Shown here: positions 1-64,000 of the stretch, one piece after another
How positions within the stretch are numbered: the first letter of the stretch is position 1
Layout of the letters: each line of letters begins with the position of its first letter
Assembly (NCBI RefSeq): GCF_900141855.1
Contig: NZ_FQYU01000001.1
Coordinates: 655,402 to 719,401, forward strand
Reading direction: 5' to 3'
Source: Pseudozobellia thermophila
Lineage (GTDB): Bacteria > Bacteroidota > Bacteroidia > Flavobacteriales > Flavobacteriaceae
Length of the DNA: 64,000 bases
Position numbers and translations under genes: made by a program
Notes under the pieces: model-generated
Seen by the model: the letters and a program-made list of their open reading frames with translations, nothing else
Databases searched by the model: none
What the model was told of the DNA's origin: nothing

Positions 1-140
1 CTCTCACTTAATTACACTGTAAATCTACGCCACTCCTTTGAGATTGCTAAATAATTGTTGTGAACCGCGCCCCTGTTGTTGTGAAAAATATGAACGGTTT
101 TGTTTCTTCGACGAATGGTGGCTTCGAATGCCAACCGGGG

Positions 141-1352
141 TTAGTATTCATCCAAATGCTCGGGGTATAGAAAGTTGTTGTACGGAAACCGCGTCACGTG
201 GATATCGCGTACCTCGTCGTATACCCGCTTTCGGAACTCGTCGAGGTTCTGTTTGTTGAGTGCCGATATAAAAATGGCCTTATCCCCCACCCTTTGCATC
301 CAGGTGCGTTTCCATTCCTCAATCGTAAAATGCCTTTCCGTTTTTTCGGTCACCAGATCGTCCGAATCGATTACCTCGTGCCGGTACTGGTCGATCTTAT
401 TGAAGACCATAATGGTGTTCTTGTCGGAACAGCCAATTTCGTGCAAGATTTTGTTGACCGAGTCAATGTGCTCTTCAAACTGCGGGTGCGAAATATCCAC
501 CACGTGCAATAGCAAATCCGCCTCGCGCACTTCGTCCAGGGTACTTTTAAAGCTCTCCACGAGCTGCGTGGGCAGTTTACGGATAAATCCTACCGTGTCG
601 CTCAAAAGAAAGGGGAGATTGCCTATGACGACTTTTCTGACCGTGGTGTCGAGCGTCGCAAAAAGCTTGTTTTCGGCAAAGACCTCGCTTTTACTGATTA
701 CGTTCATCAAGGTCGATTTGCCCACATTGGTATATCCGACCAAGGCCACCCGGACCAGTGCCCCGCGATTGCCCCGCTGGGTTTCCATCTGCCGGTCGAT
801 TTTTTCAAGCTTCTTTTTGAGCAAGGAAATCCGGTCGCGTACAATACGCCTATCCGTCTCGATTTCGGTTTCACCCGGTCCGCGCATACCGATACCCCCT
901 CTTTGGCGCTCCAAGTGCGTCCATAGTCCCGTTAACCGGGGCAAAAGGTATTCGTACTGGGCCAGCTCCACCTGGGTACGGGCGTAGCTGGTCTGTGCGC
1001 GCTGCGCGAAAATGTCGAGTATAAGGCTGGTACGGTCTACGATCTTGCAGCGCAGCAGCTTCTCTATGTTGCGCTGCTGGGCAGGGGTAAGTTCGTCGTC
1101 AAAGATTACCGACCCTATGTCGTTGGCCTTGACAAAAGCCTGGACCTCTTCCATTTTACCGCTTCCTATAAGCGTTTTGGGATTGGGAACGTCCATGCGT
1201 TGTACAAATCGTTTGACCACCTCTCCCCCTGCCGTATAGGTCAAAAACTCAAGTTCGTCAAGAAATTCGCTGACCTTTTCCTCGTTCTGTTCACGATTGA
1301 TGACACCGATCAAAACGGCCTTTTCGTGCTCTATGCTATTCTTTTCTATCAT
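141..1352 (-). CDS. hflX: GTPase HflX
   Basis: HflX is a ribosome-binding GTPase that splits or rescues stalled 70S ribosomes in the cytoplasm. The sequence has the HflX N-terminal domain, the linker motif GGIGMRGPGETEIETDRR near residue 155, then a G domain with P-loop GYTNVGKST near 206, DTVGFI (G3) and NKID (G4). The total of about 403 residues fits the family. I start at the second Met (MIEKNS) because the six residues before it (MQFTTY) look non-conserved. It is transcribed away from the endonuclease gene at 1430, with which it shares a short intergenic region. Function is well supported; the exact start is less certain. Confidence 0.95.
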   Translation of the reverse strand: MIEKNSIEHEKAVLIGVINREQNEEKVSEFLDELEFLTYTAGGEVVKRFVQRMDVPNPKTLIGSGKMEEVQAFVKANDIGSVIFDDELTPAQQRNIEKLLRCKIVDRTSLILDIFAQRAQTSYARTQVELAQYEYLLPRLTGLWTHLERQRGGIGMRGPGETEIETDRRIVRDRISLLKKKLEKIDRQMETQRGNRGALVRVALVGYTNVGKSTLMNVISKSEVFAENKLFATLDTTVRKVVIGNLPFLLSDTVGFIRKLPTQLVESFKSTLDEVREADLLLHVVDISHPQFEEHIDSVNKILHEIGCSDKNTIMVFNKIDQYRHEVIDSDDLVTEKTERHFTIEEWKRTWMQRVGDKAIFISALNKQNLDEFRKRVYDEVRDIHVTRFPYNNFLYPEHLDEY

Positions 1353-1429
1353 ATAGGTTGTAAATTGCAAATTTAATCAATACTGGCCGACCTATTTGAG
1401 CAATAATAGTGGCCCAAAACGTAAAAACC

Positions 1430-2407
1430 ATGATTTTTTCGTTCTTAAAAAAGAAAAAAAAGCAAAACCGCCTAAATACCGTTGCATTTTATAACCTTGA
1501 AAACTTGTTCGATACCACCAACGACATCCATACCCTTGATGATGATTTTACGCCCAAGGGCTCTAAAAGGTGGACACCCAAGCGTTACAAAAGCAAATTG
1601 GACAAACTGGCCAAGACGGTATCGCGGTTGGGCCAGGGCGAAACCGGTGCGCCTCCTGTAATCGTCGGGGTGGCCGAAGTGGAGAACAAGAAAGTGGTAC
1701 AAGACCTGCTCGCCTGTAATCCCTTGGACAAGATCGACTACGATTGTGTCCATTACGATTCTCCCGATGAACGGGGTATCGATTGTGCGCTGATTTATCA
1801 CCGTAAACATTTTAAGGTAGAACACTCGGAACCGATCAATGTAATGGTCTATCAGGAGGACGGTACCCGCGACACGACCCGCGATATCCTATACGTAAGG
1901 GGTACGTTGAACAAGGAAAAGGTGCACCTTTTTGTAAACCATTGGCCGTCTCGAAGGGACGGAGATGTGCAGACCGAATCGAAGCGCTTGAAGGCGGCCG
2001 AGACCCTACTTGACTTTATGGCCCGCATTGAGGCTTCGGAAGCGGCCCCCAATTACATTGTAATGGGCGACTTTAACGACGACCCCCATTCAAAGAGCAT
2101 ACTGGCCCTGACAAAGGGCAAAGGCTTGTACAACCCCATGGAAAAATTGCTTACCCCACATCGGGGAAGTGCCAGTTATAGAAAGTCTTGGATGCTTTTC
2201 GACCAAATCATGGTGTCGCACAGTTTTTTGAACTACGAGAAAGGAACCCATAGTTTTGCCCATGCGAACATTTTTGACGAACATTTCTTGACCGAATTCA
2301 AGGGCAAATACAAGGGCTCGCCCTACAGGACCTATGTCGGCCGGAAGTATATAGGAGGCTATAGCGACCACTTTCCGGTCTACATCCAACTCAAGTACAA
2401 CATGTAG
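1430..2407 (+). CDS. Endonuclease/exonuclease/phosphatase family protein
   Basis: This is a metal-dependent phosphoesterase of the EEP (DNase I-like) superfamily; the substrate cannot be told from sequence. The motif VAFYNLENLFDT lies near the N-terminus, VNHWPSR mid-protein, GDFNDDPHS about two thirds along, and SDHFPV at the C-terminal end, giving the expected metal-binding and catalytic Asp/Asn/His residues. A GTG at 1409 is also possible, but the ATG at 1430 (MIFSFLKKKKK) gives about 325 residues and a natural start. No clear signal peptide is seen. It is divergent from hflX and convergent with the FKBP gene, with only about 20 bases between stops. Confidence 0.88.
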   Translation: MIFSFLKKKKKQNRLNTVAFYNLENLFDTTNDIHTLDDDFTPKGSKRWTPKRYKSKLDKLAKTVSRLGQGETGAPPVIVGVAEVENKKVVQDLLACNPLDKIDYDCVHYDSPDERGIDCALIYHRKHFKVEHSEPINVMVYQEDGTRDTTRDILYVRGTLNKEKVHLFVNHWPSRRDGDVQTESKRLKAAETLLDFMARIEASEAAPNYIVMGDFNDDPHSKSILALTKGKGLYNPMEKLLTPHRGSASYRKSWMLFDQIMVSHSFLNYEKGTHSFAHANIFDEHFLTEFKGKYKGSPYRTYVGRKYIGGYSDHFPVYIQLKYNM

Positions 2408-2427
2408 CCTTGATCGTTACTTGGGGG

Positions 2428-2891
2428 CTAGTTGACGGCCAATAGGTCGATTTCGAAAATAAGTACCGAGCCCCCCGGGATACCATTGTAATCGAAGGTG
2501 CCGTAGCCCAAATGGGCAGGTACGAGTAAGAGTCCGCTACCGCCCTCCTTAAAATAGGTGATTCCTTCCGTCCACCCCGGTATAACCTGTTGAAGATTAA
2601 TGGAGATGCCGTTTTCGTCGCTTTCGTCAAATACGCTTCCGTTTAGAAAATATCCTTTGTAGACCACGGTCACATCGGAGCTGCCTGTCGGTTGTGGCCC
2701 GGTACCCTCTTCGTCGATGATATAATAAAGGCCGCTCGCACTTCGTTGGGCCTCCAAATCGTTTTCTTCGAGATAGGTTCGTATATCTTCGTCGTTTTGG
2801 ACACTAAAATCAATGGGGTTAGGGTTTGAGCTGTTGTCGTCCAAACACGAGGTTAGCGCAATGAACAGGAAGGATAAAAAAAGTATTTCAT
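2428..2891 (-). CDS. FKBP-type peptidyl-prolyl isomerase lipoprotein with apparent frameshift
   Basis: The reading frame that is open from 2844 down encodes an FKBP domain (VYKGYFLNGSVFDES, IPGWTEGI, PAHLGYG, LIFEIDLLAVN), an extracytoplasmic prolyl isomerase. No ATG exists in that frame; only a TTG at 2844. An ATG at 2889-2891 is one base out of frame across a run of seven T (minus strand; plus positions 2876-2882). With eight T the product would begin MKYFFLSFLFIALTSC, a perfect lipoprotein signal (lipobox LTSC) running directly into CLDDNSS. The gene is therefore either genuinely shifted in a homopolymer or carries an assembly error. Without the shift the domain would lack its export signal. 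Confidence 0.8.
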
Positions 2892-2931
2892 GTTGTAGTT
2901 TGCGGTAAATATAGAAAAGAACGAGGTATTC

Positions 2932-3645
2932 TCATACTTTTTTAATCTCCTCGTCGTGCAGGAGCTCCTCGCCCCTAAGGCGTAAAAATACCTGTGCGGT
3001 GGTCACGACATCCAGTTCGCAATACGTCACGATGCGATCGATGTCCTTTTCCTCGTAATACACTTGGCGTACCATACTCCCGTCAATGTCCTGTTTTGGG
3101 GAGGGGATGCCCAGGATATTCGCCAAGAGCTTCAATGACGTAAAGTGTTTGTAATCGCCGAATTTCCAGAGTTCCATGGTGTCCAAATGAGGTACTTCCC
3201 ACGGTTTTTTGCCAAAGAGGTTCAGTTTGTAGGGCAGTTCGATACGGTTGATGATCATGCGCCGTGCGATGTACGGAAAATCGAACTCTTTGGCATTGTG
3301 TCCACAAAGCAGGTATTTGGGGGCGTTGAAATGGGTGTCGAGCAGGTTTTTGAAAGCTTTTAACAGTTTGGCCTCATCTCCATAATACGAGGTGGTGCGA
3401 AAGGTCCTAAGGTCGCCCCTAAAGTTGAAATAGCCTACCGATATACAGACGATCTTTCCGAATTCGGCCCAAATACCGGCCCGGTCGTAAAATTCTTCGG
3501 GGGTGTATTCGTCCTTGCGCTGGTACTGCGATTTCTGTTCCCAAAGCTCTTTTTTCTCCTCGTCCAACAGCTCGAAACGCTCCTTTTCGGGAACGGTCTC
3601 GATATCCAAGAAAAGAATATGTTCCAAGTTGATCCGCTTTAACAT
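2932..3645 (-). CDS. 3'-5' exonuclease of the PolB-like family
   Basis: This is a predicted 3'-5' exonuclease related to the proofreading domain of family B DNA polymerases (ribonuclease H-like fold). The three exonuclease motifs are visible: Exo I LFLDIETVP with D14 and E16, Exo II GHNAKEFDFPYIARRM near residue 115, and Exo III YCELDVVTTAQVFLRL near 208. At 237 residues there is only the nuclease domain and no polymerase. A role in DNA repair or RNA/DNA trimming is inference. It is followed upstream by about 245 bases with no gene. Confidence 0.85.
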   Translation of the reverse strand: MLKRINLEHILFLDIETVPEKERFELLDEEKKELWEQKSQYQRKDEYTPEEFYDRAGIWAEFGKIVCISVGYFNFRGDLRTFRTTSYYGDEAKLLKAFKNLLDTHFNAPKYLLCGHNAKEFDFPYIARRMIINRIELPYKLNLFGKKPWEVPHLDTMELWKFGDYKHFTSLKLLANILGIPSPKQDIDGSMVRQVYYEEKDIDRIVTYCELDVVTTAQVFLRLRGEELLHDEEIKKV

Positions 3646-3873
3646 AAAGCCCTGTTACTTTCGTTTTCGGTCATTCAATATACGAACAAAACCGGAATGG
3701 TGTACATGGTCTTAACCTGGGGATGGTACCAGGGCACCTTAGGCCAAAACCGACCCCATAGTTGGTTCCGTACTTTCCCTTTCCGGGGGAGGGATAGGAT
3801 GGCTATTGAAAATGCACGCTTTTATCGATGAACGGCATATTGATGGAATGGCGGCTTGGATGGGGGGCAAGGT

Positions 3874-3891
3874 ACCGACCCATGGGTCGGT
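3874..3891. repeat. 18-bp perfect palindrome at the ogt stop
   Basis: ACCGACCCATGGGTCGGT is fully self-complementary with no spacer. It abuts the TAA of the minus-strand ogt gene. No T-run follows in either direction, so it is not a standard intrinsic terminator. It could be a cruciform, a protein site or a 3'-end stabilising hairpin. Confidence 0.45.
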
Positions 3892-4370
3892 TAATTTTCA
3901 AAAAGCGATTGTTGTTTTATGGGATTTTCGTGCTCGAGAAGCCATTTTTTTCGGTGCAGTCCGCCGGCATAACCCGTTAAGGAACCGTCACTTCCAATAA
4001 CGCGGTGGCAGGGCACCACGATCCACAAGGGGTTTTTGCCATTGGCCGAGGCGACCGCCCGGATGGCTTTGGGGTCTCCTAGCGATTTGGACAGGTCGAG
4101 GTAGGTTATCGTTTTTCCGTAGGGTATTTGGGCGAGGGCCTGCCATACCCGTTTTTGAAATTCGGTGCCCTGTGGATTGGTTTTCAGCGAAAAGGACGAT
4201 CGTTCTCCCGCAAAGTATTCCTTGAGTTGGCGGGCGGGTTCTTGCAAGCTTTTCGGTATTTGGTGCGAAGGCATGTCGGTATGGTCAAGAACCCTGATCG
4301 ACGATACGCCTTCCGAATCGCCGCGAAGTTCGGCAAGGCCCAAAGGGGTTTTAAGAAAGGCTACCTCCAT
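3891..4370 (-). CDS. ogt: Methylated-DNA--protein-cysteine methyltransferase
   Basis: This suicide repair enzyme transfers the methyl group from O6-methylguanine to its own cysteine. The active-site motif VVPCHRVIG is present with Cys121, preceded by the helix-turn-helix recognition region (FQKRVWQALAQIPYGKT, residues 71-87) and followed by GYAGGLHRKKWLLEHE. The length of 159 residues matches the small Ogt class with no Ada regulatory domain. It sits 3 bases downstream of the CNNM gene on the same strand, so the two are probably co-transcribed. Confidence 0.93.
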   Translation of the reverse strand: MEVAFLKTPLGLAELRGDSEGVSSIRVLDHTDMPSHQIPKSLQEPARQLKEYFAGERSSFSLKTNPQGTEFQKRVWQALAQIPYGKTITYLDLSKSLGDPKAIRAVASANGKNPLWIVVPCHRVIGSDGSLTGYAGGLHRKKWLLEHENPIKQQSLFEN

Positions 4371-4373
4371 GGG

Positions 4374-5507
4374 TCAAAGGTCTTTTTGTCCTTGGTCTAG
4401 TTTTTCATCGATAATCCCGATTCTTTGGGCTCGGTTTTTCCAGTTTTTACGGGCCAAATCCTGAAGATCGGCCACATTGTCGCTCTCGTCCATAATTTCC
4501 AGGCCCAAGAGGGTTTCAATAACGTCTTCCATGGTTACAAGGCCGCTTACCGAGCCGTATTCGTCTACGACAAGGGCAATGTGTTCGCGTTTGGCGATCA
4601 AGGTTTCAAAGAGCTTGGGAATGGGCGTGGATCTTTCGGTGACCAATATTTTCCGTTTGATATCCGATAGGGGAATGGAACCGTTGTCCTTTACCATTTC
4701 TTCGAGAATGTTGTCTTTCAGGACAAATCCGTCGATATGGTCCATTCGCTCGCCATATACGGGAATCCGGGAGAACCGCATCTTGGGGTTGGCTTCGAAA
4801 AATTCGCGGATGGTCTTGTTCTCGGGCGCAATCTTCATTACCGCACGGGGCGTCATGATATCCTTTACCAGCACTTCGTCAAATCGAAGCAAGTTCTTGA
4901 TTATGGTCGATTCCGATTTTTCAAAAACCCCTTCTTCGTGGGCTATGTCGGTCATTGCCGTAAAATCTTCGCGGCTGAGCACACTGCCTTCGTGTCCGTG
5001 TCCGCCCACCAATTTGGTGAATAGCTGTAACAACCACAACAATCCCGTGTATTTAAGGCCTAGCACCATTATCCGGAGGGTTTTCGAGGTGAAATTGGCC
5101 AGGGATTTCCAATAGGTGGCGCCAATGGTCTTGGGAATGATTTCGGAAGCGACAAGGATCAAGATGGTCATTATTGTCGAAACGACCCCGACCATTAGGT
5201 CCTCCGAGAAGGGTACGCCCAAGACCGTTCTTTCGGTCGTTCCGTAAAGTTGGGCATAGGCCACCTTGGCCTGAACCCCCACCAAAATGGCTCCGACGGT
5301 ATGGGCAATGGTATTCAAGGTCAAAATGGCGATAAGGGGCTTGTCAACGTCCTTTTTCAGTTCTTCGAGAACCAAGGCGTACGACTTGCCTTCCTTCTTT
5401 TTTACATTGATGAAGGTTGGGGTAATGCTTAAGAGCACCGCTTCGAGAACCGAACACAGAAATGAAAAAAATATGGAAATTAACGCATAGAAGATCAGCA
5501 GACCCAT
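4374..5507 (-). CDS. CNNM/DUF21 and CBS-domain membrane protein
   Basis: An integral membrane protein of the CNNM/CorC-HlyC relatives, proposed to handle Mg2+ or Co2+ ions. The N-terminal half is a DUF21 domain with several hydrophobic segments (LLIFYALISIFFSFLCSVLE, a second segment near 95-120, a third near 150-165). A CBS pair follows at about residues 205-345 (DIMTPRAVM, LVVDEYGSVSGLVTMEDVIE). The protein ends soon after the CBS pair, at 377 residues, so the C-terminal transporter-associated (CorC_HlyC) domain found in longer homologues is absent. Transport substrate is not shown. Confidence 0.88.
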   Translation of the reverse strand: MGLLIFYALISIFFSFLCSVLEAVLLSITPTFINVKKKEGKSYALVLEELKKDVDKPLIAILTLNTIAHTVGAILVGVQAKVAYAQLYGTTERTVLGVPFSEDLMVGVVSTIMTILILVASEIIPKTIGATYWKSLANFTSKTLRIMVLGLKYTGLLWLLQLFTKLVGGHGHEGSVLSREDFTAMTDIAHEEGVFEKSESTIIKNLLRFDEVLVKDIMTPRAVMKIAPENKTIREFFEANPKMRFSRIPVYGERMDHIDGFVLKDNILEEMVKDNGSIPLSDIKRKILVTERSTPIPKLFETLIAKREHIALVVDEYGSVSGLVTMEDVIETLLGLEIMDESDNVADLQDLARKNWKNRAQRIGIIDEKLDQGQKDL

Positions 5508-5558
5508 GACTTGGTTGTTTAATGGCTAAGATACCAATATTTGTATAATCTTGTGTGC

Positions 5559-6890
5559 TTATTCCCCAGGCAATGTTGCTTGGTAAAATACTTGTTGTAC
5601 CGCAGTGCGTATGTTCATACGGTAGAGGTTGCGGTTTTCGCGGGTGGGATTGACCCGGTTGGACAAGAATATATATACCAATTGGTTTTCTGGATCGGCC
5701 CAGACAAAAGTTCCCGTAAAACCGGCGTGTCCAAAGCTTTGGGCGCTTACTTCGGGGGCAGGATACGCGTCTTTCAAGTCCAGTTTCGAATTGTTCAAAA
5801 GGGGCTTGTCAAAACCCAGTCCCCTTCGGTTGCCGTTCTCGGGGTATTGTTCCTTGATGAACTCTTTTACGGTTGCTTCCGAGAAATAGCGTTTGCCGTC
5901 GTAGATACCGTACTGCATGTACATTTGCATAAGTTTTGCCAGATCGGTAGCCGTGGCGAACAGGCCGGCATTGCCCGAAACGCCTCCCAAAAGGGATGCA
6001 TTTTCATCGTGTACCCAACCCTGGGTCAGGGTATGGCGAAAAAGGGTATCGACCTCAGTGGGAACGATTTTGTTCGTAAAGCCCTTTAGTTTGGGGTTAA
6101 ATCCCATGGTCGGTGCCCCTAGGGGCAGATAAAAGTTCTTTTCGAGGTAGTATTCGTACGACTCGCCGCTCAATTGCGTTACCAGTTCGGGGAAAATTAA
6201 GAAGGTGAGCCCGGAATAGGTGTATTTTTTCTCTTTTGAGACCTCGGAACGGTCGATAAGACGGTACATTTTTTTATTGAACCTGTTCTTGATATAGAGT
6301 CCGTCGTAGGCCTGATGGCTAAACCGGCTATTGGGGGATGCCCTTACAAACCGTTTTTTCACCTTGCCATTTTTCTTGAGTACCTTATTGAGAAAAACGA
6401 TATAGGGAACCAAACCGGCCTGATGGGCCAGAATTTCGCGAAGGGTCAGGTCTTTTTTATCGGAAATTTTCCTCCAGCGGGTCCAATAGGTGCTAAAGGG
6501 CACATCGAGTTCAAGTTTTCCCTCGTCGACCAGCTTCATAACGGCAGGGAGGGCCGCCGTAATTTTGGTTACCGAAGCCAGGTCGTAGATATCGTCAAGG
6601 GCCACGGGCTGTATGCTGTCGTAGGTGTGAAAGCCATAGGCCTCGTGAAAGATGATCTTGCCATTTTTGGCGACCAAGACCTGTGCCCCGGGGAAGGCCT
6701 CATTTTTTATACCATTTGTTATTATAGAGTCGACACGGGCCTGTATGACCTTTGAGTCGAGACCCACCTCTTCAGGACTTCCGTAGGTGAGGGCATCGCT
6801 TCGACCTAGGTTCAGTTCAACCCTCGGGTTTTCCTGCCCGTGGACCAGCACAAAAAATAAACCAAATAGTATAAAAATATAAGACCTCAT
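5559..6890 (-). CDS. Secreted serine hydrolase, class C beta-lactamase fold
   Basis: An exported penicillin-binding-protein/beta-lactamase-like serine hydrolase. The signal peptide (IFILFGLFFVLVHGQ) is at residues 4-19. The catalytic SxxK is S106-V-T-K109 in DLASVTK; the tyrosine motif is Y225-S-G227; the third motif appears as HAGFTG, with His replacing Lys, common in esterase-like members. GH3 glycosidases of some Bacteroidota carry a similar C-terminal domain, but here it stands alone. Peptidase, esterase or peptidoglycan roles are all possible. It lies 34 bases downstream of hemB and may be read through from the heme cluster. Confidence 0.85.
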   Translation of the reverse strand: MRSYIFILFGLFFVLVHGQENPRVELNLGRSDALTYGSPEEVGLDSKVIQARVDSIITNGIKNEAFPGAQVLVAKNGKIIFHEAYGFHTYDSIQPVALDDIYDLASVTKITAALPAVMKLVDEGKLELDVPFSTYWTRWRKISDKKDLTLREILAHQAGLVPYIVFLNKVLKKNGKVKKRFVRASPNSRFSHQAYDGLYIKNRFNKKMYRLIDRSEVSKEKKYTYSGLTFLIFPELVTQLSGESYEYYLEKNFYLPLGAPTMGFNPKLKGFTNKIVPTEVDTLFRHTLTQGWVHDENASLLGGVSGNAGLFATATDLAKLMQMYMQYGIYDGKRYFSEATVKEFIKEQYPENGNRRGLGFDKPLLNNSKLDLKDAYPAPEVSAQSFGHAGFTGTFVWADPENQLVYIFLSNRVNPTRENRNLYRMNIRTAVQQVFYQATLPGE

Positions 6891-6924
6891 TGGGAACTAC
6901 GATTAGGGTTGTTGTTTTTGGGGC

Positions 6925-7914
6925 TTAGCCCAATAGTTTTACGGCATCTTTGGCAAAATAGGAAGCGATAATGTTGGCACCTGCCCTTTTTATGGCGGTC
7001 AGTTGCTCCATCATCACCGCATCGTGGTCGAGCCATCCTTTCTGGGCGGCGGCCTTAAGCATGGCATATTCGCCTGAAACCTGGTATACGGCCAAGGGTA
7101 CGTCTACCTCATTTCTGATTTCACGAACAATATCCAAATAGCAAAGTCCCGGTTTTACCATAACGATATCGGCACCTTCCTCTATGTCCATCTCGGTTTC
7201 CTTTAGGGCCTCGAATCGATTGGCGTAATCCATTTGATAGGTTTTTTTGTCCTTCGGGATATCTTGTACATCTACGGGGGCCGAATCCAGGGCATCCCTG
7301 AACGGACCGTAGAAGGCACTGGCGTATTTTGCGCTGTAGCTCATAATGGCGGTATTGAGGTAGCCTTCTTCTTCCAAGGCCTCCCGAATGGTGAGTATGC
7401 GCCCGTCCATCATATCGCTGGGCGCCACTACATCGGCACCGGCTTGGGCATGGGATAGGCTCATTTCTGCCAAGACCTCGGTGGTTTCGTCGTTCAGTAT
7501 TTGTCCGTTCTCAACGATTCCATCATGGCCATACGATGAAAAGGGGTCCAGGGCCACGTCGGTCATTACCAGCATGTCCGGACACGCATTTTTGGCCGTT
7601 TTAATGGCCCGTTGCATCAATCCGTCGGGGTTAAGGGCTTCCGAGCCCTGGTTGTCCTTTAGCTTGTCGTCAACCTTTACAAATAGCAAAACCGATTTTA
7701 GGCCCAGTTTCCAGAGCGCCTTAACCTCCTTCTCAAGGTTATCGAGGCTAAGCCGATAGTAATCGGGCATGGAGGGAATCTCCTCTTTTACATTTTTTCC
7801 TTCCACCACAAAAAGGGGTACTAGAAAGTCGTTGGGGGTCAAGAAAGTTTCCTGCACCAATTTTCGCATGCTGTCGGAGGTCCTGAGACGTCGATTTCTT
7901 CTTAATGGATACAT
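6925..7914 (-). CDS. hemB: Delta-aminolevulinic acid dehydratase (porphobilinogen synthase)
   Basis: Condenses two 5-aminolevulinate molecules to porphobilinogen, the second committed heme step. Schiff-base lysines are visible as K196 in SYSAKYASAFYGPFR and K254 in MVKPGLCYLD. The metal-binding stretch reads DVALDPFSSYGHDG (residues 119-132), with Asp where zinc-type enzymes have three cysteines, so this is the Mg2+/K+-type HemB. The length of 329 is normal. It is the last heme gene of the minus-strand cluster, separated from the preceding lipoprotein gene by 113 bases that contain an inverted repeat. Confidence 0.97.
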   Translation of the reverse strand: MYPLRRNRRLRTSDSMRKLVQETFLTPNDFLVPLFVVEGKNVKEEIPSMPDYYRLSLDNLEKEVKALWKLGLKSVLLFVKVDDKLKDNQGSEALNPDGLMQRAIKTAKNACPDMLVMTDVALDPFSSYGHDGIVENGQILNDETTEVLAEMSLSHAQAGADVVAPSDMMDGRILTIREALEEEGYLNTAIMSYSAKYASAFYGPFRDALDSAPVDVQDIPKDKKTYQMDYANRFEALKETEMDIEEGADIVMVKPGLCYLDIVREIRNEVDVPLAVYQVSGEYAMLKAAAQKGWLDHDAVMMEQLTAIKRAGANIIASYFAKDAVKLLG

Positions 7915-7966
7915 ATGGTTTTATTTATTTTTCGCATTAAATTCACTATTCCCCCCAAATCCGAAA

Positions 7967-7987
7967 ATTACCCTCATTACGGGTAAT
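7967..7987. promoter_or_regulatory. Inverted repeat upstream of hemB
   Basis: ATTACCC and GGGTAAT form perfect 7-base arms around a 7-base spacer. The repeat lies about 53 bases before the hemB ATG and about 40 bases after the stop of the gene at 8028. It could be an operator or a processing hairpin between cistrons. No T-run follows on the minus strand. Confidence 0.35.
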
Positions 7988-8027
7988 ATCAAAGTTTGGG
8001 CGATTAAAATATGCACGGTTTTCACGA

Positions 8028-8630
8028 TCAATGGTTTTGCCTGCATCGTATATGTTGGGCCAACTTGTCATTAAAGCCGTAGGCACCCCATAGGGTACTA
8101 TCTTTCTGTATGGCCAAGGGGTCTTGGTCGGCGTCGATATAGTTTTTGATCGATTTGACCAAGGGGTGGTCCATGCCCCCGATTTTTAAGATGGATTTGT
8201 CCCCGGGGATGCTTAAACCTCCTTCGTACTCGTAGCAGAATACCAAAACCTTGTCACCTACCGATAATTCGAGATCGTTAAAACAGTCGCTTCTAAAATA
8301 TTTTTGGTTTTCGTAACCGCCCGATGGCGGATTATTGATTTTAAATACCCTGTCCAAGGCAATGGTGCCCCATTGCGAAGTGTAGAGCGGTCCGGGATCA
8401 TGGGTGGGGTTTTCGAGGTCGGTGATGGTACCGGCAAAGGCCAGGCTGTAATCTTCGCCGCAATAGCCTATAAAGGGGCCCGACTCTTCCCACCAGTATG
8501 TGTAGGCGACCTCGAGCGTATCGGAGGTAAACTCGATGTCGATATCGCTTTTCGAGCGGGTTCGCTTACAGGAGGTGCCCAGGCATAAATACGCTGATAC
8601 CAAAATAAGGACAAGCGGTTTTAGACCCAT
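8028..8630 (-). CDS. Lipoprotein of unknown function in the heme cluster
   Basis: A 200-residue putative lipoprotein: hydrophobic start MGLKPLVLILVSAYLCL followed by lipobox LGTSC and a charged linker KRTRSKSD. I do not recognise the family. It holds further cysteines (FIGYCGED, SDCFNDLE, VFCYEYEG, HIRCRQ) that could form disulfides outside the cytoplasm. Its ATG lies inside the end of hemF, overlapping by 10 bases, so translation is probably coupled to hemF. No heme-binding CXXCH motif is seen. Confidence 0.75.
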   Translation of the reverse strand: MGLKPLVLILVSAYLCLGTSCKRTRSKSDIDIEFTSDTLEVAYTYWWEESGPFIGYCGEDYSLAFAGTITDLENPTHDPGPLYTSQWGTIALDRVFKINNPPSGGYENQKYFRSDCFNDLELSVGDKVLVFCYEYEGGLSIPGDKSILKIGGMDHPLVKSIKNYIDADQDPLAIQKDSTLWGAYGFNDKLAQHIRCRQNH

Positions 8631-9523
8631 GACCTGGGGTTTTTCAAAACGTTTACCAAGCGTTCTTCCTCACTGCCCGCTTTCGGGTGGTGGTCGTACC
8701 TCCATTGTACATGGGGCGGAAGGCTCATGAGAATGCTTTCGATACGGCCATTGGTCTTTAAGCCGAAAAGCGTACCCTTGTCGTGTACGAGGTTAAACTC
8801 GACATAACGGCCCCTGCGTATCTCTTGCCAATCGCGTTGTTGGGGCGTGTAGGGGAGGTCCTTTCTTTTTAAAACAATCGGTATATAACTCTCCAAAAAG
8901 CTGTTTCCTACTGCCGTAACAAAGTCGTACCAGTTTTCCATGGACATGTCTTCGGATGCCTTGCAGTAATCGAAAAAGAGTCCACCAATGCCCCTGGCCT
9001 CGTTTCTATGGGAGTTGTAAAAGTATTCGTCACATTTTTTCTTGTATTGGCTATAGAATTCAGGATGATGTTCGTCGCATACGTTTTTGCAGATGGTGTG
9101 AAAATGAACGGCATCTTCGTCGAAGAGGTAGTAGGGGGTTAGGTCTTGGCCTCCCCCGAACCACTGGTCTACGATATTTCCTTGCTTGTCGTACATTTCA
9201 AAATACCGCCAATTGGCATGTACGGTGGGTACCATTGGGTTTTTTGGATGAATCACCAAACTGAGTCCGCAGGCAAAAAAGTCGGCATCCCGTACACCGA
9301 AGTACTGTTGCATGCTTTTGGGCAGTTCGCCGTGTACGCCTGAAATATTGACCCCTCCTTTTTCAAAAACAGTACCGTTCTCGATTACCCGCGAACGGCC
9401 TCCACCACCTTCGTCGCGTGTCCATTGGTCTTCGCGGAATGTTGCCTTTCCGTCTACCTCTTCCAACTTGGAGGTAATCGTATTTTGAAGTTCCTGTATG
9501 TAGCTAAAAAATTTGTCTTTCAT
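8621..9523 (-). CDS. hemF: Oxygen-dependent coproporphyrinogen III oxidase
   Basis: Aerobic oxidative decarboxylation of coproporphyrinogen III to protoporphyrinogen IX. Family signatures run through the protein: GGGGRSRVIENG near residue 40, NPMVPTVHANWRYFE near 95, WFGGGQDLTPYY near 120, GIGGLFFDY near 178, and RRGRYVEFNLVHDKGT near 235. The length of 300 residues is typical. Its start overlaps the end of the membrane protein gene at 9520 by 4 bases and its end overlaps the lipoprotein gene, so this is a tightly packed operon. Choice of HemF shows the cluster serves oxygen-dependent heme synthesis. Confidence 0.97.
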   Translation of the reverse strand: MKDKFFSYIQELQNTITSKLEEVDGKATFREDQWTRDEGGGGRSRVIENGTVFEKGGVNISGVHGELPKSMQQYFGVRDADFFACGLSLVIHPKNPMVPTVHANWRYFEMYDKQGNIVDQWFGGGQDLTPYYLFDEDAVHFHTICKNVCDEHHPEFYSQYKKKCDEYFYNSHRNEARGIGGLFFDYCKASEDMSMENWYDFVTAVGNSFLESYIPIVLKRKDLPYTPQQRDWQEIRRGRYVEFNLVHDKGTLFGLKTNGRIESILMSLPPHVQWRYDHHPKAGSEEERLVNVLKNPRSWV

Positions 9524-10155
9524 CGTTTGGATAACTTGCGCGTCGGTTTAGGTGCAAAATTACGGTTTAAAAACAAGGCTTCTATAAGTGCGAGCGAAGA
9601 ATAGTAGCATAGGCCAAAGGCCATTATGGCATGGGGGATGTCGACAAACGCCCCTTCCGTATAAATTGAACGACCGTATCCCGTAATTTTTAGGAATTCA
9701 TCGGTAAGTCCGAATTTTGGAATGTAATCGGCCGCCAACAAAAAGAAAAACAGCATAAAGAAATAGATAAGGGCCCCGAGTACCGAGGTAGTAATGATGC
9801 GATTTCTTATTTCTTTTGAAACATCCGAAAAGGCAAAGCGCATGCGATTGAACACGACCAAGAGATAGGCGATCAATACAATGTTGTTTTCGGCCATTGA
9901 GTTTATGGCCAGGGCGAACAGGCCATAAATCGGAAACAAAATATAGAGCGATAGTTTTTTGGGCATTAAGGCCATAAAAACCCCGGAGTGTACCATTACA
10001 AATTCGAAGAGCATCATAACCGACAAGGTGGCCAAGCGGCCCGTATCGTTGATTTGCGGATCGAACCAGAGGGTAAAAAACTGATAGGCCACAAATAGAT
10101 TCATCAATATGCCGCCGTATTCGAACTGCCTATCGTATCTCTCGATTATCTGCAT
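9520..10155 (-). CDS. Membrane protein of unknown function in the heme cluster
   Basis: A 211-residue polytopic protein with about five to six hydrophobic segments (MNLFVAYQFFTLWF, MLFEFVMVHSGVFMALM, LYILFPIYGLFALAI, IVLIAYLLVVFN, TSVLGALIYFFMLFFFLLA, IMAFGLCYYSSLALIEALFL). No recognised enzyme or transporter motif is seen. It abuts the GNAT gene and overlaps hemF by 4 bases. Its position suggests a link to porphyrin handling or membrane anchoring, but that is inference. Confidence 0.72.
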   Translation of the reverse strand: MQIIERYDRQFEYGGILMNLFVAYQFFTLWFDPQINDTGRLATLSVMMLFEFVMVHSGVFMALMPKKLSLYILFPIYGLFALAINSMAENNIVLIAYLLVVFNRMRFAFSDVSKEIRNRIITTSVLGALIYFFMLFFFLLAADYIPKFGLTDEFLKITGYGRSIYTEGAFVDIPHAIMAFGLCYYSSLALIEALFLNRNFAPKPTRKLSKR

Positions 10156-10689
10156 TTACCGGTCTTTTGAAAGTTGAAACAACAGCATATCCAAGGGTTT
10201 TTCATGGGGAGGCGTATATGCGGCCTTGAGCGCCTTCGTAAAGCTAAACCCGCTCTTTTCGGCCACCCGTCTGCTGGCCACGTTGCTTTCGTGCACTAAA
10301 ATTTTAAGGCTTGTGAGGTTTAGTTTTTCAAATGCATGGCGCGAAAGTTCCATTACGGCACGGGTCGCCCAGCCCCGTCCTGTATGGGCCTGGTCCATAC
10401 AATAGGCGACTTCCCCGACTTGGTCTTGCCGGTCGATATCTTTTAAGATAGCGAGTCCGCAAACCCGGTCGTCGGTTTTCCCCTTGATGGCGAAAGTGTA
10501 TTCCAAGTGGCTGTCGAAGGCCTTGTTTTTTTGTGAGATATAGGCTTTTGATGCCTCAATGTCGAGGTTTTGGGCCAGGGTCACCGGGAAAAAGCGTTGA
10601 AAACGCCCTTGGTTGGACACCATCAATTCCGAAAGACTTTTGGCATCTTCGGGCCTTAATCGTTGCAGTATAAAAGCTTCATTTTGCAT
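10156..10689 (-). CDS. GNAT family N-acetyltransferase (RimJ/RimL type)
   Basis: Acetyl-CoA-dependent N-acetyltransferase of the RimJ/RimL group, about 177 residues. The GNAT core is visible as VGEVAYCMDQAHTGRGWATR (motif A region), then SLKILVHESNVASRRVAEK and GFSF. An upstream start at 10755 is open, but the ATG at 10687-10689 (MQNEAFILQRLRPEDAK) gives the standard N-terminus. The substrate is unknown; ribosomal protein or small-molecule acetylation are both possible. It lies between hemE and the membrane protein gene in one operon. Confidence 0.85.
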   Translation of the reverse strand: MQNEAFILQRLRPEDAKSLSELMVSNQGRFQRFFPVTLAQNLDIEASKAYISQKNKAFDSHLEYTFAIKGKTDDRVCGLAILKDIDRQDQVGEVAYCMDQAHTGRGWATRAVMELSRHAFEKLNLTSLKILVHESNVASRRVAEKSGFSFTKALKAAYTPPHEKPLDMLLFQLSKDR

Positions 10690-10793
10690 ATCCCATCTTT
10701 GGGGCCATCCGTACCGTGCAAGAGCCAATCGGTCGGCACGTGAATGGCCTATCAAAAATTATACCTATTGGTATGTTAGGGTGCGAATAGGTA

Positions 10794-11819
10794 TTATTGC
10801 CGGTATTCCTTGACCGCATCTATAAAAGCCTTGGCATTTTCCAACGGCACGTTCGGAAGGATGCCATGACCCAAGTTGGCCACATACCTGTCCTTACCGA
10901 ATTCGTTGATCATTTGGGTAACCATTTTTTTGATGTCGGACGGGGGCGAAAGTAGGCGGGCGGGATCAAAATTACCTTGCAGTGTTATATGGCCACCGCT
11001 TAGGTAACGCGCGTTCTTTGCAGAGCAGGTCCAGTCTACGCCCAATGCGGCCGCCCCTGATTTTGCCATTTCGCCCAAGGCGAACCAGCACCCTTTACCG
11101 AATACGATAACCGGGGCCTCGTCTTTTAGGGCATCGATGATTTGTTGGATGTATTGCCATGAAAACTCTTGGTAGTCGACGGGTGACAACATGCCGCCCC
11201 AGGAATCGAAAACCTGTACCGCATTTACCCCTGCCTTGACCTTGGCCTTTAAATAGGCAATGGTGGTGTCGGTAATTTTCTGAAGCAGGGCATGGGCCGC
11301 TTCGGGCTGGGTAAAGCACATTTCCTTGGCCCGATCGAAGGTTTTGCTTCCCTGGCCTTGGACGCAATAGCATAAGATGGTCCAGGGAGAGCCCGCAAAG
11401 CCGATCAAGGGCACCTCGTCGTTCAGTTTTTCCTTGGTGGCCTTAATGGCGTCCATTACGTAACCCAAGGCATCGTTTACATCGGGTACGATGACACGGT
11501 CTACATCGTCTTGGGTACGAACGGGCTTGGGCAAATACGGACCGAAATTGGTCTTCATTTGTACTTCGATGTCCATGGCCTGCGGTACGACCAAAATATC
11601 GGAGAACAGTATGGCGGCATCCATTCCGAAACGCCTAATGGGCTGTACCGTTATTTCCGAGGCCAATTCAGGGGTCTGGCAGCGCGTAAAGAAATCGTAT
11701 TTTTTCTTGATTTCCATAAATTCGGGAAGGTAGCGGCCCGCTTGGCGCATCATCCATACCGGTGGCCGTTCGACCGTTTCCCCTTTAAGGGCCCTAAGAA
11801 ATAAATCGTTTTTTATCAT
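10794..11819 (-). CDS. hemE: Uroporphyrinogen decarboxylase
   Basis: Removes four acetate carboxyls from uroporphyrinogen III to give coproporphyrinogen III. The N-terminal signature [17 protein letters not shown] (residues 18-34) carries the substrate-binding arginines; [19 protein letters not shown] and [14 protein letters not shown] are also present. The length of 341 is normal. A small open frame ends 2 bases before its ATG, implying possible translational coupling. Confidence 0.97.
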
Positions 11820-11821
11820 TT

Positions 11822-11959
11822 TTAGTTCGAAGTTAATGGTTGATACTCGATTATCGCCCGACCATGTTCCGCTTTTATGTCAAAATGCCCTCTTGGGTCG
11901 GTCCTGATTTTGTTTCCGTCGTCCATGTACCCGCAGACCGCTTCGGGGTCACTTAACAA
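11822..11959 (-). CDS. Possible small ORF between hemCD and hemE
   Basis: A frame of 45 codons runs from a TTG at 11959 (alternative ATG at 11926) to a TAA at 11822-11824. That TAA lies only 2 bases before the hemE ATG, and the frame begins inside the last bases of hemCD. The translation ([19 protein letters not shown], then [20 protein letters not shown]) looks protein-like. There is no strong start, so it may be chance or the remnant of a longer gene. I do not recognise a family. Confidence 0.3.
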
Positions 11960-11966
11960 TGCCCCG

Positions 11967-13544
11967 TTACGAATAACTTGAATTCACCAAGTCGATCGTA
12001 CTTTCTACCGTTGGTATCTTGGCCACCCGTACCTCCTTAAAATGCTTTCTCGCCTCGGCGGCGGTTGTTTCGCCAATGCAGTAGGCCACCTTGTGGGGTG
12101 TGTTTTTCAGTAAATAGCTCTCGACTGCGGAGGGGCTGAAGAACATGACGCCTTCAACATCTTTATCGATCTCTACCGGTGCGTGCTTGGTGGTATACGC
12201 CTCTACCTCGTTTACCTTAATACCGTTCTGTTCCAATATGTTGGGAAGGTCGTCTAAGCGTAAATTGCTGCAGAAGTAGGTCACCTCGGTGCCGTCGATA
12301 TATTCCACCAGATATTCGGCGAGCTTTTGGGCGTATTTTTCCTGATGCTTTACCGGGCCGATCCGGCGCTCGATCAATCGCTTGGTCTTTCGGCCAACAC
12401 AATAGATGTTCTTGAACCTCAATTCGTCGCTAGTGGCTTGGGTCAATAGCGATTCAACCGTGTTTTTACTGGTGATGATGACGTTCTCGTGCTCCTTTTT
12501 TAAAACGGTTTTCGGTATGCGGTTGGGACTTATCTTGATAAAATCTTCCGCCTTCACCTTAATTTCCCCCTTAAATCGCTGTAGTTGGTCCGGGGTGAGG
12601 TTTTTGGTGGAGAATATATGGGTTTGAAGGCTTATTTCCTCGCTTTGGTTGATCAGGAGTTTTCCGCCTCGGGCGAGAATGCTGTTGGCGCAGTCGCGGC
12701 CCAAAAATTCGTGTTTGCCCAATGGGGCCGAGAACTCGGCTTCCAATTTTTTCTTTCCGTCAACGGAGAGCAAGACCCCCTTTAGGGTAACCTTGTCGTT
12801 TTCGTCAATGGTGGCATGGGCGCCGATGGGCGCCGAGCAACCTCCTTCGAGAATGCGGAGGAACTCGCGTTCGAGGTGGGTGCAAATGTCGGTGGCTTCG
12901 TGGTTAAGGGCGGCACAGGCATCAAGAATAAAATCGTTATCCTCCAAGGCGACCACCATTACGGCCCCTTGGGCCGGGGCGGGAAGCATCCAGGTCAATC
13001 CGATGGTGTTTTCGGGCTCCAGCCCTATGCGTTCCAGGCCGGCAGCGGCAAAAATGGCCCCGTTCCAGTCGTTGTTCAATAGCTTTTCGTATCGGCTGTT
13101 GACGTTGCCGCGTAAATCGACAACCGTATGGGTGGGGTATCGATTGAGCCATTGGGCCTTTCTTCGCAGGCTTCCGGTAGCGATTACCGCATCGCGTTGG
13201 GCGAGAAACTCCTCGTTGTTCTTATAGGCCAGTATGTCGAAATGGTTGCCCCGTTCAAGAACCGCTGCCTTGACGATGCCCTTGGGCAGGGCGGTCGGAA
13301 CATCCTTCATACTGTGTACGGCGATGTCTATTTCGCCCTTGAGCATGGCGACGTCGAGGGTCTTGGTAAAAATGCCCGTAATGCCCAGTTCATAGAGGGG
13401 TTTGTCAAGTATTAGGTCGCCGGTCGATTTTACGGGTACGAGGGCCGTTTTGTAACCGAGGGCTTCAAGCTTGTCCTTTACGGTATTTGCCTGCCATAGC
13501 GCCAATTCGCTATCGCGGGTACCGATTCGGATGACTTTGTTCAT
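11967..13544 (-). CDS. hemC: Bifunctional porphobilinogen deaminase / uroporphyrinogen-III synthase fusion
   Basis: One 525-residue protein carries two consecutive heme enzymes. Residues 1 to about 305 are HemC: IGTRDSELALWQA, catalytic Asp81 in HSMKDVP, GSLRRKAQW, and the dipyrromethane-cofactor Cys236 in EGGCSAPIG. Residues about 310-525 match a HemD-like uroporphyrinogen-III synthase (VIITSKNTVESLL, YCVGRKTKRLI, GVMFFSPSAVESYL, YCIGETTAAEARK). HemD sequences are weakly conserved, so this half rests on position and fold-like pattern. The gene overlaps hemA by 4 bases (ATGA). Confidence 0.93.
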   Translation of the reverse strand: MNKVIRIGTRDSELALWQANTVKDKLEALGYKTALVPVKSTGDLILDKPLYELGITGIFTKTLDVAMLKGEIDIAVHSMKDVPTALPKGIVKAAVLERGNHFDILAYKNNEEFLAQRDAVIATGSLRRKAQWLNRYPTHTVVDLRGNVNSRYEKLLNNDWNGAIFAAAGLERIGLEPENTIGLTWMLPAPAQGAVMVVALEDNDFILDACAALNHEATDICTHLEREFLRILEGGCSAPIGAHATIDENDKVTLKGVLLSVDGKKKLEAEFSAPLGKHEFLGRDCANSILARGGKLLINQSEEISLQTHIFSTKNLTPDQLQRFKGEIKVKAEDFIKISPNRIPKTVLKKEHENVIITSKNTVESLLTQATSDELRFKNIYCVGRKTKRLIERRIGPVKHQEKYAQKLAEYLVEYIDGTEVTYFCSNLRLDDLPNILEQNGIKVNEVEAYTTKHAPVEIDKDVEGVMFFSPSAVESYLLKNTPHKVAYCIGETTAAEARKHFKEVRVAKIPTVESTIDLVNSSYS

Positions 13545-14797
13545 GGAGTTTCTATTTCGAGTTGAAAAACTTTTTGGATCAGTTCGAGGCTGGTGTCGGC
13601 ATCGACCTTGTCGTCTTTAAGGTGGTTGGCGAATTGTTTGGTGATTTTTTGGATGATGCGGTTGGAGATAACCTCGGCATGTTGCTCGTTAAAGTCGGAG
13701 AGCTTTTTCGATTGATAGTCGAGCTCTTCGTCCTTCATCGTCTTCAACTTCTTTTTTAGGGCCTTGATGACGGGTGCGAACTTTCGCGTTTCAAGCCACT
13801 GGATAAAATCGGTTTTCACTTCTTCTATGATCGCTTCCGCCTTGGGTACAAAGCGTTTTCTGCGTTCCAAGGTGTCGTCGGTAATACGCGAAAGGTGGTC
13901 TAAATGCACCAAGGTTACGTTTTCCTTTTCCGAAACGTCGTTCGCCACATTCTTCGGAATGGAAAGATCGAGGATCAAAAGGGGCTTTTTCGTATATATA
14001 AGTTCTTTTGAGATCGTGGGCGATTGGGCGCTGGTGGCCACGATCAGTACATCGGTATTTCTGATTTCGGTTTGAAGGTCGCCGTAATCCTTAACGATAA
14101 GATTGAATTTGCCGGCAATTTTTTCGGCCTTGTCCTTGGTCCGGTTGATCAGCGTAATCTGGTTGTTTTTGGTGTGCTTGATCAGGTTTTCGCAGGTATT
14201 TCGACCGATTTTTCCCGTTCCGAAGAGCAAAATGTTCTTTTCCGAGATGTCGGGTACATGCTCCATGATATAGCGTACCGAGGCAAAGGCCACCGATGTG
14301 GCCCCTGATGAAATTTCGGTTTCGTTCTTGATCCGCTTGCTGGCCTGGATGACCGAATTGCACAAGCGTTCAAGGAAGGGATTGGCGATACCGAATTTCT
14401 TGGACCGCGCAAAACTTTGTTTCAGTTGGCTGATAATTTCAAAATCGCCCAAAATTTGGCTGTCAAGTCCCGTGCCCACCCGAAAGAGATGGGTAATGGC
14501 ATCGTTGTTCTTGAACACATAGGCCACCTCTTGAAACTCTTCTACCGAGCCCGAGGCGTTGTCGCAAAGTAATTTGATCAGTTGAAAGGGATGCTGTGCA
14601 AAACCGTGGAGTTCGGTACGGTTGCAGGTAGACGTAACCAAGAGTCCGTCTATACCTTGGGCCTTGGCCTGGGTCAGTATCCGGTCCATGGCATCGGCAT
14701 CCAGGCTGAACTTGCCCCGGACTTCGGCATCCGCCTTTTGGTAGCTTAGTCCAATGGTATAGAACGAGTTATGTTTTGAAATGTGATAATCTTTCAT
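13541..14797 (-). CDS. hemA: Glutamyl-tRNA reductase
   Basis: Reduces glutamyl-tRNA to glutamate-1-semialdehyde with NADPH, the entry step of the C5 heme pathway. Catalytic Cys58 is in TSTCNRTEL; the NADPH domain motif is LFGTGKIGRNT; and the C-terminal dimerisation helix is long and charged. I start at the ATG at 14795-14797 (MKDYHISKHNSFYTIGLSY), giving 418 residues. The open frame continues 51 codons upstream, but those residues do not look like the family. A -7-like box lies 20 bases upstream. First gene of the heme operon, divergent from the AraC regulator. Confidence 0.96.
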   Translation of the reverse strand: MKDYHISKHNSFYTIGLSYQKADAEVRGKFSLDADAMDRILTQAKAQGIDGLLVTSTCNRTELHGFAQHPFQLIKLLCDNASGSVEEFQEVAYVFKNNDAITHLFRVGTGLDSQILGDFEIISQLKQSFARSKKFGIANPFLERLCNSVIQASKRIKNETEISSGATSVAFASVRYIMEHVPDISEKNILLFGTGKIGRNTCENLIKHTKNNQITLINRTKDKAEKIAGKFNLIVKDYGDLQTEIRNTDVLIVATSAQSPTISKELIYTKKPLLILDLSIPKNVANDVSEKENVTLVHLDHLSRITDDTLERRKRFVPKAEAIIEEVKTDFIQWLETRKFAPVIKALKKKLKTMKDEELDYQSKKLSDFNEQHAEVISNRIIQKITKQFANHLKDDKVDADTSLELIQKVFQLEIETP

Positions 14798-14816
14798 GAA
14801 AGCCTTCAAAGCGGGA

Positions 14817-14824
14817 CAAAAATA
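14817..14824 (-). promoter_or_regulatory. Probable -7 box of the heme operon promoter
   Basis: On the minus strand these bases read TATTTTTG, matching the Bacteroidota -7 consensus TANNTTTG, about 20 bases before the hemA ATG. A -33 element is not clear. Confidence 0.5.
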
Positions 14825-14956
14825 AGGGGGGATTATCGATAAAAATAACGCTAGCGGAACAATAAGTATCGTTACGGGTTTTTTTGGATGTATATGGATG
14901 TAAATCCGTTGAAAACCAATATTTTTGTAGGAAATGCAACGCTTCGACACTAATTT

Positions 14957-14975
14957 ATTTAGAAGCGTTCTAAAT
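14957..14975. promoter_or_regulatory. Perfect palindrome (operator candidate) between hemA and the AraC gene
   Basis: ATTTAGAA-GCG-TTCTAAAT has perfect 8-base arms with a 3-base spacer. It lies about 26 bases before the AraC-gene ATG, near where the upstream promoter element would sit (a TATATTTTG stretch follows at about 14986). This is a natural operator for autoregulation or for an iron or heme responsive regulator controlling the divergent promoters. The identity of the binding protein is inference. Confidence 0.6.
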
Positions 14976-15000
14976 AGAAGGGGAATATATTTTGGAGATT

Positions 15001-15891
15001 ATGATGGAAAAAAATGTCGCTGAAGGTTCGTATCAGGAAGTGTTGATCGAAGATGGTTTCTTCGTGCTCAAAATTCAAAACGACGGGGTTCGTAAACAAA
15101 AGGTGGTTCGAGAAATCGACAGTTCGTTCATACAGTTTCATTTTTGCCTCAAGGGAAGTGCCAAGTTTATATTTAACGAGGGCAGGTATGCTCTCGAGGT
15201 TTCCGAAGAGAACTCGCTTTTGCTCTACAATACGCAACTGGACCTGCCCATCAATCTGGAACTCAACCCGAATTCGTGGTTGGTTTCGGTGGTGATGACC
15301 ATTCGCAAGTTTCATTCGCTTTTTTCGAAGGAGGCCGATTACATTCCTTTTTTAAGTGCCGACAACAAGGACAAGAAATACTACTCGCAAGAAGGGGTAA
15401 GTCCGGCCATAGCCGTTATCCTGAGCCAGATAATGAACTACAACCTGCACAATTCGATAAAGGAGCTCTATATAAAGGGCAAGGTATACGAACTGATCGC
15501 CCTGTACTTTAACAAAAGCGACGATGCCGATATGGAGCAATGTCCCTTCTTGGTCGATGAAGACAATGTACGCCGAATTCGAAAGGCGAAGGAAATTATT
15601 ATTTCGCGTATGGCCGAACCACCGACCTTGAGTGAACTGTCGGAAGAAATAGGCCTGTCACTGAAAAAGCTAAAAGAGGGCTTTAAGCAGATTTACGGCG
15701 ATTCGGTTTTCAGTTTCCTGTTCGACTATAAGATGGAATATGCCCGTAAAATGCTTGAAACCGGCCAGTACAATGTAAATGAGGTGGGATTGAAAGTCGG
15801 GTATAGTACCGCTAGCCACTTTATTTCGGCCTTTAAGAAAAAGTACGGTACCACGCCTAAAAAATACCTGATGGCCCTGGCGAGCAATTAG
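15001..15891 (+). CDS. AraC family transcriptional regulator, divergent from hemA
   Basis: About 296 residues. The N-terminal about 180 residues form a sensor-like domain of no obvious family. The C-terminal two helix-turn-helix motifs are clear: LSELSEEIGLSLKKLKEGFK and VNEVGLKVGYSTASHFISAF, ending in KKYGTTPKKYLM. It is transcribed divergently from the heme operon, sharing a 200-base control region with a strong palindrome, so it probably regulates itself and hemA. The ligand is not known; iron, heme or a porphyrin precursor are reasonable guesses. The start is ATG at 15001 or 15004; the upstream TTG at 14992 is less likely. Confidence 0.9.
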   Translation: MMEKNVAEGSYQEVLIEDGFFVLKIQNDGVRKQKVVREIDSSFIQFHFCLKGSAKFIFNEGRYALEVSEENSLLLYNTQLDLPINLELNPNSWLVSVVMTIRKFHSLFSKEADYIPFLSADNKDKKYYSQEGVSPAIAVILSQIMNYNLHNSIKELYIKGKVYELIALYFNKSDDADMEQCPFLVDEDNVRRIRKAKEIIISRMAEPPTLSELSEEIGLSLKKLKEGFKQIYGDSVFSFLFDYKMEYARKMLETGQYNVNEVGLKVGYSTASHFISAFKKKYGTTPKKYLMALASN

Positions 15892-16073
15892 CCCATGTTC
15901 GCTGTTTAGAGGGGAGCATGCGATTGCCTACCGGTTTAAGGGTATTCGGCCGTAAATTGGCTTGATGTCTAAAAAATATCGACATAAGGTTCGTTTTTGT
16001 CGCTGAAATTCAGATCTTCGTATCCCGAGATACTATAGCCCGAAGTTTTATTCCTTAATATCCCCCCCTGAAA

Positions 16074-18908
16074 ATGAAAGAAAGACCTTTGTTAGGCCTG
16101 CTTTCCCTAACGTTTGTAATTTTATCGATTGTTTTATTTGCGGCCTGTCAAAAAGATGGGGAAGTGGTGCCCGAGGGGAGTATTAAGTCCGATATCATCG
16201 CCCCGGAACCTCCGAGAAATTTAACCGCTACCCATATAACCGATTCTTCGGCGGTCGTTTCGTGGCAAGAGGCAAAAGATAACATCGAGGTAGTCGACTA
16301 TGTTTTATACCGCGATAGTGTGGAAGTTTTTCGCGATACGCTTACGTCGTACCACGCCACGGATCTAAAGCCGGCTACACCTTATAAGTTTTCCGTTAGG
16401 GCGGCCGACGCTGCAGGAAACCTTTCGGAATTCAGCAAACATGTGGAAGTGGTCACCAAGGCGGCCGATAGTTTGCCCGACGATGGTATAAATATCGATA
16501 GCCTAAACCGGTACAGCGTGTTGGTCTTGGCGCCGGTATTGGTGTTGGACAGCGTAACGACAACGGCGGTAAGCCTAAGCTGGAAATCGGAGACCAATGC
16601 TTCGGCAATTACCGAATATCGGGTCTATCAAGATTCCGTGAAGTTGGTTTCCTTGAACAAGAAAAAATATACCGTTCAGAATTTGGTTCCCGAAAACAGC
16701 TATTCTTTTTGGGTGGCGGCGGTGGACGTGTCGGGAAAGGAATCGAAACCGAGCAATGCGATCGACGTACTTACCTTGGCGGAAGAAGCTATAGTGCAGG
16801 ATACGGTTGCACCACCGGCCCCGGTGGGGCTATCGGCCAATGCGATCACCTCGAATACGGTCGATCTTTCGTGGCGTTTTCCAACCGATAGTATACAAGT
16901 GTCGGGCTATAGCGTTTATAGGGACAGCGTACTTTTGACTACCGTGAAGGAAGCTTTTTTTCAAGTGGGGGATCTTGAGCCCGAAACCGGTTATAGTTTT
17001 ACGGTAACGGCTTGGGACGATTCGGAAAACGAATCCCTGCCCAGCGAAGCCTTAATGGTGACCACGGAACCGGTTGAAAATCAAAACGAGGAGCAAGTCG
17101 ATTCCATACCGCTTAGCGCCCCGATAAACCTTAGGGCGTTGGAAATAACCGACAGTACGGTAAGTTTGGCCTGGGACCGACCCAACGATAGTACGGTGGT
17201 GCAAGAATACTTGGTCTACCAAAACGGAACCTTGCTGGGCAATACGGCAGAGCCCGGGTTTATGGCCGTGGATTTGGCGGCTGCCACCGAATACACGTAT
17301 ACGGTTTCCGTTTTGAACGATCGGGGTCAGGAGTCGGTTAAAAGTGCGGCCTTGGCGGTGATCACCGAAAAAGAGGCAGAACTACCGGAAAACAATCAGC
17401 CCCCGGCAATCCCTACGGAATTGTCGGTCTCCGATATTACGACTACTTCAATACGTTTGAATTGGAAGGCCGATAGCGATAGTGACCAGGAACACCGATT
17501 CAAGGTCTTTCAAAACGACATTTTGATCGGCAATACCACAGCTTCGGCCTACGAGGTAAACGGATTATCGCCCAATACCGAATACAGCTTCTCTGTTTCG
17601 GCGATCGATGGCGAAGGGAACGAATCGGCACGGAGTACCAGTATTGCCGCCACTACAGAAGCCGAAGACAGGATCGAGGAAGATGTTGAGGCCCCTACCG
17701 TTCCGACCGGTCTGCTTGCCGATGGGGTTTCGGAGACCGCTATCGAATTGAGCTGGACACCTTCTACCGACAATGTCGGGGTTGCGGGGTATCGGGTCTT
17801 TATGGGGGGCGAATTGGCAGCCACTGTCGAAGGCCTCCGCTATAATGTGAGTAACCTTGCCCCCGGGACCGAATACTCCTTTGCCGTTTCCTCATTTGAT
17901 GCGGTGGGGAACGAATCCCGGCAAAGTGTGGCCCTAAGCGTGTCTACGGCCGAAGAGGTGGTGGTAGATAACACGCCTCCGACGGCGCCCCGCAACCTTG
18001 GGGCCCAAGAGGTCTCACAAACCACGGTCGATTTGGTATGGGAAGCGGCTACCGACGATTACGGGGTCGTTGGATATAGGCTTTACCAAAATGGCGGCTA
18101 CCTCGCAGAATCGTCCTCAACGTATTATCGAGTGTCGGGCCTGGATCCGGCCACAACCTATAGGTATGCGGTATCGGCCATTGATGCCGAAGGCAACGAA
18201 TCGGAACAAAGTAGGGAAGTATCGGTTATAACCGAGGAAGAGATTAAGGAAGAAACCAGCGATAAGATATTGGTGTTTACCAAAACGGCCGGGTTTAGGC
18301 ACGGTTCGATAGAAAAAGGGGTGTCGACACTTCAAGATTTGGGCCGGGCCAATGATTTTGAAGTGGTACAAACCGAAAACGCCTCGGACTTCAATGCGGA
18401 CAACTTGGCCAAGTACAAGGTTGTGGTTTTTTTAAATACGACGGGAGATGTGCTTGATTATGGCCAACAGGTAGCTTTCGAAAACTACATCCGCTCCGGG
18501 GGTAGTTTTATGGGGGTACATGCCGCCACCGATACGGAATACGATTGGCCTTGGTACGGACAGTTGGTCGGTGCTTATTTTAACGGTCATCCGAGCATTC
18601 AGGAAGCCACCTTGAACGTGGTCGACCACAACCATTCGTCTACGGCACATTTGCCCGGCACGTGGACGCGTACGGACGAATGGTATAATTTTAAGGACGT
18701 CTATTCGGGTATCGTGCCCTTGGTGCTTTTGGACGAAAGCAGTTACTCGGGCGGAACGAACGGGGAATACCACCCTTTTTCGTGGTACCACGAATTTGAC
18801 GGGGGAAGGGCTTTTTATACGGCCGGGGGCCATTCAAATAGCGCCTACGACGAAGCCGGGTTTAAACAGCATTTGCTGGGCGGCTTGATGTATTGTTTGG
18901 AAAGGTAA
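16074..18908 (+). CDS. Lipoprotein with seven FnIII domains and a C-terminal ThuA-like domain
   Basis: A 944-residue surface or periplasmic lipoprotein. Signal: MKERPLLGLLSLTFVILSIV then lipobox FAAC. From about residue 40 to 720 there are seven fibronectin type III repeats of about 90 residues, each with the pattern P.NL....T..S..L.W....D ... Y.VY.....  ... L.P.T.Y.F.V.A.D..GN.S. From about residue 730 a ThuA-like (trehalose-utilisation / class I amidotransferase-like) domain begins at ILVFTKTAGFRHGSI and includes GVHAATDTEYDWPWYG, GHPSIQEA, TDEWYNF and FYTAGGHS. ThuA-like domains in Bacteroidota occur with sugar-processing enzymes. The FnIII array is probably a spacer or carbohydrate-facing stalk. 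It is flanked by no sugar operon. Function not proven. Confidence 0.88.
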   Translation: MKERPLLGLLSLTFVILSIVLFAACQKDGEVVPEGSIKSDIIAPEPPRNLTATHITDSSAVVSWQEAKDNIEVVDYVLYRDSVEVFRDTLTSYHATDLKPATPYKFSVRAADAAGNLSEFSKHVEVVTKAADSLPDDGINIDSLNRYSVLVLAPVLVLDSVTTTAVSLSWKSETNASAITEYRVYQDSVKLVSLNKKKYTVQNLVPENSYSFWVAAVDVSGKESKPSNAIDVLTLAEEAIVQDTVAPPAPVGLSANAITSNTVDLSWRFPTDSIQVSGYSVYRDSVLLTTVKEAFFQVGDLEPETGYSFTVTAWDDSENESLPSEALMVTTEPVENQNEEQVDSIPLSAPINLRALEITDSTVSLAWDRPNDSTVVQEYLVYQNGTLLGNTAEPGFMAVDLAAATEYTYTVSVLNDRGQESVKSAALAVITEKEAELPENNQPPAIPTELSVSDITTTSIRLNWKADSDSDQEHRFKVFQNDILIGNTTASAYEVNGLSPNTEYSFSVSAIDGEGNESARSTSIAATTEAEDRIEEDVEAPTVPTGLLADGVSETAIELSWTPSTDNVGVAGYRVFMGGELAATVEGLRYNVSNLAPGTEYSFAVSSFDAVGNESRQSVALSVSTAEEVVVDNTPPTAPRNLGAQEVSQTTVDLVWEAATDDYGVVGYRLYQNGGYLAESSSTYYRVSGLDPATTYRYAVSAIDAEGNESEQSREVSVITEEEIKEETSDKILVFTKTAGFRHGSIEKGVSTLQDLGRANDFEVVQTENASDFNADNLAKYKVVVFLNTTGDVLDYGQQVAFENYIRSGGSFMGVHAATDTEYDWPWYGQLVGAYFNGHPSIQEATLNVVDHNHSSTAHLPGTWTRTDEWYNFKDVYSGIVPLVLLDESSYSGGTNGEYHPFSWYHEFDGGRAFYTAGGHSNSAYDEAGFKQHLLGGLMYCLER

Positions 18909-18937
18909 CCTTTGAATTATTATAGTTTGGGCAAAGG

Positions 18938-19777
18938 TTATTGGGGCCTCGCCACCATAATTCCCGTATTCTTTTTGATGCCTTTGAGGTAATCGGCCAA
19001 GGGTAATTTGGAGACCTCTACCTTCATGGAACCCGTAGAGGCATGGAGCAGATGTATACGACCATCCTTTTCCCAAGTGGCAAACCCCGTGTGGGTAATG
19101 TCCAATCCGTCGATCGATGTGGTCAAGGCGATGATATCGCCGGTCTGTATCAAATGCTCGTTGGCCGCGATCTGGTCTTGGGGCAACATACAGATGCTCC
19201 CGTTGTTGAGGTATTGCTCCGATGCCTTTATTTTTTCGTAGTTGGTGTCATCGGCCAAAAAAGGATACAAATCCCTATGGGTACTCATAAAATTGATTTC
19301 CTTTTTCACTTCCGTGCCACCGATTTCCGAGGTAATATCCCTTAACAACCCCTTCTTTTCGTTGTTGGCGATCCATTCCGAAAAGTAATGGAGGCGCGAG
19401 GCATAACCCGATAATTTCCCGTCTTTATACCGAATGGTCTCTAGGGCCCCGGTAAAGGCATCAAAGCTGGGTTCCCCGTTTCTTAAAAGGTTTCCGAAGG
19501 CCAACACGTTTTCGACAAAGGTGGTGCAGTCGAGTCCCCTAAGGTTGACGACCAAGGTTTCGGTATCGCCTATCTCAAGGGTTTTGGCCACGTAGGGGGT
19601 TTCCAAAAAGGTTTTTCCTATGGCGGCCAAGGTCTTGCCAAAGTCATCTTCCAACAGGCCATCGATTTCAAGCAATTTGTTTTCTACGGCCTGTTTGTCG
19701 GCCGGGGTACAGGTAATCTGTTGGGCGGTGGTTATCGCACAAACAAAAAGGGCGATTGCGAAAATGAACGACTTCAT
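18938..19777 (-). CDS. DUF1460 amidase-like (NlpC/P60-related) secreted protein
   Basis: About 279 residues after choosing the ATG at 19775-19777 (MKSFIFAIALFVCAITTAQ, a signal peptide); the frame is open 10 codons further but those lack signal features. The domain resembles N-acetylmuramoyl-L-alanine amidase-like DUF1460 proteins: the catalytic cysteine region LRGLDCTTFVENVLA and a histidine region DGLDITHTGFATWEKDGRIHLLHAS. A cell-wall peptide amidase in the periplasm is the likely role. It is convergent with the FnIII-ThuA gene. Confidence 0.85.
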   Translation of the reverse strand: MKSFIFAIALFVCAITTAQQITCTPADKQAVENKLLEIDGLLEDDFGKTLAAIGKTFLETPYVAKTLEIGDTETLVVNLRGLDCTTFVENVLAFGNLLRNGEPSFDAFTGALETIRYKDGKLSGYASRLHYFSEWIANNEKKGLLRDITSEIGGTEVKKEINFMSTHRDLYPFLADDTNYEKIKASEQYLNNGSICMLPQDQIAANEHLIQTGDIIALTTSIDGLDITHTGFATWEKDGRIHLLHASTGSMKVEVSKLPLADYLKGIKKNTGIMVARPQ

Positions 19778-19865
19778 AGGTCTAAAACTTTGTGTAAAAA
19801 TAGCCATTTGCCCTAACCTAGGGGCAATTACCGGAAATTAGGCGGTAGGGGTTTCGTTTTTACGA

Positions 19866-20981
19866 TCAATTTGTTTTCTCCACCCCCAACGAATTCTCAA
19901 AACTGACCCGGGTACGCGGCAGGCTTTCGGGATAGTTTTGTTGTAGAAAAGTGATCAGTTTTTCACGGACAAAAACCCGTAGGTCCCAAGCCGTAGGCGA
20001 ATCCTTGGCACTCATAAGGGCACGTATCTCCACGTAGTTGGCCTTGGTGTCGGTTACCTGAAGTACATTGACCTCGCCGTCCCAAAGGTCGGTCGACTGC
20101 AATATACGGGTAAGCTCTTGGCGGAGGGCGTCGAAAGGCACCTTATAGTCGGTATACAAAAAAACGGTGCCCAAAATATCGGCCGACGATTTGGTCCAGT
20201 TTTGAAACGGGGTCTCAATAAAATAGGTCGTGGGCACGATCAACCTCCTTTTGTCCCAAATTTTCACCACCACATAGGTGAGCATTATTTCCTCTATACG
20301 GCCCCATTCCCCTTCTACGATGACGACATCGTCGATCTTAATGGGCTGGGCTATGGCGATCTGGATACCGGCCAAGATGGTACCTATCATTTTTTGGGCC
20401 GAAAAACCGATGATGATCCCTGCCACCCCCGCCGAGGCAAATATACTGACGCCTACCTCACGGATGCCCTCGAAACTCATCAGGGCGGCACCAATGGCCA
20501 ATATAATGATGATGAATATGACCACGCGTTCCAGAATGTTGAACTGTGTGGTCACCTTTCTTGCCTTGTAGTTGTCCGAAGCCTGCAGGTCGTACTTGCG
20601 CATCATATGGTGCTTTAAGATCTTTAGCAGGCTCAGCAATAGCCAGGTAAAGGCAAATATAAAGAGCAGGGTACTTGATTTTCTGAACCAATAGGTATAA
20701 TCTTGGAGTCCCAATAAGTTCCGCAACGACTCCAAGCGGATGAAAATGGAAAACAGGACAAATCCTAAGGGGGTACTGATCTTTTTTACGGTTTCCAGGG
20801 GGATGAGGTACTTCGGGTTGGCGCCCAAACGCCTTACAATCCTTAGAACCACAAAATACGCCAAAAAGAGTAAGGCCAATGTGCTTAATAGGTATAGGAA
20901 GGACGTGCTGTTGATTTCAATAAAGTCATTGAGCATACCGTACATGTTTGGTTCTTTAAGTTTACTAAAAATACTTGGCAT
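19866..20981 (-). CDS. MscS-family mechanosensitive channel
   Basis: A 371-residue membrane protein with four to five transmembrane segments in the first half. The pore helix is rich in small residues (VGVSIFASAGVAGIIIGFSAQ), followed by the MscS beta domain (PIKIDDVVIVEGEWGRIEEI, RRLIVPTTYFIETPFQNW). Opens under membrane tension to release solutes during osmotic downshock. It runs away from hemH with a 171-base intergenic region. Confidence 0.92.
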   Translation of the reverse strand: MPSIFSKLKEPNMYGMLNDFIEINSTSFLYLLSTLALLFLAYFVVLRIVRRLGANPKYLIPLETVKKISTPLGFVLFSIFIRLESLRNLLGLQDYTYWFRKSSTLLFIFAFTWLLLSLLKILKHHMMRKYDLQASDNYKARKVTTQFNILERVVIFIIIILAIGAALMSFEGIREVGVSIFASAGVAGIIIGFSAQKMIGTILAGIQIAIAQPIKIDDVVIVEGEWGRIEEIMLTYVVVKIWDKRRLIVPTTYFIETPFQNWTKSSADILGTVFLYTDYKVPFDALRQELTRILQSTDLWDGEVNVLQVTDTKANYVEIRALMSAKDSPTAWDLRVFVREKLITFLQQNYPESLPRTRVSFENSLGVEKTN

Positions 20982-21152
20982 GACGTGTCCGTTCGGGCGT
21001 AAAATTGATGTAATCTATCGCATCATCAAAAAGTATTTCGAAATTCGGTCGGCAGGCTACCGATCAACCCTTATTTTTGCAGCTGAAAAACAGTGCTTTT
21101 TCGGGTTCGGGCGTGCCAAGGCCCGATTAAGGTACTGATATAATTTAGTCTG

Positions 21153-22184
21153 ATGAAAGGAGTATTGTTAGTTAACCTGGGTTCCCCGGACAGTCCGACC
21201 GCAAAGGATGTTAAACCGTACCTCGACGAATTTTTGATGGATGAACGGGTCATCGATGTAAACAAGGTTTGGCGAAACATTTTGGTACGGGGCATCATTC
21301 TGCAAACGCGGCCCAAAAAATCGGCCGAGGCCTATGCCAAGATTTGGTGGGAGGAAGGCTCGCCCTTGATCGTAATCTCCGAAAGGTTTACCGAAAAATT
21401 AAGGGCACAGACCAATATGCCCGTAGCCTTGGGGATGCGTTATGGTTCGATGACCATAAAAAACGCACTTCAGGAATTGGCCGACAAGGGGGTCGACGAC
21501 GTACTCCTGGTTCCCCTGTATCCACACTATGCCATGTCTTCCTTTGAGACCGTGGTGGTAAAGGTGATGGAAGACCAAAGACAGTTCTTCCCCAACATGA
21601 GGCTGACGACCCTGCAGGCATTCTACAAGAACCCCGACTATATCAAGGTGCTGTCAAAATTGATAGCCGACGAGTTGAAGGATTTTGAGTACGACCATAT
21701 TTTGTTTTCGTACCACGGCATTCCCGAGAGGCATATCCGCAAATCGGATCCGACCGGTTACCATTGCAAGATCGATGGCAGTTGCTGTAAGGTTAATTCC
21801 GTGGCCCATAATACCTGCTATCGCCATCAGGTCTATGCGACCACCGAAATGGTAAAAAAGGAATTAGGTCTTCCCGAAGATAAGGTCAGTTCTTCCTTTC
21901 AGTCGCGTTTGGCGGGCGATCCTTGGTTGAAACCCTATACCGATTATGAGTTCGAACGCTTTCCCAAGGAAGGAAAAAAACGGTTGGCCGTGATTACCCC
22001 CGCCTTTGTATCGGATTGTTTGGAGACCTTGGAAGAGATAGCCATGGAAGGAAAAAAGCAATTTTTGGAAGCAGGCGGAACCGACTATAAGCACATACCT
22101 TGCCTAAACGACAACGATGCATGGGTCGGGGTAATGGCCAAATGGGTAAACGAATGGCAGGTCACCGGGGCCTTGCCCAGCTAA
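21153..22184 (+). CDS. hemH: Ferrochelatase
   Basis: Inserts Fe2+ into protoporphyrin IX to make heme. Motifs: N-terminal GVLLVNLGSPDSPT, PLYPHYAMSSFET, the catalytic His188 in FSYHGIPERH, and PAFVSDCLETLEEI with the conserved Glu near the C-terminus. The length of 343 is typical. Cys205, Cys211, Cys212 and Cys222 cluster just after the active site (GYHCKIDGSCCKVNS, HNTCYRH), which might bind an iron-sulfur cluster; that is inference. It is not in the main heme cluster but 6 kb away on the opposite strand. Confidence 0.97.
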   Translation: MKGVLLVNLGSPDSPTAKDVKPYLDEFLMDERVIDVNKVWRNILVRGIILQTRPKKSAEAYAKIWWEEGSPLIVISERFTEKLRAQTNMPVALGMRYGSMTIKNALQELADKGVDDVLLVPLYPHYAMSSFETVVVKVMEDQRQFFPNMRLTTLQAFYKNPDYIKVLSKLIADELKDFEYDHILFSYHGIPERHIRKSDPTGYHCKIDGSCCKVNSVAHNTCYRHQVYATTEMVKKELGLPEDKVSSSFQSRLAGDPWLKPYTDYEFERFPKEGKKRLAVITPAFVSDCLETLEEIAMEGKKQFLEAGGTDYKHIPCLNDNDAWVGVMAKWVNEWQVTGALPS

Positions 22185-22200
22185 TTTTACCTGGGTCGCA

Positions 22201-22213
22201 TACCTTTAAGGTA
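22201..22213. promoter_or_regulatory. Short palindrome before the MATE gene
   Basis: TACCTT-T-AAGGTA is a perfect 6-1-6 inverted repeat about 57 bases before the MATE start and just after the hemH stop. Its placement suits an operator for the exporter, but the site is short and could be chance. Confidence 0.3.
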
Positions 22214-22269
22214 ACAATGGTCCTTGCTCTTTTTGATGATGGCATTCTAAGAACGATTCAAAGAAATTA

Positions 22270-23658
22270 ATGGCAAACGTTTCTGCAGAACAACTCGGCG
22301 CCGAGCCCATAGGAAAACTTCTGGTCAAACAGGCCGTACCCGCATCTATAGGTATTTTGGTCATGTCGCTCAATGTTTTGGTCGACTCGATCTTTGTTGG
22401 CAATTGGATCGGGGCCATAGCCATTGCCGCCATCAATGTGGTTCTGCCGGTTTCGTTCTTTATAGGAGCCTTGGGAATGGCCATCGGTATAGGAGGTTCA
22501 AGTATCATTTCCAGGGCTTTGGGCGCCGGTGACCCTGCCAAGGCCACCAAAACCTTTGGCAATCAAATCGTGCTTACTTTCTTGATCACCATTACCATGG
22601 CCATCTTGGGCATTGGGTATGTAGATCGGCTTATACCTGCCTTCGGGGGCAAGGGTGCCATCTTCGAACTGGCAAAGACCTATTATATCATCGTACTTTA
22701 TGGCGTTCCTTTTTTGGCCTTTAGCATGATGGGCAACAACGTGATCAGGGCCGAGGGCAAACCCAAGTTCGCCATGATCGCCATGATCATCCCCTCGGTG
22801 AGCAACCTGGTGCTTGACTATGTTTTTATTTACCTCCTTGATTGGGGCATGCAGGGAGCGGCATGGGCCACTACAGGAGGTTATATATTTTCGTTTTCCT
22901 ATATCGTTTACTTCTTTTCCTCCAAAGGGTCGGAACTAAAGCTCAAACTCCATAGTTTACAACCCGATTTGCCCATTATCAAGGAAATCGGGGCGCTTGG
23001 GGCCGTAACCTTGGCACGGCAGGCCACTACGAGCGTAGTATACCTTTTGATGAACAATATACTGTTTGGTTTTGGAGGGGAGTCGCTTGTGGCGGTATAT
23101 GGCATTGTCGGCCGTATGCAGATGTTCGCCCTTTTTCCCGTTTTTGGTGTGACCCAAGGGTTTTTGCCCATTGCGGGATTTAACTATGGGGCTAAAAAAT
23201 ACCAAAGGGTACGTAAATCCATAGCCATCGCCATCAAATACGCATCGCTTATGGCGGCCCTGGTCTTTATTGGTCTAATGGTCTTTCCGCAGGAAATAGC
23301 CTCCCTTTTTCTCAGCGATAGGCCGGATCAGTCGGCGGCCGATCTGGAGATCAATGCCTTTGTTTTGGGCCATATTCCCTTGGCCATGCGTTTGGTTTTT
23401 GCGGCAACGCCCATTATTGCGCTCCAGTTGATCGGATCGGCATATTTTCAGGCCATAGGCAAGGCCTTGCCCGCCTTTTTGCTCACCTTAAGCCGCCAAG
23501 GGTTCTTTTTTATTCCCCTCATTTTAATTCTTCCCAATTATTTTGACGAGTTGGGGGTATGGCTCGCCTTTCCGATTGCCGATGTATTGGCCACCATTGT
23601 TACCGGAATTTATTTGTGGAGGGAAGTACGTGCCACCTTGGCCAAGGGCGGAGGCTGA
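22270..23658 (+). CDS. MATE family efflux transporter
   Basis: A 462-residue multidrug/toxin exporter with about twelve hydrophobic segments arranged in two halves. N-terminal features: PIGKLLVKQAVPASIGILVM, VDSIFVGNWIGAIAIAA and GIGGSSIISRALGAGD. The second half has GALGAVTLARQ and VFGVTQGFLPIAGFNYGAKK, both typical of MATE proteins. Likely Na+ or H+ driven; substrate unknown. It starts 85 bases after hemH on the same strand. Confidence 0.93.
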   Translation: MANVSAEQLGAEPIGKLLVKQAVPASIGILVMSLNVLVDSIFVGNWIGAIAIAAINVVLPVSFFIGALGMAIGIGGSSIISRALGAGDPAKATKTFGNQIVLTFLITITMAILGIGYVDRLIPAFGGKGAIFELAKTYYIIVLYGVPFLAFSMMGNNVIRAEGKPKFAMIAMIIPSVSNLVLDYVFIYLLDWGMQGAAWATTGGYIFSFSYIVYFFSSKGSELKLKLHSLQPDLPIIKEIGALGAVTLARQATTSVVYLLMNNILFGFGGESLVAVYGIVGRMQMFALFPVFGVTQGFLPIAGFNYGAKKYQRVRKSIAIAIKYASLMAALVFIGLMVFPQEIASLFLSDRPDQSAADLEINAFVLGHIPLAMRLVFAATPIIALQLIGSAYFQAIGKALPAFLLTLSRQGFFFIPLILILPNYFDELGVWLAFPIADVLATIVTGIYLWREVRATLAKGGG

Positions 23659-23738
23659 TTGGCCCCTAATCCGGGGTGGGCTAAACCTATCCTTCTTCCT
23701 GCGGCAACTTGCATTGGCTTTATTTTTTCGGTGGGTAC

Positions 23739-25052
23739 TTATTCCGCTTTTCCAGCGGCGTGCAACAGCTCCATTCCCGTCGATGACCTGGGCTTAAAGC
23801 CCGGCCAGTCTTTTTCGTTTGAGTTTTCAGGAATGTTTAGATACAGGCTGTGGTCTTCCCCTTTGAGATGGGTGCCCAAAAAGGCCGTTACAAAATGCTG
23901 GTTGATATTGTTGATCTTCCGTTGGTCCCACGAGGGTTCGGCATAGCGATAGTACTCATCGATGTGCAAACCGGGCCGCAAGGCCTCGGCAGGGGGTGGG
24001 TTGGGAGCTACATTGTGACGTGCGTTTTTATAGGTCAACAGATAGCGCTCGGCGTTAATGGCTCCCTCGTATATGGCCTTTATGCCCTTTTCATAGCCCG
24101 AGATATCGTCTTGGTCCCCTGCGACGAAGAAGGTCGGGGTGCGTAGCCCTTTCAGTCCCTCCAGGTCCCATACGCCGCGCTCCATGCCCCATGGGGCAAA
24201 AGCTACTACGGCCTTGATTCTTTGGTCTCCTTGGTTTTGATAATCGGAATTACTGGCCGCCAATTCGGCTATGGCTCTACTGCCCCCTGTCATTTGCCCG
24301 AAAAAGGCGGTGAGCCCGTCGCTGTATCCGGCCCCGGCAACGTTGAGCACGCCGTAGCCTCCCATTGAATAGCCGATAATGCCCACATGGTTGCCGTCTA
24401 TGAGTCGTCCCAATTGCCCTTTCGGATCCTTTTTTCCCAAATCGGCCATGGCATTTATTACGAACCGGATGTCTTTGGCCCTGTTCAGCAGGGTGCTGTA
24501 AAAGGCATTGGCATCCTTAAAGGTCGAATCGGTATGGTCAATGGCTACGACGACATAGCCTTTCGACGCCAGGTTTTCGGTCAAATAGGTCATCAGGTAC
24601 CTCGAACCGACATAGCCATGGGATACGACCACCAAGGGAAACGGTTGTGCTGCCTTTACCGGTTCGGCGTCCCTTAGGGCCCTTCCCTTGAATTCAAAGG
24701 GAAGTAAGGGGCGTAAGGAGTCGCCGCGGGTACCCATTACCTCGTGGTAGGTTACGGAAGCAGGGGTGCTCGGAGCTATACTTGCCGGATACCATATTTC
24801 GATCGTCAAAGGACGGTCGTATCTCGCTTCCTTTCCGTTTTTAGAATTCAAGATGTCGATTTGGTCGGGGTTGACCAATTGCATGGTCCGCACACCTACC
24901 CCATACGGCCCACGTGCCGCCAGTTCGGGGGCATCGGGCAGGGGGTCGCCATAAAGAAAGTCTTGGCCCTGCACATCGAATAGGATGCCCAGTAACAAAA
25001 GGAGGAAAAACGGGTACCTTGATCGGGAAAATGTAAACGACTTGGTTTTCAT
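23739..25052 (-). CDS. Secreted alpha/beta hydrolase (dienelactone / PAF-acetylhydrolase-like)
   Basis: A 437-residue exported hydrolase. The signal peptide is SRYPFFLLLLLGILFDVQGQ (residues 11-30). The oxyanion region is VVSHGYVGSRY; the nucleophile is Ser229 in GYSMGGYG; a downstream Asp (FFVAGDQDDISGY) and His (YKNARHNVAP) complete a plausible triad. Likely an esterase or lipase acting outside the cytoplasm; substrate not shown. It converges on the MATE gene. Confidence 0.85.
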   Translation of the reverse strand: MKTKSFTFSRSRYPFFLLLLLGILFDVQGQDFLYGDPLPDAPELAARGPYGVGVRTMQLVNPDQIDILNSKNGKEARYDRPLTIEIWYPASIAPSTPASVTYHEVMGTRGDSLRPLLPFEFKGRALRDAEPVKAAQPFPLVVVSHGYVGSRYLMTYLTENLASKGYVVVAIDHTDSTFKDANAFYSTLLNRAKDIRFVINAMADLGKKDPKGQLGRLIDGNHVGIIGYSMGGYGVLNVAGAGYSDGLTAFFGQMTGGSRAIAELAASNSDYQNQGDQRIKAVVAFAPWGMERGVWDLEGLKGLRTPTFFVAGDQDDISGYEKGIKAIYEGAINAERYLLTYKNARHNVAPNPPPAEALRPGLHIDEYYRYAEPSWDQRKINNINQHFVTAFLGTHLKGEDHSLYLNIPENSNEKDWPGFKPRSSTGMELLHAAGKAE

Positions 25053-25101
25053 AAGTGTTGTATTGAGTTGATTTTAAATATATTCAATAAAATCGGTAGA
25101 C

Positions 25102-25935
25102 CTAAACGGGGCGTCGCGATTGTTTTTGGGGTACGGTCATCTCTTCGTAACGCTGCCGGATCAGCGCTTCCCCGTATTTGCGTTCGAGCCTTCGGATGCT
25201 AAAATGGGCCTGGGCCATATTTTGAAAGTGCTGGATAAAGGCCAGGTTGATGGAGGCCCCGCCGACCGCACCGATCAAGGGAATCGCCTGCGCCACGAAC
25301 TTTTCGGAAACCTGTATGCTAAAACGGGAGGCTATGGACGAAACCAAACGCAATACGGGACTGCCCGTGCCTACCAAAAGTCCTTCTATCAATTTGCCCG
25401 ACGAGCCTTTGACCGCTGCATTGAGGGCAATTCGCGTGGCATAGTATCCGGTATCGAGGCTGTCGTCGTGTTTGGTTTTCCCGCCGAGGGCAAAGACCTG
25501 CAAACAGGCCAGTTGGGTATCGAGTTCCGTCAAGTTTTCCCCTTCGCTGCGGGCGATATCCATTATTGAGCGCATCATCAATTTGGTGGCGATACCCAGG
25601 TCTACGGCAAAGGCCGTGGCCCCAAATGCGCCCCCGACCGCCCCCGATGAGGTTACCATGGCCTTGTACAGGAGGTTTAAGGGCGTTTTGGGCACCTTGC
25701 CTTTACGCATCGTAAGCAAATTGGTGTTGACGACGGTATGCAGTACGTTGTACGACAGTTGTTGAAGCCACTGTTGCTGCTTCTTGGGCAGGAGCTGGAT
25801 CCTCTTGTCGATAAGGTTTCCCATCTGGTTCAGTCCTTGCATGGCCCAGCTGACTTGTTCCATTTTTTGCTTGGCATTGCGGAGGGCTTCTTGGTCTTCG
25901 GTAGATAGTGTGTCGGTAGTTCTTATAATGGCCAT
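25102..25935 (-). CDS. EcsC family protein
   Basis: A 277-residue protein with the EcsC-family pattern of alternating hydrophobic segments rich in Gly and Ala (SSGAVGGAFGATAFAVDLGI, GSPVLRLVSSIASRF, IPLIGAVGGASINLAFI). EcsC was named from a Bacillus operon with an ABC transporter, but its molecular function is unknown. No signal peptide is seen. It is 49 bases downstream of nothing on its strand, with the hydrolase gene following it. Confidence 0.75.
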   Translation of the reverse strand: MAIIRTTDTLSTEDQEALRNAKQKMEQVSWAMQGLNQMGNLIDKRIQLLPKKQQQWLQQLSYNVLHTVVNTNLLTMRKGKVPKTPLNLLYKAMVTSSGAVGGAFGATAFAVDLGIATKLMMRSIMDIARSEGENLTELDTQLACLQVFALGGKTKHDDSLDTGYYATRIALNAAVKGSSGKLIEGLLVGTGSPVLRLVSSIASRFSIQVSEKFVAQAIPLIGAVGGASINLAFIQHFQNMAQAHFSIRRLERKYGEALIRQRYEEMTVPQKQSRRPV

Positions 25936-26151
25936 GGTCGATGTCGTTTAAGGCTAAGTAATATAGCGAGGCAATTCGGTTATTAAAAGTACCGGGGGTT
26001 GTTTTTTTGTGGCCCCATGACCTGGGCAGGTATAATTTTTGGCTTTAAAACGATGGGGTCGGTGCGATTTGTAGGGGGTGTCACAGTTGCGGCCGATACT
26101 TTGGCCGATGTACGCCCTTCGCATACTAAAACCGTCAGAGGGGGTTAAAAG

Positions 26152-26173
26152 TTGAGACATTTGTCTAACTTTG
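26152..26173 (+). promoter_or_regulatory. Putative hemJ promoter
   Basis: TAACTTTG at 26166-26173 matches the Bacteroidota -7 box TANNTTTG, 19 bases before the GTG start of hemJ. A TTG at 26152-26154 is closer than the usual -33 spacing, so only the -7 part is supported. Confidence 0.45.
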
Positions 26174-26191
26174 GACCTCAAATAGAAACGA

Positions 26192-26743
26192 GTGTTGGAG
26201 TATTACAACTACATCAAGGCCTTGCATTTAATATTTGTAATCACCTGGTTTGCCGGTCTTTTTTATATTCCCCGACTGTTTATTTACCATATCGAGGCTT
26301 CCCAAAAAGCATCGCCCGAAAGGGAAATCCTTGTTAAGCAATTACAGTTGATGACCAAACGCCTATGGTACATCATTACATGGCCTTCTGCCGTACTTGC
26401 CGTACTCTTTGCCGTTTGGCTCTTAATATTGGCCCCAAATTTTCTACAACAGCCCTGGATGCATGTCAAACTGACCTTTGTCGCCCTTTTGATCGCCTAT
26501 CATCTCAAAAACCACGTCATCTTTAAACAGTTGCAGCGTAATGAGGTGAACTATACTTCCAAGTATATGCGTGTTTGGAACGAAGGGGCGACCCTGCTCC
26601 TGTTCGCCATCGTCTTTTTGGTCATTTTAAAAAATGCGTTCAACTGGATTTTTGGCGTGGTGGGCATCATCGTATTGGGCATATTGCTTATGCTGGGTAT
26701 TCGGCTCTACAGGCGCGTACGCGATAAAAATCCCGAAGCATAG
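26192..26743 (+). CDS. hemJ: Protoporphyrinogen IX oxidase HemJ (CopD-like)
   Basis: A 183-residue membrane protein of the HemJ/CopD group. It oxidises protoporphyrinogen IX to protoporphyrin IX, the step between HemF and HemH. The N-terminal segment YNYIKALHLIFVITWFAGLF (His in a helix) followed by YIPRLFIYH is characteristic, with further helices near 63-83, 90-105, 128-150 and 152-170. It begins with GTG. Together with hemA, hemCD, hemE, hemF, hemB and hemH it completes the aerobic pathway in this window apart from hemL and gltX. Confidence 0.88.
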   Translation: MLEYYNYIKALHLIFVITWFAGLFYIPRLFIYHIEASQKASPEREILVKQLQLMTKRLWYIITWPSAVLAVLFAVWLLILAPNFLQQPWMHVKLTFVALLIAYHLKNHVIFKQLQRNEVNYTSKYMRVWNEGATLLLFAIVFLVILKNAFNWIFGVVGIIVLGILLMLGIRLYRRVRDKNPEA

Positions 26744-26826
26744 CCCTTCTTCGATGTTTCCGATCGGCCGTATCGTTTTGACGCATTGAAAAGCGAAAGA
26801 ATTTGGTGCGATATTTGCTACCTTTG

Positions 26827-28299
26827 ATGGCAAACCCTGGTCTCTTGCTTACCGAATTGTCTCTTAGGTCCCGCATCTTCATATCGATGATTTTATTGGT
26901 GGTCATTGCTTCCATATTGATTGCCGGTATTACCATCTATCAGTACCACGAACAGGCGAAGGATTACCATAAGGCGCGTTTGGAGCGCAAGGAAGAACAA
27001 GTGAAACAGAGTGTGGAGTACGTACTGAGGGAAACCACTTATCCGGTAACGACCGAGAACCTGCCCCATATTTTTCAAATGGAAATCTATCGGATCGCCA
27101 ATGTGCAGAACCAACGCCTGAATATCTATGATCTCGAGGGGCAACTGCTTAAAAGCTCCCGTCCGAAATTCGAGCAGGATTCGGTTTCCAATTGCCTTGA
27201 CCCCTATATCTTGAACAGCCTCGAGGCGAGTCCCACCAAAAGGTTTGTCGACGAAAAGGTCGTTGCCGGTGACAATTACAGGGCATCGTATACCTACATT
27301 AACGACCATAAGTTCAAACCGATCGGTATATTGAATTTGCCATATTACGAAGACGATTCGATGAGCAACATGGAGTTGCGGGAGTTCTTGACGCGCTTGG
27401 CCGGGGTATATGTCCTAATGCTTTTTATAGCCATAGGCCTGGCCTATTTTATATCGACCTATATTACCCGATCGTTGCAGACCGTATCCGATATGTTGGG
27501 AAAAACCCACCTGCACCGGAGAAATGAAAAAATCTATATCAACAACCCTAGCCTAGAGATAAAAAAATTGGTAACCTCTTACAACGCGATGATCGACGAG
27601 TTGGAGCAAAGTGCGGTAAAGTTGGCCCGAAGCGAGCGGGAACAGGCCTGGCGCGAAATGGCCAAACAAGTGGCGCACGAAATCAAGAATCCTTTAACGC
27701 CCATGCGACTGAGCGTTCAGAGTTTTGAGCGCAAGTTCGACCCGACCGACCCCGATATCGAGCACAAGGTCAAGGAGTTTTCGAAGACCCTGATCCAGCA
27801 GATCGACACCATGAGCAGTATTGCCTCGGCCTTTTCCAATTTTGCCGAAATGCCGGCACAGCAGAACGAAACCCTGAACGTGGTGAAAATTGTAAAGTTG
27901 GCGCTCGATATTTTCAATGAAGAGTATATCCACTTCATTTCCGAAGAAGAGGAAATTATCGCTAAAATGGACCGTACCCAGTTGATCCGGGTGGTGACCA
28001 ACTTGGTAAAAAATGCCATCCAAGCGGTGCCCGAGGTCGAATCGCCCCGTATCTTGGTTTCGGTGGCCTCTGAGAACCAGTATGTAAAAATTTGTGTGGC
28101 CGATAACGGGATCGGAATCGAAGATCAGTACAGGGATAAAATATTCGAACCCAAGTTTACGACCAAGTCGAGTGGCATGGGATTGGGTCTGGGTATGGTT
28201 AAAAATATTGTGGAGACCTACCAAGGAAGTATCGAGTTCACTTCGCAGCCCAAAAAAGGAACGGTATTTACCGTCAAGTTGCCCAAGGCAAAACCCTGA
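26827..28299 (+). CDS. Membrane sensor histidine kinase (HAMP, NtrY-like)
   Basis: About 490 residues. The first transmembrane helix (IFISMILLVVIASILIAGIT) starts near residue 17 and the second (LAGVYVLMLFIAIGLAYFIS) near 197; between them is an extracytoplasmic sensor region. HAMP follows (TRSLQTVSDML), then the HisKA domain with His284 in QVAHEIKNPLTPMRLS, N-box NLVKNAIQA, and G-boxes ADNGIGIED and SGMGLGLGM. The motif HEIKNPLTPMRL is NtrY-like. There is no partner regulator next to it. An upstream GTG at 26803 is open, but a -7-like box (TACCTTTG, 26818-26825) abuts the ATG at 26827. Confidence 0.88.
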   Translation: MANPGLLLTELSLRSRIFISMILLVVIASILIAGITIYQYHEQAKDYHKARLERKEEQVKQSVEYVLRETTYPVTTENLPHIFQMEIYRIANVQNQRLNIYDLEGQLLKSSRPKFEQDSVSNCLDPYILNSLEASPTKRFVDEKVVAGDNYRASYTYINDHKFKPIGILNLPYYEDDSMSNMELREFLTRLAGVYVLMLFIAIGLAYFISTYITRSLQTVSDMLGKTHLHRRNEKIYINNPSLEIKKLVTSYNAMIDELEQSAVKLARSEREQAWREMAKQVAHEIKNPLTPMRLSVQSFERKFDPTDPDIEHKVKEFSKTLIQQIDTMSSIASAFSNFAEMPAQQNETLNVVKIVKLALDIFNEEYIHFISEEEEIIAKMDRTQLIRVVTNLVKNAIQAVPEVESPRILVSVASENQYVKICVADNGIGIEDQYRDKIFEPKFTTKSSGMGLGLGMVKNIVETYQGSIEFTSQPKKGTVFTVKLPKAKP

Positions 28300-28348
28300 T
28301 CGTTAAAACCATGGATATCCAATTGAAATAATTTAAACACTTTTACCA

Positions 28349-29128
28349 ATGAGTTATAACAACATTCTTCTGTCATCGAACAATGGTGTGGCGAACCTAA
28401 GCATTAATCGTCCTAAAAAACTGAACGCACTTAACAAGGAAACCTTGGATGAACTGCACGCCGCCTTTGCCGATCTGGAAAAGGATGCGGAAATTAAAGT
28501 TGTCATTTTAACGGGCAGTGGCGACAAGGCCTTTGTCGCCGGGGCGGATATTTCAGAGTTTGCGCACTTTTCGGAAGAAGAAGGCGGACGGTTGGCCGCA
28601 GAGGGGCACGAAAAGGTGTTCGATTTTATCGAGAACCTTTCAAAACCGGTTATTGCCGCCGTCAACGGATTTGCCCTGGGTGGGGGACTCGAACTGGCCA
28701 TGGCCTGTCACATTAGGGTAGCCAGCCAAAATGCGCGAATGGGCCTCCCCGAGGTGTCCTTGGGCGTCATTCCGGGGTATGGGGGTACGCAACGCCTACC
28801 GAGGCTTATTGGCAAGGGGCGGGCCATGGAATTGATTATGACCGCAGGCATGATCGATGCCGATAGGGCCCTAAGCTACGGCCTGGTAAACCATGTGGTT
28901 CCACAAGGGCAACTTTTGGATTTCTGTGGGGAGTTGGCCGGCAAGATATCGAATAATTCGCCCGTTGCGATCAGCTACGCAATAAAAGCGATAAATGCGG
29001 GTTTTAAGAATAGTAATGGATATGCCGCCGAGATTGCCGCTTTTGGGGCCTGTTTTGGCACAGAAGACTTTAAGGAAGGCACCTCCGCGTTCTTGGAAAA
29101 ACGGAAAGCCGACTTTCCGGGAAGGTAG
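28349..29128 (+). CDS. Enoyl-CoA hydratase/isomerase family protein
   Basis: A 259-residue crotonase-fold enzyme acting on enoyl-CoA thioesters, in fatty-acid or amino-acid breakdown. Motifs: KAFVAGADISEF (CoA oxyanion loop), GFALGGGLELAMACHIR and LPEVSLGVIPGYGGTQRLPR with the catalytic-type Glu. Both catalytic regions look intact. It is 50 bases after the histidine kinase and 22 bases before a secreted protein on the same strand. Confidence 0.92.
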   Translation: MSYNNILLSSNNGVANLSINRPKKLNALNKETLDELHAAFADLEKDAEIKVVILTGSGDKAFVAGADISEFAHFSEEEGGRLAAEGHEKVFDFIENLSKPVIAAVNGFALGGGLELAMACHIRVASQNARMGLPEVSLGVIPGYGGTQRLPRLIGKGRAMELIMTAGMIDADRALSYGLVNHVVPQGQLLDFCGELAGKISNNSPVAISYAIKAINAGFKNSNGYAAEIAAFGACFGTEDFKEGTSAFLEKRKADFPGR

Positions 29129-29149
29129 CATACCCGAAAATACCTACTT

Positions 29150-30700
29150 ATGCAAATTCGAAAAAGATGGGCGGCCCTAATTCTTTGGGTGGCCATTACC
29201 GGTGTCTATGCGCAGGAAATACCTGTAGATTATACCCTGGGCGAAAACTATTCCGATAGGCATAAATATTCCAGGGTTCTGTCCATTGAGAGCGCCGAAA
29301 AGGGCAAGACCATTTTGGTGCGTACCTATTATGGGGGCTTCCCCCTTAGGCCGAAGGGCCATTTTATAGAGGTGTACGATGAGGGCCTTAACCTAGTGGC
29401 CGACTACAATTACAAGGAGTCGGGCGAGCACATGGTAGACGGCTTCGTAAAGAACGGCCAACTATACCTGCTAGAACTCCGATACGACTATAACAGCGAG
29501 GCCTACACCTATGTGGTACACCACAGTCCGATCAACGAATTCAATTTTACCGAGAGACGGCTGCTATCCATTCCTTCGAAAGAAGTACCCAATCCGCTGG
29601 CGGTCAATAAATACAACCGAAATTTCGGCAACGGGTTTTCGACGACGACGCATTTTAACGACGACCGGAGCGCCTTTGCCATTACCGTACACCACCGCGA
29701 GGGAAAGGAGCAGAAATACCGTATATTTCTCTACGGAACGGATTTAAAAAAACGGTTGGAGTACGACTTTTCCGAGGCAATCGCCGAAAAGAACTATGCC
29801 TTTGAGAACATCGAGGTGTCAAATGATATGTCATCACTTTATTTGATGGGCAAGGCCTACTTTAAGAAAAGAAGGAACAACCTTAAGGAGCGACGGTTTC
29901 AATATGAGCTGGTCAAGGTATCCGAATCGGGGCATACCATACAGGAGTTCTTGAGTGCCGGAAAGTTTCCGGAGTCGCTCAAACCCATTTTGGTCGCCGA
30001 TGACCTTAAAGTGGTGGGCTTCTATGCCGACCGAAAGGATAACCGCTACAATGGTTTGGTTTACTTTAATTTAGATGCCAATACCCTGGACATACGCAGC
30101 CAAAAGTACAATCCTTTCTCGGATCAGTTTATGTTGGACAAGTTCGGACGGGAAGTGGATGCGGAAATCAAAAACCTGATTTTTAAGAGCGTATATGTAA
30201 CGCCCAACAAGGACATTCTTTTTAGTGCCGAAGAGTACTTTGTGACCAAGGGGGAAGATATCAGCTCCGGAGCCACCCAAATTACCGAACGCTACCATTA
30301 CAACGACATTGTGTTGGCCAAGCTCGATGCCTCAGGTAACATGGTCTGGGCCCGTAACATCAATAAGACCGAGGTTACCCAAGGCGATGCCTCCTACGCT
30401 TCGTATTCGGCATACGGCCACGGGGAAGACATGTACTTTTTTATTAATTCAGGTGAAAACCCACAAAAACTAAGCAACGAGCGCATCCTGTTCAAGCAAG
30501 GTTTTAGCCGGAACCCCAATATGTTCGTCATCAAGGTCGATGCTTCGGGCGACCTTTCGTACAAAAAACTGGTCGACGACAAGGAAGTGCGTTTGCCCAT
30601 AATGGTCTCCCGCCCCTTGGTCGACAAAGCCCATGACAAGCTATTGTTCTATGCCAAAAGGGGAAGCAAGAAACAAATGGTCGAGGTGACTGTTAATTAA
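29150..30700 (+). CDS. Secreted protein of unknown function
   Basis: A 516-residue exported protein: signal peptide WAALILWVAITGVYAQ (residues 7-22), then a beta-rich body with many short Tyr/Asp-rich strands (TILVRTYYGGFPLRPKGH, YAFENIEVSNDMSSLYLMGK, MVWARNINKTE, FVIKVDASGDLSYKKLV). The repeated strand pattern resembles a beta propeller, but I do not recognise the family. No T9SS tail or lipobox is seen. Confidence 0.7.
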   Translation: MQIRKRWAALILWVAITGVYAQEIPVDYTLGENYSDRHKYSRVLSIESAEKGKTILVRTYYGGFPLRPKGHFIEVYDEGLNLVADYNYKESGEHMVDGFVKNGQLYLLELRYDYNSEAYTYVVHHSPINEFNFTERRLLSIPSKEVPNPLAVNKYNRNFGNGFSTTTHFNDDRSAFAITVHHREGKEQKYRIFLYGTDLKKRLEYDFSEAIAEKNYAFENIEVSNDMSSLYLMGKAYFKKRRNNLKERRFQYELVKVSESGHTIQEFLSAGKFPESLKPILVADDLKVVGFYADRKDNRYNGLVYFNLDANTLDIRSQKYNPFSDQFMLDKFGREVDAEIKNLIFKSVYVTPNKDILFSAEEYFVTKGEDISSGATQITERYHYNDIVLAKLDASGNMVWARNINKTEVTQGDASYASYSAYGHGEDMYFFINSGENPQKLSNERILFKQGFSRNPNMFVIKVDASGDLSYKKLVDDKEVRLPIMVSRPLVDKAHDKLLFYAKRGSKKQMVEVTVN

Positions 30701-30718
30701 AGTTCCAAAACATTATAA

Positions 30719-30754
30719 ATTGGATTTATTCCATAAATTTGGATAAAATCCAAT
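30719..30754. promoter_or_regulatory. Long imperfect inverted repeat before the radical SAM gene
   Basis: ATTGGATTT (30719-30727) and AAATCCAAT (30746-30754) are perfectly complementary, with CC/GG pairs nearer the 18-base centre. It ends 4 bases before the GTG start at 30759 and overlaps a TATTTG stretch. Either an operator or an RNA hairpin covering the translation start. Confidence 0.5.
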
Positions 30755-30758
30755 ATTT

Positions 30759-31832
30759 GTGAAATCCGATGATTTAATCAAGGGCCGGGGTGCGCAACGG
30801 CAGGTACCCAACAAGTTTCTCGAGCACATCCACGAGACGCGCGACGACTTTTTGGAGTACTGCAGGATGGAGGGCGAGGCGTCCGACAAGAACAAGACCC
30901 AATACCTTCCTATATTCCCAAAGACCATCGTTAACAAGGTGACGAGTCCCGATGTGGGCATGATGTATTCCATGAATCCCTACCAGGGCTGCGAACATGG
31001 GTGCATCTATTGTTATGCCCGCAACACCCATGAGTTCTGGGGCTATGGGGCGGGCCTAGACTTTGAACGAAAAATACTGGTCAAGAAAGCGGCTCCGGAA
31101 CTGCTGGAAAACAAGTTGAAGGGCCAAAAATGGGAGGCCCGGACCATCGTCCTATCCGGAAACACCGATTGCTATCAGCCCGCCGAGAAAAAGTTTGAAA
31201 TTACACGGGCCTGCCTTGAAGTTTTTCTCAAATACAGGCATCCCGTAGGAATAATCACCAAGAACGCCCTGATCCTTCGCGACCTCGATATCTTAAAGGA
31301 ACTGGCCAAACACCGTCTTGTTGGCGTTAACGTGTCGGTCACCACATTGTCTGAAGAAACACGTAGAATACTTGAACCGCGGACAGCCACTATTTCAAAG
31401 CGGTTGGAGACCATACGGATTTTATCGGAAAACGGAATCCCCGTAAATGCCATGTTGGCCCCTATCATACCCGGTATCAACAGTCACGAGATCTTAAATT
31501 TGGCGAAAGCGGTTTCGGGGAATGGGGCCCTTTCCTTTGGCTTTACCGTGGTGCGCCTGAACGGTGCCATTGGACAAATATTTTCGGACTGGATCAAAAA
31601 GGCCCTTCCCCATAGGGCCGACAAGGTATTGCATCAGATAGCCGAATGCCATGGGGGCTCGCTGAACGATAGCCGTTTTGGGCTTAGAAATCGGGGGGAA
31701 GGAAGTATTGCGACCCAAATCCACGATTTGGTCCGACTTGCCCGGCGCACCTATTTCAAAGACCGGAAATTTCCGGAACTTAACCACGATCTGCATGCGG
31801 GGCACAAAGGGGGCCAGCTTAAACTGTTTTGA
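30759..31832 (+). CDS. Radical SAM protein (PA0069/spore photoproduct lyase-like)
   Basis: A 357-residue radical SAM enzyme. The iron-sulfur motif is C78-EHG-C82-IY-C85 within YQGCEHGCIYCYARN, followed by a TIM-barrel-like body (IVLSGNTDCYQPAEKKFEIT, GIITKNALILRDLDIL, GVNVSVTTLSEETRRILEP). The CX3CX2C spacing and the YARNTHEFWGYGAG stretch fit the PA0069/Rv2578c family, whose substrate is unknown; the relation to photolesion-repair enzymes is a family-level suggestion only. It begins with GTG. Confidence 0.88.
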   Translation: MKSDDLIKGRGAQRQVPNKFLEHIHETRDDFLEYCRMEGEASDKNKTQYLPIFPKTIVNKVTSPDVGMMYSMNPYQGCEHGCIYCYARNTHEFWGYGAGLDFERKILVKKAAPELLENKLKGQKWEARTIVLSGNTDCYQPAEKKFEITRACLEVFLKYRHPVGIITKNALILRDLDILKELAKHRLVGVNVSVTTLSEETRRILEPRTATISKRLETIRILSENGIPVNAMLAPIIPGINSHEILNLAKAVSGNGALSFGFTVVRLNGAIGQIFSDWIKKALPHRADKVLHQIAECHGGSLNDSRFGLRNRGEGSIATQIHDLVRLARRTYFKDRKFPELNHDLHAGHKGGQLKLF

Positions 31833-31914
31833 AATACGCCATTTTTTCATACTTCGTGTTAACCTTTTCGCCCATGGGGCACTAACAAGCGAAACAATTA
31901 AATAAAATTTAAGT

Positions 31915-32475
31915 ATGAAAAAACTGGTATTTATTTTCACGTTGATGCTTTCGACCTATCAAGTAAGCGCGCAAGACTTTGGTTTTGGGGTAAAGGCAGG
32001 ATTGAATATTGCGAACATAGGAGGTTCCAATTACTATGGCAATTTGGGCAGTTTCGGCTCTAAGGTAAGCTTTCACTTGGGCGGGGTGGCCGAAATTCCC
32101 ATTTCTGAAAAAATGGCCATTCAGCCCGAACTGCTCTATTCGTCCCAAGGAACCAAATGGAGTTATGGAAGTAACGGTGACAACCTAACGCTCGATTACG
32201 TGAACCTGCCCATTCTTGGCAAGTATTATATCATTGAAGGGTTGAGTGCCGAGGCCGGACCATTGGTCGGGTTTTTGATTTCTGACAATGTCGACGATGA
32301 AGATCGGTTCAAAAAACTCGATGTCGCCTTTGCCATCGGGGCCTCATATAAACTGAACGCGAATATCTTTTTCAGCCTTCGATACAACAAGGGAATCGCC
32401 AATATCAACGGCAGCGATGTTAGCGGCAGCAGCCAGAACAACGTGGTTCAGATTTCGGCCGGGTATGCCTTTTAA
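31915..32475 (+). CDS. Outer-membrane beta-barrel (PorT-like) protein
   Basis: A 186-residue exported protein: signal LVFIFTLMLSTYQVSAQ (residues 4-20), then alternating beta strands typical of small outer-membrane barrels (DFGFGVKAGLNIANIG, SFHLGGVAEIPISEKMAIQP, LDYVNLPILGKYY, FFSLRYNKGIANI), ending NNVVQISAGYAF with a terminal Phe as in outer-membrane proteins. Role unknown; it may stabilise the envelope. Followed by a bidirectional terminator. Confidence 0.85.
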   Translation: MKKLVFIFTLMLSTYQVSAQDFGFGVKAGLNIANIGGSNYYGNLGSFGSKVSFHLGGVAEIPISEKMAIQPELLYSSQGTKWSYGSNGDNLTLDYVNLPILGKYYIIEGLSAEAGPLVGFLISDNVDDEDRFKKLDVAFAIGASYKLNANIFFSLRYNKGIANINGSDVSGSSQNNVVQISAGYAF

Positions 32476-32506
32476 AAAATAAGTAGTTGGTTAGTGTTGG
32501 TTAAAG

Positions 32507-32559
32507 ACCGAAGGCGCTACTGAAAAAGCGAAAATGCTTTTCCGACGCCTTCGGTTTTT
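32507..32559. terminator. Bidirectional terminator
   Basis: ACCGAAGGCG (32507-32516) pairs perfectly with CGCCTTCGGT (32546-32555), with an inner AAAGC/GCTTT stem, and is followed by TTTTT. It separates the convergent barrel protein and oxidoreductase genes. Confidence 0.8.
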
Positions 32560-32567
32560 GTAAGCGC

Positions 32568-33992
32568 TTAGGATAGTTCCCAGCCCTTTCTGTATTTGCC
32601 TTTGACCCATGCGTTGGCCATGTCCCAATTGGTGACCTTCATGTTTTGCCCGTCCCAAAGGATTTTTCTTCTTCCGGGGTATTCGAAAGGATCCCAATCG
32701 CCAATTTTTTTACCTTCCTTCAACTTTTTGTATTGGAAAGCCTTAATGGCAAGGTTGCCCATGAGTACGGCTTCGGTCAATGGTCCTGATCGTTTAAAAT
32801 CGGAAGAGGTCTCGATACCGTTCAGGCAGCCTTCCACAAAGTTGCGTTGGTGCCCGTCTACGTCGCCATCGATCCTCTTGAGATAGGGGGCCGGTGCCTT
32901 GAACATTTCCATGTTCTTACTGGGTAGCAATCGGGCGTTTCGAGAATAGGTGTCGGCCACCAAAATACCCTTGGTACCATAAAAAACGGAGCCTCCGCCA
33001 CTATCGCCTATGGTTTCGCCATCGGCAAGTTCGTCGGGCAGGTCGGGCATTAGGCCGCCATCGTACCAGTTCAGGGCGATGTCGCCATGCTCTTCGGTAT
33101 TGAATTTCAAGCGGACGATCGATGAGGCAGGGCACGACTCGCTATAGTCGGCCTCGACAAAATCGCCCACCCAGTTGGTGGTACAACTAGCTTCGGCCTC
33201 TGTTGGGTAGCCCAGGTCGAGCACTCCGAAAGGGGTTTCCATAATGTGGCAGCCCATATCGCCCAAGGCGCCTGTTCCGAAATCCCAGAAACCTCTCCAT
33301 TTAAAGGGCAGGTAGGCCGCATTGTAATCGCGTTTTTCGGCAACTCCCAGCCATAGGTCCCAGTCGAGTCCCTTGGGTACGGGCTGCTTTTCGGTAGGTG
33401 CCGGTACCCCTTGTGGCCATACGGGGCGGTTGGTCCAACAATCTACTTTGTAGACTTTGCCGATTATCCCCGATTGTATCCATTCCTTGGCTTCCCGGCT
33501 GCCATCACTGGAGGCCCCTTGGTTGCCCATTTGGGTTACGATACCGTTTTCCTTGGCCACGGTGGTCATCAAGCGGGCCTCGTTAATGTTGTGTGTTAAG
33601 GGCTTTTCTACATACGCATGTTTTTTGGCCCGCATAAAGGGTAGGGCGATCGAGGCATGCATGTGGTCGGGCGTAGCTACCATTATGGCATCGATGTCTT
33701 TGATGTGCTTGTCGTAGACCTTTCTAAAGTCCTTGAACCTTTTGGCCTTCGGGAACTTTTTGTACGTGTCGGCTGCCCTTCGGTCGTCTACATCGCACAA
33801 AGTTACGAACTTGACCTTTCCGGTTTCGTGGAGTCCCCTCATTACGCTCGCCCCTCGGCCCCCGACGCCGAAAGCGCCCATGTACAGGGTGTCGCTGGGC
33901 GGTACATGGTCTTTGCCCATTACGAAACTAGGCACAATGGTAAAGGCGGTCGATGCGGCCGCCGCATTTTTAATAAACTTTCGTCTTTGCAT
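32568..33992 (-). CDS. Gfo/Idh/MocA family oxidoreductase with export signal
   Basis: A 474-residue NAD(P)-dependent dehydrogenase family protein. The N-terminus MQRRKFIKNAAAASTAFTIVP resembles a Tat-type signal (double Arg then hydrophobic), so it likely acts in the periplasm. The Rossmann motif is MGAFGVGGRGASVMRGL, the second-strand region has DAIMVATPDHMHASIALPFM, and EKPLTHNINEARLM carries the conserved Lys of EKP. Probable sugar or inositol-type substrate, unproven. Confidence 0.88.
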   Translation of the reverse strand: MQRRKFIKNAAAASTAFTIVPSFVMGKDHVPPSDTLYMGAFGVGGRGASVMRGLHETGKVKFVTLCDVDDRRAADTYKKFPKAKRFKDFRKVYDKHIKDIDAIMVATPDHMHASIALPFMRAKKHAYVEKPLTHNINEARLMTTVAKENGIVTQMGNQGASSDGSREAKEWIQSGIIGKVYKVDCWTNRPVWPQGVPAPTEKQPVPKGLDWDLWLGVAEKRDYNAAYLPFKWRGFWDFGTGALGDMGCHIMETPFGVLDLGYPTEAEASCTTNWVGDFVEADYSESCPASSIVRLKFNTEEHGDIALNWYDGGLMPDLPDELADGETIGDSGGGSVFYGTKGILVADTYSRNARLLPSKNMEMFKAPAPYLKRIDGDVDGHQRNFVEGCLNGIETSSDFKRSGPLTEAVLMGNLAIKAFQYKKLKEGKKIGDWDPFEYPGRRKILWDGQNMKVTNWDMANAWVKGKYRKGWELS

Positions 33993-34065
33993 AATTTTTC
34001 AGTGAGTTTAGATTGAGCATTTGAAGGTACAAAAAATATAGTTTTTTTGCCCGCGCCCTTGGGTA

Positions 34066-34743
34066 TCAATGTGCGGTTCCCGATGACAAGGGATCCCACT
34101 CTTTGTAGAATTGTTCCAAGAAGTCCAGCATGTACTTATGTCTGGTTTCGGCCAATTTTTTCCCCGTGTCCGTATTCATCCTGTCCTTGAGCAGGAGGAG
34201 TTTTTCGTAGAAGTGGTTGATGGTCGGGGCCTTCGACTTTTTATACTCTTCCTTGGTCATTTTAAGATTGGGCGGTATGCCGGGATTGTACAGCTCCCTG
34301 TTCTTGAAACCACCGTAATTAAAGGCTCGGGCAATACCTATGGCGCCCATGGCGTCGAGGCGGTCGGCATCTTGGACGACCTGAAGTTCTTTCGAATCAA
34401 AGGGGCGATCCGGACGGGATGTAAGGGTATTCTTGAACGAAATGTTCTCGATAATCTTTATAACGTGTTGTACCGTATTCTTATCGATGTCCAACTCCTT
34501 CAAAAAGGTGCGGGCCAATTGCGGGCCGACCGTTTCGTCGCCGTCGTGAAATTTGGCGTCGGCAATATCGTGAAGCAGGGCCCCTAGGCTCACCACCAGT
34601 AGGTCTACCTTTTCTTCCTTGGCGATAAGCAGGGTGTTCTTAAAGACCCGTTGGATATGAAACCAATCGTGTCCGCCCTCGGCTCCTTTTAGGGTTTCCT
34701 TGACAAAGGCAATGGTATGTTCTACAATTTCGGCGTCGTTCAT
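34066..34743 (-). CDS. HD-domain phosphohydrolase
   Basis: A 225-residue HD superfamily protein. Metal ligands: His of GGHDWFHIQRV, then the HD dyad in LGALLHDIADAKFHDGDE, and Asp in VVQDADRLDAMGAIGIAR. Such proteins hydrolyse phosphomonoesters or phosphodiesters, often nucleotides; the substrate is not clear. Its start overlaps plsC by 4 bases, so the two form an operon. Confidence 0.88.
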   Translation of the reverse strand: MNDAEIVEHTIAFVKETLKGAEGGHDWFHIQRVFKNTLLIAKEEKVDLLVVSLGALLHDIADAKFHDGDETVGPQLARTFLKELDIDKNTVQHVIKIIENISFKNTLTSRPDRPFDSKELQVVQDADRLDAMGAIGIARAFNYGGFKNRELYNPGIPPNLKMTKEEYKKSKAPTINHFYEKLLLLKDRMNTDTGKKLAETRHKYMLDFLEQFYKEWDPLSSGTAH

Positions 34744-35486
34744 TTTTCGGTTCGGAAAGAGGTTAGGCCCGATACTACGGCTTTTTCCGCTTCCGCCAAA
34801 ACGGCATCATAATTATTGTTGATCTCGATGGGCTTGTGAACGGTAAAAGTGATGTGGTTTCCTATGCCGCTCGGAAATTTTCCGTACCGCATCATTTTCC
34901 ACGAATTGTCTATGGTGATGGGAACCACCAGGGCAGAAGGGGCATTTCTCATCAGGATCTTTAGGCCGGTGGCCTTAAAGGGCTTGGCATGTCCCGTACG
35001 ACTACGTGTCCCTTCAGGAAATATAACGGCACTTCGCTTGTGCTTTTCGATGTACTTGCCCAATTTCGAAATTTCGACCAGGGCCTGTTTGCTGTCCTTT
35101 CTGTCGATCAATACCGATCCGCCGTGCCTTAGGTTGTACGATACACTGGGAATGCCCTTGCCCAGTTCCTTTTTGCTTACGAATTTGGGGTGGTATTTGC
35201 GCATGTACCAAATGATGGGCGGTATGTCGTGCATGCTCTGGTGGTTGGGCACAATGATCAACGGTCGATCGGTGGGCAGGTCATAGGGGTTGTTAAAGCT
35301 GTAGGTCGTGCCCAAGACATGGGTACATCGCATTAGGCAAAGGTTCAATAGGCTTACGCTCCTTTTATGGGCACTGTAACCGAAAAGGTTAAAGCAGACC
35401 CATTGAACGGGATGGAAAACCAAAAGACACAGCCCGAAGAGAATCTGGTATAGGACTGTTAACGGATAGGCCAATACTTTTTGCAT
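34740..35486 (-). CDS. 1-acyl-sn-glycerol-3-phosphate acyltransferase
   Basis: PlsC-family acyltransferase, adds the second acyl chain in phosphatidic acid synthesis. Motifs: HX4D as NHQSMHDIP, then GSVLIDRKDSKQA, and the glycerol-phosphate region FPEGTRSRTG. The N-terminal hydrophobic helix (LTVLYQILFGLCLLVFHPVQ) anchors it in the inner membrane. The length of 248 is normal. Upstream of the HD gene in one operon. Confidence 0.93.
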   Translation of the reverse strand: MQKVLAYPLTVLYQILFGLCLLVFHPVQWVCFNLFGYSAHKRSVSLLNLCLMRCTHVLGTTYSFNNPYDLPTDRPLIIVPNHQSMHDIPPIIWYMRKYHPKFVSKKELGKGIPSVSYNLRHGGSVLIDRKDSKQALVEISKLGKYIEKHKRSAVIFPEGTRSRTGHAKPFKATGLKILMRNAPSALVVPITIDNSWKMMRYGKFPSGIGNHITFTVHKPIEINNNYDAVLAEAEKAVVSGLTSFRTEK

Positions 35487-35583
35487 GCCGCAAAAATAAG
35501 ATTATTGCAAGTTCGCCAAAAAAACAGGGGGTACTAAAATACGCGATGCAGGAAAATTTTGCCATTTGACAGGGCGGGCTACC

Positions 35584-35616
35584 AAAAAACGGACCTTACT
35601 GTCGCCAGAAGGTCCG
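35584..35616 (-). terminator. Intrinsic terminator after the bacilliredoxin gene
   Basis: On the minus strand CGGACCTT pairs with AAGGTCCG around a 12-base loop, followed by TTTTTT. It sits about 25 bases after the stop at 35641. Confidence 0.8.
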
Positions 35617-35640
35617 CTATATCAATTGTAAGATCTTGGT

Positions 35641-36054
35641 CTAAGAACAAAACTCCTCGAAAGCACCGATCAGGTTTTCCGCGATCAATTCCGCCGGTCT
35701 GCCCTCAATATGGTGACGTTCGATCATATGCACCAGCTCGCCATCTTTAAAAAGGGCCATACTTGGTGAAGAAGGGGGAAAAGGAACCATAAGGTTTCTG
35801 GCCGCGTTGACGGCCTCGGTATCCACACCTGCAAAAACGGTTACCGCCCTATCGGGTCTTTTGGCGTTTTGAAGGCTCAATTTGGCTGCCGGCCTTGCAT
35901 TGGCGGCGGCACAACCACAAACCGAATTTACTACCACCAAGGTAGTACCTTCCTTTTTAATGGCATTTTCGACCGCTTCGGCCGTATACAATTCTTCGAA
36001 GCCGGCAGATGCCAAGTCTTCTCTCATAGGTTTTACCAATTCTTCAGGATACAT
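35641..36054 (-). CDS. Bacilliredoxin (BrxA/BrxB family)
   Basis: A 137-residue thioredoxin-fold protein with the CGC-type active site in VNSVCGCAAANARPA (CGC in place of CXXC), as in YphP/YqiW. In Firmicutes these remove bacillithiol from protein cysteines; whether this organism makes bacillithiol is not shown. MVPFPPSSPSMALFKDGELV is also family-typical. Confidence 0.9.
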   Translation of the reverse strand: MYPEELVKPMREDLASAGFEELYTAEAVENAIKKEGTTLVVVNSVCGCAAANARPAAKLSLQNAKRPDRAVTVFAGVDTEAVNAARNLMVPFPPSSPSMALFKDGELVHMIERHHIEGRPAELIAENLIGAFEEFCS

Positions 36055-36269
36055 ATACTTCTATTTTTAGGATGACAAAGATACTTAATTAGTCGCATTT
36101 TGTTGGACGACTTAACATTACCTTAGGTAAGTTCCTTATTTTAAGAGCGTGCTTTTCGTTTTGGTTTGTGGTCCCCTGGTTTTTATTGATGTTTCCACCG
36201 CCAGAAGTTTGTGCGGAAAAGCCTTTGAAAGCTCTTTGTGCCCTTTTCGGGATATCTGGGCTCTTTTAA

Positions 36270-36277
36270 TATCTTTG
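36270..36277 (+). promoter_or_regulatory. -7 box before the DjlA-like gene
   Basis: TATCTTTG matches TANNTTTG, 20 bases before the ATG at 36297. No convincing -33 element. Confidence 0.5.
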
Positions 36278-36296
36278 CCAAAATTTTATAGACGTT

Positions 36297-37034
36297 ATGA
36301 TAAAATGGTTCGCGGCCATTCTAGGGTATTTCCTTTACCGGTTTCCGGGAGCTATCTTGGGGTTTTTGTTGGGTAGTTTTATAGATAATCTAAGTGGGGG
36401 AGGCCGAAATGCACAGACCATTTTTCAGGACATGACTCGGCAGACCGTCTCGCCAGCCGATTTTGAACTCAATCTTCTTTCGCTGTGCTCTATTGTGATA
36501 AAGGCCGATGGTAAGGTGACCCAGCGAGAATTGGACTATGTTCGGCAGTATTTTGTCAGCACCTATGGTAAGGATAGGGCCAATGCCATTTTTCGGACCT
36601 TCAATGAAATCAACAAAAAGCACGAGATTTCTGCCCAGCGCATTTGCTCCTACCTCAACCAGCGTACCCGGTACGAATTGCGTTTGCAGTTGTTGCATTT
36701 TCTTTTTGGCATTGCACAGGCCGACGGCTCGGTTAGCGCCCCCGAGGAGAACAAGTTAAGCGATATAGCAGGTTATCTGGGTGTAGGCCGGCAAGATTTT
36801 GAGAGTATCAAGGCCATGTTCATCAAATCGGTCGACAATGCTTACAAAATTCTCGAAATCGAAAAGACGGCTACCGACGGAGAGGTTAAAAAGGCCTATC
36901 GTGCCATGGCCAAAAAGTACCATCCGGATCGGGTGAATACGCAAGACGAGGCCATTAAAAAAGGAGCCGAGGAAAAATTCAAACAGGTGCAAAAGGCCTA
37001 CGAGGAAATCCAAAAGGAGCGCGGTATCGGGTAG
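36297..37034 (+). CDS. DjlA-like co-chaperone (TerB plus DnaJ domains)
   Basis: A 245-residue membrane-linked co-chaperone. N-terminal hydrophobic residues 5-27 ([20 protein letters not shown]) form one anchor. A TerB-like helical domain follows at about 55-165 ([38 protein letters not shown]). A DnaJ domain ends the protein ([20 protein letters not shown] with the HPD motif in KKYHPDRVN). It should recruit DnaK. A -7 box precedes it. Confidence 0.88.
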
Positions 37035-37058
37035 GCCGGTGGTATGTCCCACTTTTGG

Positions 37059-37066
37059 TATCTTTG
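37059..37066 (+). promoter_or_regulatory. -7 box before the HupE/UreJ gene
   Basis: TATCTTTG matches TANNTTTG, 25 bases before the ATG at 37092. Confidence 0.45.
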
Positions 37067-37091
37067 ATAAGTAATCCTTATTTCAAACACG

Positions 37092-37676
37092 ATGCAAGAC
37101 TTTTGGTTCTATTTAAATTTGGGAGTGGGGCACGTGCTCGACATCAATGCCTACGACCACATCCTCTTTTTGGCGGCCCTGGCCCTGCCCTTCACGTTCA
37201 AAAGCTGGAAAAGCGTAGTGTTGCTCGCAACGGTGTTTACCGTTACGCACTGCCTTTCATTGGCCTTGAGCACGTACGGCGTGGTCGAAATGGATGTGGA
37301 GCTTATAGAATTTTTGATTCCGGTGACCATTGCATTGACCGCTATTTTCAACTTGGTGTTTGTCAATAGGCCATCGGCAACCAAAAGCCTGTGGCTTCAC
37401 ACCTTGGCCACGGCATTTTTCGGACTTATACACGGTTTTGGCTTCAGCAATTACTTTAAAATGCTGATGGCCGAGATCGACAACAAGGTGGTGCCCTTGC
37501 TGGGCTTTGCCTCGGGCATCGAGGTATCGCAGGTGGTAATCGTGCTCTCGGTTTTGACGATTTCCTACTTTGTGATATCGGGGACCAAGCTTTCACAAAA
37601 ATGGTTCGTCGTCATTTTTTCAAGTTTAATTCTGCTTCTTACAATACCTATGTTGGTTCGTACGTTTCCCGTATAG
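37092..37676 (+). CDS. HupE/UreJ family membrane protein
   Basis: A 194-residue protein with about six hydrophobic segments. Characteristic residues: GVGHVLDINAYDHILFLAAL at the start (His/Asp-rich first helix), FTVTHCLSLALSTYG and LIHGFGFSNYF. Family members are linked to nickel uptake or hydrogenase/urease maturation, but the Bacteroidota branch lacks proof and no hydrogenase or urease gene lies nearby. Confidence 0.85.
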   Translation: MQDFWFYLNLGVGHVLDINAYDHILFLAALALPFTFKSWKSVVLLATVFTVTHCLSLALSTYGVVEMDVELIEFLIPVTIALTAIFNLVFVNRPSATKSLWLHTLATAFFGLIHGFGFSNYFKMLMAEIDNKVVPLLGFASGIEVSQVVIVLSVLTISYFVISGTKLSQKWFVVIFSSLILLLTIPMLVRTFPV

Positions 37677-37756
37677 GCCTTTTTTGCTTTCACTTAAAAT
37701 TAACCCCAAATAATTGCCGAACTTTTTGAAAGCAGGTATCTTAGTGGTTTTCCAAG

Positions 37757-38197
37757 GTGATGAAAGACAGTAAACAAGAGAAATACGATAAGGCCTATCT
37801 AAGGATGGCCCAAGAATGGGGCAAACTTTCGTATTGCGAACGAAAACAGGTGGGGGCCATTATCGTTAAGGACAGAATGATCATTTCCGATGGGTACAAC
37901 GGTACACCAACCGGTTTTGAGAATATTTGTGAGGACGAAGAAGGATATACCAAATGGTATGTGCTGCATGCCGAGGCCAACGCCATCAGTAAGGTGGCCT
38001 CGTCGACCCAATCTTGCGAAGGGGCAACGCTGTACATTACGCTATCGCCTTGTAGGGAATGTAGCAAGCTGATCCACCAGTCCGGCATTAAACGTGTAGT
38101 GTACCAAACGGCGTATAAAGACGATTCGGGCCTGCGGTTTTTGGAGCGGGCCGGCGTTGAACTGGTCCACATGCCCGAAATAGAAACCTTGGTCTAG
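37757..38197 (+). CDS. dCMP deaminase (zinc-dependent)
   Basis: A 146-residue cytidine/deoxycytidylate deaminase-family enzyme that turns dCMP into dUMP for dTMP synthesis. Zinc site: HAEANAI and SPCRECSKLI (His, two Cys) with catalytic Glu in HAE. The N-terminal NGTPTGFENICED is typical of dCMP deaminases. Starts 13 bases before the protease gene is reached, likely one operon. Confidence 0.9.
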   Translation: MMKDSKQEKYDKAYLRMAQEWGKLSYCERKQVGAIIVKDRMIISDGYNGTPTGFENICEDEEGYTKWYVLHAEANAISKVASSTQSCEGATLYITLSPCRECSKLIHQSGIKRVVYQTAYKDDSGLRFLERAGVELVHMPEIETLV

Positions 38198-38210
38198 CGG
38201 CCGTTGATTT

Positions 38211-39830
38211 ATGAAAGAAAAACTCAGTTACATATGGCCGACTATCGTTGCCGCCGCTCTGGCCGTGGGTATTTTTGTCGGGGGCAAATTACATTTTAGC
38301 GATACGCCCGAAAAACTTTTCACCACCAACTCAAAGAAAGACAAGCTGAACAGGCTTATCGATTATATCGATTACGAATATGTCGATGACATCAATACCG
38401 ACAGCATCGTCGACATGACGGTAAACCAAATCCTGGAAAAACTCGACCCGCATTCGGTGTACATCCCCAAACAGGATATGAAACGGGTTTCGGAAAACAT
38501 GAAGGGCGATTTCGTTGGGATCGGAATTAATTTTTATACCTATAAGGATACCATAGCCGTAATACGGACGGTGCCTAATGGCCCCAGTGAGGTAAAGGGC
38601 ATTAAAGGGGGCGACCGGATATTGATGGCCGATTCGGATACCCTTTATGGAAAAAACCTCCAAAGCGATGACATTGTAAAAAAGCTAAAGGGAGAGAAAG
38701 GCAGTACGGTTACCTTAAAAATATACCGCAAAGAAGAGGATCGGATTTTTGATGTAAAGGTCAAGCGGGGCATCGTTCCGATAAAGAGCGTAGAATCGTA
38801 TTACATGCTCACCGACGACATAGGCTACATCAAGGTCAACCGCTTTGCGGAGTCTACCTATAAGGAGTTTAAGGAAGCCCTTGCCAAACTAAGAAAAAAG
38901 GGGGCCAACAAGTTGGCCTTGGATCTTCGCGATAACCCCGGGGGGTATTTGGGCGTGGCCGAACAAATGGCCGATGAGTTTTTACAAAAGGGAAAACTGA
39001 TTCTTTTTACCAAGAATAAAAAGGGGAAAATTGATAAAATTTACGCCACCGATAAGGGCGGTTTTGAAGACAGGCCCGTATACGTATTGATAAACGAAAG
39101 GTCGGCGTCGGCAAGCGAGATCATCGCGGGTGCACTGCAAGACAACGACATCGGTACGATCGTCGGGCGTCGCTCCTTCGGCAAGGGACTGGTGCAACGC
39201 GAGATGGAATTGGGGGACGGCTCGGCCGTTCGCCTAACGGTTTCGCGATACTATACCCCAACCGGAAGAAGTATTCAGAAGACCTATAAGAACGGCACCA
39301 AGGACTATTATAAAAAATTTACCGAACGCTACCACAACGGTGAATTGGTTTCGGTCGACAGCATCAAGGTCGCCGATTCCCTGAAGTTTACCACGCCCAA
39401 GGGAAAAGTGGTCTATGGCGGGGGAGGCATAATCCCCGATGTATTCGTGCCCATAGGAACCAACGAGGAAGAGGCCGTACAGAGCATGGACAGCTACGGC
39501 TGGCTGTCTTACTTTATTTTCGAACATTTGGACGGCGACCGTCAAAAATATGCCGATTATAGCGAGCAGGAGTTTATAGACAACTTTAAGGTCGACGACA
39601 TTCTTTTTCAAGAGTTTGTCGATTACTTGCTCTCGAGAAACCTTAAAATGGATTTCTATACCTACGAAAAGAGCATTAAGGTATATCTTAAGGCCGCCTT
39701 GGCCGAACAGCTCTTCGGGCCTAATGTCTATGCCAAGATAAAGAGTAGCGAAGATGCCATGTTACAGCAGGTAATTAAGCTCGACAGCCCTTCTTACGCA
39801 GCCCGTACCACACCAGGGGCGGAACAGTGA
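38211..39830 (+). CDS. S41 family carboxyl-terminal processing protease (CtpA-like)
   Basis: A 539-residue periplasmic protease with an N-terminal signal anchor (PTIVAAALAVGIFVGG, residues 10-25). PDZ domain at about 100-185 (FVGIGINFYTYKD, GIKGGDRILMADSDTL). Peptidase core at about 200-380: DLRDNPGGYLGVAEQMADEF, nucleophile Ser300 in RSASASEIIAGAL, and Lys325 in SFGKGLVQRE. The Ser/Lys dyad is intact. Cleaves C-termini of proteins; substrate not shown. Follows dCMP deaminase by 13 bases. Confidence 0.94.
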   Translation: MKEKLSYIWPTIVAAALAVGIFVGGKLHFSDTPEKLFTTNSKKDKLNRLIDYIDYEYVDDINTDSIVDMTVNQILEKLDPHSVYIPKQDMKRVSENMKGDFVGIGINFYTYKDTIAVIRTVPNGPSEVKGIKGGDRILMADSDTLYGKNLQSDDIVKKLKGEKGSTVTLKIYRKEEDRIFDVKVKRGIVPIKSVESYYMLTDDIGYIKVNRFAESTYKEFKEALAKLRKKGANKLALDLRDNPGGYLGVAEQMADEFLQKGKLILFTKNKKGKIDKIYATDKGGFEDRPVYVLINERSASASEIIAGALQDNDIGTIVGRRSFGKGLVQREMELGDGSAVRLTVSRYYTPTGRSIQKTYKNGTKDYYKKFTERYHNGELVSVDSIKVADSLKFTTPKGKVVYGGGGIIPDVFVPIGTNEEEAVQSMDSYGWLSYFIFEHLDGDRQKYADYSEQEFIDNFKVDDILFQEFVDYLLSRNLKMDFYTYEKSIKVYLKAALAEQLFGPNVYAKIKSSEDAMLQQVIKLDSPSYAARTTPGAEQ

Positions 39831-40034
39831 TCAGTGTCGCTCTACCTTGTCCTGTATTTTTTTACTTGTCCTATAGATCAGCACCAAGAGAATGGCGCAA
39901 AGGGGGGCCAATATACCGATAACGGCAACACTGCTGTCTCCCTTGAGCGGGGCGTCAAAATCTATCATGGTGGCGTTATAGGCCATCAATGCAATGGCGA
40001 TGGCAAGTAAGACGATGGTGAGTACCTTGTTCAT
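39831..40034 (-). CDS. Small two-helix membrane protein
   Basis: A 67-residue protein with two hydrophobic segments (VLTIVLLAIAIALMAYNA; SSVAVIGILAPLCAILLVLI) and a basic C-terminus (RTSKKIQDKVERH). Unknown function. It lies 14 bases after marC on the same strand, probably co-transcribed, and its stop abuts the stop of the protease gene. Confidence 0.7.
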   Translation of the reverse strand: MNKVLTIVLLAIAIALMAYNATMIDFDAPLKGDSSVAVIGILAPLCAILLVLIYRTSKKIQDKVERH

Positions 40035-40048
40035 GAATGGTCCTGTTT

Positions 40049-40627
40049 TTAAAAGAGTTCGTTGATGTTGGCGGCGAAAAGTTTTACGGCGATGGCCAAT
40101 AAAATCACCCCGAAAACCTTTCTGATGATGTTAAGTCCGTTTTTGCCCAGCACTCTTTCTATCCGTTTGGACGATTTAAGAACGATATAAACAAAAATGG
40201 TGTTTACAAAGATAGCGATTATGATGTTTTCCACGTGGTATTCAGCCCTCAACGACAATAATGCGGTAAGTGTCCCGGCACCGGCGATTAGCGGAAAGGC
40301 AATGGGTACTATCGAGGCGCTTTCGGGTTCGTCTTCCTTGTACAGGGTAACGCCCAAGATCATTTCTATGGCCAAAAAGAAAATAATAAAGGCGCCCGCT
40401 ACCGCAAATGAATAGACATCTATGCCTATAAGGTTCAGGATTTCGTCGCCGACAAACAGAAAGGAGACCATGATTATCGACGAAACAATGGAAGCCTTCT
40501 CCGATTGGATGTGTCCGACTTTTTTACGCAGGCCGATAATGATAGGGACGCTTCCCAGAATGTCGATGACGGCAAAAAGAACCATAGTGGCGGTTGCTAC
40601 TTCGCGAAGGTCAAAATGAAGTTCCAT
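40049..40627 (-). CDS. MarC family membrane protein
   Basis: A 192-residue protein with about six hydrophobic segments, of the MarC (UPF0056) family. Motifs: FAVIDILGSVPIIIGL (residues 18-33), PIAFPLIAGAGTLTALLSL and VILLAIAVKLFAANI. The role is unknown in spite of the old link to antibiotic resistance. Followed by the small membrane protein on the same strand. Confidence 0.9.
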   Translation of the reverse strand: MELHFDLREVATATMVLFAVIDILGSVPIIIGLRKKVGHIQSEKASIVSSIIMVSFLFVGDEILNLIGIDVYSFAVAGAFIIFFLAIEMILGVTLYKEDEPESASIVPIAFPLIAGAGTLTALLSLRAEYHVENIIIAIFVNTIFVYIVLKSSKRIERVLGKNGLNIIRKVFGVILLAIAVKLFAANINELF

Positions 40628-40720
40628 GGCTTATAATTTTCGGCAAAAGTACATTTATTCGAAAAGGTTTTGGGCATAGATCTTACGATAAATTACTGTT
40701 AAATAATCGGGTTTTAAAAG

Positions 40721-40728
40721 TATCTTTG
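40721..40728 (+). promoter_or_regulatory. -7 box before the DUF3109 gene
   Basis: TATCTTTG matches TANNTTTG, 19 bases before the ATG at 40747. Confidence 0.5.
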
Positions 40729-40746
40729 CCTCTGTAAAACACGATC

Positions 40747-41319
40747 ATGTTCCAGTTAGGAAAAACCATAGTATCTGAAGAAATCATCGAAAACGATTTT
40801 GTCTGTAACCTGAATGCCTGCAAGGGCGCCTGCTGTGTTGACGGCAATGCCGGGGCCCCGGTCGAAGACGACGAAACCACCATTTTGGCCGATATTTACG
40901 AAACGGTGAAGCCCTTTCTTAGGCCCGAGGGCATAGCGGCCATCGAGGAACAGGGAACATACATTAAAGGGGAGGACGGCGAGTGGGAAACCCCTTTGGT
41001 CAACGGCAGTGAGTGTGCCTACGTGACCTTCTCCAAAAACGGGACCGCCAAGTGCGCCATAGAGGAGGCCTATAACCAAGGGGCCATTAATTGGAAAAAA
41101 CCGGTCTCTTGCCACCTGTATCCGGTCAGGGTACGCGAGTATACGCAACTTACGGCCGTAAACTACCATAGGTGGGAAATTTGCGATGCAGCCTGTTCGC
41201 TGGGGCAAGAATTGCAGGTGCCTATCTACAAATTTGTAAAGGAGGCCCTGATCCGAAAATTTGGATTGGACTGGTACGAACAGCTGGAACAGGTGGCGAA
41301 GGAGCACCTTAGGCAGTAG
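40747..41319 (+). CDS. DUF3109 cysteine-rich protein
   Basis: A 190-residue protein with a conserved cysteine layout suggesting a metal centre: CNLNACKGACCVDGNAGAP near residue 20, then single Cys at GSECAYV and AKCAIEE, SCHLYPVRV, and ICDAACSLGQ. DUF3109 proteins relate to the YkgJ family of cysteine clusters; function unknown, possibly an iron-sulfur or zinc protein. The stop overlaps the convergent kinase gene by 11 bases. Confidence 0.85.
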   Translation: MFQLGKTIVSEEIIENDFVCNLNACKGACCVDGNAGAPVEDDETTILADIYETVKPFLRPEGIAAIEEQGTYIKGEDGEWETPLVNGSECAYVTFSKNGTAKCAIEEAYNQGAINWKKPVSCHLYPVRVREYTQLTAVNYHRWEICDAACSLGQELQVPIYKFVKEALIRKFGLDWYEQLEQVAKEHLRQ

Positions 41320-43252
41320 GGATGTGCAAAATTACCTGGGTGCCCGCAGGCCGGTTTGCGGCATCGTATAGATCGACGATCTCGACGTCAAAGGAGTTTA
41401 AGTAATCCTTTGAGAAGTTGGCCAAGCGTTCCTTGGTAATCTCTATACCGACCGATTTGCGTTTTAAAACCTTGTTCTGCTTTATCTTTTCGGCGGCCTT
41501 TCGACCAATACCGTTATCGGTGATGGAAATGTCGATAAAGTCTTTGACCTTCTTCGTTATGTGAACCTCTATTTTTTTATCCCCGATTTTTGACGAGAGT
41601 CCGTGCCACAGGGCATTTTCGAGAAACGGTTGCAGGATCAACGACGGTATCCTGACGGTATGGGGGTCGATGTTCTTGTCGACATGTACCTTAAATTCTA
41701 TTTCGTTGGAAAACCGGATGTTCTCGATATTCATGTAAAGTTCCACGGTTTCCAGTTCTTCGGCCAAGGGAATTTCGCGTATGGACGAGGATTCGAGTAT
41801 TTTTCGGACCAATTTTGAAAATTTGTTCAGGTAGTGTACCGCGTTCTTTTGTTCGTTGTTGATGATATACAGCTTGATGGAGTTTAAGGAATTGAACAGA
41901 AAGTGCGGGTTCATCTGGCTGCGCAGCATGCTTTGTTCAAGGGTCAGCAACTTCTTGTCGTTCTTCAATTGGTATTGGCGGTAGAGAATGTAAAAAATAC
42001 CGGCCAATAGGGCTATGGCAATACCGGAAACCAGCAGCCGGGTATTGTTCTTTCGCAGTTGCTGGTTGATGCTCGATACCCTGGCCTCGTTATCCTTTTC
42101 GATAATCGAATTATAGACATAGCGCACGTTTTGGTCGTTCTTGATCTGTGATTCAACGTCGAGGGAGGTTTTGTGGTATTTTAGGGCCTGTTCGTAATTT
42201 CCTTCGGCGGCCGCAAGGTCCGATAAGAAGGAATAGGCTTCTGCCCTGGTTCGCATCAGGCCGTATTTGCGGGCCAATTCAAGTCCGCTCAACAGGCTCT
42301 CTTCGGCTTCGTCGTACCTTTTCAGGTCGGTCAGGGCCCATCCCAAGGTCAGATGCACCGAGGCGATAAGGGCGTGTTCCCCCAATTTCTTGGCCCGGGC
42401 CAATGCATCGCCCAACATAAAGACGGCCATCTTGGCTTTTCCGAGGTGCACATAAACATGGGCAATACCGTTTTGACAGAGAATTTCGCCCCGCTCGTTC
42501 TTGAGTTCTTGGTTGTAGCGCAGGGCACAATTGTAACTCTCAAGGGCTTCTTCCAATCTTCCTTGGGCCTCCAGGCACTCGCCAATGTACTGGTTGTTCT
42601 CGGCCAAACCCAGTTTGTTGTTCAGGACCTCTTCCAATTTTATGGCCTTGTTGAACTGCTCGATGGCCAGGTCGTATTGCCCCAAGACCCTATAGATGTG
42701 CCCGATGTTGCTTACCGATGCGTTGATGGCCCTTTTGATGCCCATGTCGGGATGGCTCACGGTTTGGGCCCGTTCAAGGGCCTCATAGGTATGGTCGAGC
42801 GCCGCTGTTATGGCATTTATCCTTCTGTAAAGTATGCCGAGCATGTTAAGGGTATAGATTTCGAGCTCGATATTGTCGGTGTTCCTGGCTATTGCCAAGG
42901 CTTCCTTGTGCTTTTCCAACGATTCGTTGAACTGCGATAAAAAGCGAAAACGCCTGCCCAGTTCGTTCAAGGCGTATATTTGGCCGCTGTGGTAATTGTT
43001 CAGTTGGGCTATTTTGGCAAAATAGGCCATTTTGATGGTGTCTGAACTGTGTTTGGCCAGGGCCGTATGTATTTGGTCGTACGATTTAGGCGCCGACTCG
43101 ATAAGGCTGTCGACCGATTTTCGGAACTGTTCTTGTTCCCCTTGGGCGAAGGAAAGCTGAAGGAGCAGGAAAAAAAAAATGGGCACAAGGTATACGTGGC
43201 GTGATATACGCGTAGGGAAACAAGGGAAAGGATATGTAATTTGGGACTGCAT
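41309..43252 (-). CDS. TPR-containing LytS-type sensor histidine kinase
   Basis: A 647-residue membrane kinase. Export signal within the first 35 residues (VYLVPIFFFLLLQLSFAQ), then several tetratricopeptide repeats to about residue 385 (such as SNIGHIYRVLGQYDLAIEQF). Transmembrane helix LLVSGIAIALLAGIFYILY near 405, then the His_kinase domain with the phospho-acceptor motif RSQMNPHFLFNSLNS, and an ATPase domain with SITDNGIGRKAAEK. It pairs with the LytTR regulator gene 6 bases upstream. Confidence 0.92.
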   Translation of the reverse strand: MQSQITYPFPCFPTRISRHVYLVPIFFFLLLQLSFAQGEQEQFRKSVDSLIESAPKSYDQIHTALAKHSSDTIKMAYFAKIAQLNNYHSGQIYALNELGRRFRFLSQFNESLEKHKEALAIARNTDNIELEIYTLNMLGILYRRINAITAALDHTYEALERAQTVSHPDMGIKRAINASVSNIGHIYRVLGQYDLAIEQFNKAIKLEEVLNNKLGLAENNQYIGECLEAQGRLEEALESYNCALRYNQELKNERGEILCQNGIAHVYVHLGKAKMAVFMLGDALARAKKLGEHALIASVHLTLGWALTDLKRYDEAEESLLSGLELARKYGLMRTRAEAYSFLSDLAAAEGNYEQALKYHKTSLDVESQIKNDQNVRYVYNSIIEKDNEARVSSINQQLRKNNTRLLVSGIAIALLAGIFYILYRQYQLKNDKKLLTLEQSMLRSQMNPHFLFNSLNSIKLYIINNEQKNAVHYLNKFSKLVRKILESSSIREIPLAEELETVELYMNIENIRFSNEIEFKVHVDKNIDPHTVRIPSLILQPFLENALWHGLSSKIGDKKIEVHITKKVKDFIDISITDNGIGRKAAEKIKQNKVLKRKSVGIEITKERLANFSKDYLNSFDVEIVDLYDAANRPAGTQVILHIPTA

Positions 43253-43258
43253 TAACTG

Positions 43259-43993
43259 TTAGAGCATATCCAAAAAATCGGATTTCTTTTGACGGGATAC
43301 GGGTATTTTGTGGTTCGACTCCAAAATTACGTATCCGTCCGTTTTTAAAAATTCCTTTATTTTGTTCAAATTGATAATATACGAATTGTGAATTCTGAAG
43401 AACGAACTATCGGGCAAGAGTTCGTTGACTTCCTTTAGTTTTTTGGTAAGAACGATTTTGTGTCCGTCGCTTAAGAACACCGTACTGTAATTGCCATCGG
43501 ATTCGGCATAGAGGATATCGTCACTATTGAGAAAGACCAATTTTCCGTCGGTGTTCAAGGTGATTTTTTTGTGCTTGGGGTTGGCATTAAAGCTCAGCAA
43601 AATTTTCTCCAGACGTTCGGCGGTATAGTTTCGGGCGTTGAATTTCCTGATTTTTACAATGGTTTCCCGCAAGTCGTCAGTGTCTATCGGCTTGAGCAGG
43701 TAATCGATGGCCTCGTTCTTTAAAGCCTTGATGGCGTACTGGTTATAGGCCGTGGTGATTACCACGGGAAAGTTTTTGTTCGTCAATTTCTGGATGAACT
43801 GAAACCCGTCCATGGTCGGCATCTCGATATCCAAAAAAAGACAATCGGGCGTGTTCTTCTCCAAATAGTCGAGCGCTTCGAACGGGTCCGTAAAGGAGGC
43901 GTTTACATTTATCTCATCGCTGAAGTTAGTCAGCTCCCAAGTAAGGCTCTGCAAGGCCTTGATTTCGTCGTCTACGATTACTGCATCTAACAT
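43259..43993 (-). CDS. LytTR family response regulator
   Basis: A 244-residue regulator: receiver domain residues 1-120 with Asp55 in CLFLDIEMPTMDGF and Lys in YLLKPIDTDDL; LytTR DNA-binding domain at about 140-240 (KLVFLNSDDILYAESDGNYS, FFRIHNSYIINLNKI). The upstream partner of the TPR kinase, forming a LytS/LytTR pair. Its promoter region (43994-44374) is AT-rich. Target genes unknown; possibly the neighbouring secreted proteins. Confidence 0.93.
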   Translation of the reverse strand: MLDAVIVDDEIKALQSLTWELTNFSDEINVNASFTDPFEALDYLEKNTPDCLFLDIEMPTMDGFQFIQKLTNKNFPVVITTAYNQYAIKALKNEAIDYLLKPIDTDDLRETIVKIRKFNARNYTAERLEKILLSFNANPKHKKITLNTDGKLVFLNSDDILYAESDGNYSTVFLSDGHKIVLTKKLKEVNELLPDSSFFRIHNSYIINLNKIKEFLKTDGYVILESNHKIPVSRQKKSDFLDML

Positions 43994-44374
43994 AACATTA
44001 AGCTTTACGGTAAATTAATCAAATTTAATCGTATACCCCACAAAAGAAAAAAAATATGTACCGATGGTGATATTTACCGTATGAATGGTAATAAATGCCC
44101 CAGATTTTGATTTTGGAAGGCAATTCTTTATTAATTACTAAGAATAAACCTACAAATAAAAAGCATGTATATGGGCTGTCTCCCGCTTTGAATTTTGATG
44201 GGGCCGATTATACAAAAAAAGATACCATTTATACAAAACGGCCTGATGTTTAAGGCTCCCGACACTACTTTAGACGTGTTGTTTGGCATAGGCCTGACAA
44301 AATGTTTCCCATAATTGATAGTTGAATTTTGAGTGTATCGAGGTATAACTAAAGATGATGTTGAATTAATAATT
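43994..44374. other. AT-rich intergenic region
   Basis: About 380 bases with no convincing gene. It holds a TTTACGGTAAA near-palindrome (44004-44014) and a second TTTACCGTA further in (about 44073), which could be autoregulator sites. The longest open frames are antisense shadows of low-complexity AT-rich DNA. Confidence 0.55.
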
Positions 44375-44560
44375 ATGGCGATGAAAAAATGTGTGATTAT
44401 GTTCGGGTTACTGGTTTTGACCTTGGTCGTGGCGGCCGTTACGGATCGAAATGATAGGGAGGTGGCAGAAGAGTTGGCAACGAACCAGGAAGAGGAAGCG
44501 AACATCGCGTTCGGACAACCGAAGAAGGAATCGGGGAGGGTCGAAAGCCTCAACCCCTAA
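44375..44560 (+). CDS. Small membrane-anchored protein
   Basis: About 61 residues: MAMKK then a hydrophobic segment (VIMFGLLVLTLVVAAV) followed by an acidic tail (NDREVAEELATNQEEEANI). Start at 44375 or 44381. Unknown; it precedes the next gene by 19 bases on the same strand, so it may be its partner. Confidence 0.45.
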   Translation: MAMKKCVIMFGLLVLTLVVAAVTDRNDREVAEELATNQEEEANIAFGQPKKESGRVESLNP

Positions 44561-44579
44561 CGTTTGAAATGCTGAAAAC

Positions 44580-45134
44580 ATGGATTTTTTGATAAAAACC
44601 GGTAAAATGGGCTTTTGGCTGCTCTTGCCCATAGTGCTCATTTCCAATACGCGGACCAGTGACAATAGACTGTTGGACGACCCCTTTGTCGAAGACGGTA
44701 GTTATGTCGTAAAGGCCAAGGAAATTTCAGACCTTACAATTTCGGGAAAAGCCGTTTTTAAAAAATCGGCCCTATTGAAGGGGCAAAAGAAAAAATTTTC
44801 GAGGATCGAGATCAACTTGGGGCCTTCCAAGAACGGGATCCAGCACACGATGGGCCTGGTCCTTTTTAAACAGGCCGACGGGTCGAATAACCCGGTAGGC
44901 CATTACAATGTCAGCCAAAAAACCTTGGGTTTTTCTCCTGTGGGAGAAGGCGTATTTGGTTTTGCCGACGTGGGTACCCTGGGCGAATTGCCCTTTTATA
45001 CGGAACACGGAACGGTGTATGTGTCCAAAGAGGAAAACGGTTTGTTGTCCGGGACATTGAACCTGGTCATGAGAAACTTTAGGGGGAAGGCCATAAAAAT
45101 AACCGGGAGTTTTCGGGCTAGAAATGAGAATTGA
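44580..45134 (+). CDS. Secreted protein of unknown function
   Basis: A 184-residue protein with a short hydrophobic start (MGFWLLLPIVLISNTR) that could be a signal peptide, then a beta-rich domain (VKAKEISDLTISGKAVFKK, GIQHTMGLVLFKQADGSNN, GHYNVSQKTLGFSPVGEGVFG, GTVYVSKEENGLLSGTLNLV). The pattern of alternating strands suggests a small beta-barrel or jelly roll. No family recognised. Confidence 0.65.
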   Translation: MDFLIKTGKMGFWLLLPIVLISNTRTSDNRLLDDPFVEDGSYVVKAKEISDLTISGKAVFKKSALLKGQKKKFSRIEINLGPSKNGIQHTMGLVLFKQADGSNNPVGHYNVSQKTLGFSPVGEGVFGFADVGTLGELPFYTEHGTVYVSKEENGLLSGTLNLVMRNFRGKAIKITGSFRARNEN

Positions 45135-45606
45135 CGTCGGTTTGCCATGTGTTTTTAGCGCATAACTGACCATAAATACGCTAACCTTCTAAAATGTATT
45201 GGGTTAAGTTGTATTATTATGGGTTTAGATGGTGGGGTTTTCAGGAAAATATTTACTTTTACATTCCCCCGATTGGTCTAACCGAGATCAAAACAGAACA
45301 GATTACTGAAATTTTTGTCAAGATAAACGTAATACAAATACGAAAGTCACAGATGGGGAATAAGCAAATAATTTAATGAAACTGCCAAACCATAAGGTAC
45401 GGCTCTACGGCAAGCAAGCTATGAAAATAGCTGTTTTGTTCACTTGATGCAACCTTGAGGACACCAGCCCAAATCATCGGAATTGGTGACATGCTCGATT
45501 ATAGGTTTCGGGGGAACTACCTGAATCAGCACCCTTGGTAAAATCGATTTTGATAATCAACGGAGGCGTACGGTTTGGCGGTATCATAAATAAAATAACC
45601 TTGTTT
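45135..45606. other. Intergenic region before a terminator
   Basis: About 470 bases with no convincing gene. Short frames occur (a 60-codon frame at 45194-45376, a 24-codon one starting with MKLPNHKVRLYG at about 45375, and a 37-codon minus-strand frame near 45475-45590), none with supporting features. Because a strong terminator follows, this may be a long 3' UTR or an unrecognised RNA. Confidence 0.5.
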
Positions 45607-45637
45607 GCCGCAAATTTTTACTTGCGGCTTTTTTTTT
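45607..45637 (+). terminator. Intrinsic terminator
   Basis: GCCGCAA (45607-45613) pairs with TTGCGGC (45622-45628), followed by nine T. It lies about 470 bases after the last gene on this strand and about 100 before the HTCS start. Confidence 0.85.
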
Positions 45638-45737
45638 GCATTTATTCGAGCTTCTATGGTCATGTGCAAGTGGATATGGTTGAACCTAAATAGGTTTTGA
45701 GGTGATTCGAGCTTTTATACCCCTACGAATAGAACAG

Positions 45738-48700
45738 ATGATCAGGGCGATATGCTTGACAATTCCTTGTTTTCTATATTCCCAATCACAAATAACCTTT
45801 AGGCAATTGTCGGGCCACCAAGGCCTTTCTCAAAACAGTGCTGTTTCTGTGACGCAAGACAGCATAGGCTATCTGTGGATTGCCACACAGGACGGGCTCA
45901 ACAAATATGACGGTCGGCAGTTCACGGTATTTCCCTTCACATTTGAAGACAACACCAAACCCAATTATAGCAAGTTGGGCAAGGTTTATAAAGACAGGGA
46001 AGGGGGGTTGTGGATAATACCTTCCGACAGAATACTTCGCAAGTTCGACTATGCCGAACAAACCTTCGGGCCCGTCGGGGAATTGAAGGATGCCAGTGTC
46101 GTATTTCAAGACCGTTCCCTGGATATATGGGCCGGAACTTTTTCGCATGGCCTGTTCAAATTGGAGCCTCGGACCGGAAAATTTGTTCAAGTGGCCCCAT
46201 TCGATGGGGGCCAGACCCCGATCTACAGTATTTCACAGCAAGACCCGGAACATATTCTACTGGCTACGAACGGCCGTTTGATAGCCTTCGATAAAAGGAG
46301 CGGCCGTTCCGAAGCGCTGGTTTTCAAAGACCGCTACGGCAAGGAAATTCGTGCCAATTTCAGCGATATTGAAACGGACCCGTCGGGCCGCCAATGGATA
46401 GGTAGTTTTGGCGATGGCCTTTTTTTTAGGAAAAAAAACGACCCGACCTTGCACCGTATATCGGAGCTGCCCTTCACAGACCCCCTTCCGGTCAATTTGA
46501 ACATCGAAGACCTCTATCTCGACAGTAGCGATAGATTGTGGGTCGCTACCTATGGTCGCGGTCTGTTCTTGATCGATTTTAGGTCATCGACCATCGATCG
46601 TTTTGTTGCCGAAAAACACAACCCCAAGGCCCTTCACTACAACGATATTTTATGCATCTATGAAGACGATTCGGGTATCATTTGGTTCGGTACCGATGGG
46701 GCGGGCCTGAGCTATTACGACGAATACCTGGAAAAATTCAACTCCTTCACCAACTATCAGACCCCCGAAAAAATAAGTATAGATGTGGTCCGTTCGATAG
46801 CGGTCGATTCCAATGCCACCGTATGGGTGGGTACATCGGGCAAGGGGCTCACCCAATACGAACCGGCATCCAACAGCTGGAGAACCCATACGGTCGACTA
46901 TTCAAGCGAAAACACACTCAGTTCCAATAGGATCATGAGCCTTTTTGTCGATCGGGAAAACGAACTCTGGATCGGCACCCAAGGCGGAGGCCTCGATATA
47001 AGGGAGGGGCAGGGCGGCTTTGTTTCCTACAACAACTTGTCAAAGCCTTCGTTATCGGCAAATACGGTCTGGTGTATATATCAGGATGAACAAGGGCGCA
47101 TTTGGTTGGGAACCCGGGAAGAAGGACTTATTCAATTCGACAAACAAAAAGGGGAAATAAAAAAATACAAGCACAACCCGTTGGACGAAAACAGCATTTC
47201 CAGTAATAATATCCGGGTAATAACTTCCGATGGAAAGGGCAATCTGTGGATCGGTACGGAGACCGATGGCCTTGTTTTTTTCGATACTTCCCAAGAACGC
47301 TTCAAATCCTTTAAATCGAGCGGTAGGGAAGGTTTTTTGACGAGCAACCGTATTAAGTCGCTCTACTACGATGGATCGGAAACCTTATGGGTGGGTACCA
47401 ATGGGGGCGGACTTAATTCCCTTGATATTGAAAAAAACCAATTTAAGTCCTTTACGGTTGAAAACGGTCTTGCGAACAATGTAATTTATGCCATACTGCC
47501 AGACAAAAGCGGTAACCTATGGTTGAGCTCCAATAAAGGGATTACCAAATTCGGCCTACCGAAATCCGATTCGTTACCACCACATATTACCAACTATACG
47601 AACTACGATGGTCTGGCAACCGAATTTAATACCGGAGCGTATTATCGGGGAATCGACGGCACATTATATTTTGGGGGGCTCGATGGCTTCTATTGGTTCC
47701 GGCCCGAAAATTTGGAAGAAAACACCACCCTGCCCAAAACGACGATTACAGGTTTTGAGGTTTATGGCAAGGCCAAGTCGACCGTCGGAACCCTCGACCT
47801 GCCCCATGACCAGAATACGGTATCGGTTACTTTTTCAAGCCTTCAATATTCATTGCCCGAAAAAAATGAATACCGATATCGCTTATTGAATTATGACGAG
47901 GCTTGGGTCGATGCGGGCAACAAAAATTTTGCACGGTACACGCGCTTGCCCCCCGGCACCTATGAGTTTCAGGTAAAGTCTAGCAACTATGACGGTGTTT
48001 GGAACGATGTACCGGCCTCCCTTTCCTTTACCATCAAACCTCCTTGGTACCTGACAACATTTGCCAAATTCGGTTATTTCGTCACCTTTGTTTTCGTGGT
48101 CCTGGCTTTGTACAAATACCTCAAATGGAGATGGCGAATTAAAATGAGCCTACAAGTGAAGGAAGAGGAAACGCTGCGTTTAAAAAAACTGAACCAACTC
48201 AAATCAAAACTGTACACCGATATATCCCATGAATTCAGAACACCCTTGACCTTGATCGCCGGACCGATCGATGCCAAGTTGGGCGAAGGGCGACTGTCGG
48301 ATGAGGAGTATTCCAATTTTTCGATGATCAAACGAAACACCAACCGCATGATAGCCTTGGTCGACCAACTCTTGCATTTGGCCAAGCTTGAAAAAGGGGG
48401 CTTCGAACTGAAAATGAACAAGGGCAATATCGAACTCTTCTTAAAAATGCTGACCGCTTCCTTCGAATATCACGCCCAGCGGAAACAGATAAAATATGAA
48501 GTCGACATTAAGGACATCGGTGAGGCGTTTTACGACGAGGACGCCCTTGACAAAATAGTGGGAAACCTTTTGTCAAATGCCTTCAAACACGGAATTCAGG
48601 GGGGGCTTTGTCGTTTTGAGGCTAGCAAGGAGGGCGATCATTTAAAGATCCATGTAAAAAACGAAATAGCCCCCGGCAGCGATATCGATGTAGAAAAACT

Positions 48701-49730
48701 GTTTACCCGGTTTTATCAAAAGGATGAATTCATGGAGGGTGCAGGGGTCGGACTCTCCCTGGTCCGTGAGACGGTAAAGCTCTATAAGGGGAAACTCGAA
48801 GGCGTTCGGGAAGGGGATAATTTCATTTCGTTTAGGGTCTTATTGCCGGTATTCAAGACTACGGACAAACCGGATAAGGCCCGCGGCCTATCGACGGACG
48901 AACCGGAAACGGATGAGGTCGGCTATCGGCAAACAAAGGATGGGGCTGATACCAACAACGAAGGAACGGACGACAGGCCTATTCTTTTGATCGTTGAAGA
49001 CCACCCCGAAATACGGGAGTTTCTTAAATCGGTATGGAAGGAAAAATATGAGGTTTATGAGGCGGCCGATGGGCAGGAAGGCATCGATATGGCCCTGAGG
49101 ATCGTTCCCGACCTTATTGTCTCTGATGTCCGGATGCCCAAAATTAACGGTATAGAATTGTGCAAACGGCTAAAGGCCGATGAGCGGACCAGCCATATAC
49201 CCATCATCGTTTTGACCGCGGGCACGGGTGAGGATTACGAGATGAGGGGCTTGCAGTCCGGTGCAGACGACTTCGTGGAGAAGCCCTTTAAGATCCGTGT
49301 CCTTAGCAAAAGGGTCGATAACCTTATTGAAGGGAGAAGGGCGTTGCGCACCAAGTACAGCCAAGAACTAAAACTACAGGCCAGCGATATGGCCATTACC
49401 TCTACCGACGAACTGTTTCTCAACAAGGTACAGCAGCTTCTCGACGATAAGTTGGGCGACCCGCAATTCAACGCCAAGGTCTTTAGTGCCCATCTGGGCA
49501 TGAGCCGCATGCAGTTGCACCGCAAACTTCAAGCCTATACGGGACTCAGTACAACGGAGTTTATACGCTCCCAGCGCTTAAAATTGGCGACACATATTTT
49601 AAGGACATCGGACATCACCGTTAATGAGGTGGCCTATGCGGTGGGCTTTAACACCCCTTCCTATTTTATCAAGTGTTTTAAGGAAACGTACAAAACGACC
49701 CCTGCGGAGTATCTAAAGGCACATTCTTAG
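45738..49730 (+). CDS. Hybrid two-component system (HTCS) sensor/regulator
   Basis: About 1330 residues combining sensor and regulator. Signal peptide MIRAICLTIPCFLYSQSQ; then two seven-bladed regulator propellers with repeated I.FGT..GL, LWIGT.GGGL, WVGT strands to about residue 650; a Y_Y_Y domain (EYRYRLLNYDEAW); a transmembrane helix near 775-795; a HisKA domain with His831 in DISHEFRTPL; an ATPase domain (NLLSNAFKHG, GAGVGLSLV); a receiver with Asp1130 in IVSDVRMPK; and a C-terminal AraC HTH (VNEVAYAVGFNTPSYFIKCF). HTCS proteins usually control polysaccharide utilisation genes, yet no SusC/SusD or glycosidase is next to it. A GTG at 45702 would add 12 residues. Confidence 0.95.
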   Translation: MIRAICLTIPCFLYSQSQITFRQLSGHQGLSQNSAVSVTQDSIGYLWIATQDGLNKYDGRQFTVFPFTFEDNTKPNYSKLGKVYKDREGGLWIIPSDRILRKFDYAEQTFGPVGELKDASVVFQDRSLDIWAGTFSHGLFKLEPRTGKFVQVAPFDGGQTPIYSISQQDPEHILLATNGRLIAFDKRSGRSEALVFKDRYGKEIRANFSDIETDPSGRQWIGSFGDGLFFRKKNDPTLHRISELPFTDPLPVNLNIEDLYLDSSDRLWVATYGRGLFLIDFRSSTIDRFVAEKHNPKALHYNDILCIYEDDSGIIWFGTDGAGLSYYDEYLEKFNSFTNYQTPEKISIDVVRSIAVDSNATVWVGTSGKGLTQYEPASNSWRTHTVDYSSENTLSSNRIMSLFVDRENELWIGTQGGGLDIREGQGGFVSYNNLSKPSLSANTVWCIYQDEQGRIWLGTREEGLIQFDKQKGEIKKYKHNPLDENSISSNNIRVITSDGKGNLWIGTETDGLVFFDTSQERFKSFKSSGREGFLTSNRIKSLYYDGSETLWVGTNGGGLNSLDIEKNQFKSFTVENGLANNVIYAILPDKSGNLWLSSNKGITKFGLPKSDSLPPHITNYTNYDGLATEFNTGAYYRGIDGTLYFGGLDGFYWFRPENLEENTTLPKTTITGFEVYGKAKSTVGTLDLPHDQNTVSVTFSSLQYSLPEKNEYRYRLLNYDEAWVDAGNKNFARYTRLPPGTYEFQVKSSNYDGVWNDVPASLSFTIKPPWYLTTFAKFGYFVTFVFVVLALYKYLKWRWRIKMSLQVKEEETLRLKKLNQLKSKLYTDISHEFRTPLTLIAGPIDAKLGEGRLSDEEYSNFSMIKRNTNRMIALVDQLLHLAKLEKGGFELKMNKGNIELFLKMLTASFEYHAQRKQIKYEVDIKDIGEAFYDEDALDKIVGNLLSNAFKHGIQGGLCRFEASKEGDHLKIHVKNEIAPGSDIDVEKLFTRFYQKDEFMEGAGVGLSLVRETVKLYKGKLEGVREGDNFISFRVLLPVFKTTDKPDKARGLSTDEPETDEVGYRQTKDGADTNNEGTDDRPILLIVEDHPEIREFLKSVWKEKYEVYEAADGQEGIDMALRIVPDLIVSDVRMPKINGIELCKRLKADERTSHIPIIVLTAGTGEDYEMRGLQSGADDFVEKPFKIRVLSKRVDNLIEGRRALRTKYSQELKLQASDMAITSTDELFLNKVQQLLDDKLGDPQFNAKVFSAHLGMSRMQLHRKLQAYTGLSTTEFIRSQRLKLATHILRTSDITVNEVAYAVGFNTPSYFIKCFKETYKTTPAEYLKAHS

Positions 49731-49836
49731 CCAAGGGCACAGGACCTTGTAGGGTGCGGCCCCCGGTAAGGGCTTGGCTGCCCTTCTTCCCAAGACAATC
49801 CAAAACCACCTTTACCTCTTCCTTCTAAGACCATCA

Positions 49837-49986
49837 ATAAGGCAGCTGCACCGTAAACTTCATGCGACCCAAACCCTTACCACCTCCGATGCGACGAGTA
49901 ACGAGGTAGCTTATGCTGTAGGCTTCAACGCCTTCCTGGTTCAATTTCCAAAAAAAACATCGACCGATGTTTACCATTTGGTGTAG
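49837..49986 (+). pseudogene. Relic of an AraC-type HTH domain
   Basis: The frame reads IRQLHRKLHATQTLTTSDAT then SNEVAYAVGFN, closely matching the HTCS C-terminus 100-odd bases upstream (MQLHRKLQA ... TSDITVNEVAYAVGFN). The bases are similar too (CAGCTGCACCGTAAACTTCA against CAGTTGCACCGCAAACTTCA). About 17 codons between the two matching blocks are missing and the end has degenerated to a stop at 49984. It has no upstream receiver or kinase. Most likely the decayed remnant of a second HTCS or AraC gene, or of a tandem duplication. Confidence 0.7.
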
Positions 49987-50302
49987 CGGGTACCAATGTA
50001 TGTAAACAAAAAGGAAAGTGGTGAAACTAAAGCTTGTGCTCGACAGAATTTCAAATATGTGTTTCGATGCAATCCCGATTTTATTGAAGACCAAAGACGA
50101 TGTGTTGACAGGACAGGGTTTGATGCCCGCCCTTCAACAAACAACAAGGTCTTGCAAAGTAAAATGAAATCGTTGCTGAATACAGTCTCGAAACCCTATT
50201 TATGTTACACCTGTTGTATCTCTTGTTACATATGTGGTATTGTGTTGCGCAGCTAAAAGTTAGTTTTATTCCGCTAAGTATCAACCATTAAAATTTTAAA
50301 CC
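49987..50302. other. Intergenic region without a clear gene
   Basis: About 316 bases. A frame of 86 codons (49996-50256) has a cysteine-rich end but no signal or family; I do not call it. It may carry the rest of the decayed gene at 49837. Confidence 0.5.
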
Positions 50303-50491
50303 ATGAAAGTTAAAAGTGTATTGCTCATTGGCGTTTTCGCGACCAGTTTGATGCTAAGCTCATGCTATGAAGACACGACCGAATTAGTGGATTGCCTTTA
50401 CGGTAATGATTGCGATTACGAGCCCGAAGAGAGTGTAACGGTGCCAACGGCCGATGAAGAGGCCGTTGAAGACCAACAAGACATAAATTGA
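50303..50491 (+). CDS. Small acidic lipoprotein
   Basis: A 62-residue lipoprotein: MKVKSVLLIGVFATSLML then lipobox LSSC, with Cys at the cleavage point and two more cysteines (VDCLYGNDC) before an acidic tail (EPEESVTVPTADEEAVEDQQ). Unknown function. It opens a run of small secreted proteins ahead of the CHAT gene. Confidence 0.7.
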   Translation: MKVKSVLLIGVFATSLMLSSCYEDTTELVDCLYGNDCDYEPEESVTVPTADEEAVEDQQDIN

Positions 50492-50512
50492 GGGCCAGGG
50501 CCCTAATCCCGG

Positions 50513-50938
50513 ATGGTGTTTCTTGTAAAAACGATAAGCTTTATTCTGCTTCTGGCCGTTCAATGGACAGGGCATGGACAAACCTTGACCACCAAAGAGG
50601 TAAAAATACTCTTGGTGGTGGAGTCGACCGGACAAAAGGTGAGCCATTTGCTCATGTTCGAACAGGTAGAGGGGAAAGGGAAGGCCTATTTAGTGGAGAA
50701 GTACCGGAACAGCTCGTTCTATGTCGGGCTTCTGAAGGGAACGTATGAAATATATGGCGATGTAGTTACACCTAAAAAGAATACCACGGTAATCATTTAT
50801 ACCGATAGGGAACTCTTTCTGGATAGAAAGACGATGGGGCCGGCATCGCCATGGGCGCCGGGAGATCTTTTCAAATTGGGGAAGGAGACCGGAAAGGTGG
50901 TATCGAACAGTAAGGGAGAGTTAATAATCAAAACGTAG
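50513..50938 (+). CDS. Secreted protein of unknown function
   Basis: A 141-residue protein with signal peptide FLVKTISFILLLAVQWTGHG (residues 3-22) and a compact beta-rich body (EVKILLVVESTGQKVSHLLM, KAYLVEKYRNSSFYVGLLKG, TTVIIYTDRELFLD). No known family. It lies 21 bases after the lipoprotein gene. Confidence 0.6.
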   Translation: MVFLVKTISFILLLAVQWTGHGQTLTTKEVKILLVVESTGQKVSHLLMFEQVEGKGKAYLVEKYRNSSFYVGLLKGTYEIYGDVVTPKKNTTVIIYTDRELFLDRKTMGPASPWAPGDLFKLGKETGKVVSNSKGELIIKT

Positions 50939-50961
50939 AATACGAAATAAAAATCGAGGCT

Positions 50962-51063
50962 ATGGAACTTAGAAAGATAGAAGGAACAACTTGGGTGTTT
51001 TTGGCAATAATGACGGTGGCCATAACCTTGGTGCTAACCGCCTTGTCGCAACAAATCGTCTAA
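50962..51063 (+). CDS. 33-residue single-helix membrane peptide
   Basis: Opens with ATG at 50962 and ends with TAA at 51061-51063. MELRKIEGTTW then a hydrophobic segment VFLAIMTVAITLVLTAL and a short tail SQQIV. This is the form of a small membrane peptide. The next ORF's ATG overlaps its stop (TAATG), which supports translation. No homologue is known to me. Confidence 0.5.
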   Translation: MELRKIEGTTWVFLAIMTVAITLVLTALSQQIV

Positions 51064-51185
51064 TGGCCCGATCGACCATAAGCAAAACCCTGCTGTTTAT
51101 ACAGAAATATTTGCCATTCATACATCGGGCAAACAAGAAGGCCTTACTGAATCTTAATTTTTGTTGCCCCAATTGTGCCGAGTAG
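51063..51185 (+). CDS. 40-residue basic Cys-containing peptide
   Basis: ATG at 51063 sits in a TAATG overlap with the preceding peptide gene. The product is basic (MARSTISKTLLFIQKYLPFI, RANKKALLNL) and ends in FCCPNCAE, a CCPNC motif that could bind zinc or form a disulfide. Function unknown. Coupling to the 33-residue ORF suggests a pair. Confidence 0.4.
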   Translation: MARSTISKTLLFIQKYLPFIHRANKKALLNLNFCCPNCAE

Positions 51186-51231
51186 GGACAAGGGATGTAA
51201 TTGAGCTAAAATAAACCAATAAGTATAAATT

Positions 51232-51870
51232 ATGAGAACTATGAACAGTATATTGTTGATTACCCTAATAGGGGCCTTTTTGGCCTGCTCAGGGCCTACC
51301 GATATGGAGGAACTGGAGCTTGAATCTACGGCTTTAAGTTATCGAATAAGTCAAACGGAACCATATTTAAATGGTGTAGAGTTGTTCAAACAGGCAGCCA
51401 TGGGCGAGCAGATTAAGCTCAGGAAGCAGATATCCGAATTACAGGTGGCCATCAAGCGCGGTAATCGGAACCTTTTGCCCCAGTTGGAAAGTGCCCAAAA
51501 AAAGGACAATATGATCGATTTGTACAAAGAAGACCTGACCATGATCAAAATGCCAAAAGTACCTTATCCACCAAGACCACCGCGTGGTTGTTTTCAAGAT
51601 CCCAATGCGAATTGTGGTATACCCAAGATCAATTTGGACGGCTACAGTGGTATTCAGGTTACCGAAGACATGGGCGAGGTAAGCATTCAAATATTAGATC
51701 AAAAAAACCGGGTTGTGGGTAAATCCGGACATGTCTACCGTACCAAGGGAGGAGTGTCCATAATACCTATTGAATCGGGCTTAAAGGGCAATGGCGTTAT
51801 GCGCATAAGGCCAAATAGCAGGTTTTTTGATAAAAGTGTATATTTAGATATACCGGTATATAAAGATTGA
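51232..51870 (+). CDS. Lipoprotein before the CHAT gene
   Basis: A 212-residue lipoprotein: MNSILLITLIGAFLACS with lipobox LAC, a helical region (residues 30-105) rich in Lys/Glu/Gln (LRKQISELQVAIKRGNRNLL), a proline-rich stretch PYPPRPPRGC and a C-terminal beta domain (ILDQKNRVVGKSGHVYRTKG). Unknown. It ends 60 bases before the CHAT start, with a stable hairpin between. Confidence 0.65.
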   Translation: MRTMNSILLITLIGAFLACSGPTDMEELELESTALSYRISQTEPYLNGVELFKQAAMGEQIKLRKQISELQVAIKRGNRNLLPQLESAQKKDNMIDLYKEDLTMIKMPKVPYPPRPPRGCFQDPNANCGIPKINLDGYSGIQVTEDMGEVSIQILDQKNRVVGKSGHVYRTKGGVSIIPIESGLKGNGVMRIRPNSRFFDKSVYLDIPVYKD

Positions 51871-51895
51871 ATATAACCCTCGAAACTTATTTTGA

Positions 51896-51921
51896 GTCCT
51901 GCAGACCGTGGTTTGCAGGAC
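51896..51921 (+). promoter_or_regulatory. Stable hairpin before the CHAT gene
   Basis: GTCCTGCAGACC pairs with GGTTTGCAGGAC (one G-T wobble), leaving a CGTG tetraloop once the innermost pair opens. It ends 8 bases before the ATG at 51930 and is followed by TTTCGTGC. No long T-run, so more likely a translational control hairpin or weak attenuator than a terminator. Confidence 0.5.
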
Positions 51922-51929
51922 TTTCGTGC

Positions 51930-54767
51930 ATGAAAAAGTTAAAAAATATAGCGCTTGGTTTTCTATTCGTTCAAACGGGTTTTTTCTATGCACAAGACAT
52001 AGGGAGCTCCTTTGAAAAGGCCATGGACTATCACTATTCCAATAAGGACAGTGCGTATTTTTATTATGAAAAGACCATTGCCCTGGCCAGGGAACGGAAC
52101 GATATCGAAAGCGAGTTGCTGGCCTTTAGCTACCTGCTCAACGCCAATAGTAATTTTTATGATTTAAGCAACTACGGTCGAAATATAAGTAGGGCCGATA
52201 GCCTGGTCAAGCGAACACCGCGGATCGACACCCTGTACATGGGCCAGTATTTTAAAGACAACCTGCTATTTGAAAAAGGGTCTTATTACTACAAATTAAA
52301 GGACTATGGCTCCGCCCAAAACTACTTTTTTGAGCATTATAAGAAACTAAGCGCTATTCCTGAAACGGATCTGACCAGTGCCGAAATCGATATGATGTCG
52401 GCCATTTTTAGCTTTCTCGGCCTAACCTATAGGCATACGGGCAAGTACGAGCAGGCCGAATTTTACTTTAAAAAGGACATCGACTGGGTAAATAATTACA
52501 GGGATAGCATAGTCGACTGGCAATCGGTGGTGTACAATACCAAAAAGCTGTTGTCCCAGGTCTACGAGGCCCAGGATAAACCGGAGCGTGCGAACCAATT
52601 GCTCGAAGAGGCCCTCGAATTTTACAGGCTTAGGATCACGAATCCTAGGCAGAAGAACAACTTTCTGTCTACCTATATTCTCCTCGCCAAAAATCGCGTA
52701 CAGCAGGGCAGGTTCGACGAGGCCCTCGACATATTGGTTAAAAATAAATCCTTTGTTACGGGCAGCAATCCCTTTCTCAAGGAAGTCAATATCATATTCG
52801 GTGATGCCTATCTGGGCAAGAAGCAATACAAGAAGGCTTTGTCCTTTTATAATATGGCCTTGGGCGAGTATATGGAGTATCGCCAACACCGGCCCCACCA
52901 AGACGTGGCGGACGTGTATGGCAAGATTGCCGAACTGTATCTGAAACAGGGCGATTATACCCAAGGCCTTGAAGCCTTGTCCAAGGCCTTTAACAATGCC
53001 GGAAGCGACATCGATATCAAGGGCTACGATACCAACCCGTCGCCGGAACGCGTTTTTTCGAAGACGCAGTTGTTAGGACTTTTAGATATTAAGCTGAGGT
53101 TCTTTAATGAAACCTATGAAAGGGACCACGATGGGAGTTCTTTGGATATGGCCCTTCAGACGAGCCGCGATATCCTAAATACTTTCGACTTGTTGAAAAC
53201 CGAGTTTGACAGCAAGCTCGACAAGCAGTTCTTGGCCGAAAAGGCCTATCCCATATTTGAACGAATACTCCAAATAAGCCACCTTGCCTATGAGAAAGAG
53301 GGGTCCCGGACTATTTTGGAACTGGCCTTGAACATCAGCGAAAGGAGCAAGGATTTTATTCTTTTGGAGGCCCTGCGAAGTGTCCAGGCCACAAAATACG
53401 GCGACGTACCCGACAAGGTGCTCGAAAGGGAGGCCCGTCTTAGGGCCGAAATAACCCAATTGGAAAAACAAATGTTCGATGCCACCGAAAACGAAGACGT
53501 TTTTTCCGATAACTTATTCAAGGCAAAACAAGACTATTACAATTTTCTCGACTCGGTCGGGCATGCCTACCCCAGGTACTACAACCTCAAGTACAAAAAC
53601 GAGGCCCTTTCGCTGACCGACATACGCCGCACGTTGTGCGAAGAAAATACGGCCCTAATATCCTATACCGTGGCCACCGACGGGCTCTATGCCATAATTT
53701 TGGGCGATAAGGGTGAAAATTTTATTAAGATGCCCTTTTCCGAATCGGACAAAAACGAGATCCGTGAGTTTTACCGGCTGATTTCCAAACCTTCGCTCCA
53801 GGTAAGTAACGACAAATTGCACCTGCTGGGCGAACGTCTTTACGACAAGGTTTTAAAAATGCCGCTCGAAGGCATAACGGCCGAAAACTTGATCGTTGTC
53901 CGCGATGGGGAACTGCACTACCTCCCCTTTGACCTTTTGCGGCACAACGAAAAATATCTTTTGGAAGATCGGAGTATCAGTTATGGCAATTCGTTCGCCT
54001 CCTTGATGGAGCTCCATGCGGTAAAAAGGAAAAATGTGAACAAGATCATAGCCTTTGCGCCCGGTTTCGGCGATGACAAGGAGGCAAATGGCAGCCGTCA
54101 GTTCGGCAAGCTTTTGTACAACGACGATGAGGTAAGGGGCATCGCTTCGTTCTTTGATGTTGAGCTCCTCTTTGATGGCAGCGCCACCTTGCGGAACTTT
54201 AGGTCCAGGGCCTCACAATTCGGTATTGTCCATTTGGCGACCCATGCTTCCGCGAATGATGCCTTTCCCGATTACTCCTACCTGGCCTTCAGTCAGGAAA
54301 AAGATAGTGCCCAGGGCAATGTCCTGTATATCAAAGACCTTTATAACACTTCGTTAACGGCCAATATGGTGACCTTGAGCGCCTGTCAGACCGGTATAGG
54401 GAAACTTCAAAAAGGACAGGGCATGTTAAGCCTCTCCAAGGGGTTTTATTATGCAGGGGCCAAGTCGTTGGTCAACACCCTTTGGAAAATAAACGATAAG
54501 AGCAGCGTAAAACTGATGCGGTATTTTTATGAGGGGCTCAGTGAGGGCAAATCGAAAAGCGCCGCCTTGCGCCAGGCCAAGCTGAAATACCTGGAGACCA
54601 CCGACGATAGGTTGATGCGCCACCCTTACTATTGGGCGGCCTTTGCCGTTTCGGGCGATGTCTCCCCCGTGACCACCACGGTCAATTGGTGGCGGATAGG
54701 CGCGCTGCTTTTGCTTATCGTCGGCTTTTTTACCTATTTTAAGGGAAGCCGTTCGAACCGACCATAG
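51930..54767 (+). CDS. Secreted, membrane-anchored TPR-CHAT peptidase
   Basis: About 945 residues. Signal peptide LKNIALGFLFVQTGFFYAQ; tetratricopeptide-like helices to about residue 400; long helical linker; CHAT (caspase-fold) domain from about 620 to 915 with His772 in VHLATHASAND and Cys819 in LSACQTGIG, the expected catalytic dyad. A C-terminal hydrophobic helix (WWRIGALLLLIVGFFTYF) followed by a basic tail KGSRSNRP would anchor it to the inner membrane with the peptidase facing the periplasm. The start at 51930 is chosen over 51867 because only the former begins a signal peptide. Its neighbour on the other strand is an anti-sigma-like protein, so regulated cleavage is a reasonable hypothesis. 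Confidence 0.9.
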   Translation: MKKLKNIALGFLFVQTGFFYAQDIGSSFEKAMDYHYSNKDSAYFYYEKTIALARERNDIESELLAFSYLLNANSNFYDLSNYGRNISRADSLVKRTPRIDTLYMGQYFKDNLLFEKGSYYYKLKDYGSAQNYFFEHYKKLSAIPETDLTSAEIDMMSAIFSFLGLTYRHTGKYEQAEFYFKKDIDWVNNYRDSIVDWQSVVYNTKKLLSQVYEAQDKPERANQLLEEALEFYRLRITNPRQKNNFLSTYILLAKNRVQQGRFDEALDILVKNKSFVTGSNPFLKEVNIIFGDAYLGKKQYKKALSFYNMALGEYMEYRQHRPHQDVADVYGKIAELYLKQGDYTQGLEALSKAFNNAGSDIDIKGYDTNPSPERVFSKTQLLGLLDIKLRFFNETYERDHDGSSLDMALQTSRDILNTFDLLKTEFDSKLDKQFLAEKAYPIFERILQISHLAYEKEGSRTILELALNISERSKDFILLEALRSVQATKYGDVPDKVLEREARLRAEITQLEKQMFDATENEDVFSDNLFKAKQDYYNFLDSVGHAYPRYYNLKYKNEALSLTDIRRTLCEENTALISYTVATDGLYAIILGDKGENFIKMPFSESDKNEIREFYRLISKPSLQVSNDKLHLLGERLYDKVLKMPLEGITAENLIVVRDGELHYLPFDLLRHNEKYLLEDRSISYGNSFASLMELHAVKRKNVNKIIAFAPGFGDDKEANGSRQFGKLLYNDDEVRGIASFFDVELLFDGSATLRNFRSRASQFGIVHLATHASANDAFPDYSYLAFSQEKDSAQGNVLYIKDLYNTSLTANMVTLSACQTGIGKLQKGQGMLSLSKGFYYAGAKSLVNTLWKINDKSSVKLMRYFYEGLSEGKSKSAALRQAKLKYLETTDDRLMRHPYYWAAFAVSGDVSPVTTTVNWWRIGALLLLIVGFFTYFKGSRSNRP

Positions 54768-54771
54768 TTCT

Positions 54772-55500
54772 TTAATCCAGTTCTTCGAGTAATTTTCGGG
54801 CCTCCTTGGCCTTGAACCCGTTATGGTCCGCCACGTTTTTAAGCAGGCTTGTGCTTTTGTCCACCTGGTCGAGTCTCAGGTAACTGAGGGCCAGGTACCA
54901 CTCGGCGCGGTTCTTGAGTTCACCATCGGACCGTATATAGGTTTCCAATAGGGCGACCGCATCGCTATGCTTGTTCAGTTGCATGAGGGCAATGGCTTCG
55001 TAGAACTTGATGTAGTCGTCGTTGCTCTTGTCTTGAAGGTCTTTGAACAGCGATAGGGCCAAGGCATAGTCGCCCTCTTCGTAAGCGGTGAAAGCCTTGG
55101 TCTTCAGGTCTTCGAGCTGTTCGCCCCGCTCGATGGGATGGACCACGTTTTCATACGGGCTAAAATGGGTGTTGTAGAGGGCCTCGGTGTCGATGCCGGT
55201 CGAATTGAAGAAAAGAAGCCAGGCGCTTATACCCACTAAAAATACAATGGAGGCCGCCATCAACCAAGGGCGTAGGCGGACGACCTTTGAGGGCGCTGCC
55301 CGCTCGGCATCCCTTTTTTCGCGGAACATCTCCCGGAGTTCCTGACGTTCGTTTGTTTTGAGCGCCCCTTGCAGCTCTTTTTCGAAATCGAGTTCGGCGG
55401 CAAAATCGGGGTCGCTTTGGTACAACCGTTCCAACTCCTTCAATCCCGCTTCGTCGAGTGTGTTTTCAAAATAGCGGTTAATAAGTTCTTCTTTATCCAT
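54772..55500 (-). CDS. Anti-sigma-factor-like membrane protein with TPR domain
   Basis: A 242-residue protein: charged N-terminal region (residues 1-75), transmembrane helix PWLMAASIVFLVGISAWLLFF (79-98), then TPR repeats outside (AFTAYEEGDYALALSLFKDL, YIKFYEAIALMQLNKHSDAV, WYLALSYLRLDQVDKSTSLL). It overlaps the sigma-factor gene by 8 bases. Order and topology fit an anti-sigma: the N-terminal part would hold sigma in the cytoplasm and the TPR part would sense from the periplasm. No zinc-finger (ZAS) motif is seen. Stops 4 bases from the CHAT gene stop. Confidence 0.72.
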   Translation of the reverse strand: MDKEELINRYFENTLDEAGLKELERLYQSDPDFAAELDFEKELQGALKTNERQELREMFREKRDAERAAPSKVVRLRPWLMAASIVFLVGISAWLLFFNSTGIDTEALYNTHFSPYENVVHPIERGEQLEDLKTKAFTAYEEGDYALALSLFKDLQDKSNDDYIKFYEAIALMQLNKHSDAVALLETYIRSDGELKNRAEWYLALSYLRLDQVDKSTSLLKNVADHNGFKAKEARKLLEELD

Positions 55501-56047
55501 CTTGCCGTTTAATTAAGTCTTTTAAAGATTTGAGGCATCTCGATTTTTGGCTTTTTACGACATTTTTGTTTTCGTAACCTTGTACGGTCATGATCTCTTC
55601 GATCTTTAGCCCTTTTAGGTAGAAAAGCTCAAGGATTTCACGACACTTCTCGCCCAGCTTTTTAAAATTGGACACTAGCCGTTTTTGGTACTCGTCGGGC
55701 CCAGGGTCGTGGTATACATCCTCGATCACGGCCTTTTCCTTCTGGTCGAAAATATAGGCTTCATCGGTAATTATTTCCTTGGTGTCCCTGAACCTTTTGA
55801 AGAGCATGAACTTGCCAATGCTGAACAAGTAGGTTTTTACACTGCTCTTTAAGTGGTCCAGTTTTCCGGCCTGGGCATTTTCATAAAGTGCGATAAGGGC
55901 ATCTTGAAAGATGTCTTCGAGGTCGACCCCGGTTTTTTGGTACCGATGTGCAAACTTGAAAAATTCCGACCTATAATCGTCATAAACACTTTTTAAGGCG
56001 TCCCTGTCCCTGTTCTTCAACTGAGAAATAAGTTGCTCGTCTTTCAT
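55493..56047 (-). CDS. ECF-type RNA polymerase sigma-70 factor
   Basis: A 184-residue ECF sigma: region 2 at about residues 20-85 (FKFAHRYQKTGVDLEDIFQD, LIALYENAQ) and region 4 at about 125-175 (KLGEKCREILELFYLKGLKI, EEIMTVQGYENKNVVKSQ). Regions 3 is absent as expected. First gene of the minus-strand pair with the anti-sigma; it should direct transcription of an unknown regulon, perhaps including the flanking lipoproteins. Confidence 0.9.
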   Translation of the reverse strand: MKDEQLISQLKNRDRDALKSVYDDYRSEFFKFAHRYQKTGVDLEDIFQDALIALYENAQAGKLDHLKSSVKTYLFSIGKFMLFKRFRDTKEIITDEAYIFDQKEKAVIEDVYHDPGPDEYQKRLVSNFKKLGEKCREILELFYLKGLKIEEIMTVQGYENKNVVKSQKSRCLKSLKDLIKRQDG

Positions 56048-56328
56048 TAGTGCCGGAAGGTTAATAAGGTAAACATATATAAATATAAATTTTTTTAGGC
56101 CTTGGCTGTTGACCTTTTCATATTTCTGGTATTAATGGATGTACGACCTTTTAAAACATAGGATTATAAAAACAAAAAATGTAATGTATATCCCACTTTT
56201 CCCGATAAGGCATACAACCCAAGGTCGCAAGAAACGGAAAAGGCCGTGATGGCAATATTAGCGAATTGAAGAATACTTCCCCCACCGATATAATAAACCT
56301 TTATAAACAAACCTTAAATTTTAAAGTT

Positions 56329-56682
56329 ATGCGTACTAGTAGAAAAACACCGATTCTTTCTCTTGCATGTGTGGTTGCAACCGCAGTGCTAATGCTCGCA
56401 TGTAACAAAGGCGACGACGGTAACCCCTTAGGTTCCGAGGGAGCCTGTTATGGAGACAATTGGGCCGAGTTTTATATGGATGAGCTACAGGCCTTTTCCG
56501 ATGCTACAGTGGCGTATTCGGCCGATCCGACAGCTGAAAACTGTAGTAGGTACACCGCTGCCGGAAACGATTATTTGGATGCCCTGGAGACAGTGTACCA
56601 ATGTGTGCCCACGGCAAGTAGGGCGCAAATCGAACAAGCGATCAAGGAGGCAAAGGAAGGCCTCGAAGAAACGTGCCAATAA
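56329..56682 (+). CDS. Small lipoprotein, cysteine-containing
   Basis: About 117 residues starting MRTSRKTPIL (the frame is open 21 codons upstream). Hydrophobic segment LSLACVVATAVL and lipobox MLAC, then a helical domain with Cys at GACYGDNW, ENCSRYT, YQCVPT and ETCQ. Unknown. Lies across from the sigma gene, divergent. Confidence 0.7.
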   Translation: MRTSRKTPILSLACVVATAVLMLACNKGDDGNPLGSEGACYGDNWAEFYMDELQAFSDATVAYSADPTAENCSRYTAAGNDYLDALETVYQCVPTASRAQIEQAIKEAKEGLEETCQ

Positions 56683-56731
56683 GTTCCGCTACCTGCGAAA
56701 AAAATCGTTTTGTTCACCATAAAAACAGATT

Positions 56732-57352
56732 ATGAAAGACATAAAAAAATTAGTGGCCGGCTTACTCGTGCTAAGTTCCATGTCGGCTTGTATGGGCGAG
56801 ACAAAGGAAAAACTGAAAAAGGCCAAGGAAGGGGTGTCGAACTCGGCCACCCTGGTCAATCAGGCCAGAAAGTTCGAAGACGATGTCGAAAAACTGAAGA
56901 ATGCCGAGCCTTTGACCGCTACACAACTGAAAGAATGGCTTCCCGAAAAAATAGACGGACTTAATCGAACGGGTTTTAAGACCGGTCAGGCGGGCATGTA
57001 CAATGTCAAGTCGATAGAAGGTACCTTTAAGGATGATGGGGGAAAGAAAAAATTGCGGGTCAACGTAGTGGACGGGGCCGGGCCCACGGGCAGTATCATG
57101 GCGGCCAGCTACAGCGTGGCTAATAATATGGAGATGGAGGAAGAGGATGAGAACAAACATAAAAAAAACATTGAGGTCGACGGAATCAAGGCCCGGCAGA
57201 CCTATTGGAAAAAGACCAACAAAACCATGTTGTCGTTTACCTATAACGGACGGTTTTTGGTTACCGTAAACGCGACCGGCTTAGACCCCGAGGAAACTTG
57301 GGAACTGGTCGATCGGTTGAATTTAGACGACTTGGCCGATATGGCGGATTGA
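56732..57352 (+). CDS. Lipoprotein of unknown function
   Basis: A 206-residue lipoprotein: KLVAGLLVLSSMSAC with lipobox MSAC; a coiled helical stretch (residues 24-62, KEKLKKAKEGVSNSATLV); and a C-terminal domain (GQAGMYNVKSIEGTFKDDGG, MLSFTYNGRFLVTVNATG). Unknown. Starts 49 bases after the previous gene on the same strand. Confidence 0.72.
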   Translation: MKDIKKLVAGLLVLSSMSACMGETKEKLKKAKEGVSNSATLVNQARKFEDDVEKLKNAEPLTATQLKEWLPEKIDGLNRTGFKTGQAGMYNVKSIEGTFKDDGGKKKLRVNVVDGAGPTGSIMAASYSVANNMEMEEEDENKHKKNIEVDGIKARQTYWKKTNKTMLSFTYNGRFLVTVNATGLDPEETWELVDRLNLDDLADMAD

Positions 57353-57385
57353 CATACTTGAATAATCATTTTAAACTTTAGAACA

Positions 57386-57748
57386 ATGGAAACATCAAAA
57401 GCGAATTTAGAAGCGAACAAAGGCTTGGCAGTCAATGAAGAAGCCAAAAGAATAGCGATTATCGGGTATATAACCGTCATCGGACTGGTCATTGCCTTTG
57501 TGATGAACAACGAAAAGAAACTCGATTTTGCCAAATACCACATACGGCAATCCATAGGGCTTTGTGTTACGGGCCTTGTTTTGGGAGTTATCGGTATCGT
57601 ACCCATTATTGGTTGGTTGATCAATATCGTAGGCATCTTTGTATTGCTCTATATGTGGATCGTGGCCTTAATGAACGCCATCAACGGTAAGGAAAAACCG
57701 GCACCTTTTCTGGGTACCAAGTACCAAGAATGGTTCAAGGGGATATAG
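57386..57748 (+). CDS. DUF4870-like small membrane protein
   Basis: A 120-residue protein with three hydrophobic segments (IAIIGYITVIGLVIAFVM, SIGLCVTGLVLGVIGIVPII, IVGIFVLLYMWIVALMNAI), and motifs NNEKKLDFAKYHIRQSIGL and FLGTKYQEW typical of DUF4870 (Tic20-like) proteins. Function unknown. Two terminators follow. Confidence 0.75.
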   Translation: METSKANLEANKGLAVNEEAKRIAIIGYITVIGLVIAFVMNNEKKLDFAKYHIRQSIGLCVTGLVLGVIGIVPIIGWLINIVGIFVLLYMWIVALMNAINGKEKPAPFLGTKYQEWFKGI

Positions 57749-57762
57749 TCCCTTTATAAAAT

Positions 57763-57782
57763 GGGCCTTCGGGCCCTTTTTT
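57763..57782 (+). terminator. Intrinsic terminator with UUCG loop
   Basis: GGGCC-TTCG-GGCCC followed by TTTTTT, 15 bases after the stop at 57748. Confidence 0.85.
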
Positions 57783-57799
57783 AATCTTTACTGCCCATA

Positions 57800-57829
57800 G
57801 CCCGAGGTACGCCCTTGGGCATTTTTTTT
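57800..57829 (+). terminator. Second terminator
   Basis: GCCCGAGG pairs with CCTTGGGC (one G-T wobble) around TACGC, followed by A and eight T. Tandem with the previous one; it insulates the T9SS module. Confidence 0.8.
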
Positions 57830-57945
57830 GTATTCCACCCTCCGGACTTGGTCCCTTTCCTGTCCGCACGCCCCTCCCAAACCCTATTGTACCGCAGGTG
57901 TTAACCTTTTCCGATAGATCGCATTAAGGGTTAAACCAGTGTGTT

Positions 57946-58425
57946 ATGAAAAGGATCCTGTGTTATTCTCTTTTTGTTATTTCCTATTTCGCCGTGGCCC
58001 AGTCCATTGATAGAACCGTCATCGCCAGTGCAGGTGGTTTTTTGGCCGGTCCGGATGCCGGTATCGGTTTTACCATTGGCGAGAGCGCCGTGGGTTATCG
58101 GGCGAACGACCTTGCCGTCGATCAGGGCTTTTGGGCCGGGGGGCAGATCGTGGTCGTGCCCATGTTCCCCGAAGAGGAAGAGGTCGACATCGTGGTCTAT
58201 CCCAATCCCGTGGCTGAACGGTTGACCGTTTTCCCCGGTGACCATAAGGTTTTGGCCATGCAGCTTTTTTCGGTCGATGCCAAACGGGTCTTGATGAAGA
58301 CCACCGATGGATCGCAAGTAAGGCATGTGATAGATATGGGCTATATGGCGAAGGGGGTTTACATTCTTCAACTCGTTTTAAAGGGAAAGGGTGAATTAAA
58401 GGAATATAAGATTATTAAGAACTAG
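57946..58425 (+). CDS. Type IX secretion (Por) C-terminal domain protein
   Basis: A 159-residue protein with signal peptide LCYSLFVISYFAVAQ (residues 5-19), a short N-terminal domain (SAGGFLAGPDAGIGFTIGES), then a type A T9SS C-terminal domain (DIVVYPNPVAERLTVFPG, MGYMAKGVYILQLVLKGKG, KEYKIIKN). It would be exported by the Por system to the surface. First gene of a two-gene module with the next gene, 5 bases away. Confidence 0.9.
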   Translation: MKRILCYSLFVISYFAVAQSIDRTVIASAGGFLAGPDAGIGFTIGESAVGYRANDLAVDQGFWAGGQIVVVPMFPEEEEVDIVVYPNPVAERLTVFPGDHKVLAMQLFSVDAKRVLMKTTDGSQVRHVIDMGYMAKGVYILQLVLKGKGELKEYKIIKN

Positions 58426-58430
58426 AAATT

Positions 58431-60383
58431 ATGAAAAGAAATTACTACTTACTGGCAATGGTCTTCGCACTTGGTGTCTTGAACACGGTGATGGCCCAAT
58501 CGCGAAACTATATCAATTACCAAGGCGTTGCCCGAGGCGTCGATAACCAACTGATGGAACAAGAAGCCTTGACCATCGGTGTCGGAATCCGTTTTGGGAG
58601 CGCCACGGCCCCGGTGGCCTATGAAGAATCGCACAATGTGACCACCGATGCCAATGGTGTGTTCAGCCTGCAGATCGGCAAGGGTGACGTCGTTTCCGGT
58701 AACTATGCCGGCCTAGACTGGCAAGAGGTCCCGTTTTTGACCGTTTATTTGAACGGGGTCGAAGTTGGGACTACGGAGTTAATGGCGGTGCCCTATGCCA
58801 TCAGTTCCGGAGACAAACAATGGGAGGTCAACGGCGATGCCATTATAAATAAAAATACGGGAACGGTGGCCGTACGGAACGATTTAAAGGTAAACGGCGG
58901 TCTAAGGCTCAACAGGGGCGCCCAGGTCGATGAGATTTCCGACAATGCCACCCTATCGGAAAACAGCGGGGCCATCTTGCCTACCCAAAGGGCCGTAAAG
59001 ACCTATGTGGACAGTCGTCTCCCTGGCGGTGGCGGGGTGGAACAGACCGCCCTTGAAGTGCCCTACGATAATTCCACTTCGGGCCTGGCCGCCACCAATG
59101 CACAGGATGCCTTGGACGAACTGGCCGGTGGAGGGGCCGACCTGGATTCCGATCCGGCCAATGAATTACAGAATTTAAGCCTTTCGGGGACCCGCTTGGC
59201 TATTTCCGGGGGGACGGGGGTCGACCTGGCCGGCATTCTACCGCCCGGTGGATCCGACGACCAAAATGCCTCGGAGGTAGCCTTCGACAATTCGGGTACC
59301 GGCTTGGCGGCGTCCAATACCCAGGAAGCGATCGAGGAACTGGCTGCGGGCGGTCTGGTGGATACCGATGATCAAGGCCTGGTTTTGACCGGTGATGTGC
59401 TTTCCATCGAAGACGGTACCGGCTCGGTCGATTTGGGCGATTATGTGGACGTAACCGCGGAAAACGGATTACTGACAGGTAACGGCTCCGCTATAAAAGG
59501 CTTGGTCGGAACCAGTGACGGCCAAGTGGCGAAATGGGATGCGGGTTCGGGCCAATGGGTCGCGGGCAACGACGAGGTGGCCGCAGGTGGCGGAGGCACG
59601 CTGTGGGAAGAAGACGGGAGCGATGTGTACTACATCGGCGGAGATGTGGGAATAGGGACAGACGCGCCCAGTGCACAGCTGCATGTCGTTGGGGCCACCG
59701 CCAACCCCGTAATGTTCGAGACCGACAACCTGCGCAACTGGGTCAGTTACGATACGTCGAACGGTTATATCGGGTATTCAGGTGTTTATTCGGGAGCTAG
59801 GGATATGGATTTCGGTACGGGAAGTGGCAATAGCACCGGAAAAGTCCATTTGGTGACCAAGGCCACCCCCAGGTTGACCGTTGAAGCCAATGGCGATGTA
59901 AAGGTGCAAAAATTGGAAGGTTCCGGCGAACGAAACGTGGTGGCCGATGCCAATGGAAATTTGAAAGCTAGTGAGCCTGTAGTGTTTAAGTATGAAGGCA
60001 ATGGTTTTGCGGTTAAGGACTTGGACGGGGGCACCGTAATTGAGGCCGATATATGGGAAAACGTGCTATACGATACCACCGGCAGCCTTAATAGGACCAC
60101 AAAAAGGTTCGTATGCCCCAAGTCGGGATATTATTTCCTACATGCCAGGGTAGATCAGTCGAATGCCGTAAGCAGTGCATTCTTTGCAATCAAATTCAAT
60201 ATCCAATCGAATTGGCTCAGTGGGTCTACGGTCGATGGAGACACCGTTGATACGGAGATCAGTGGAATTTTTAGGTTGAATGCCGGACAAGAGGTCTATG
60301 TTCAATTGCGCAATTACACTGAAGGCCAAGATTCCCGTATCGATGGTTTTGGCAGTTTCTTTGAAGGGTACAGGATAAATTAG
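58431..60383 (+). CDS. Fibre-like secreted protein with C1q-like C-terminus
   Basis: A 650-residue protein: signal YLLAMVFALGVLNTVMAQ; an N-terminal domain (NYINYQGVARGVDNQLMEQE) shared by many Bacteroidota surface proteins; two tail-fibre-like repeats (VPYDNSTSGLAATNAQDALD and VAFDNSGTGLAASNTQEAIE); a GIGTDAPSAQLHV head-fibre motif; and a C-terminal TNF/C1q-like domain (GYYFLHARVDQSNAV, FRLNAGQEVYVQLRN, FGSFFEGYRIN). No T9SS tail; starts 5 bases after the T9SS gene. Confidence 0.82.
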   Translation: MKRNYYLLAMVFALGVLNTVMAQSRNYINYQGVARGVDNQLMEQEALTIGVGIRFGSATAPVAYEESHNVTTDANGVFSLQIGKGDVVSGNYAGLDWQEVPFLTVYLNGVEVGTTELMAVPYAISSGDKQWEVNGDAIINKNTGTVAVRNDLKVNGGLRLNRGAQVDEISDNATLSENSGAILPTQRAVKTYVDSRLPGGGGVEQTALEVPYDNSTSGLAATNAQDALDELAGGGADLDSDPANELQNLSLSGTRLAISGGTGVDLAGILPPGGSDDQNASEVAFDNSGTGLAASNTQEAIEELAAGGLVDTDDQGLVLTGDVLSIEDGTGSVDLGDYVDVTAENGLLTGNGSAIKGLVGTSDGQVAKWDAGSGQWVAGNDEVAAGGGGTLWEEDGSDVYYIGGDVGIGTDAPSAQLHVVGATANPVMFETDNLRNWVSYDTSNGYIGYSGVYSGARDMDFGTGSGNSTGKVHLVTKATPRLTVEANGDVKVQKLEGSGERNVVADANGNLKASEPVVFKYEGNGFAVKDLDGGTVIEADIWENVLYDTTGSLNRTTKRFVCPKSGYYFLHARVDQSNAVSSAFFAIKFNIQSNWLSGSTVDGDTVDTEISGIFRLNAGQEVYVQLRNYTEGQDSRIDGFGSFFEGYRIN

Positions 60384-60419
60384 GGCAGCGGTTTTGGCCG
60401 ACAATCGGACTTCTAAAAA

Positions 60420-60466
60420 TTAAACCAAAAAGTATAATGAAAACATACTTTTTGGTTTAATTTTTT
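60420..60466 (+). terminator. Long-stem terminator
   Basis: TTAAACCAAAAAGTAT (60420-60435) pairs exactly with ATACTTTTTGGTTTAA (60445-60460), followed by TTTTTT. The A/T flanks extend the stem, so it may work in both directions. Confidence 0.85.
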
Positions 60467-60667
60467 ATGCCCAGAATCGGGTGTATTGTCCGTTCGCCCG
60501 AAAGGCAATGTACATCACTTGCGAGGCTAGATTTCAACATTTTGTGTTAAAAACTTTGTGGCCGAATTCGCCCAACGCCCTTACAAAACCGCGGCTTTTT
60601 TGCCATCTTTGTTAGGACGACGCAAGGGAAATCGAGCATCCAACATTACATCAATTTTTTAAAATCA

Positions 60668-61660
60668 ATGAGTATGTCCACAGCTGTAGAGCCTATTTTG
60701 GAAGAAAATGAAGACCGTTTTGTGATTTTTCCCATCGAACACCACGATATTTGGGAATGGTACAAAAAATGCGAGGCTTGTTTCTGGACGGCAGAGGAAA
60801 TTGATCTTCACGAGGACCTGAACGATTGGAACAATAAGCTGAACGACGATGAAAAGTACTTCATCAAGCATATCCTGGCCTTCTTTGCCGCTTCCGACGG
60901 AATCGTAAACGAAAATTTGGCCGAGAACTTTGTCAGTGAGGTACAGTATGCCGAAGCCAAGTTTTTCTACGGTTTTCAGATCATGATGGAGAACATCCAC
61001 TCCGAGACCTATTCCCTATTGATCGATACCTACGTGAAGGACGAAAAGGAAAAGAACATACTTTTTAAGGCCATCGAGAATTTTCCCGCCATTAAAAAGA
61101 AAGCCGAATGGGCCTTGAACTGGATCGAGTCGCCCAGCTTTGCGGAGCGCTTGATCGCCTTTGCCGCAGTCGAGGGCATTTTCTTTTCAGGGGCCTTCTG
61201 CTCCATATTTTGGCTCAAGAAAAGGGGCTTGATGCCCGGTCTTACCTTTTCAAATGAATTGATTTCGAGGGACGAGGGCATGCATTGCGATTTTGCCGTG
61301 CACCTGCACAACAAACACCTGGTCAATAAAGTGCCAAAAAAGCGCATCACCGAAATTCTGACCAATGCACTCGATATCGAAAGGGAATTTATTACCGAAT
61401 CGCTTCCGGTAAGCCTTATCGGAATGAACGCCAAGCTTATGACCCAATACCTGGAGTTCGTTACCGATCGCCTGTTGGTCGAGTTGGAGTGCGATAAGGT
61501 GTACAATGCAACGAACCCCTTTGATTTTATGGATATGATTTCCCTTCAAGGGAAAACGAATTTCTTCGAAAAGCGGGTGTCCGAATACCAAAAGGCAGGA
61601 GTGCTCAACAAAGACAAGGACGAAGATGCGCAAAAAATCAGCTTCGACGCCGATTTTTAA
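60668..61660 (+). CDS. nrdB: Ribonucleotide reductase class Ia beta subunit
   Basis: A 330-residue R2 protein holding the diiron-tyrosyl radical that starts ribonucleotide reduction. It resembles the eukaryotic type: [18 protein letters not shown] (Asp77), [18 protein letters not shown] (Glu108, His111, and Tyr115 aligning with the mouse Tyr177 radical), AVEGIFFSG (Glu169) and RDEGMHCDF (Glu203, His206). All metal ligands are present. It precedes nrdA by 125 bases containing a terminator-like hairpin and a palindrome. Confidence 0.95.
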
Positions 61661-61681
61661 GCGATTGCAATAGAAGCCTAA

Positions 61682-61705
61682 CCCCCTTTTTGAAAAGGGG
61701 TTTTT
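61682..61705 (+). terminator. Hairpin between nrdB and nrdA
   Basis: CCCCTTTT-TG-AAAAGGGG followed by TTTTT, 22 bases after the nrdB stop. May be a partial terminator balancing the two subunits. Confidence 0.65.
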
Positions 61706-61720
61706 GCACCCAAGATTTAA

Positions 61721-61741
61721 TATGTTAATTTTTTTAACATA
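61721..61741. promoter_or_regulatory. Palindrome before nrdA
   Basis: TATGTTAA-TTTTT-TTAACATA has perfect 8-base arms, 45 bases before the nrdA ATG. Possibly an operator or second hairpin; it does not match the NrdR box. Confidence 0.45.
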
Positions 61742-61785
61742 AGCATACCCACAAATAAGTATCACCTTTTAAAAAAGTAGCCAGA

Positions 61786-64000
61786 ATGTATGTAATTAAA
61801 AGAGACGGAAGAAAAGAGATGGTCATGTTCGATAAGATCACGGCCCGAGTTAGAAAATTGTGTTACGGACTCAACAGCTTGGTAGATCCGCTTAAGGTGG
61901 CCATGCGTGTCATTGAAGGATTGTACGACGGGGTCACTACCTCAGAGTTGGACAACCTGGCCGCAGAGATCGCCGCCACCATGACCACAACACATCCCGA
62001 TTACGCCAAGTTGGCTGCGCGGATTTCCGTATCGAACTTGCATAAGAATACCAAAAAATCCTTCTCCGAGGCCATGAAGGATCTCTACGAGTACGTAAAT
62101 CCGCGGACCAATAAAAAGGCCCCCTTGGTTTCGGATGAGGTGTACAAGGTGATTATGGAGAATAAGGATAGGCTAGACTCTACCATCATTTATAACCGCG
62201 ATTTTGGCTACGATTATTTCGGTTTTAAGACCCTGGAGCGTTCCTATCTCCTAAAAATCAACGGTAAGATTGCCGAACGTCCGCAACATATGTTGATGAG
62301 GGTTTCGGTGGGGATACACCTCGACGATTTGGATTCGGTCATCGAAACCTATGAGTTGATGTCGAAGAAGTATTTTACCCATGCTACACCGACCCTTTTC
62401 AATTCAGGTACGCCCAAGCCACAAATGTCGTCGTGCTTCCTTTTGGCCATGCAAGACGATAGTATCGACGGTATTTACGACACCTTGAAACAGACCGCTA
62501 AAATTTCGCAGTCTGCCGGGGGTATCGGCCTTTCTATCCATAACATCCGGGCCACCGGCTCTTATATTGCGGGGACCAACGGTACGTCCAACGGAATCGT
62601 GCCCATGCTCAAGGTGTTTAACGATACGGCCCGTTATGTCGACCAAGGCGGGGGCAAACGCAAGGGGAGTTTCGCCATTTATATGGAACCATGGCATGCC
62701 GATATCTTCGATTTTCTCGACCTTAAGAAAAATCACGGTAAAGAGGAAATGCGGGCAAGGGACCTTTTCTATGCCATGTGGATTCCCGACCTGTTCATGA
62801 AGCGAGTTGAAGCCAACGAGGATTGGACCCTTATGTGCCCCAACGAGTGTCCGGGACTCTTTACCACCCACAGCGAGGAGTTCGAGGAACTGTACACCCG
62901 GTACGAGGCCGAAGGCAAGGGAAGAAAGACCGTAAAGGCACGTGATCTTTGGGAAAAGATCCTCGAGTCGCAAATAGAGACGGGCACCCCCTACATGCTT
63001 TACAAAGATGCGGCCAACCGAAAGAGCAACCAAAAGAATTTAGGTACCATACGTTCTTCGAACCTGTGTACCGAGATTTTGGAGTATACGGCCCCCGATG
63101 AGGTAGCGGTGTGCAACCTGGCGTCCATTGCACTTCCCATGTTCGTTAAAAACGGTGCTTTTGACCATAAGGAACTGTTCAAGGTAACCAAAAGGGTGAC
63201 AAGAAACCTGAACCGTGTCATCGATAGAAACTACTACCCGGTGCCCGAGGCCAAAAACTCGAACATGCGCCATAGGCCCATCGGTCTGGGGGTACAAGGC
63301 CTGGCCGATGCCTTTATCATGCTACGCCTGCCCTTTACAAGCGATGAGGCCAAAAAATTGAACCAAGAGATATTCGAGACCCTGTATTTTGCCGCCGTGA
63401 CGGCATCCATGGAAATGGCCAAGGAAGAAGGACCTTATTCTTCCTTCGAAGGCTCGCCCATTTCGCAAGGCGAATTTCAACATAACCTTTGGGGCGTTAA
63501 GGACGAGGAGCTTTCCGGAAGATGGGATTGGGCAAAGCTCCGCAAACAGGTAATGAAGCACGGGGTGCGCAATTCCTTGTTGGTAGCTCCTATGCCAACG
63601 GCGTCCACCTCACAGATCTTGGGAAACAACGAATGCTTCGAACCTTATACATCCAACATCTATACAAGAAGGGTATTGTCGGGCGAGTTTATCGTGGTGA
63701 ACAAGCACCTTTTGGAAGATTTGGTCAACCTGGGCATGTGGAACGAGAACATGAAACAGGAACTGATGCGGGCCAATGGTTCCATTCAACATATAGAGAC
63801 CATTCCACAAGAGATAAGGGACCTCTACAAGACCGTTTGGGAGCTCAGTATGAAGGATATTATCGATATGAGCCGCCAGAGGGGCTACTTTATCGACCAG
63901 AGCCAGTCTTTGAACCTCTTTATGGAAAACGCCAATTACTCAAAACTGACCTCCATGCACTTTTACGCATGGAAGAGCGGCCTAAAGACGGGAATGTACT
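61786..64000 (+). CDS. nrdA: Ribonucleotide reductase class Ia alpha subunit (cut by window end)
   Basis: R1 subunit, reducing ribonucleoside diphosphates to deoxy forms. The first 738 codons are shown; the full gene runs past the window. An ATP-cone starts the protein ([20 protein letters not shown]). Catalytic elements: Cys in [12 protein letters not shown], the N-x-C-x-E motif in [10 protein letters not shown] and the following [12 protein letters not shown], and [13 protein letters not shown]-like [20 protein letters not shown]. The C-terminal redox cysteines lie outside the window. Confidence 0.95.

What the first reader, a model, noticed from the sequence alone, without database searches (positions are those of the whole stretch)
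51930..56047. TPR-CHAT peptidase tail to tail with an anti-sigma-like TPR protein and ECF sigma factor
A secreted CHAT peptidase (catalytic His772 and Cys819 present, signal peptide, C-terminal membrane anchor) lies 4 bases from an anti-sigma-like protein with a cytoplasmic head, one transmembrane helix and a periplasmic TPR domain, which overlaps its ECF sigma gene. Both the peptidase active site and the TPR domain should face the periplasm. In type III-E CRISPR a TPR-CHAT protease (Csx29) cleaves a protein that restrains an ECF sigma factor; here a comparable set appears without CRISPR, moved to the envelope. Control of sigma by CHAT cleavage is a hypothesis.
Basis: partly seen in the sequence, partly recalled or inferred. 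Interest (0 to 1): 0.75.

Follow-up and report, generated by a model that had tools for sequence, protein, structure and literature searches.

The report
Caspase-like switch for envelope sigma factor
Next to a gene switch that answers to the cell envelope, this bacterium carries a caspase-like protein cutter that very probably cuts the switch's brake, and similar pairs recur in other Bacteroidota with the cutter's pocket and the brake's likely cut site tending to change together.

Summary
In detail: a TPR-CHAT protease with a signal-peptide-like start and a C-terminal anchor (51930-54767 +) lies 4 bases tail to tail from an anti-sigma-like membrane TPR protein (54772-55500 -), which overlaps its ECF sigma gene (55493-56047 -) by 8 bases. 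It is not chance. The genome has two CHATs; both sit in this arrangement beside paralogous sigma/anti-sigma pairs. Of 100 CHAT neighbourhoods read in the family (of 106 matches), 82 hold the anti-sigma, in several gene orders; of 40 loci from other families, chosen from an anti-sigma-driven search, 30 hold a CHAT. CHAT pairs with its own sigma/anti-sigma within genomes (0 of 2000 partner shuffles reach the observed correlation). The anti-sigma's periplasmic linker carries a conserved [R/M]-[G/S] site; its first residue covaries best, of about 87,000 cross-protein column pairs, with CHAT Glu734 on helix alpha1, where clan CD peptidases hold a P1-reading acid. Much of that signal is one clade. 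Best reading: CHAT is a dedicated site-1 protease that cuts the anti-sigma at Arg125-Gly126 and frees sigma. Nothing was tested at the bench. Closest known: Csx29/Csx30/CASP-sigma, and DdvA, a Myxococcus anti-sigma containing a CHAT domain. New variant of a known kind.

The parts
51232..51870 (+). lipoprotein-like secreted protein, 212 aa, same strand just upstream of the CHAT gene; no Pfam family
   Evidence: ORF; best Pfam hit 0.16; relatives upstream of CHAT in Zobellia and Euzebyella loci; in some other class I loci the place is taken by an S8 subtilase
51930..54767 (+). TPR-CHAT peptidase, 945 aa, N-terminal signal-peptide-like segment, C-terminal membrane anchor
54129..54131 (+). CHAT Glu734 on helix alpha1 (731-738), proposed S1 acid
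   Evidence: covariation; helix; codon
54237..54239 (+). CHAT Ala770, two before catalytic His, covaries with anti-sigma residue 125
   Evidence: codon
54243..54245 (+). catalytic His772
54378..54380 (+). CHAT Ser817, two before catalytic Cys, covaries with anti-sigma residue 125
54384..54386 (+). catalytic Cys819
54495..54497 (+). CHAT Asp856 after strand 846-850 (L5-like region), covaries with anti-sigma residue 125
54687..54755 (+). C-terminal transmembrane helix 920-942 of CHAT
   Evidence: hydropathy
54772..55500 (-). anti-sigma-like membrane protein, 242 aa: cytoplasmic head, one TM (78-100), periplasmic TPR domain (132-241)
55108..55164 (-). periplasmic linker 113-131 (FSPYENVVHPIERGEQLED) between TM and TPR
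   Evidence: loop in AF2 model; 113-127 is the best conserved of five segments among 13 sequences
55123..55128 (-). Arg125-Gly126, proposed CHAT cleavage site (P1-P1')
55493..56047 (-). ECF sigma factor, 184 aa

Best explanation
The three proteins form an envelope-signalling switch. The cytoplasmic head of the anti-sigma holds the ECF sigma (inferred from gene order and topology). The CHAT protease, tethered to the same membrane with its active site outside, senses an unknown cue, perhaps through its TPR array or the secreted protein encoded upstream (guess). It then cuts the anti-sigma in the periplasmic linker after Arg125 (site-1 cleavage, inferred from covariation). The stump is expected to be finished by an RseP-type site-2 protease (two M50 matches exist in the genome) and a cytosolic protease, freeing sigma (inferred from RseA-type pathways). 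Paralogous switches may be kept apart partly by P1 specificity: Arg read by Glu734 in most, Met read by a hydrophobic or small residue in the operon class. Shown here: gene association, pairing within genomes, preserved catalytic dyad, topology models, covariation. Not shown: cleavage, sigma inhibition, trigger, regulon.
For: Both CHATs of the genome in the same set. 76 of 87 anti-sigma matches of 38 bits or more in 149 family genomes lie within 12 kb of a CHAT. 82 of 100 CHAT neighbourhoods read (of 106) hold the anti-sigma: convergent 27, same strand sigma/anti-sigma/CHAT 20, divergent close 13, divergent with genes between 18, other 4; none 18. Anti-sigma-driven sample outside the family: 30 of 40 with CHAT, 39 of 40 with ECF. 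Within-genome partner shuffles: CHAT/anti-sigma r 0.70, 0 of 2000. C-terminal hydrophobic segment in 79 of 82 CHATs with the set against 6 of 18 without. Residue 125 by CHAT 734 over 108 pairs: E with R 76, non-E with non-R 26, E with non-R 5, non-E with R 1; rank 1 of about 87,000 column pairs; 770, 856 and 817 rank 2, 3 and 5 (rank 4 is an unrelated pair, 137 with 898). Tree-aware: of 69 CHAT columns tested, 817, 856 and 734 are the top three for loss on the same branch as loss of R125. Control: no sigma column couples to these four sites as strongly (best summed z 12.5 against 31.1 for residue 125). The clan CD review (PMC4357240, section 17 read) puts S1 specificity on alpha1, L4 and L5.
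Against: No cleavage experiment. The Met class is one clade giving 20 of the 26 non-E/non-R pairs; without it the 734 pair drops to rank 11 of 89,300 (still the best of 380 CHAT columns for residue 125), and without both Met clades to rank 1380, z 2.4, fifth of 378. Strict same-branch coincidence for 734 is only 2 of 5 losses of E (P 0.009). Sigma-CHAT column pairs reach z 7.6 at column 898, and 3 of 180 sigma columns have one of the four sites as best partner against 5 of 234 anti-sigma columns, so z alone is not decisive. Exception: L106 (Arg at both places, 667-aa CHAT). 10 of 40 anti-sigma loci outside the family have no CHAT in the stretch fetched, and at least 4 of those keep an R-G or R-S site (L112, L124, L125, and L123 just outside the aligned column). 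In the family, 11 of 87 anti-sigma matches have no CHAT within 12 kb. Craspase orthologs cut at three different sites (PMC11106740, part 1 of 3 read), so a CHAT need not read P1 strictly.
Confidence: 0.72

Rival explanations
1. Pseudosubstrate brake in the other direction: the anti-sigma linker plugs the CHAT pocket and holds the protease silent, and the anti-sigma is not the real substrate; a signal separates them.
For: The same covariation would arise; gingipain's prodomain inserts an Arg into the S1 pocket in this way (PMC4357240 passages). Separase is held by securin and Craspase by an autoinhibited conformation (PMC9729208 passages).
Against: The next residue is G or S in 74 of 78 family pairs and the site lies in a loop of the model, as expected of a cut site; membrane anti-sigmas of this plan are usually removed by proteolysis (established for RseA). 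A pseudosubstrate that is cut later merges with the main model.
Confidence: 0.13
2. CHAT is only a target gene or effector of the sigma factor (for example a death or processing protease) and does not act on the anti-sigma.
For: Neighbours of several sets encode further secreted proteins: S8 subtilases upstream of CHAT (6 of 8 class I proteins scanned, six of the eight having been picked for length; 2 of 4 class III proteins), a retropepsin-like protein and a PKD/DUF7619/DUF7849 protein in the one class IV locus scanned.
Against: Does not explain why one linker residue of the anti-sigma covaries with four positions around the CHAT active site.
Confidence: 0.08
3. The covariation is lineage noise and the adjacency reflects a shared chromosomal neighbourhood.
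For: Most of the signal is one clade; background z-scores are high.
Against: Adjacency survives in several gene orders and in other families and a further class; the top columns lie in the regions that independent structural work names for P1 specificity.
Confidence: 0.07

Closest known systems
Type III-E CRISPR CASP/Craspase: Csx29 (TPR-CHAT), Csx30, CASP-sigma
   Same: TPR-CHAT protease next to a sigma inhibitor and an ECF sigma; in CASP, Csx29 cleavage of Csx30 is proposed to relieve CASP-sigma (PMC10028731, passages). Fold: Craspase/Csx29 chains head both lists for the model (VIA Z up to 32.6; Foldseek E down to 2.0e-18).
   Different: CASP is activated by target RNA through Cas7-11; here the protease has a signal-peptide-like start and an anchor, the presumed substrate is a membrane anti-sigma, and no Cas7-11-like gene or repeat array was seen at the locus. 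CASP sites are M|K, L|D and A|S; here R|G, R|S or M|S is proposed. In the profile alignment Csx29 has a gap where our alpha1 acid lies, but a weaker pairwise alignment pairs it with a Glu.
DdvA of Myxococcus xanthus (transmembrane anti-sigma of the ECF sigma DdvS; PDB 8rot, 8rw5)
   Same: Membrane anti-sigma of an ECF sigma with a CHAT domain: the chain is named 'CHAT domain-containing protein' (E 9.1e-7 to our CHAT profile); fold match VIA Z 23.8, rmsd 12.4, 605 residues, Foldseek 1.5e-14 with low TM-score. DdvS becomes active when DdvA is inactivated, signal then unknown (PMC4374960, two passages).
   Different: In DdvA the CHAT domain is in the anti-sigma itself; here it is a separate protease beside a small TPR anti-sigma. 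Whether DdvA's CHAT keeps a dyad was not tested, and the structure paper was not seen.
Regulated intramembrane proteolysis of anti-sigmas (DegS/RseP on RseA; RsiW, RsiV)
   Same: Single-pass anti-sigma with a periplasmic domain; expected site-1 then site-2 cleavage.
   Different: Site-1 protease would be a caspase/separase-like cysteine peptidase, not DegS, PrsW or signal peptidase (PrsW and signal peptidase recalled; DegS, RseP, ClpXP and RsiW appear in the passages; RsiV in a listing).
Separase
   Same: Helical array plus clan CD domain, Arg at P1 (table in passage); fold matches Z 23-27.
   Different: Eukaryotic, cuts cohesin; no sigma factor.

Membership tests
CHAT peptidases (PF12770, clan CD) | match to the CHAT profile over its length | tested here: met
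   3.5e-61, positions 3-289 of 289
CHAT peptidases (PF12770, clan CD) | His/Cys dyad after strands beta3 and beta4 | tested here: met
   His772 after strand 766-769, Cys819 after 813-816; both in 100 of 100 CHATs aligned
CHAT peptidases (PF12770, clan CD) | proteolytic activity | not testable with these tools
   no assay
ECF sigma factors | sigma regions 2 and 4, ECF profile | tested here: met
   TIGR02937 1.2e-18 over positions 1-163 of 165; Sigma70_r2 1e-8; region 4 weak, 7.4e-4, under its cut-off
membrane anti-sigma of an ECF sigma | gene next to its sigma, N-terminal helical head, single TM | tested here: met
   overlap of 8 bases; head helices within 3-67, TM-length helix 78-100
membrane anti-sigma of an ECF sigma | recognisable anti-sigma domain family | tested here: inconclusive
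   only NF052375 at 0.032, far under its cut-off, and DUF3379 at 0.0035
membrane anti-sigma of an ECF sigma | binds and inhibits the sigma | not testable with these tools
   no assay, no complex model
Type III-E CASP/Craspase system | Cas7-11 (gRAMP) and CRISPR array at the locus | tested here: not met
   no direct repeats of 22 bases or more within 120 bases of each other in 40000-64000; the only ORF over 1000 aa in the window is a hybrid two-component regulator; Cas7-11 was not searched genome-wide; a cas1 match lies about 708 kb away
Type III-E CASP/Craspase system | TPR-CHAT without signal peptide or membrane anchor (recalled) | tested here: not met
   hydropathy calls a signal-peptide-like start and/or C-terminal segment in nearly all set members; window protein has both
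Regulated intramembrane proteolysis | site-2 protease (M50) present in the genome | tested here: met
   two M50 matches
Regulated intramembrane proteolysis | ordered cleavage of the anti-sigma | not testable with these tools
   needs experiment
known anti-phage defence systems (PADLOC) | match to a defence-protein model | tested here: not met
   four window proteins scanned; only weak hits at 0.0047 and 0.0073

The most novel reading that the evidence does not exclude
In Bacteroidota, separase-like CHAT proteases serve as dedicated site-1 proteases of ECF anti-sigmas, each enzyme matched to its own brake by a P1/S1 code (Arg with Glu on alpha1; Met with a hydrophobic or small residue; Lys or Gln with an Asp before the catalytic Cys), so that several caspase-sigma circuits run side by side in one envelope. 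Type III-E Craspase and DdvA would then be a CRISPR-borrowed and a fused version of an older envelope circuit; that last step is speculation.
Probability: 0.58. Interest if true: 0.88.

Novelty: new variant of a known kind. Interest (0 to 1): 0.8.

Why it matters
It gives a predicted substrate, cut site and pocket residue to a class of bacterial caspase/separase relatives (CHATs) that, to my knowledge, have few known roles outside CRISPR and defence, and a candidate site-1 protease for many ECF sigma systems of Bacteroidota. It would show that control of sigma factors by CHAT proteases is not a CRISPR peculiarity but a widespread envelope-signalling scheme, with a specificity code that can be tested by single-residue swaps.

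Tried and rejected
Second copy in the window: the 244-aa / 647-aa pair at 41309-43993 looked similar by size but is a LytTR response regulator and a TPR histidine kinase. Defence system: PADLOC gave only weak hits. Chance adjacency: rejected. Literature: 10 searches (one search was on metacaspase pockets); no title or abstract start in the listings describes a CHAT beside an ECF/anti-sigma pair in Bacteroidota, but several listings were cut (for example 10 of 569, 12 of 111 shown), only open-licence papers are held, and the ECF classification paper and a paper that I recalled by DOI as being on DdvS/DdvA were not held. No complex of CHAT with the anti-sigma could be modelled here. Coordinates of the AF2 models were not available, so Glu734 is placed by order of elements only. 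No function was found for the 212-aa protein. Csx29 at alpha1: the pairwise alignment and the profile alignment disagree.

Rows dropped; all 87 rows of 38 bits or more were taken; 4 weaker rows were added by eye and are not used in the counts. Six of 106 CHAT matches were not fetched as regions of their own (two in G061, one each in G050, G029, G047, and the minus-strand one of G014:C326, which lies on a fetched contig; by a quirk of my script L007 was then scored by that minus-strand CHAT and not by its plus-strand neighbour; neither has the set). Trees and pair counts used 78 of the 82 set loci (L047, L071, L083, L090 left out). The 40 outside-family loci were picked by me from the listing (itself cut): rows with in-frame stops, some partial or weak rows and all rows of family f24 were left out. 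Family f24 was judged by printed coordinates only: 19 of 39 listed anti-sigma rows have a listed CHAT within 12 kb, all 19 upstream on the same strand; the CHAT list was cut, so this is a lower bound.
Full report
Observation. The CHAT gene (945 aa from the ATG at 51930) ends 4 bases before the end of the convergent anti-sigma gene, which overlaps the sigma gene by 8 bases. Pfam gives CHAT at 3.5e-61 and TPRs; the sigma is a clear ECF; the middle protein is known by its TPRs, its TM and its place rather than by a named anti-sigma domain.

Own genome. A search of the 5.04-Mb genome found only two CHATs. The second, on another contig, is also tail to tail with an ECF (45% identical over 179 residues) and an anti-sigma (37% identical over its length). 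The genome has 30 sigma region 2 matches, and by coordinates only these two adjoin a CHAT. A cas1 match is far away; two M50 matches exist. No direct repeats of CRISPR kind lie in 40000-64000.

Family survey. In 149 genomes of the family, 67 hold 106 CHAT matches. The anti-sigma profile gave 87 matches of 38 bits or more, 76 within 12 kb of a CHAT and 11 not. I read 100 CHAT neighbourhoods; 82 hold the anti-sigma and 81 of those also an ECF, the missing one (L071) on a 3.3-kb contig (L062 and L083 overlap and share one pair). The arrangements are: convergent as here (27); sigma, anti-sigma and CHAT on one strand (20, the gap before CHAT between about -20 and 27 bases in 19 of them); divergent with 0.35-1.7 kb between sigma and CHAT (13); divergent with 3.2-5.2 kb between (18); other (4); none (18). 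Linkage kept through such changes of order speaks for function. By hydropathy, CHATs with the set nearly always have a C-terminal hydrophobic segment (79 of 82) against 6 of 18 without; several of the 18 are fragments or lie on short contigs or at contig ends.

Outside the family. A search driven only by the anti-sigma profile over 395 genomes of the phylum gave loci in other families; of 40 that I chose and fetched, 39 have an ECF and 30 a CHAT in the stretch. In a family of another class, 19 of 39 listed anti-sigma matches have a listed CHAT within 12 kb. Named relatives of the convergent set include Zobellia, Kriegella, Maribacter, Euzebyella and Aquimarina: 15 of the 21 loci hold CHAT, anti-sigma and ECF; the other 6, from more distant bacteria, do not within their flanks.

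Pairing. Trees of CHAT domain, anti-sigma and sigma over 78 loci correlate (CHAT/anti-sigma r 0.70, CHAT/sigma 0.69, sigma/anti-sigma 0.86). Shuffling partners within the 21 genomes that hold two or more sets never reached the observed values in 2000 trials for any of the three pairs. CHAT therefore follows its own sigma pair, paralog by paralog.

The linker. In the anti-sigma model the TM helix (78-100) is followed by a short helix, a loop (113-131) and then the TPR domain. Classes have their own conserved motifs in this loop: YxNvvxPIxRG, DPGLPTTMS, LPSLVxRG, ISLTVRG. Among 13 sequences (window and 12 close relatives), 113-127 is the best conserved of five segments (84% identity to the window against 35-64% elsewhere). 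At aligned residue 125 the family set has R 55, M 17, K 4, T 1, Q 1 of 78; the next residue is G or S in 74 of 78.

The pocket. Of 14 CHAT columns invariant in the R set, three residues are absent from the M set: 734, 824 and 856. Position 734 is Glu in 55 of 55 R-type pairs and Leu, Val or Ile in 17 of 17 M-type pairs; L016, an operon-arranged set whose CHAT falls outside the Met clade, has R with E. Adding the 30 outside pairs gives 108: E with R 76, non-E with non-R 26, E with non-R 5 (in three of these, L045, L104 and L129, an Arg lies within two residues, so the alignment may be off), non-E with R 1. The outside set adds three more M|S pairs with Leu or Ala at 734, and a separate clade (L121, L132, L140) with Ser or Ala at 734 and a Met in the linker next to or near the aligned column. 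Three class III members with K or Q at residue 125 have lost the Glu and carry an Asp two before the catalytic Cys.

Statistics. Mutual information with background correction over about 87,000 anti-sigma by CHAT column pairs ranks residue 125 with 734 first (z 8.3-8.4), with 770 second, with 856 third and with 817 fifth; fourth is 137 with 898 (z 7.8), for which I have no explanation. Without the 20 class II Met pairs the pair is rank 11 of 89,300 but 734 is still the best CHAT column for 125; without both Met clades it is rank 1380 (z 2.4), fifth of 378 columns. Counting losses on the CHAT tree, the best three of 69 CHAT columns for loss on the same branch as loss of R125 are 817 and 856 (3 of 5 losses, P 2e-4 each) and 734 (2 of 5, P 0.009). 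As a control, no sigma column couples to the four sites as strongly (best summed z 12.5; anti-sigma 125: 31.1; next anti-sigma column 17.1); but sigma reaches z 7.6 with CHAT column 898, and 3 of 180 sigma columns (5 of 234 anti-sigma columns) have one of the four sites as best partner. Relatedness inflates all of these numbers.

Why these positions matter. The AF2 model (pLDDT 83.8) has the clan CD order: beta1 706-710, alpha1 731-738, beta2 744-748, beta3 766-769 then His772, beta4 813-816 then Cys819. A review of clan CD (PMC4357240; passages, section 17) attributes S1 specificity to alpha1, L4 and L5, with RgpB Asp163 on alpha1 bridging the P1 Arg, and names TbMCA2 Asp95 (alpha1), Ser156 (L3) and Asp211 (L4; the catalytic residue is Cys213). 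Our 734 lies on alpha1, 817 is Cys minus 2 like Asp211, 770 is His minus 2, and 856 follows strand 846-850 near the conserved Trp852, as L5 would. That the catalytic His of TbMCA2 is His158 is recalled. Residues were placed by order of elements, not by measured distances.

Mechanism. The simplest account is that residue 125 is the P1 residue of a CHAT cut in the anti-sigma's periplasmic linker, and that the cut starts release of sigma. Upstream of CHAT, many convergent sets encode another secreted protein: a lipoprotein-like protein in the window, an S8 subtilase in 6 of 8 class I upstream proteins that I scanned (six of the eight picked for length), among them the paralog in this genome. Two of four class III proteins scanned are subtilases, and the one class IV locus scanned has a retropepsin-like protein. 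These may be upstream activators or targets; this is open.

Comparison. The logic matches Csx29/Csx30/CASP-sigma (PMC10028731 passages), but place and trigger differ. DdvA, found through the fold and profile searches, is a membrane anti-sigma that itself contains a CHAT domain; it is the nearest relative in plan. I know it from PDB titles and two passages. Craspase and separase are among the nearest folds.

Verdict. A real, widespread module with strong indirect evidence for direct recognition of the anti-sigma linker by the CHAT active site; a new variant of known protease-controlled sigma systems; untested at the bench.

Noticed in passing
window 51871-51929: An inverted repeat (GTCCTGCA / TGCAGGAC followed by TTTC) lies between the lipoprotein gene and the CHAT start; it could be a terminator or attenuator within the presumed operon.
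   Followed up: no
L041:12333-13727, L043, L037, L025, L034, L030: S8 subtilase genes directly upstream of CHAT in six class I sets, including the paralogous set of this genome.
   Followed up: partly
L085:4333-10829 (class IV): Between divergent sigma and CHAT lie secreted proteins (PKD/DUF7619/DUF7849, lipoprotein-like), and a retropepsin-like protein overlaps the CHAT end; similar gene orders are seen in L059, L067 and L087.
   Followed up: partly
window 56266-57748: A 138-aa lipoprotein, a 206-aa lipoprotein and a 120-aa membrane protein follow the set; one or more of them recur beside it in Zobellia, Maribacter, Euzebyella and Kriegella loci.
   Followed up: partly
anti-sigma residue 137 with CHAT residue 898: Fourth-ranked covarying pair (z 7.8), and column 898 also covaries with sigma columns; unexplained, perhaps a lineage marker.
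   Followed up: no
G014:C326 (L007) 2800-4732: Two CHAT matches lie tail to tail, 20 bases apart, on one short contig without a sigma pair in reach; possibly an assembly artefact.
   Followed up: no
L062/L083 and L044: L062/L083 hold two tandem operon-class CHATs behind one sigma/anti-sigma pair; L044 holds a short CHAT (394 aa) without the set.
   Followed up: no
window 45702-49730: Large hybrid two-component regulator (Reg_prop, Y_Y_Y, HisKA, receiver, AraC) upstream of the set; no link was tested.
   Followed up: no
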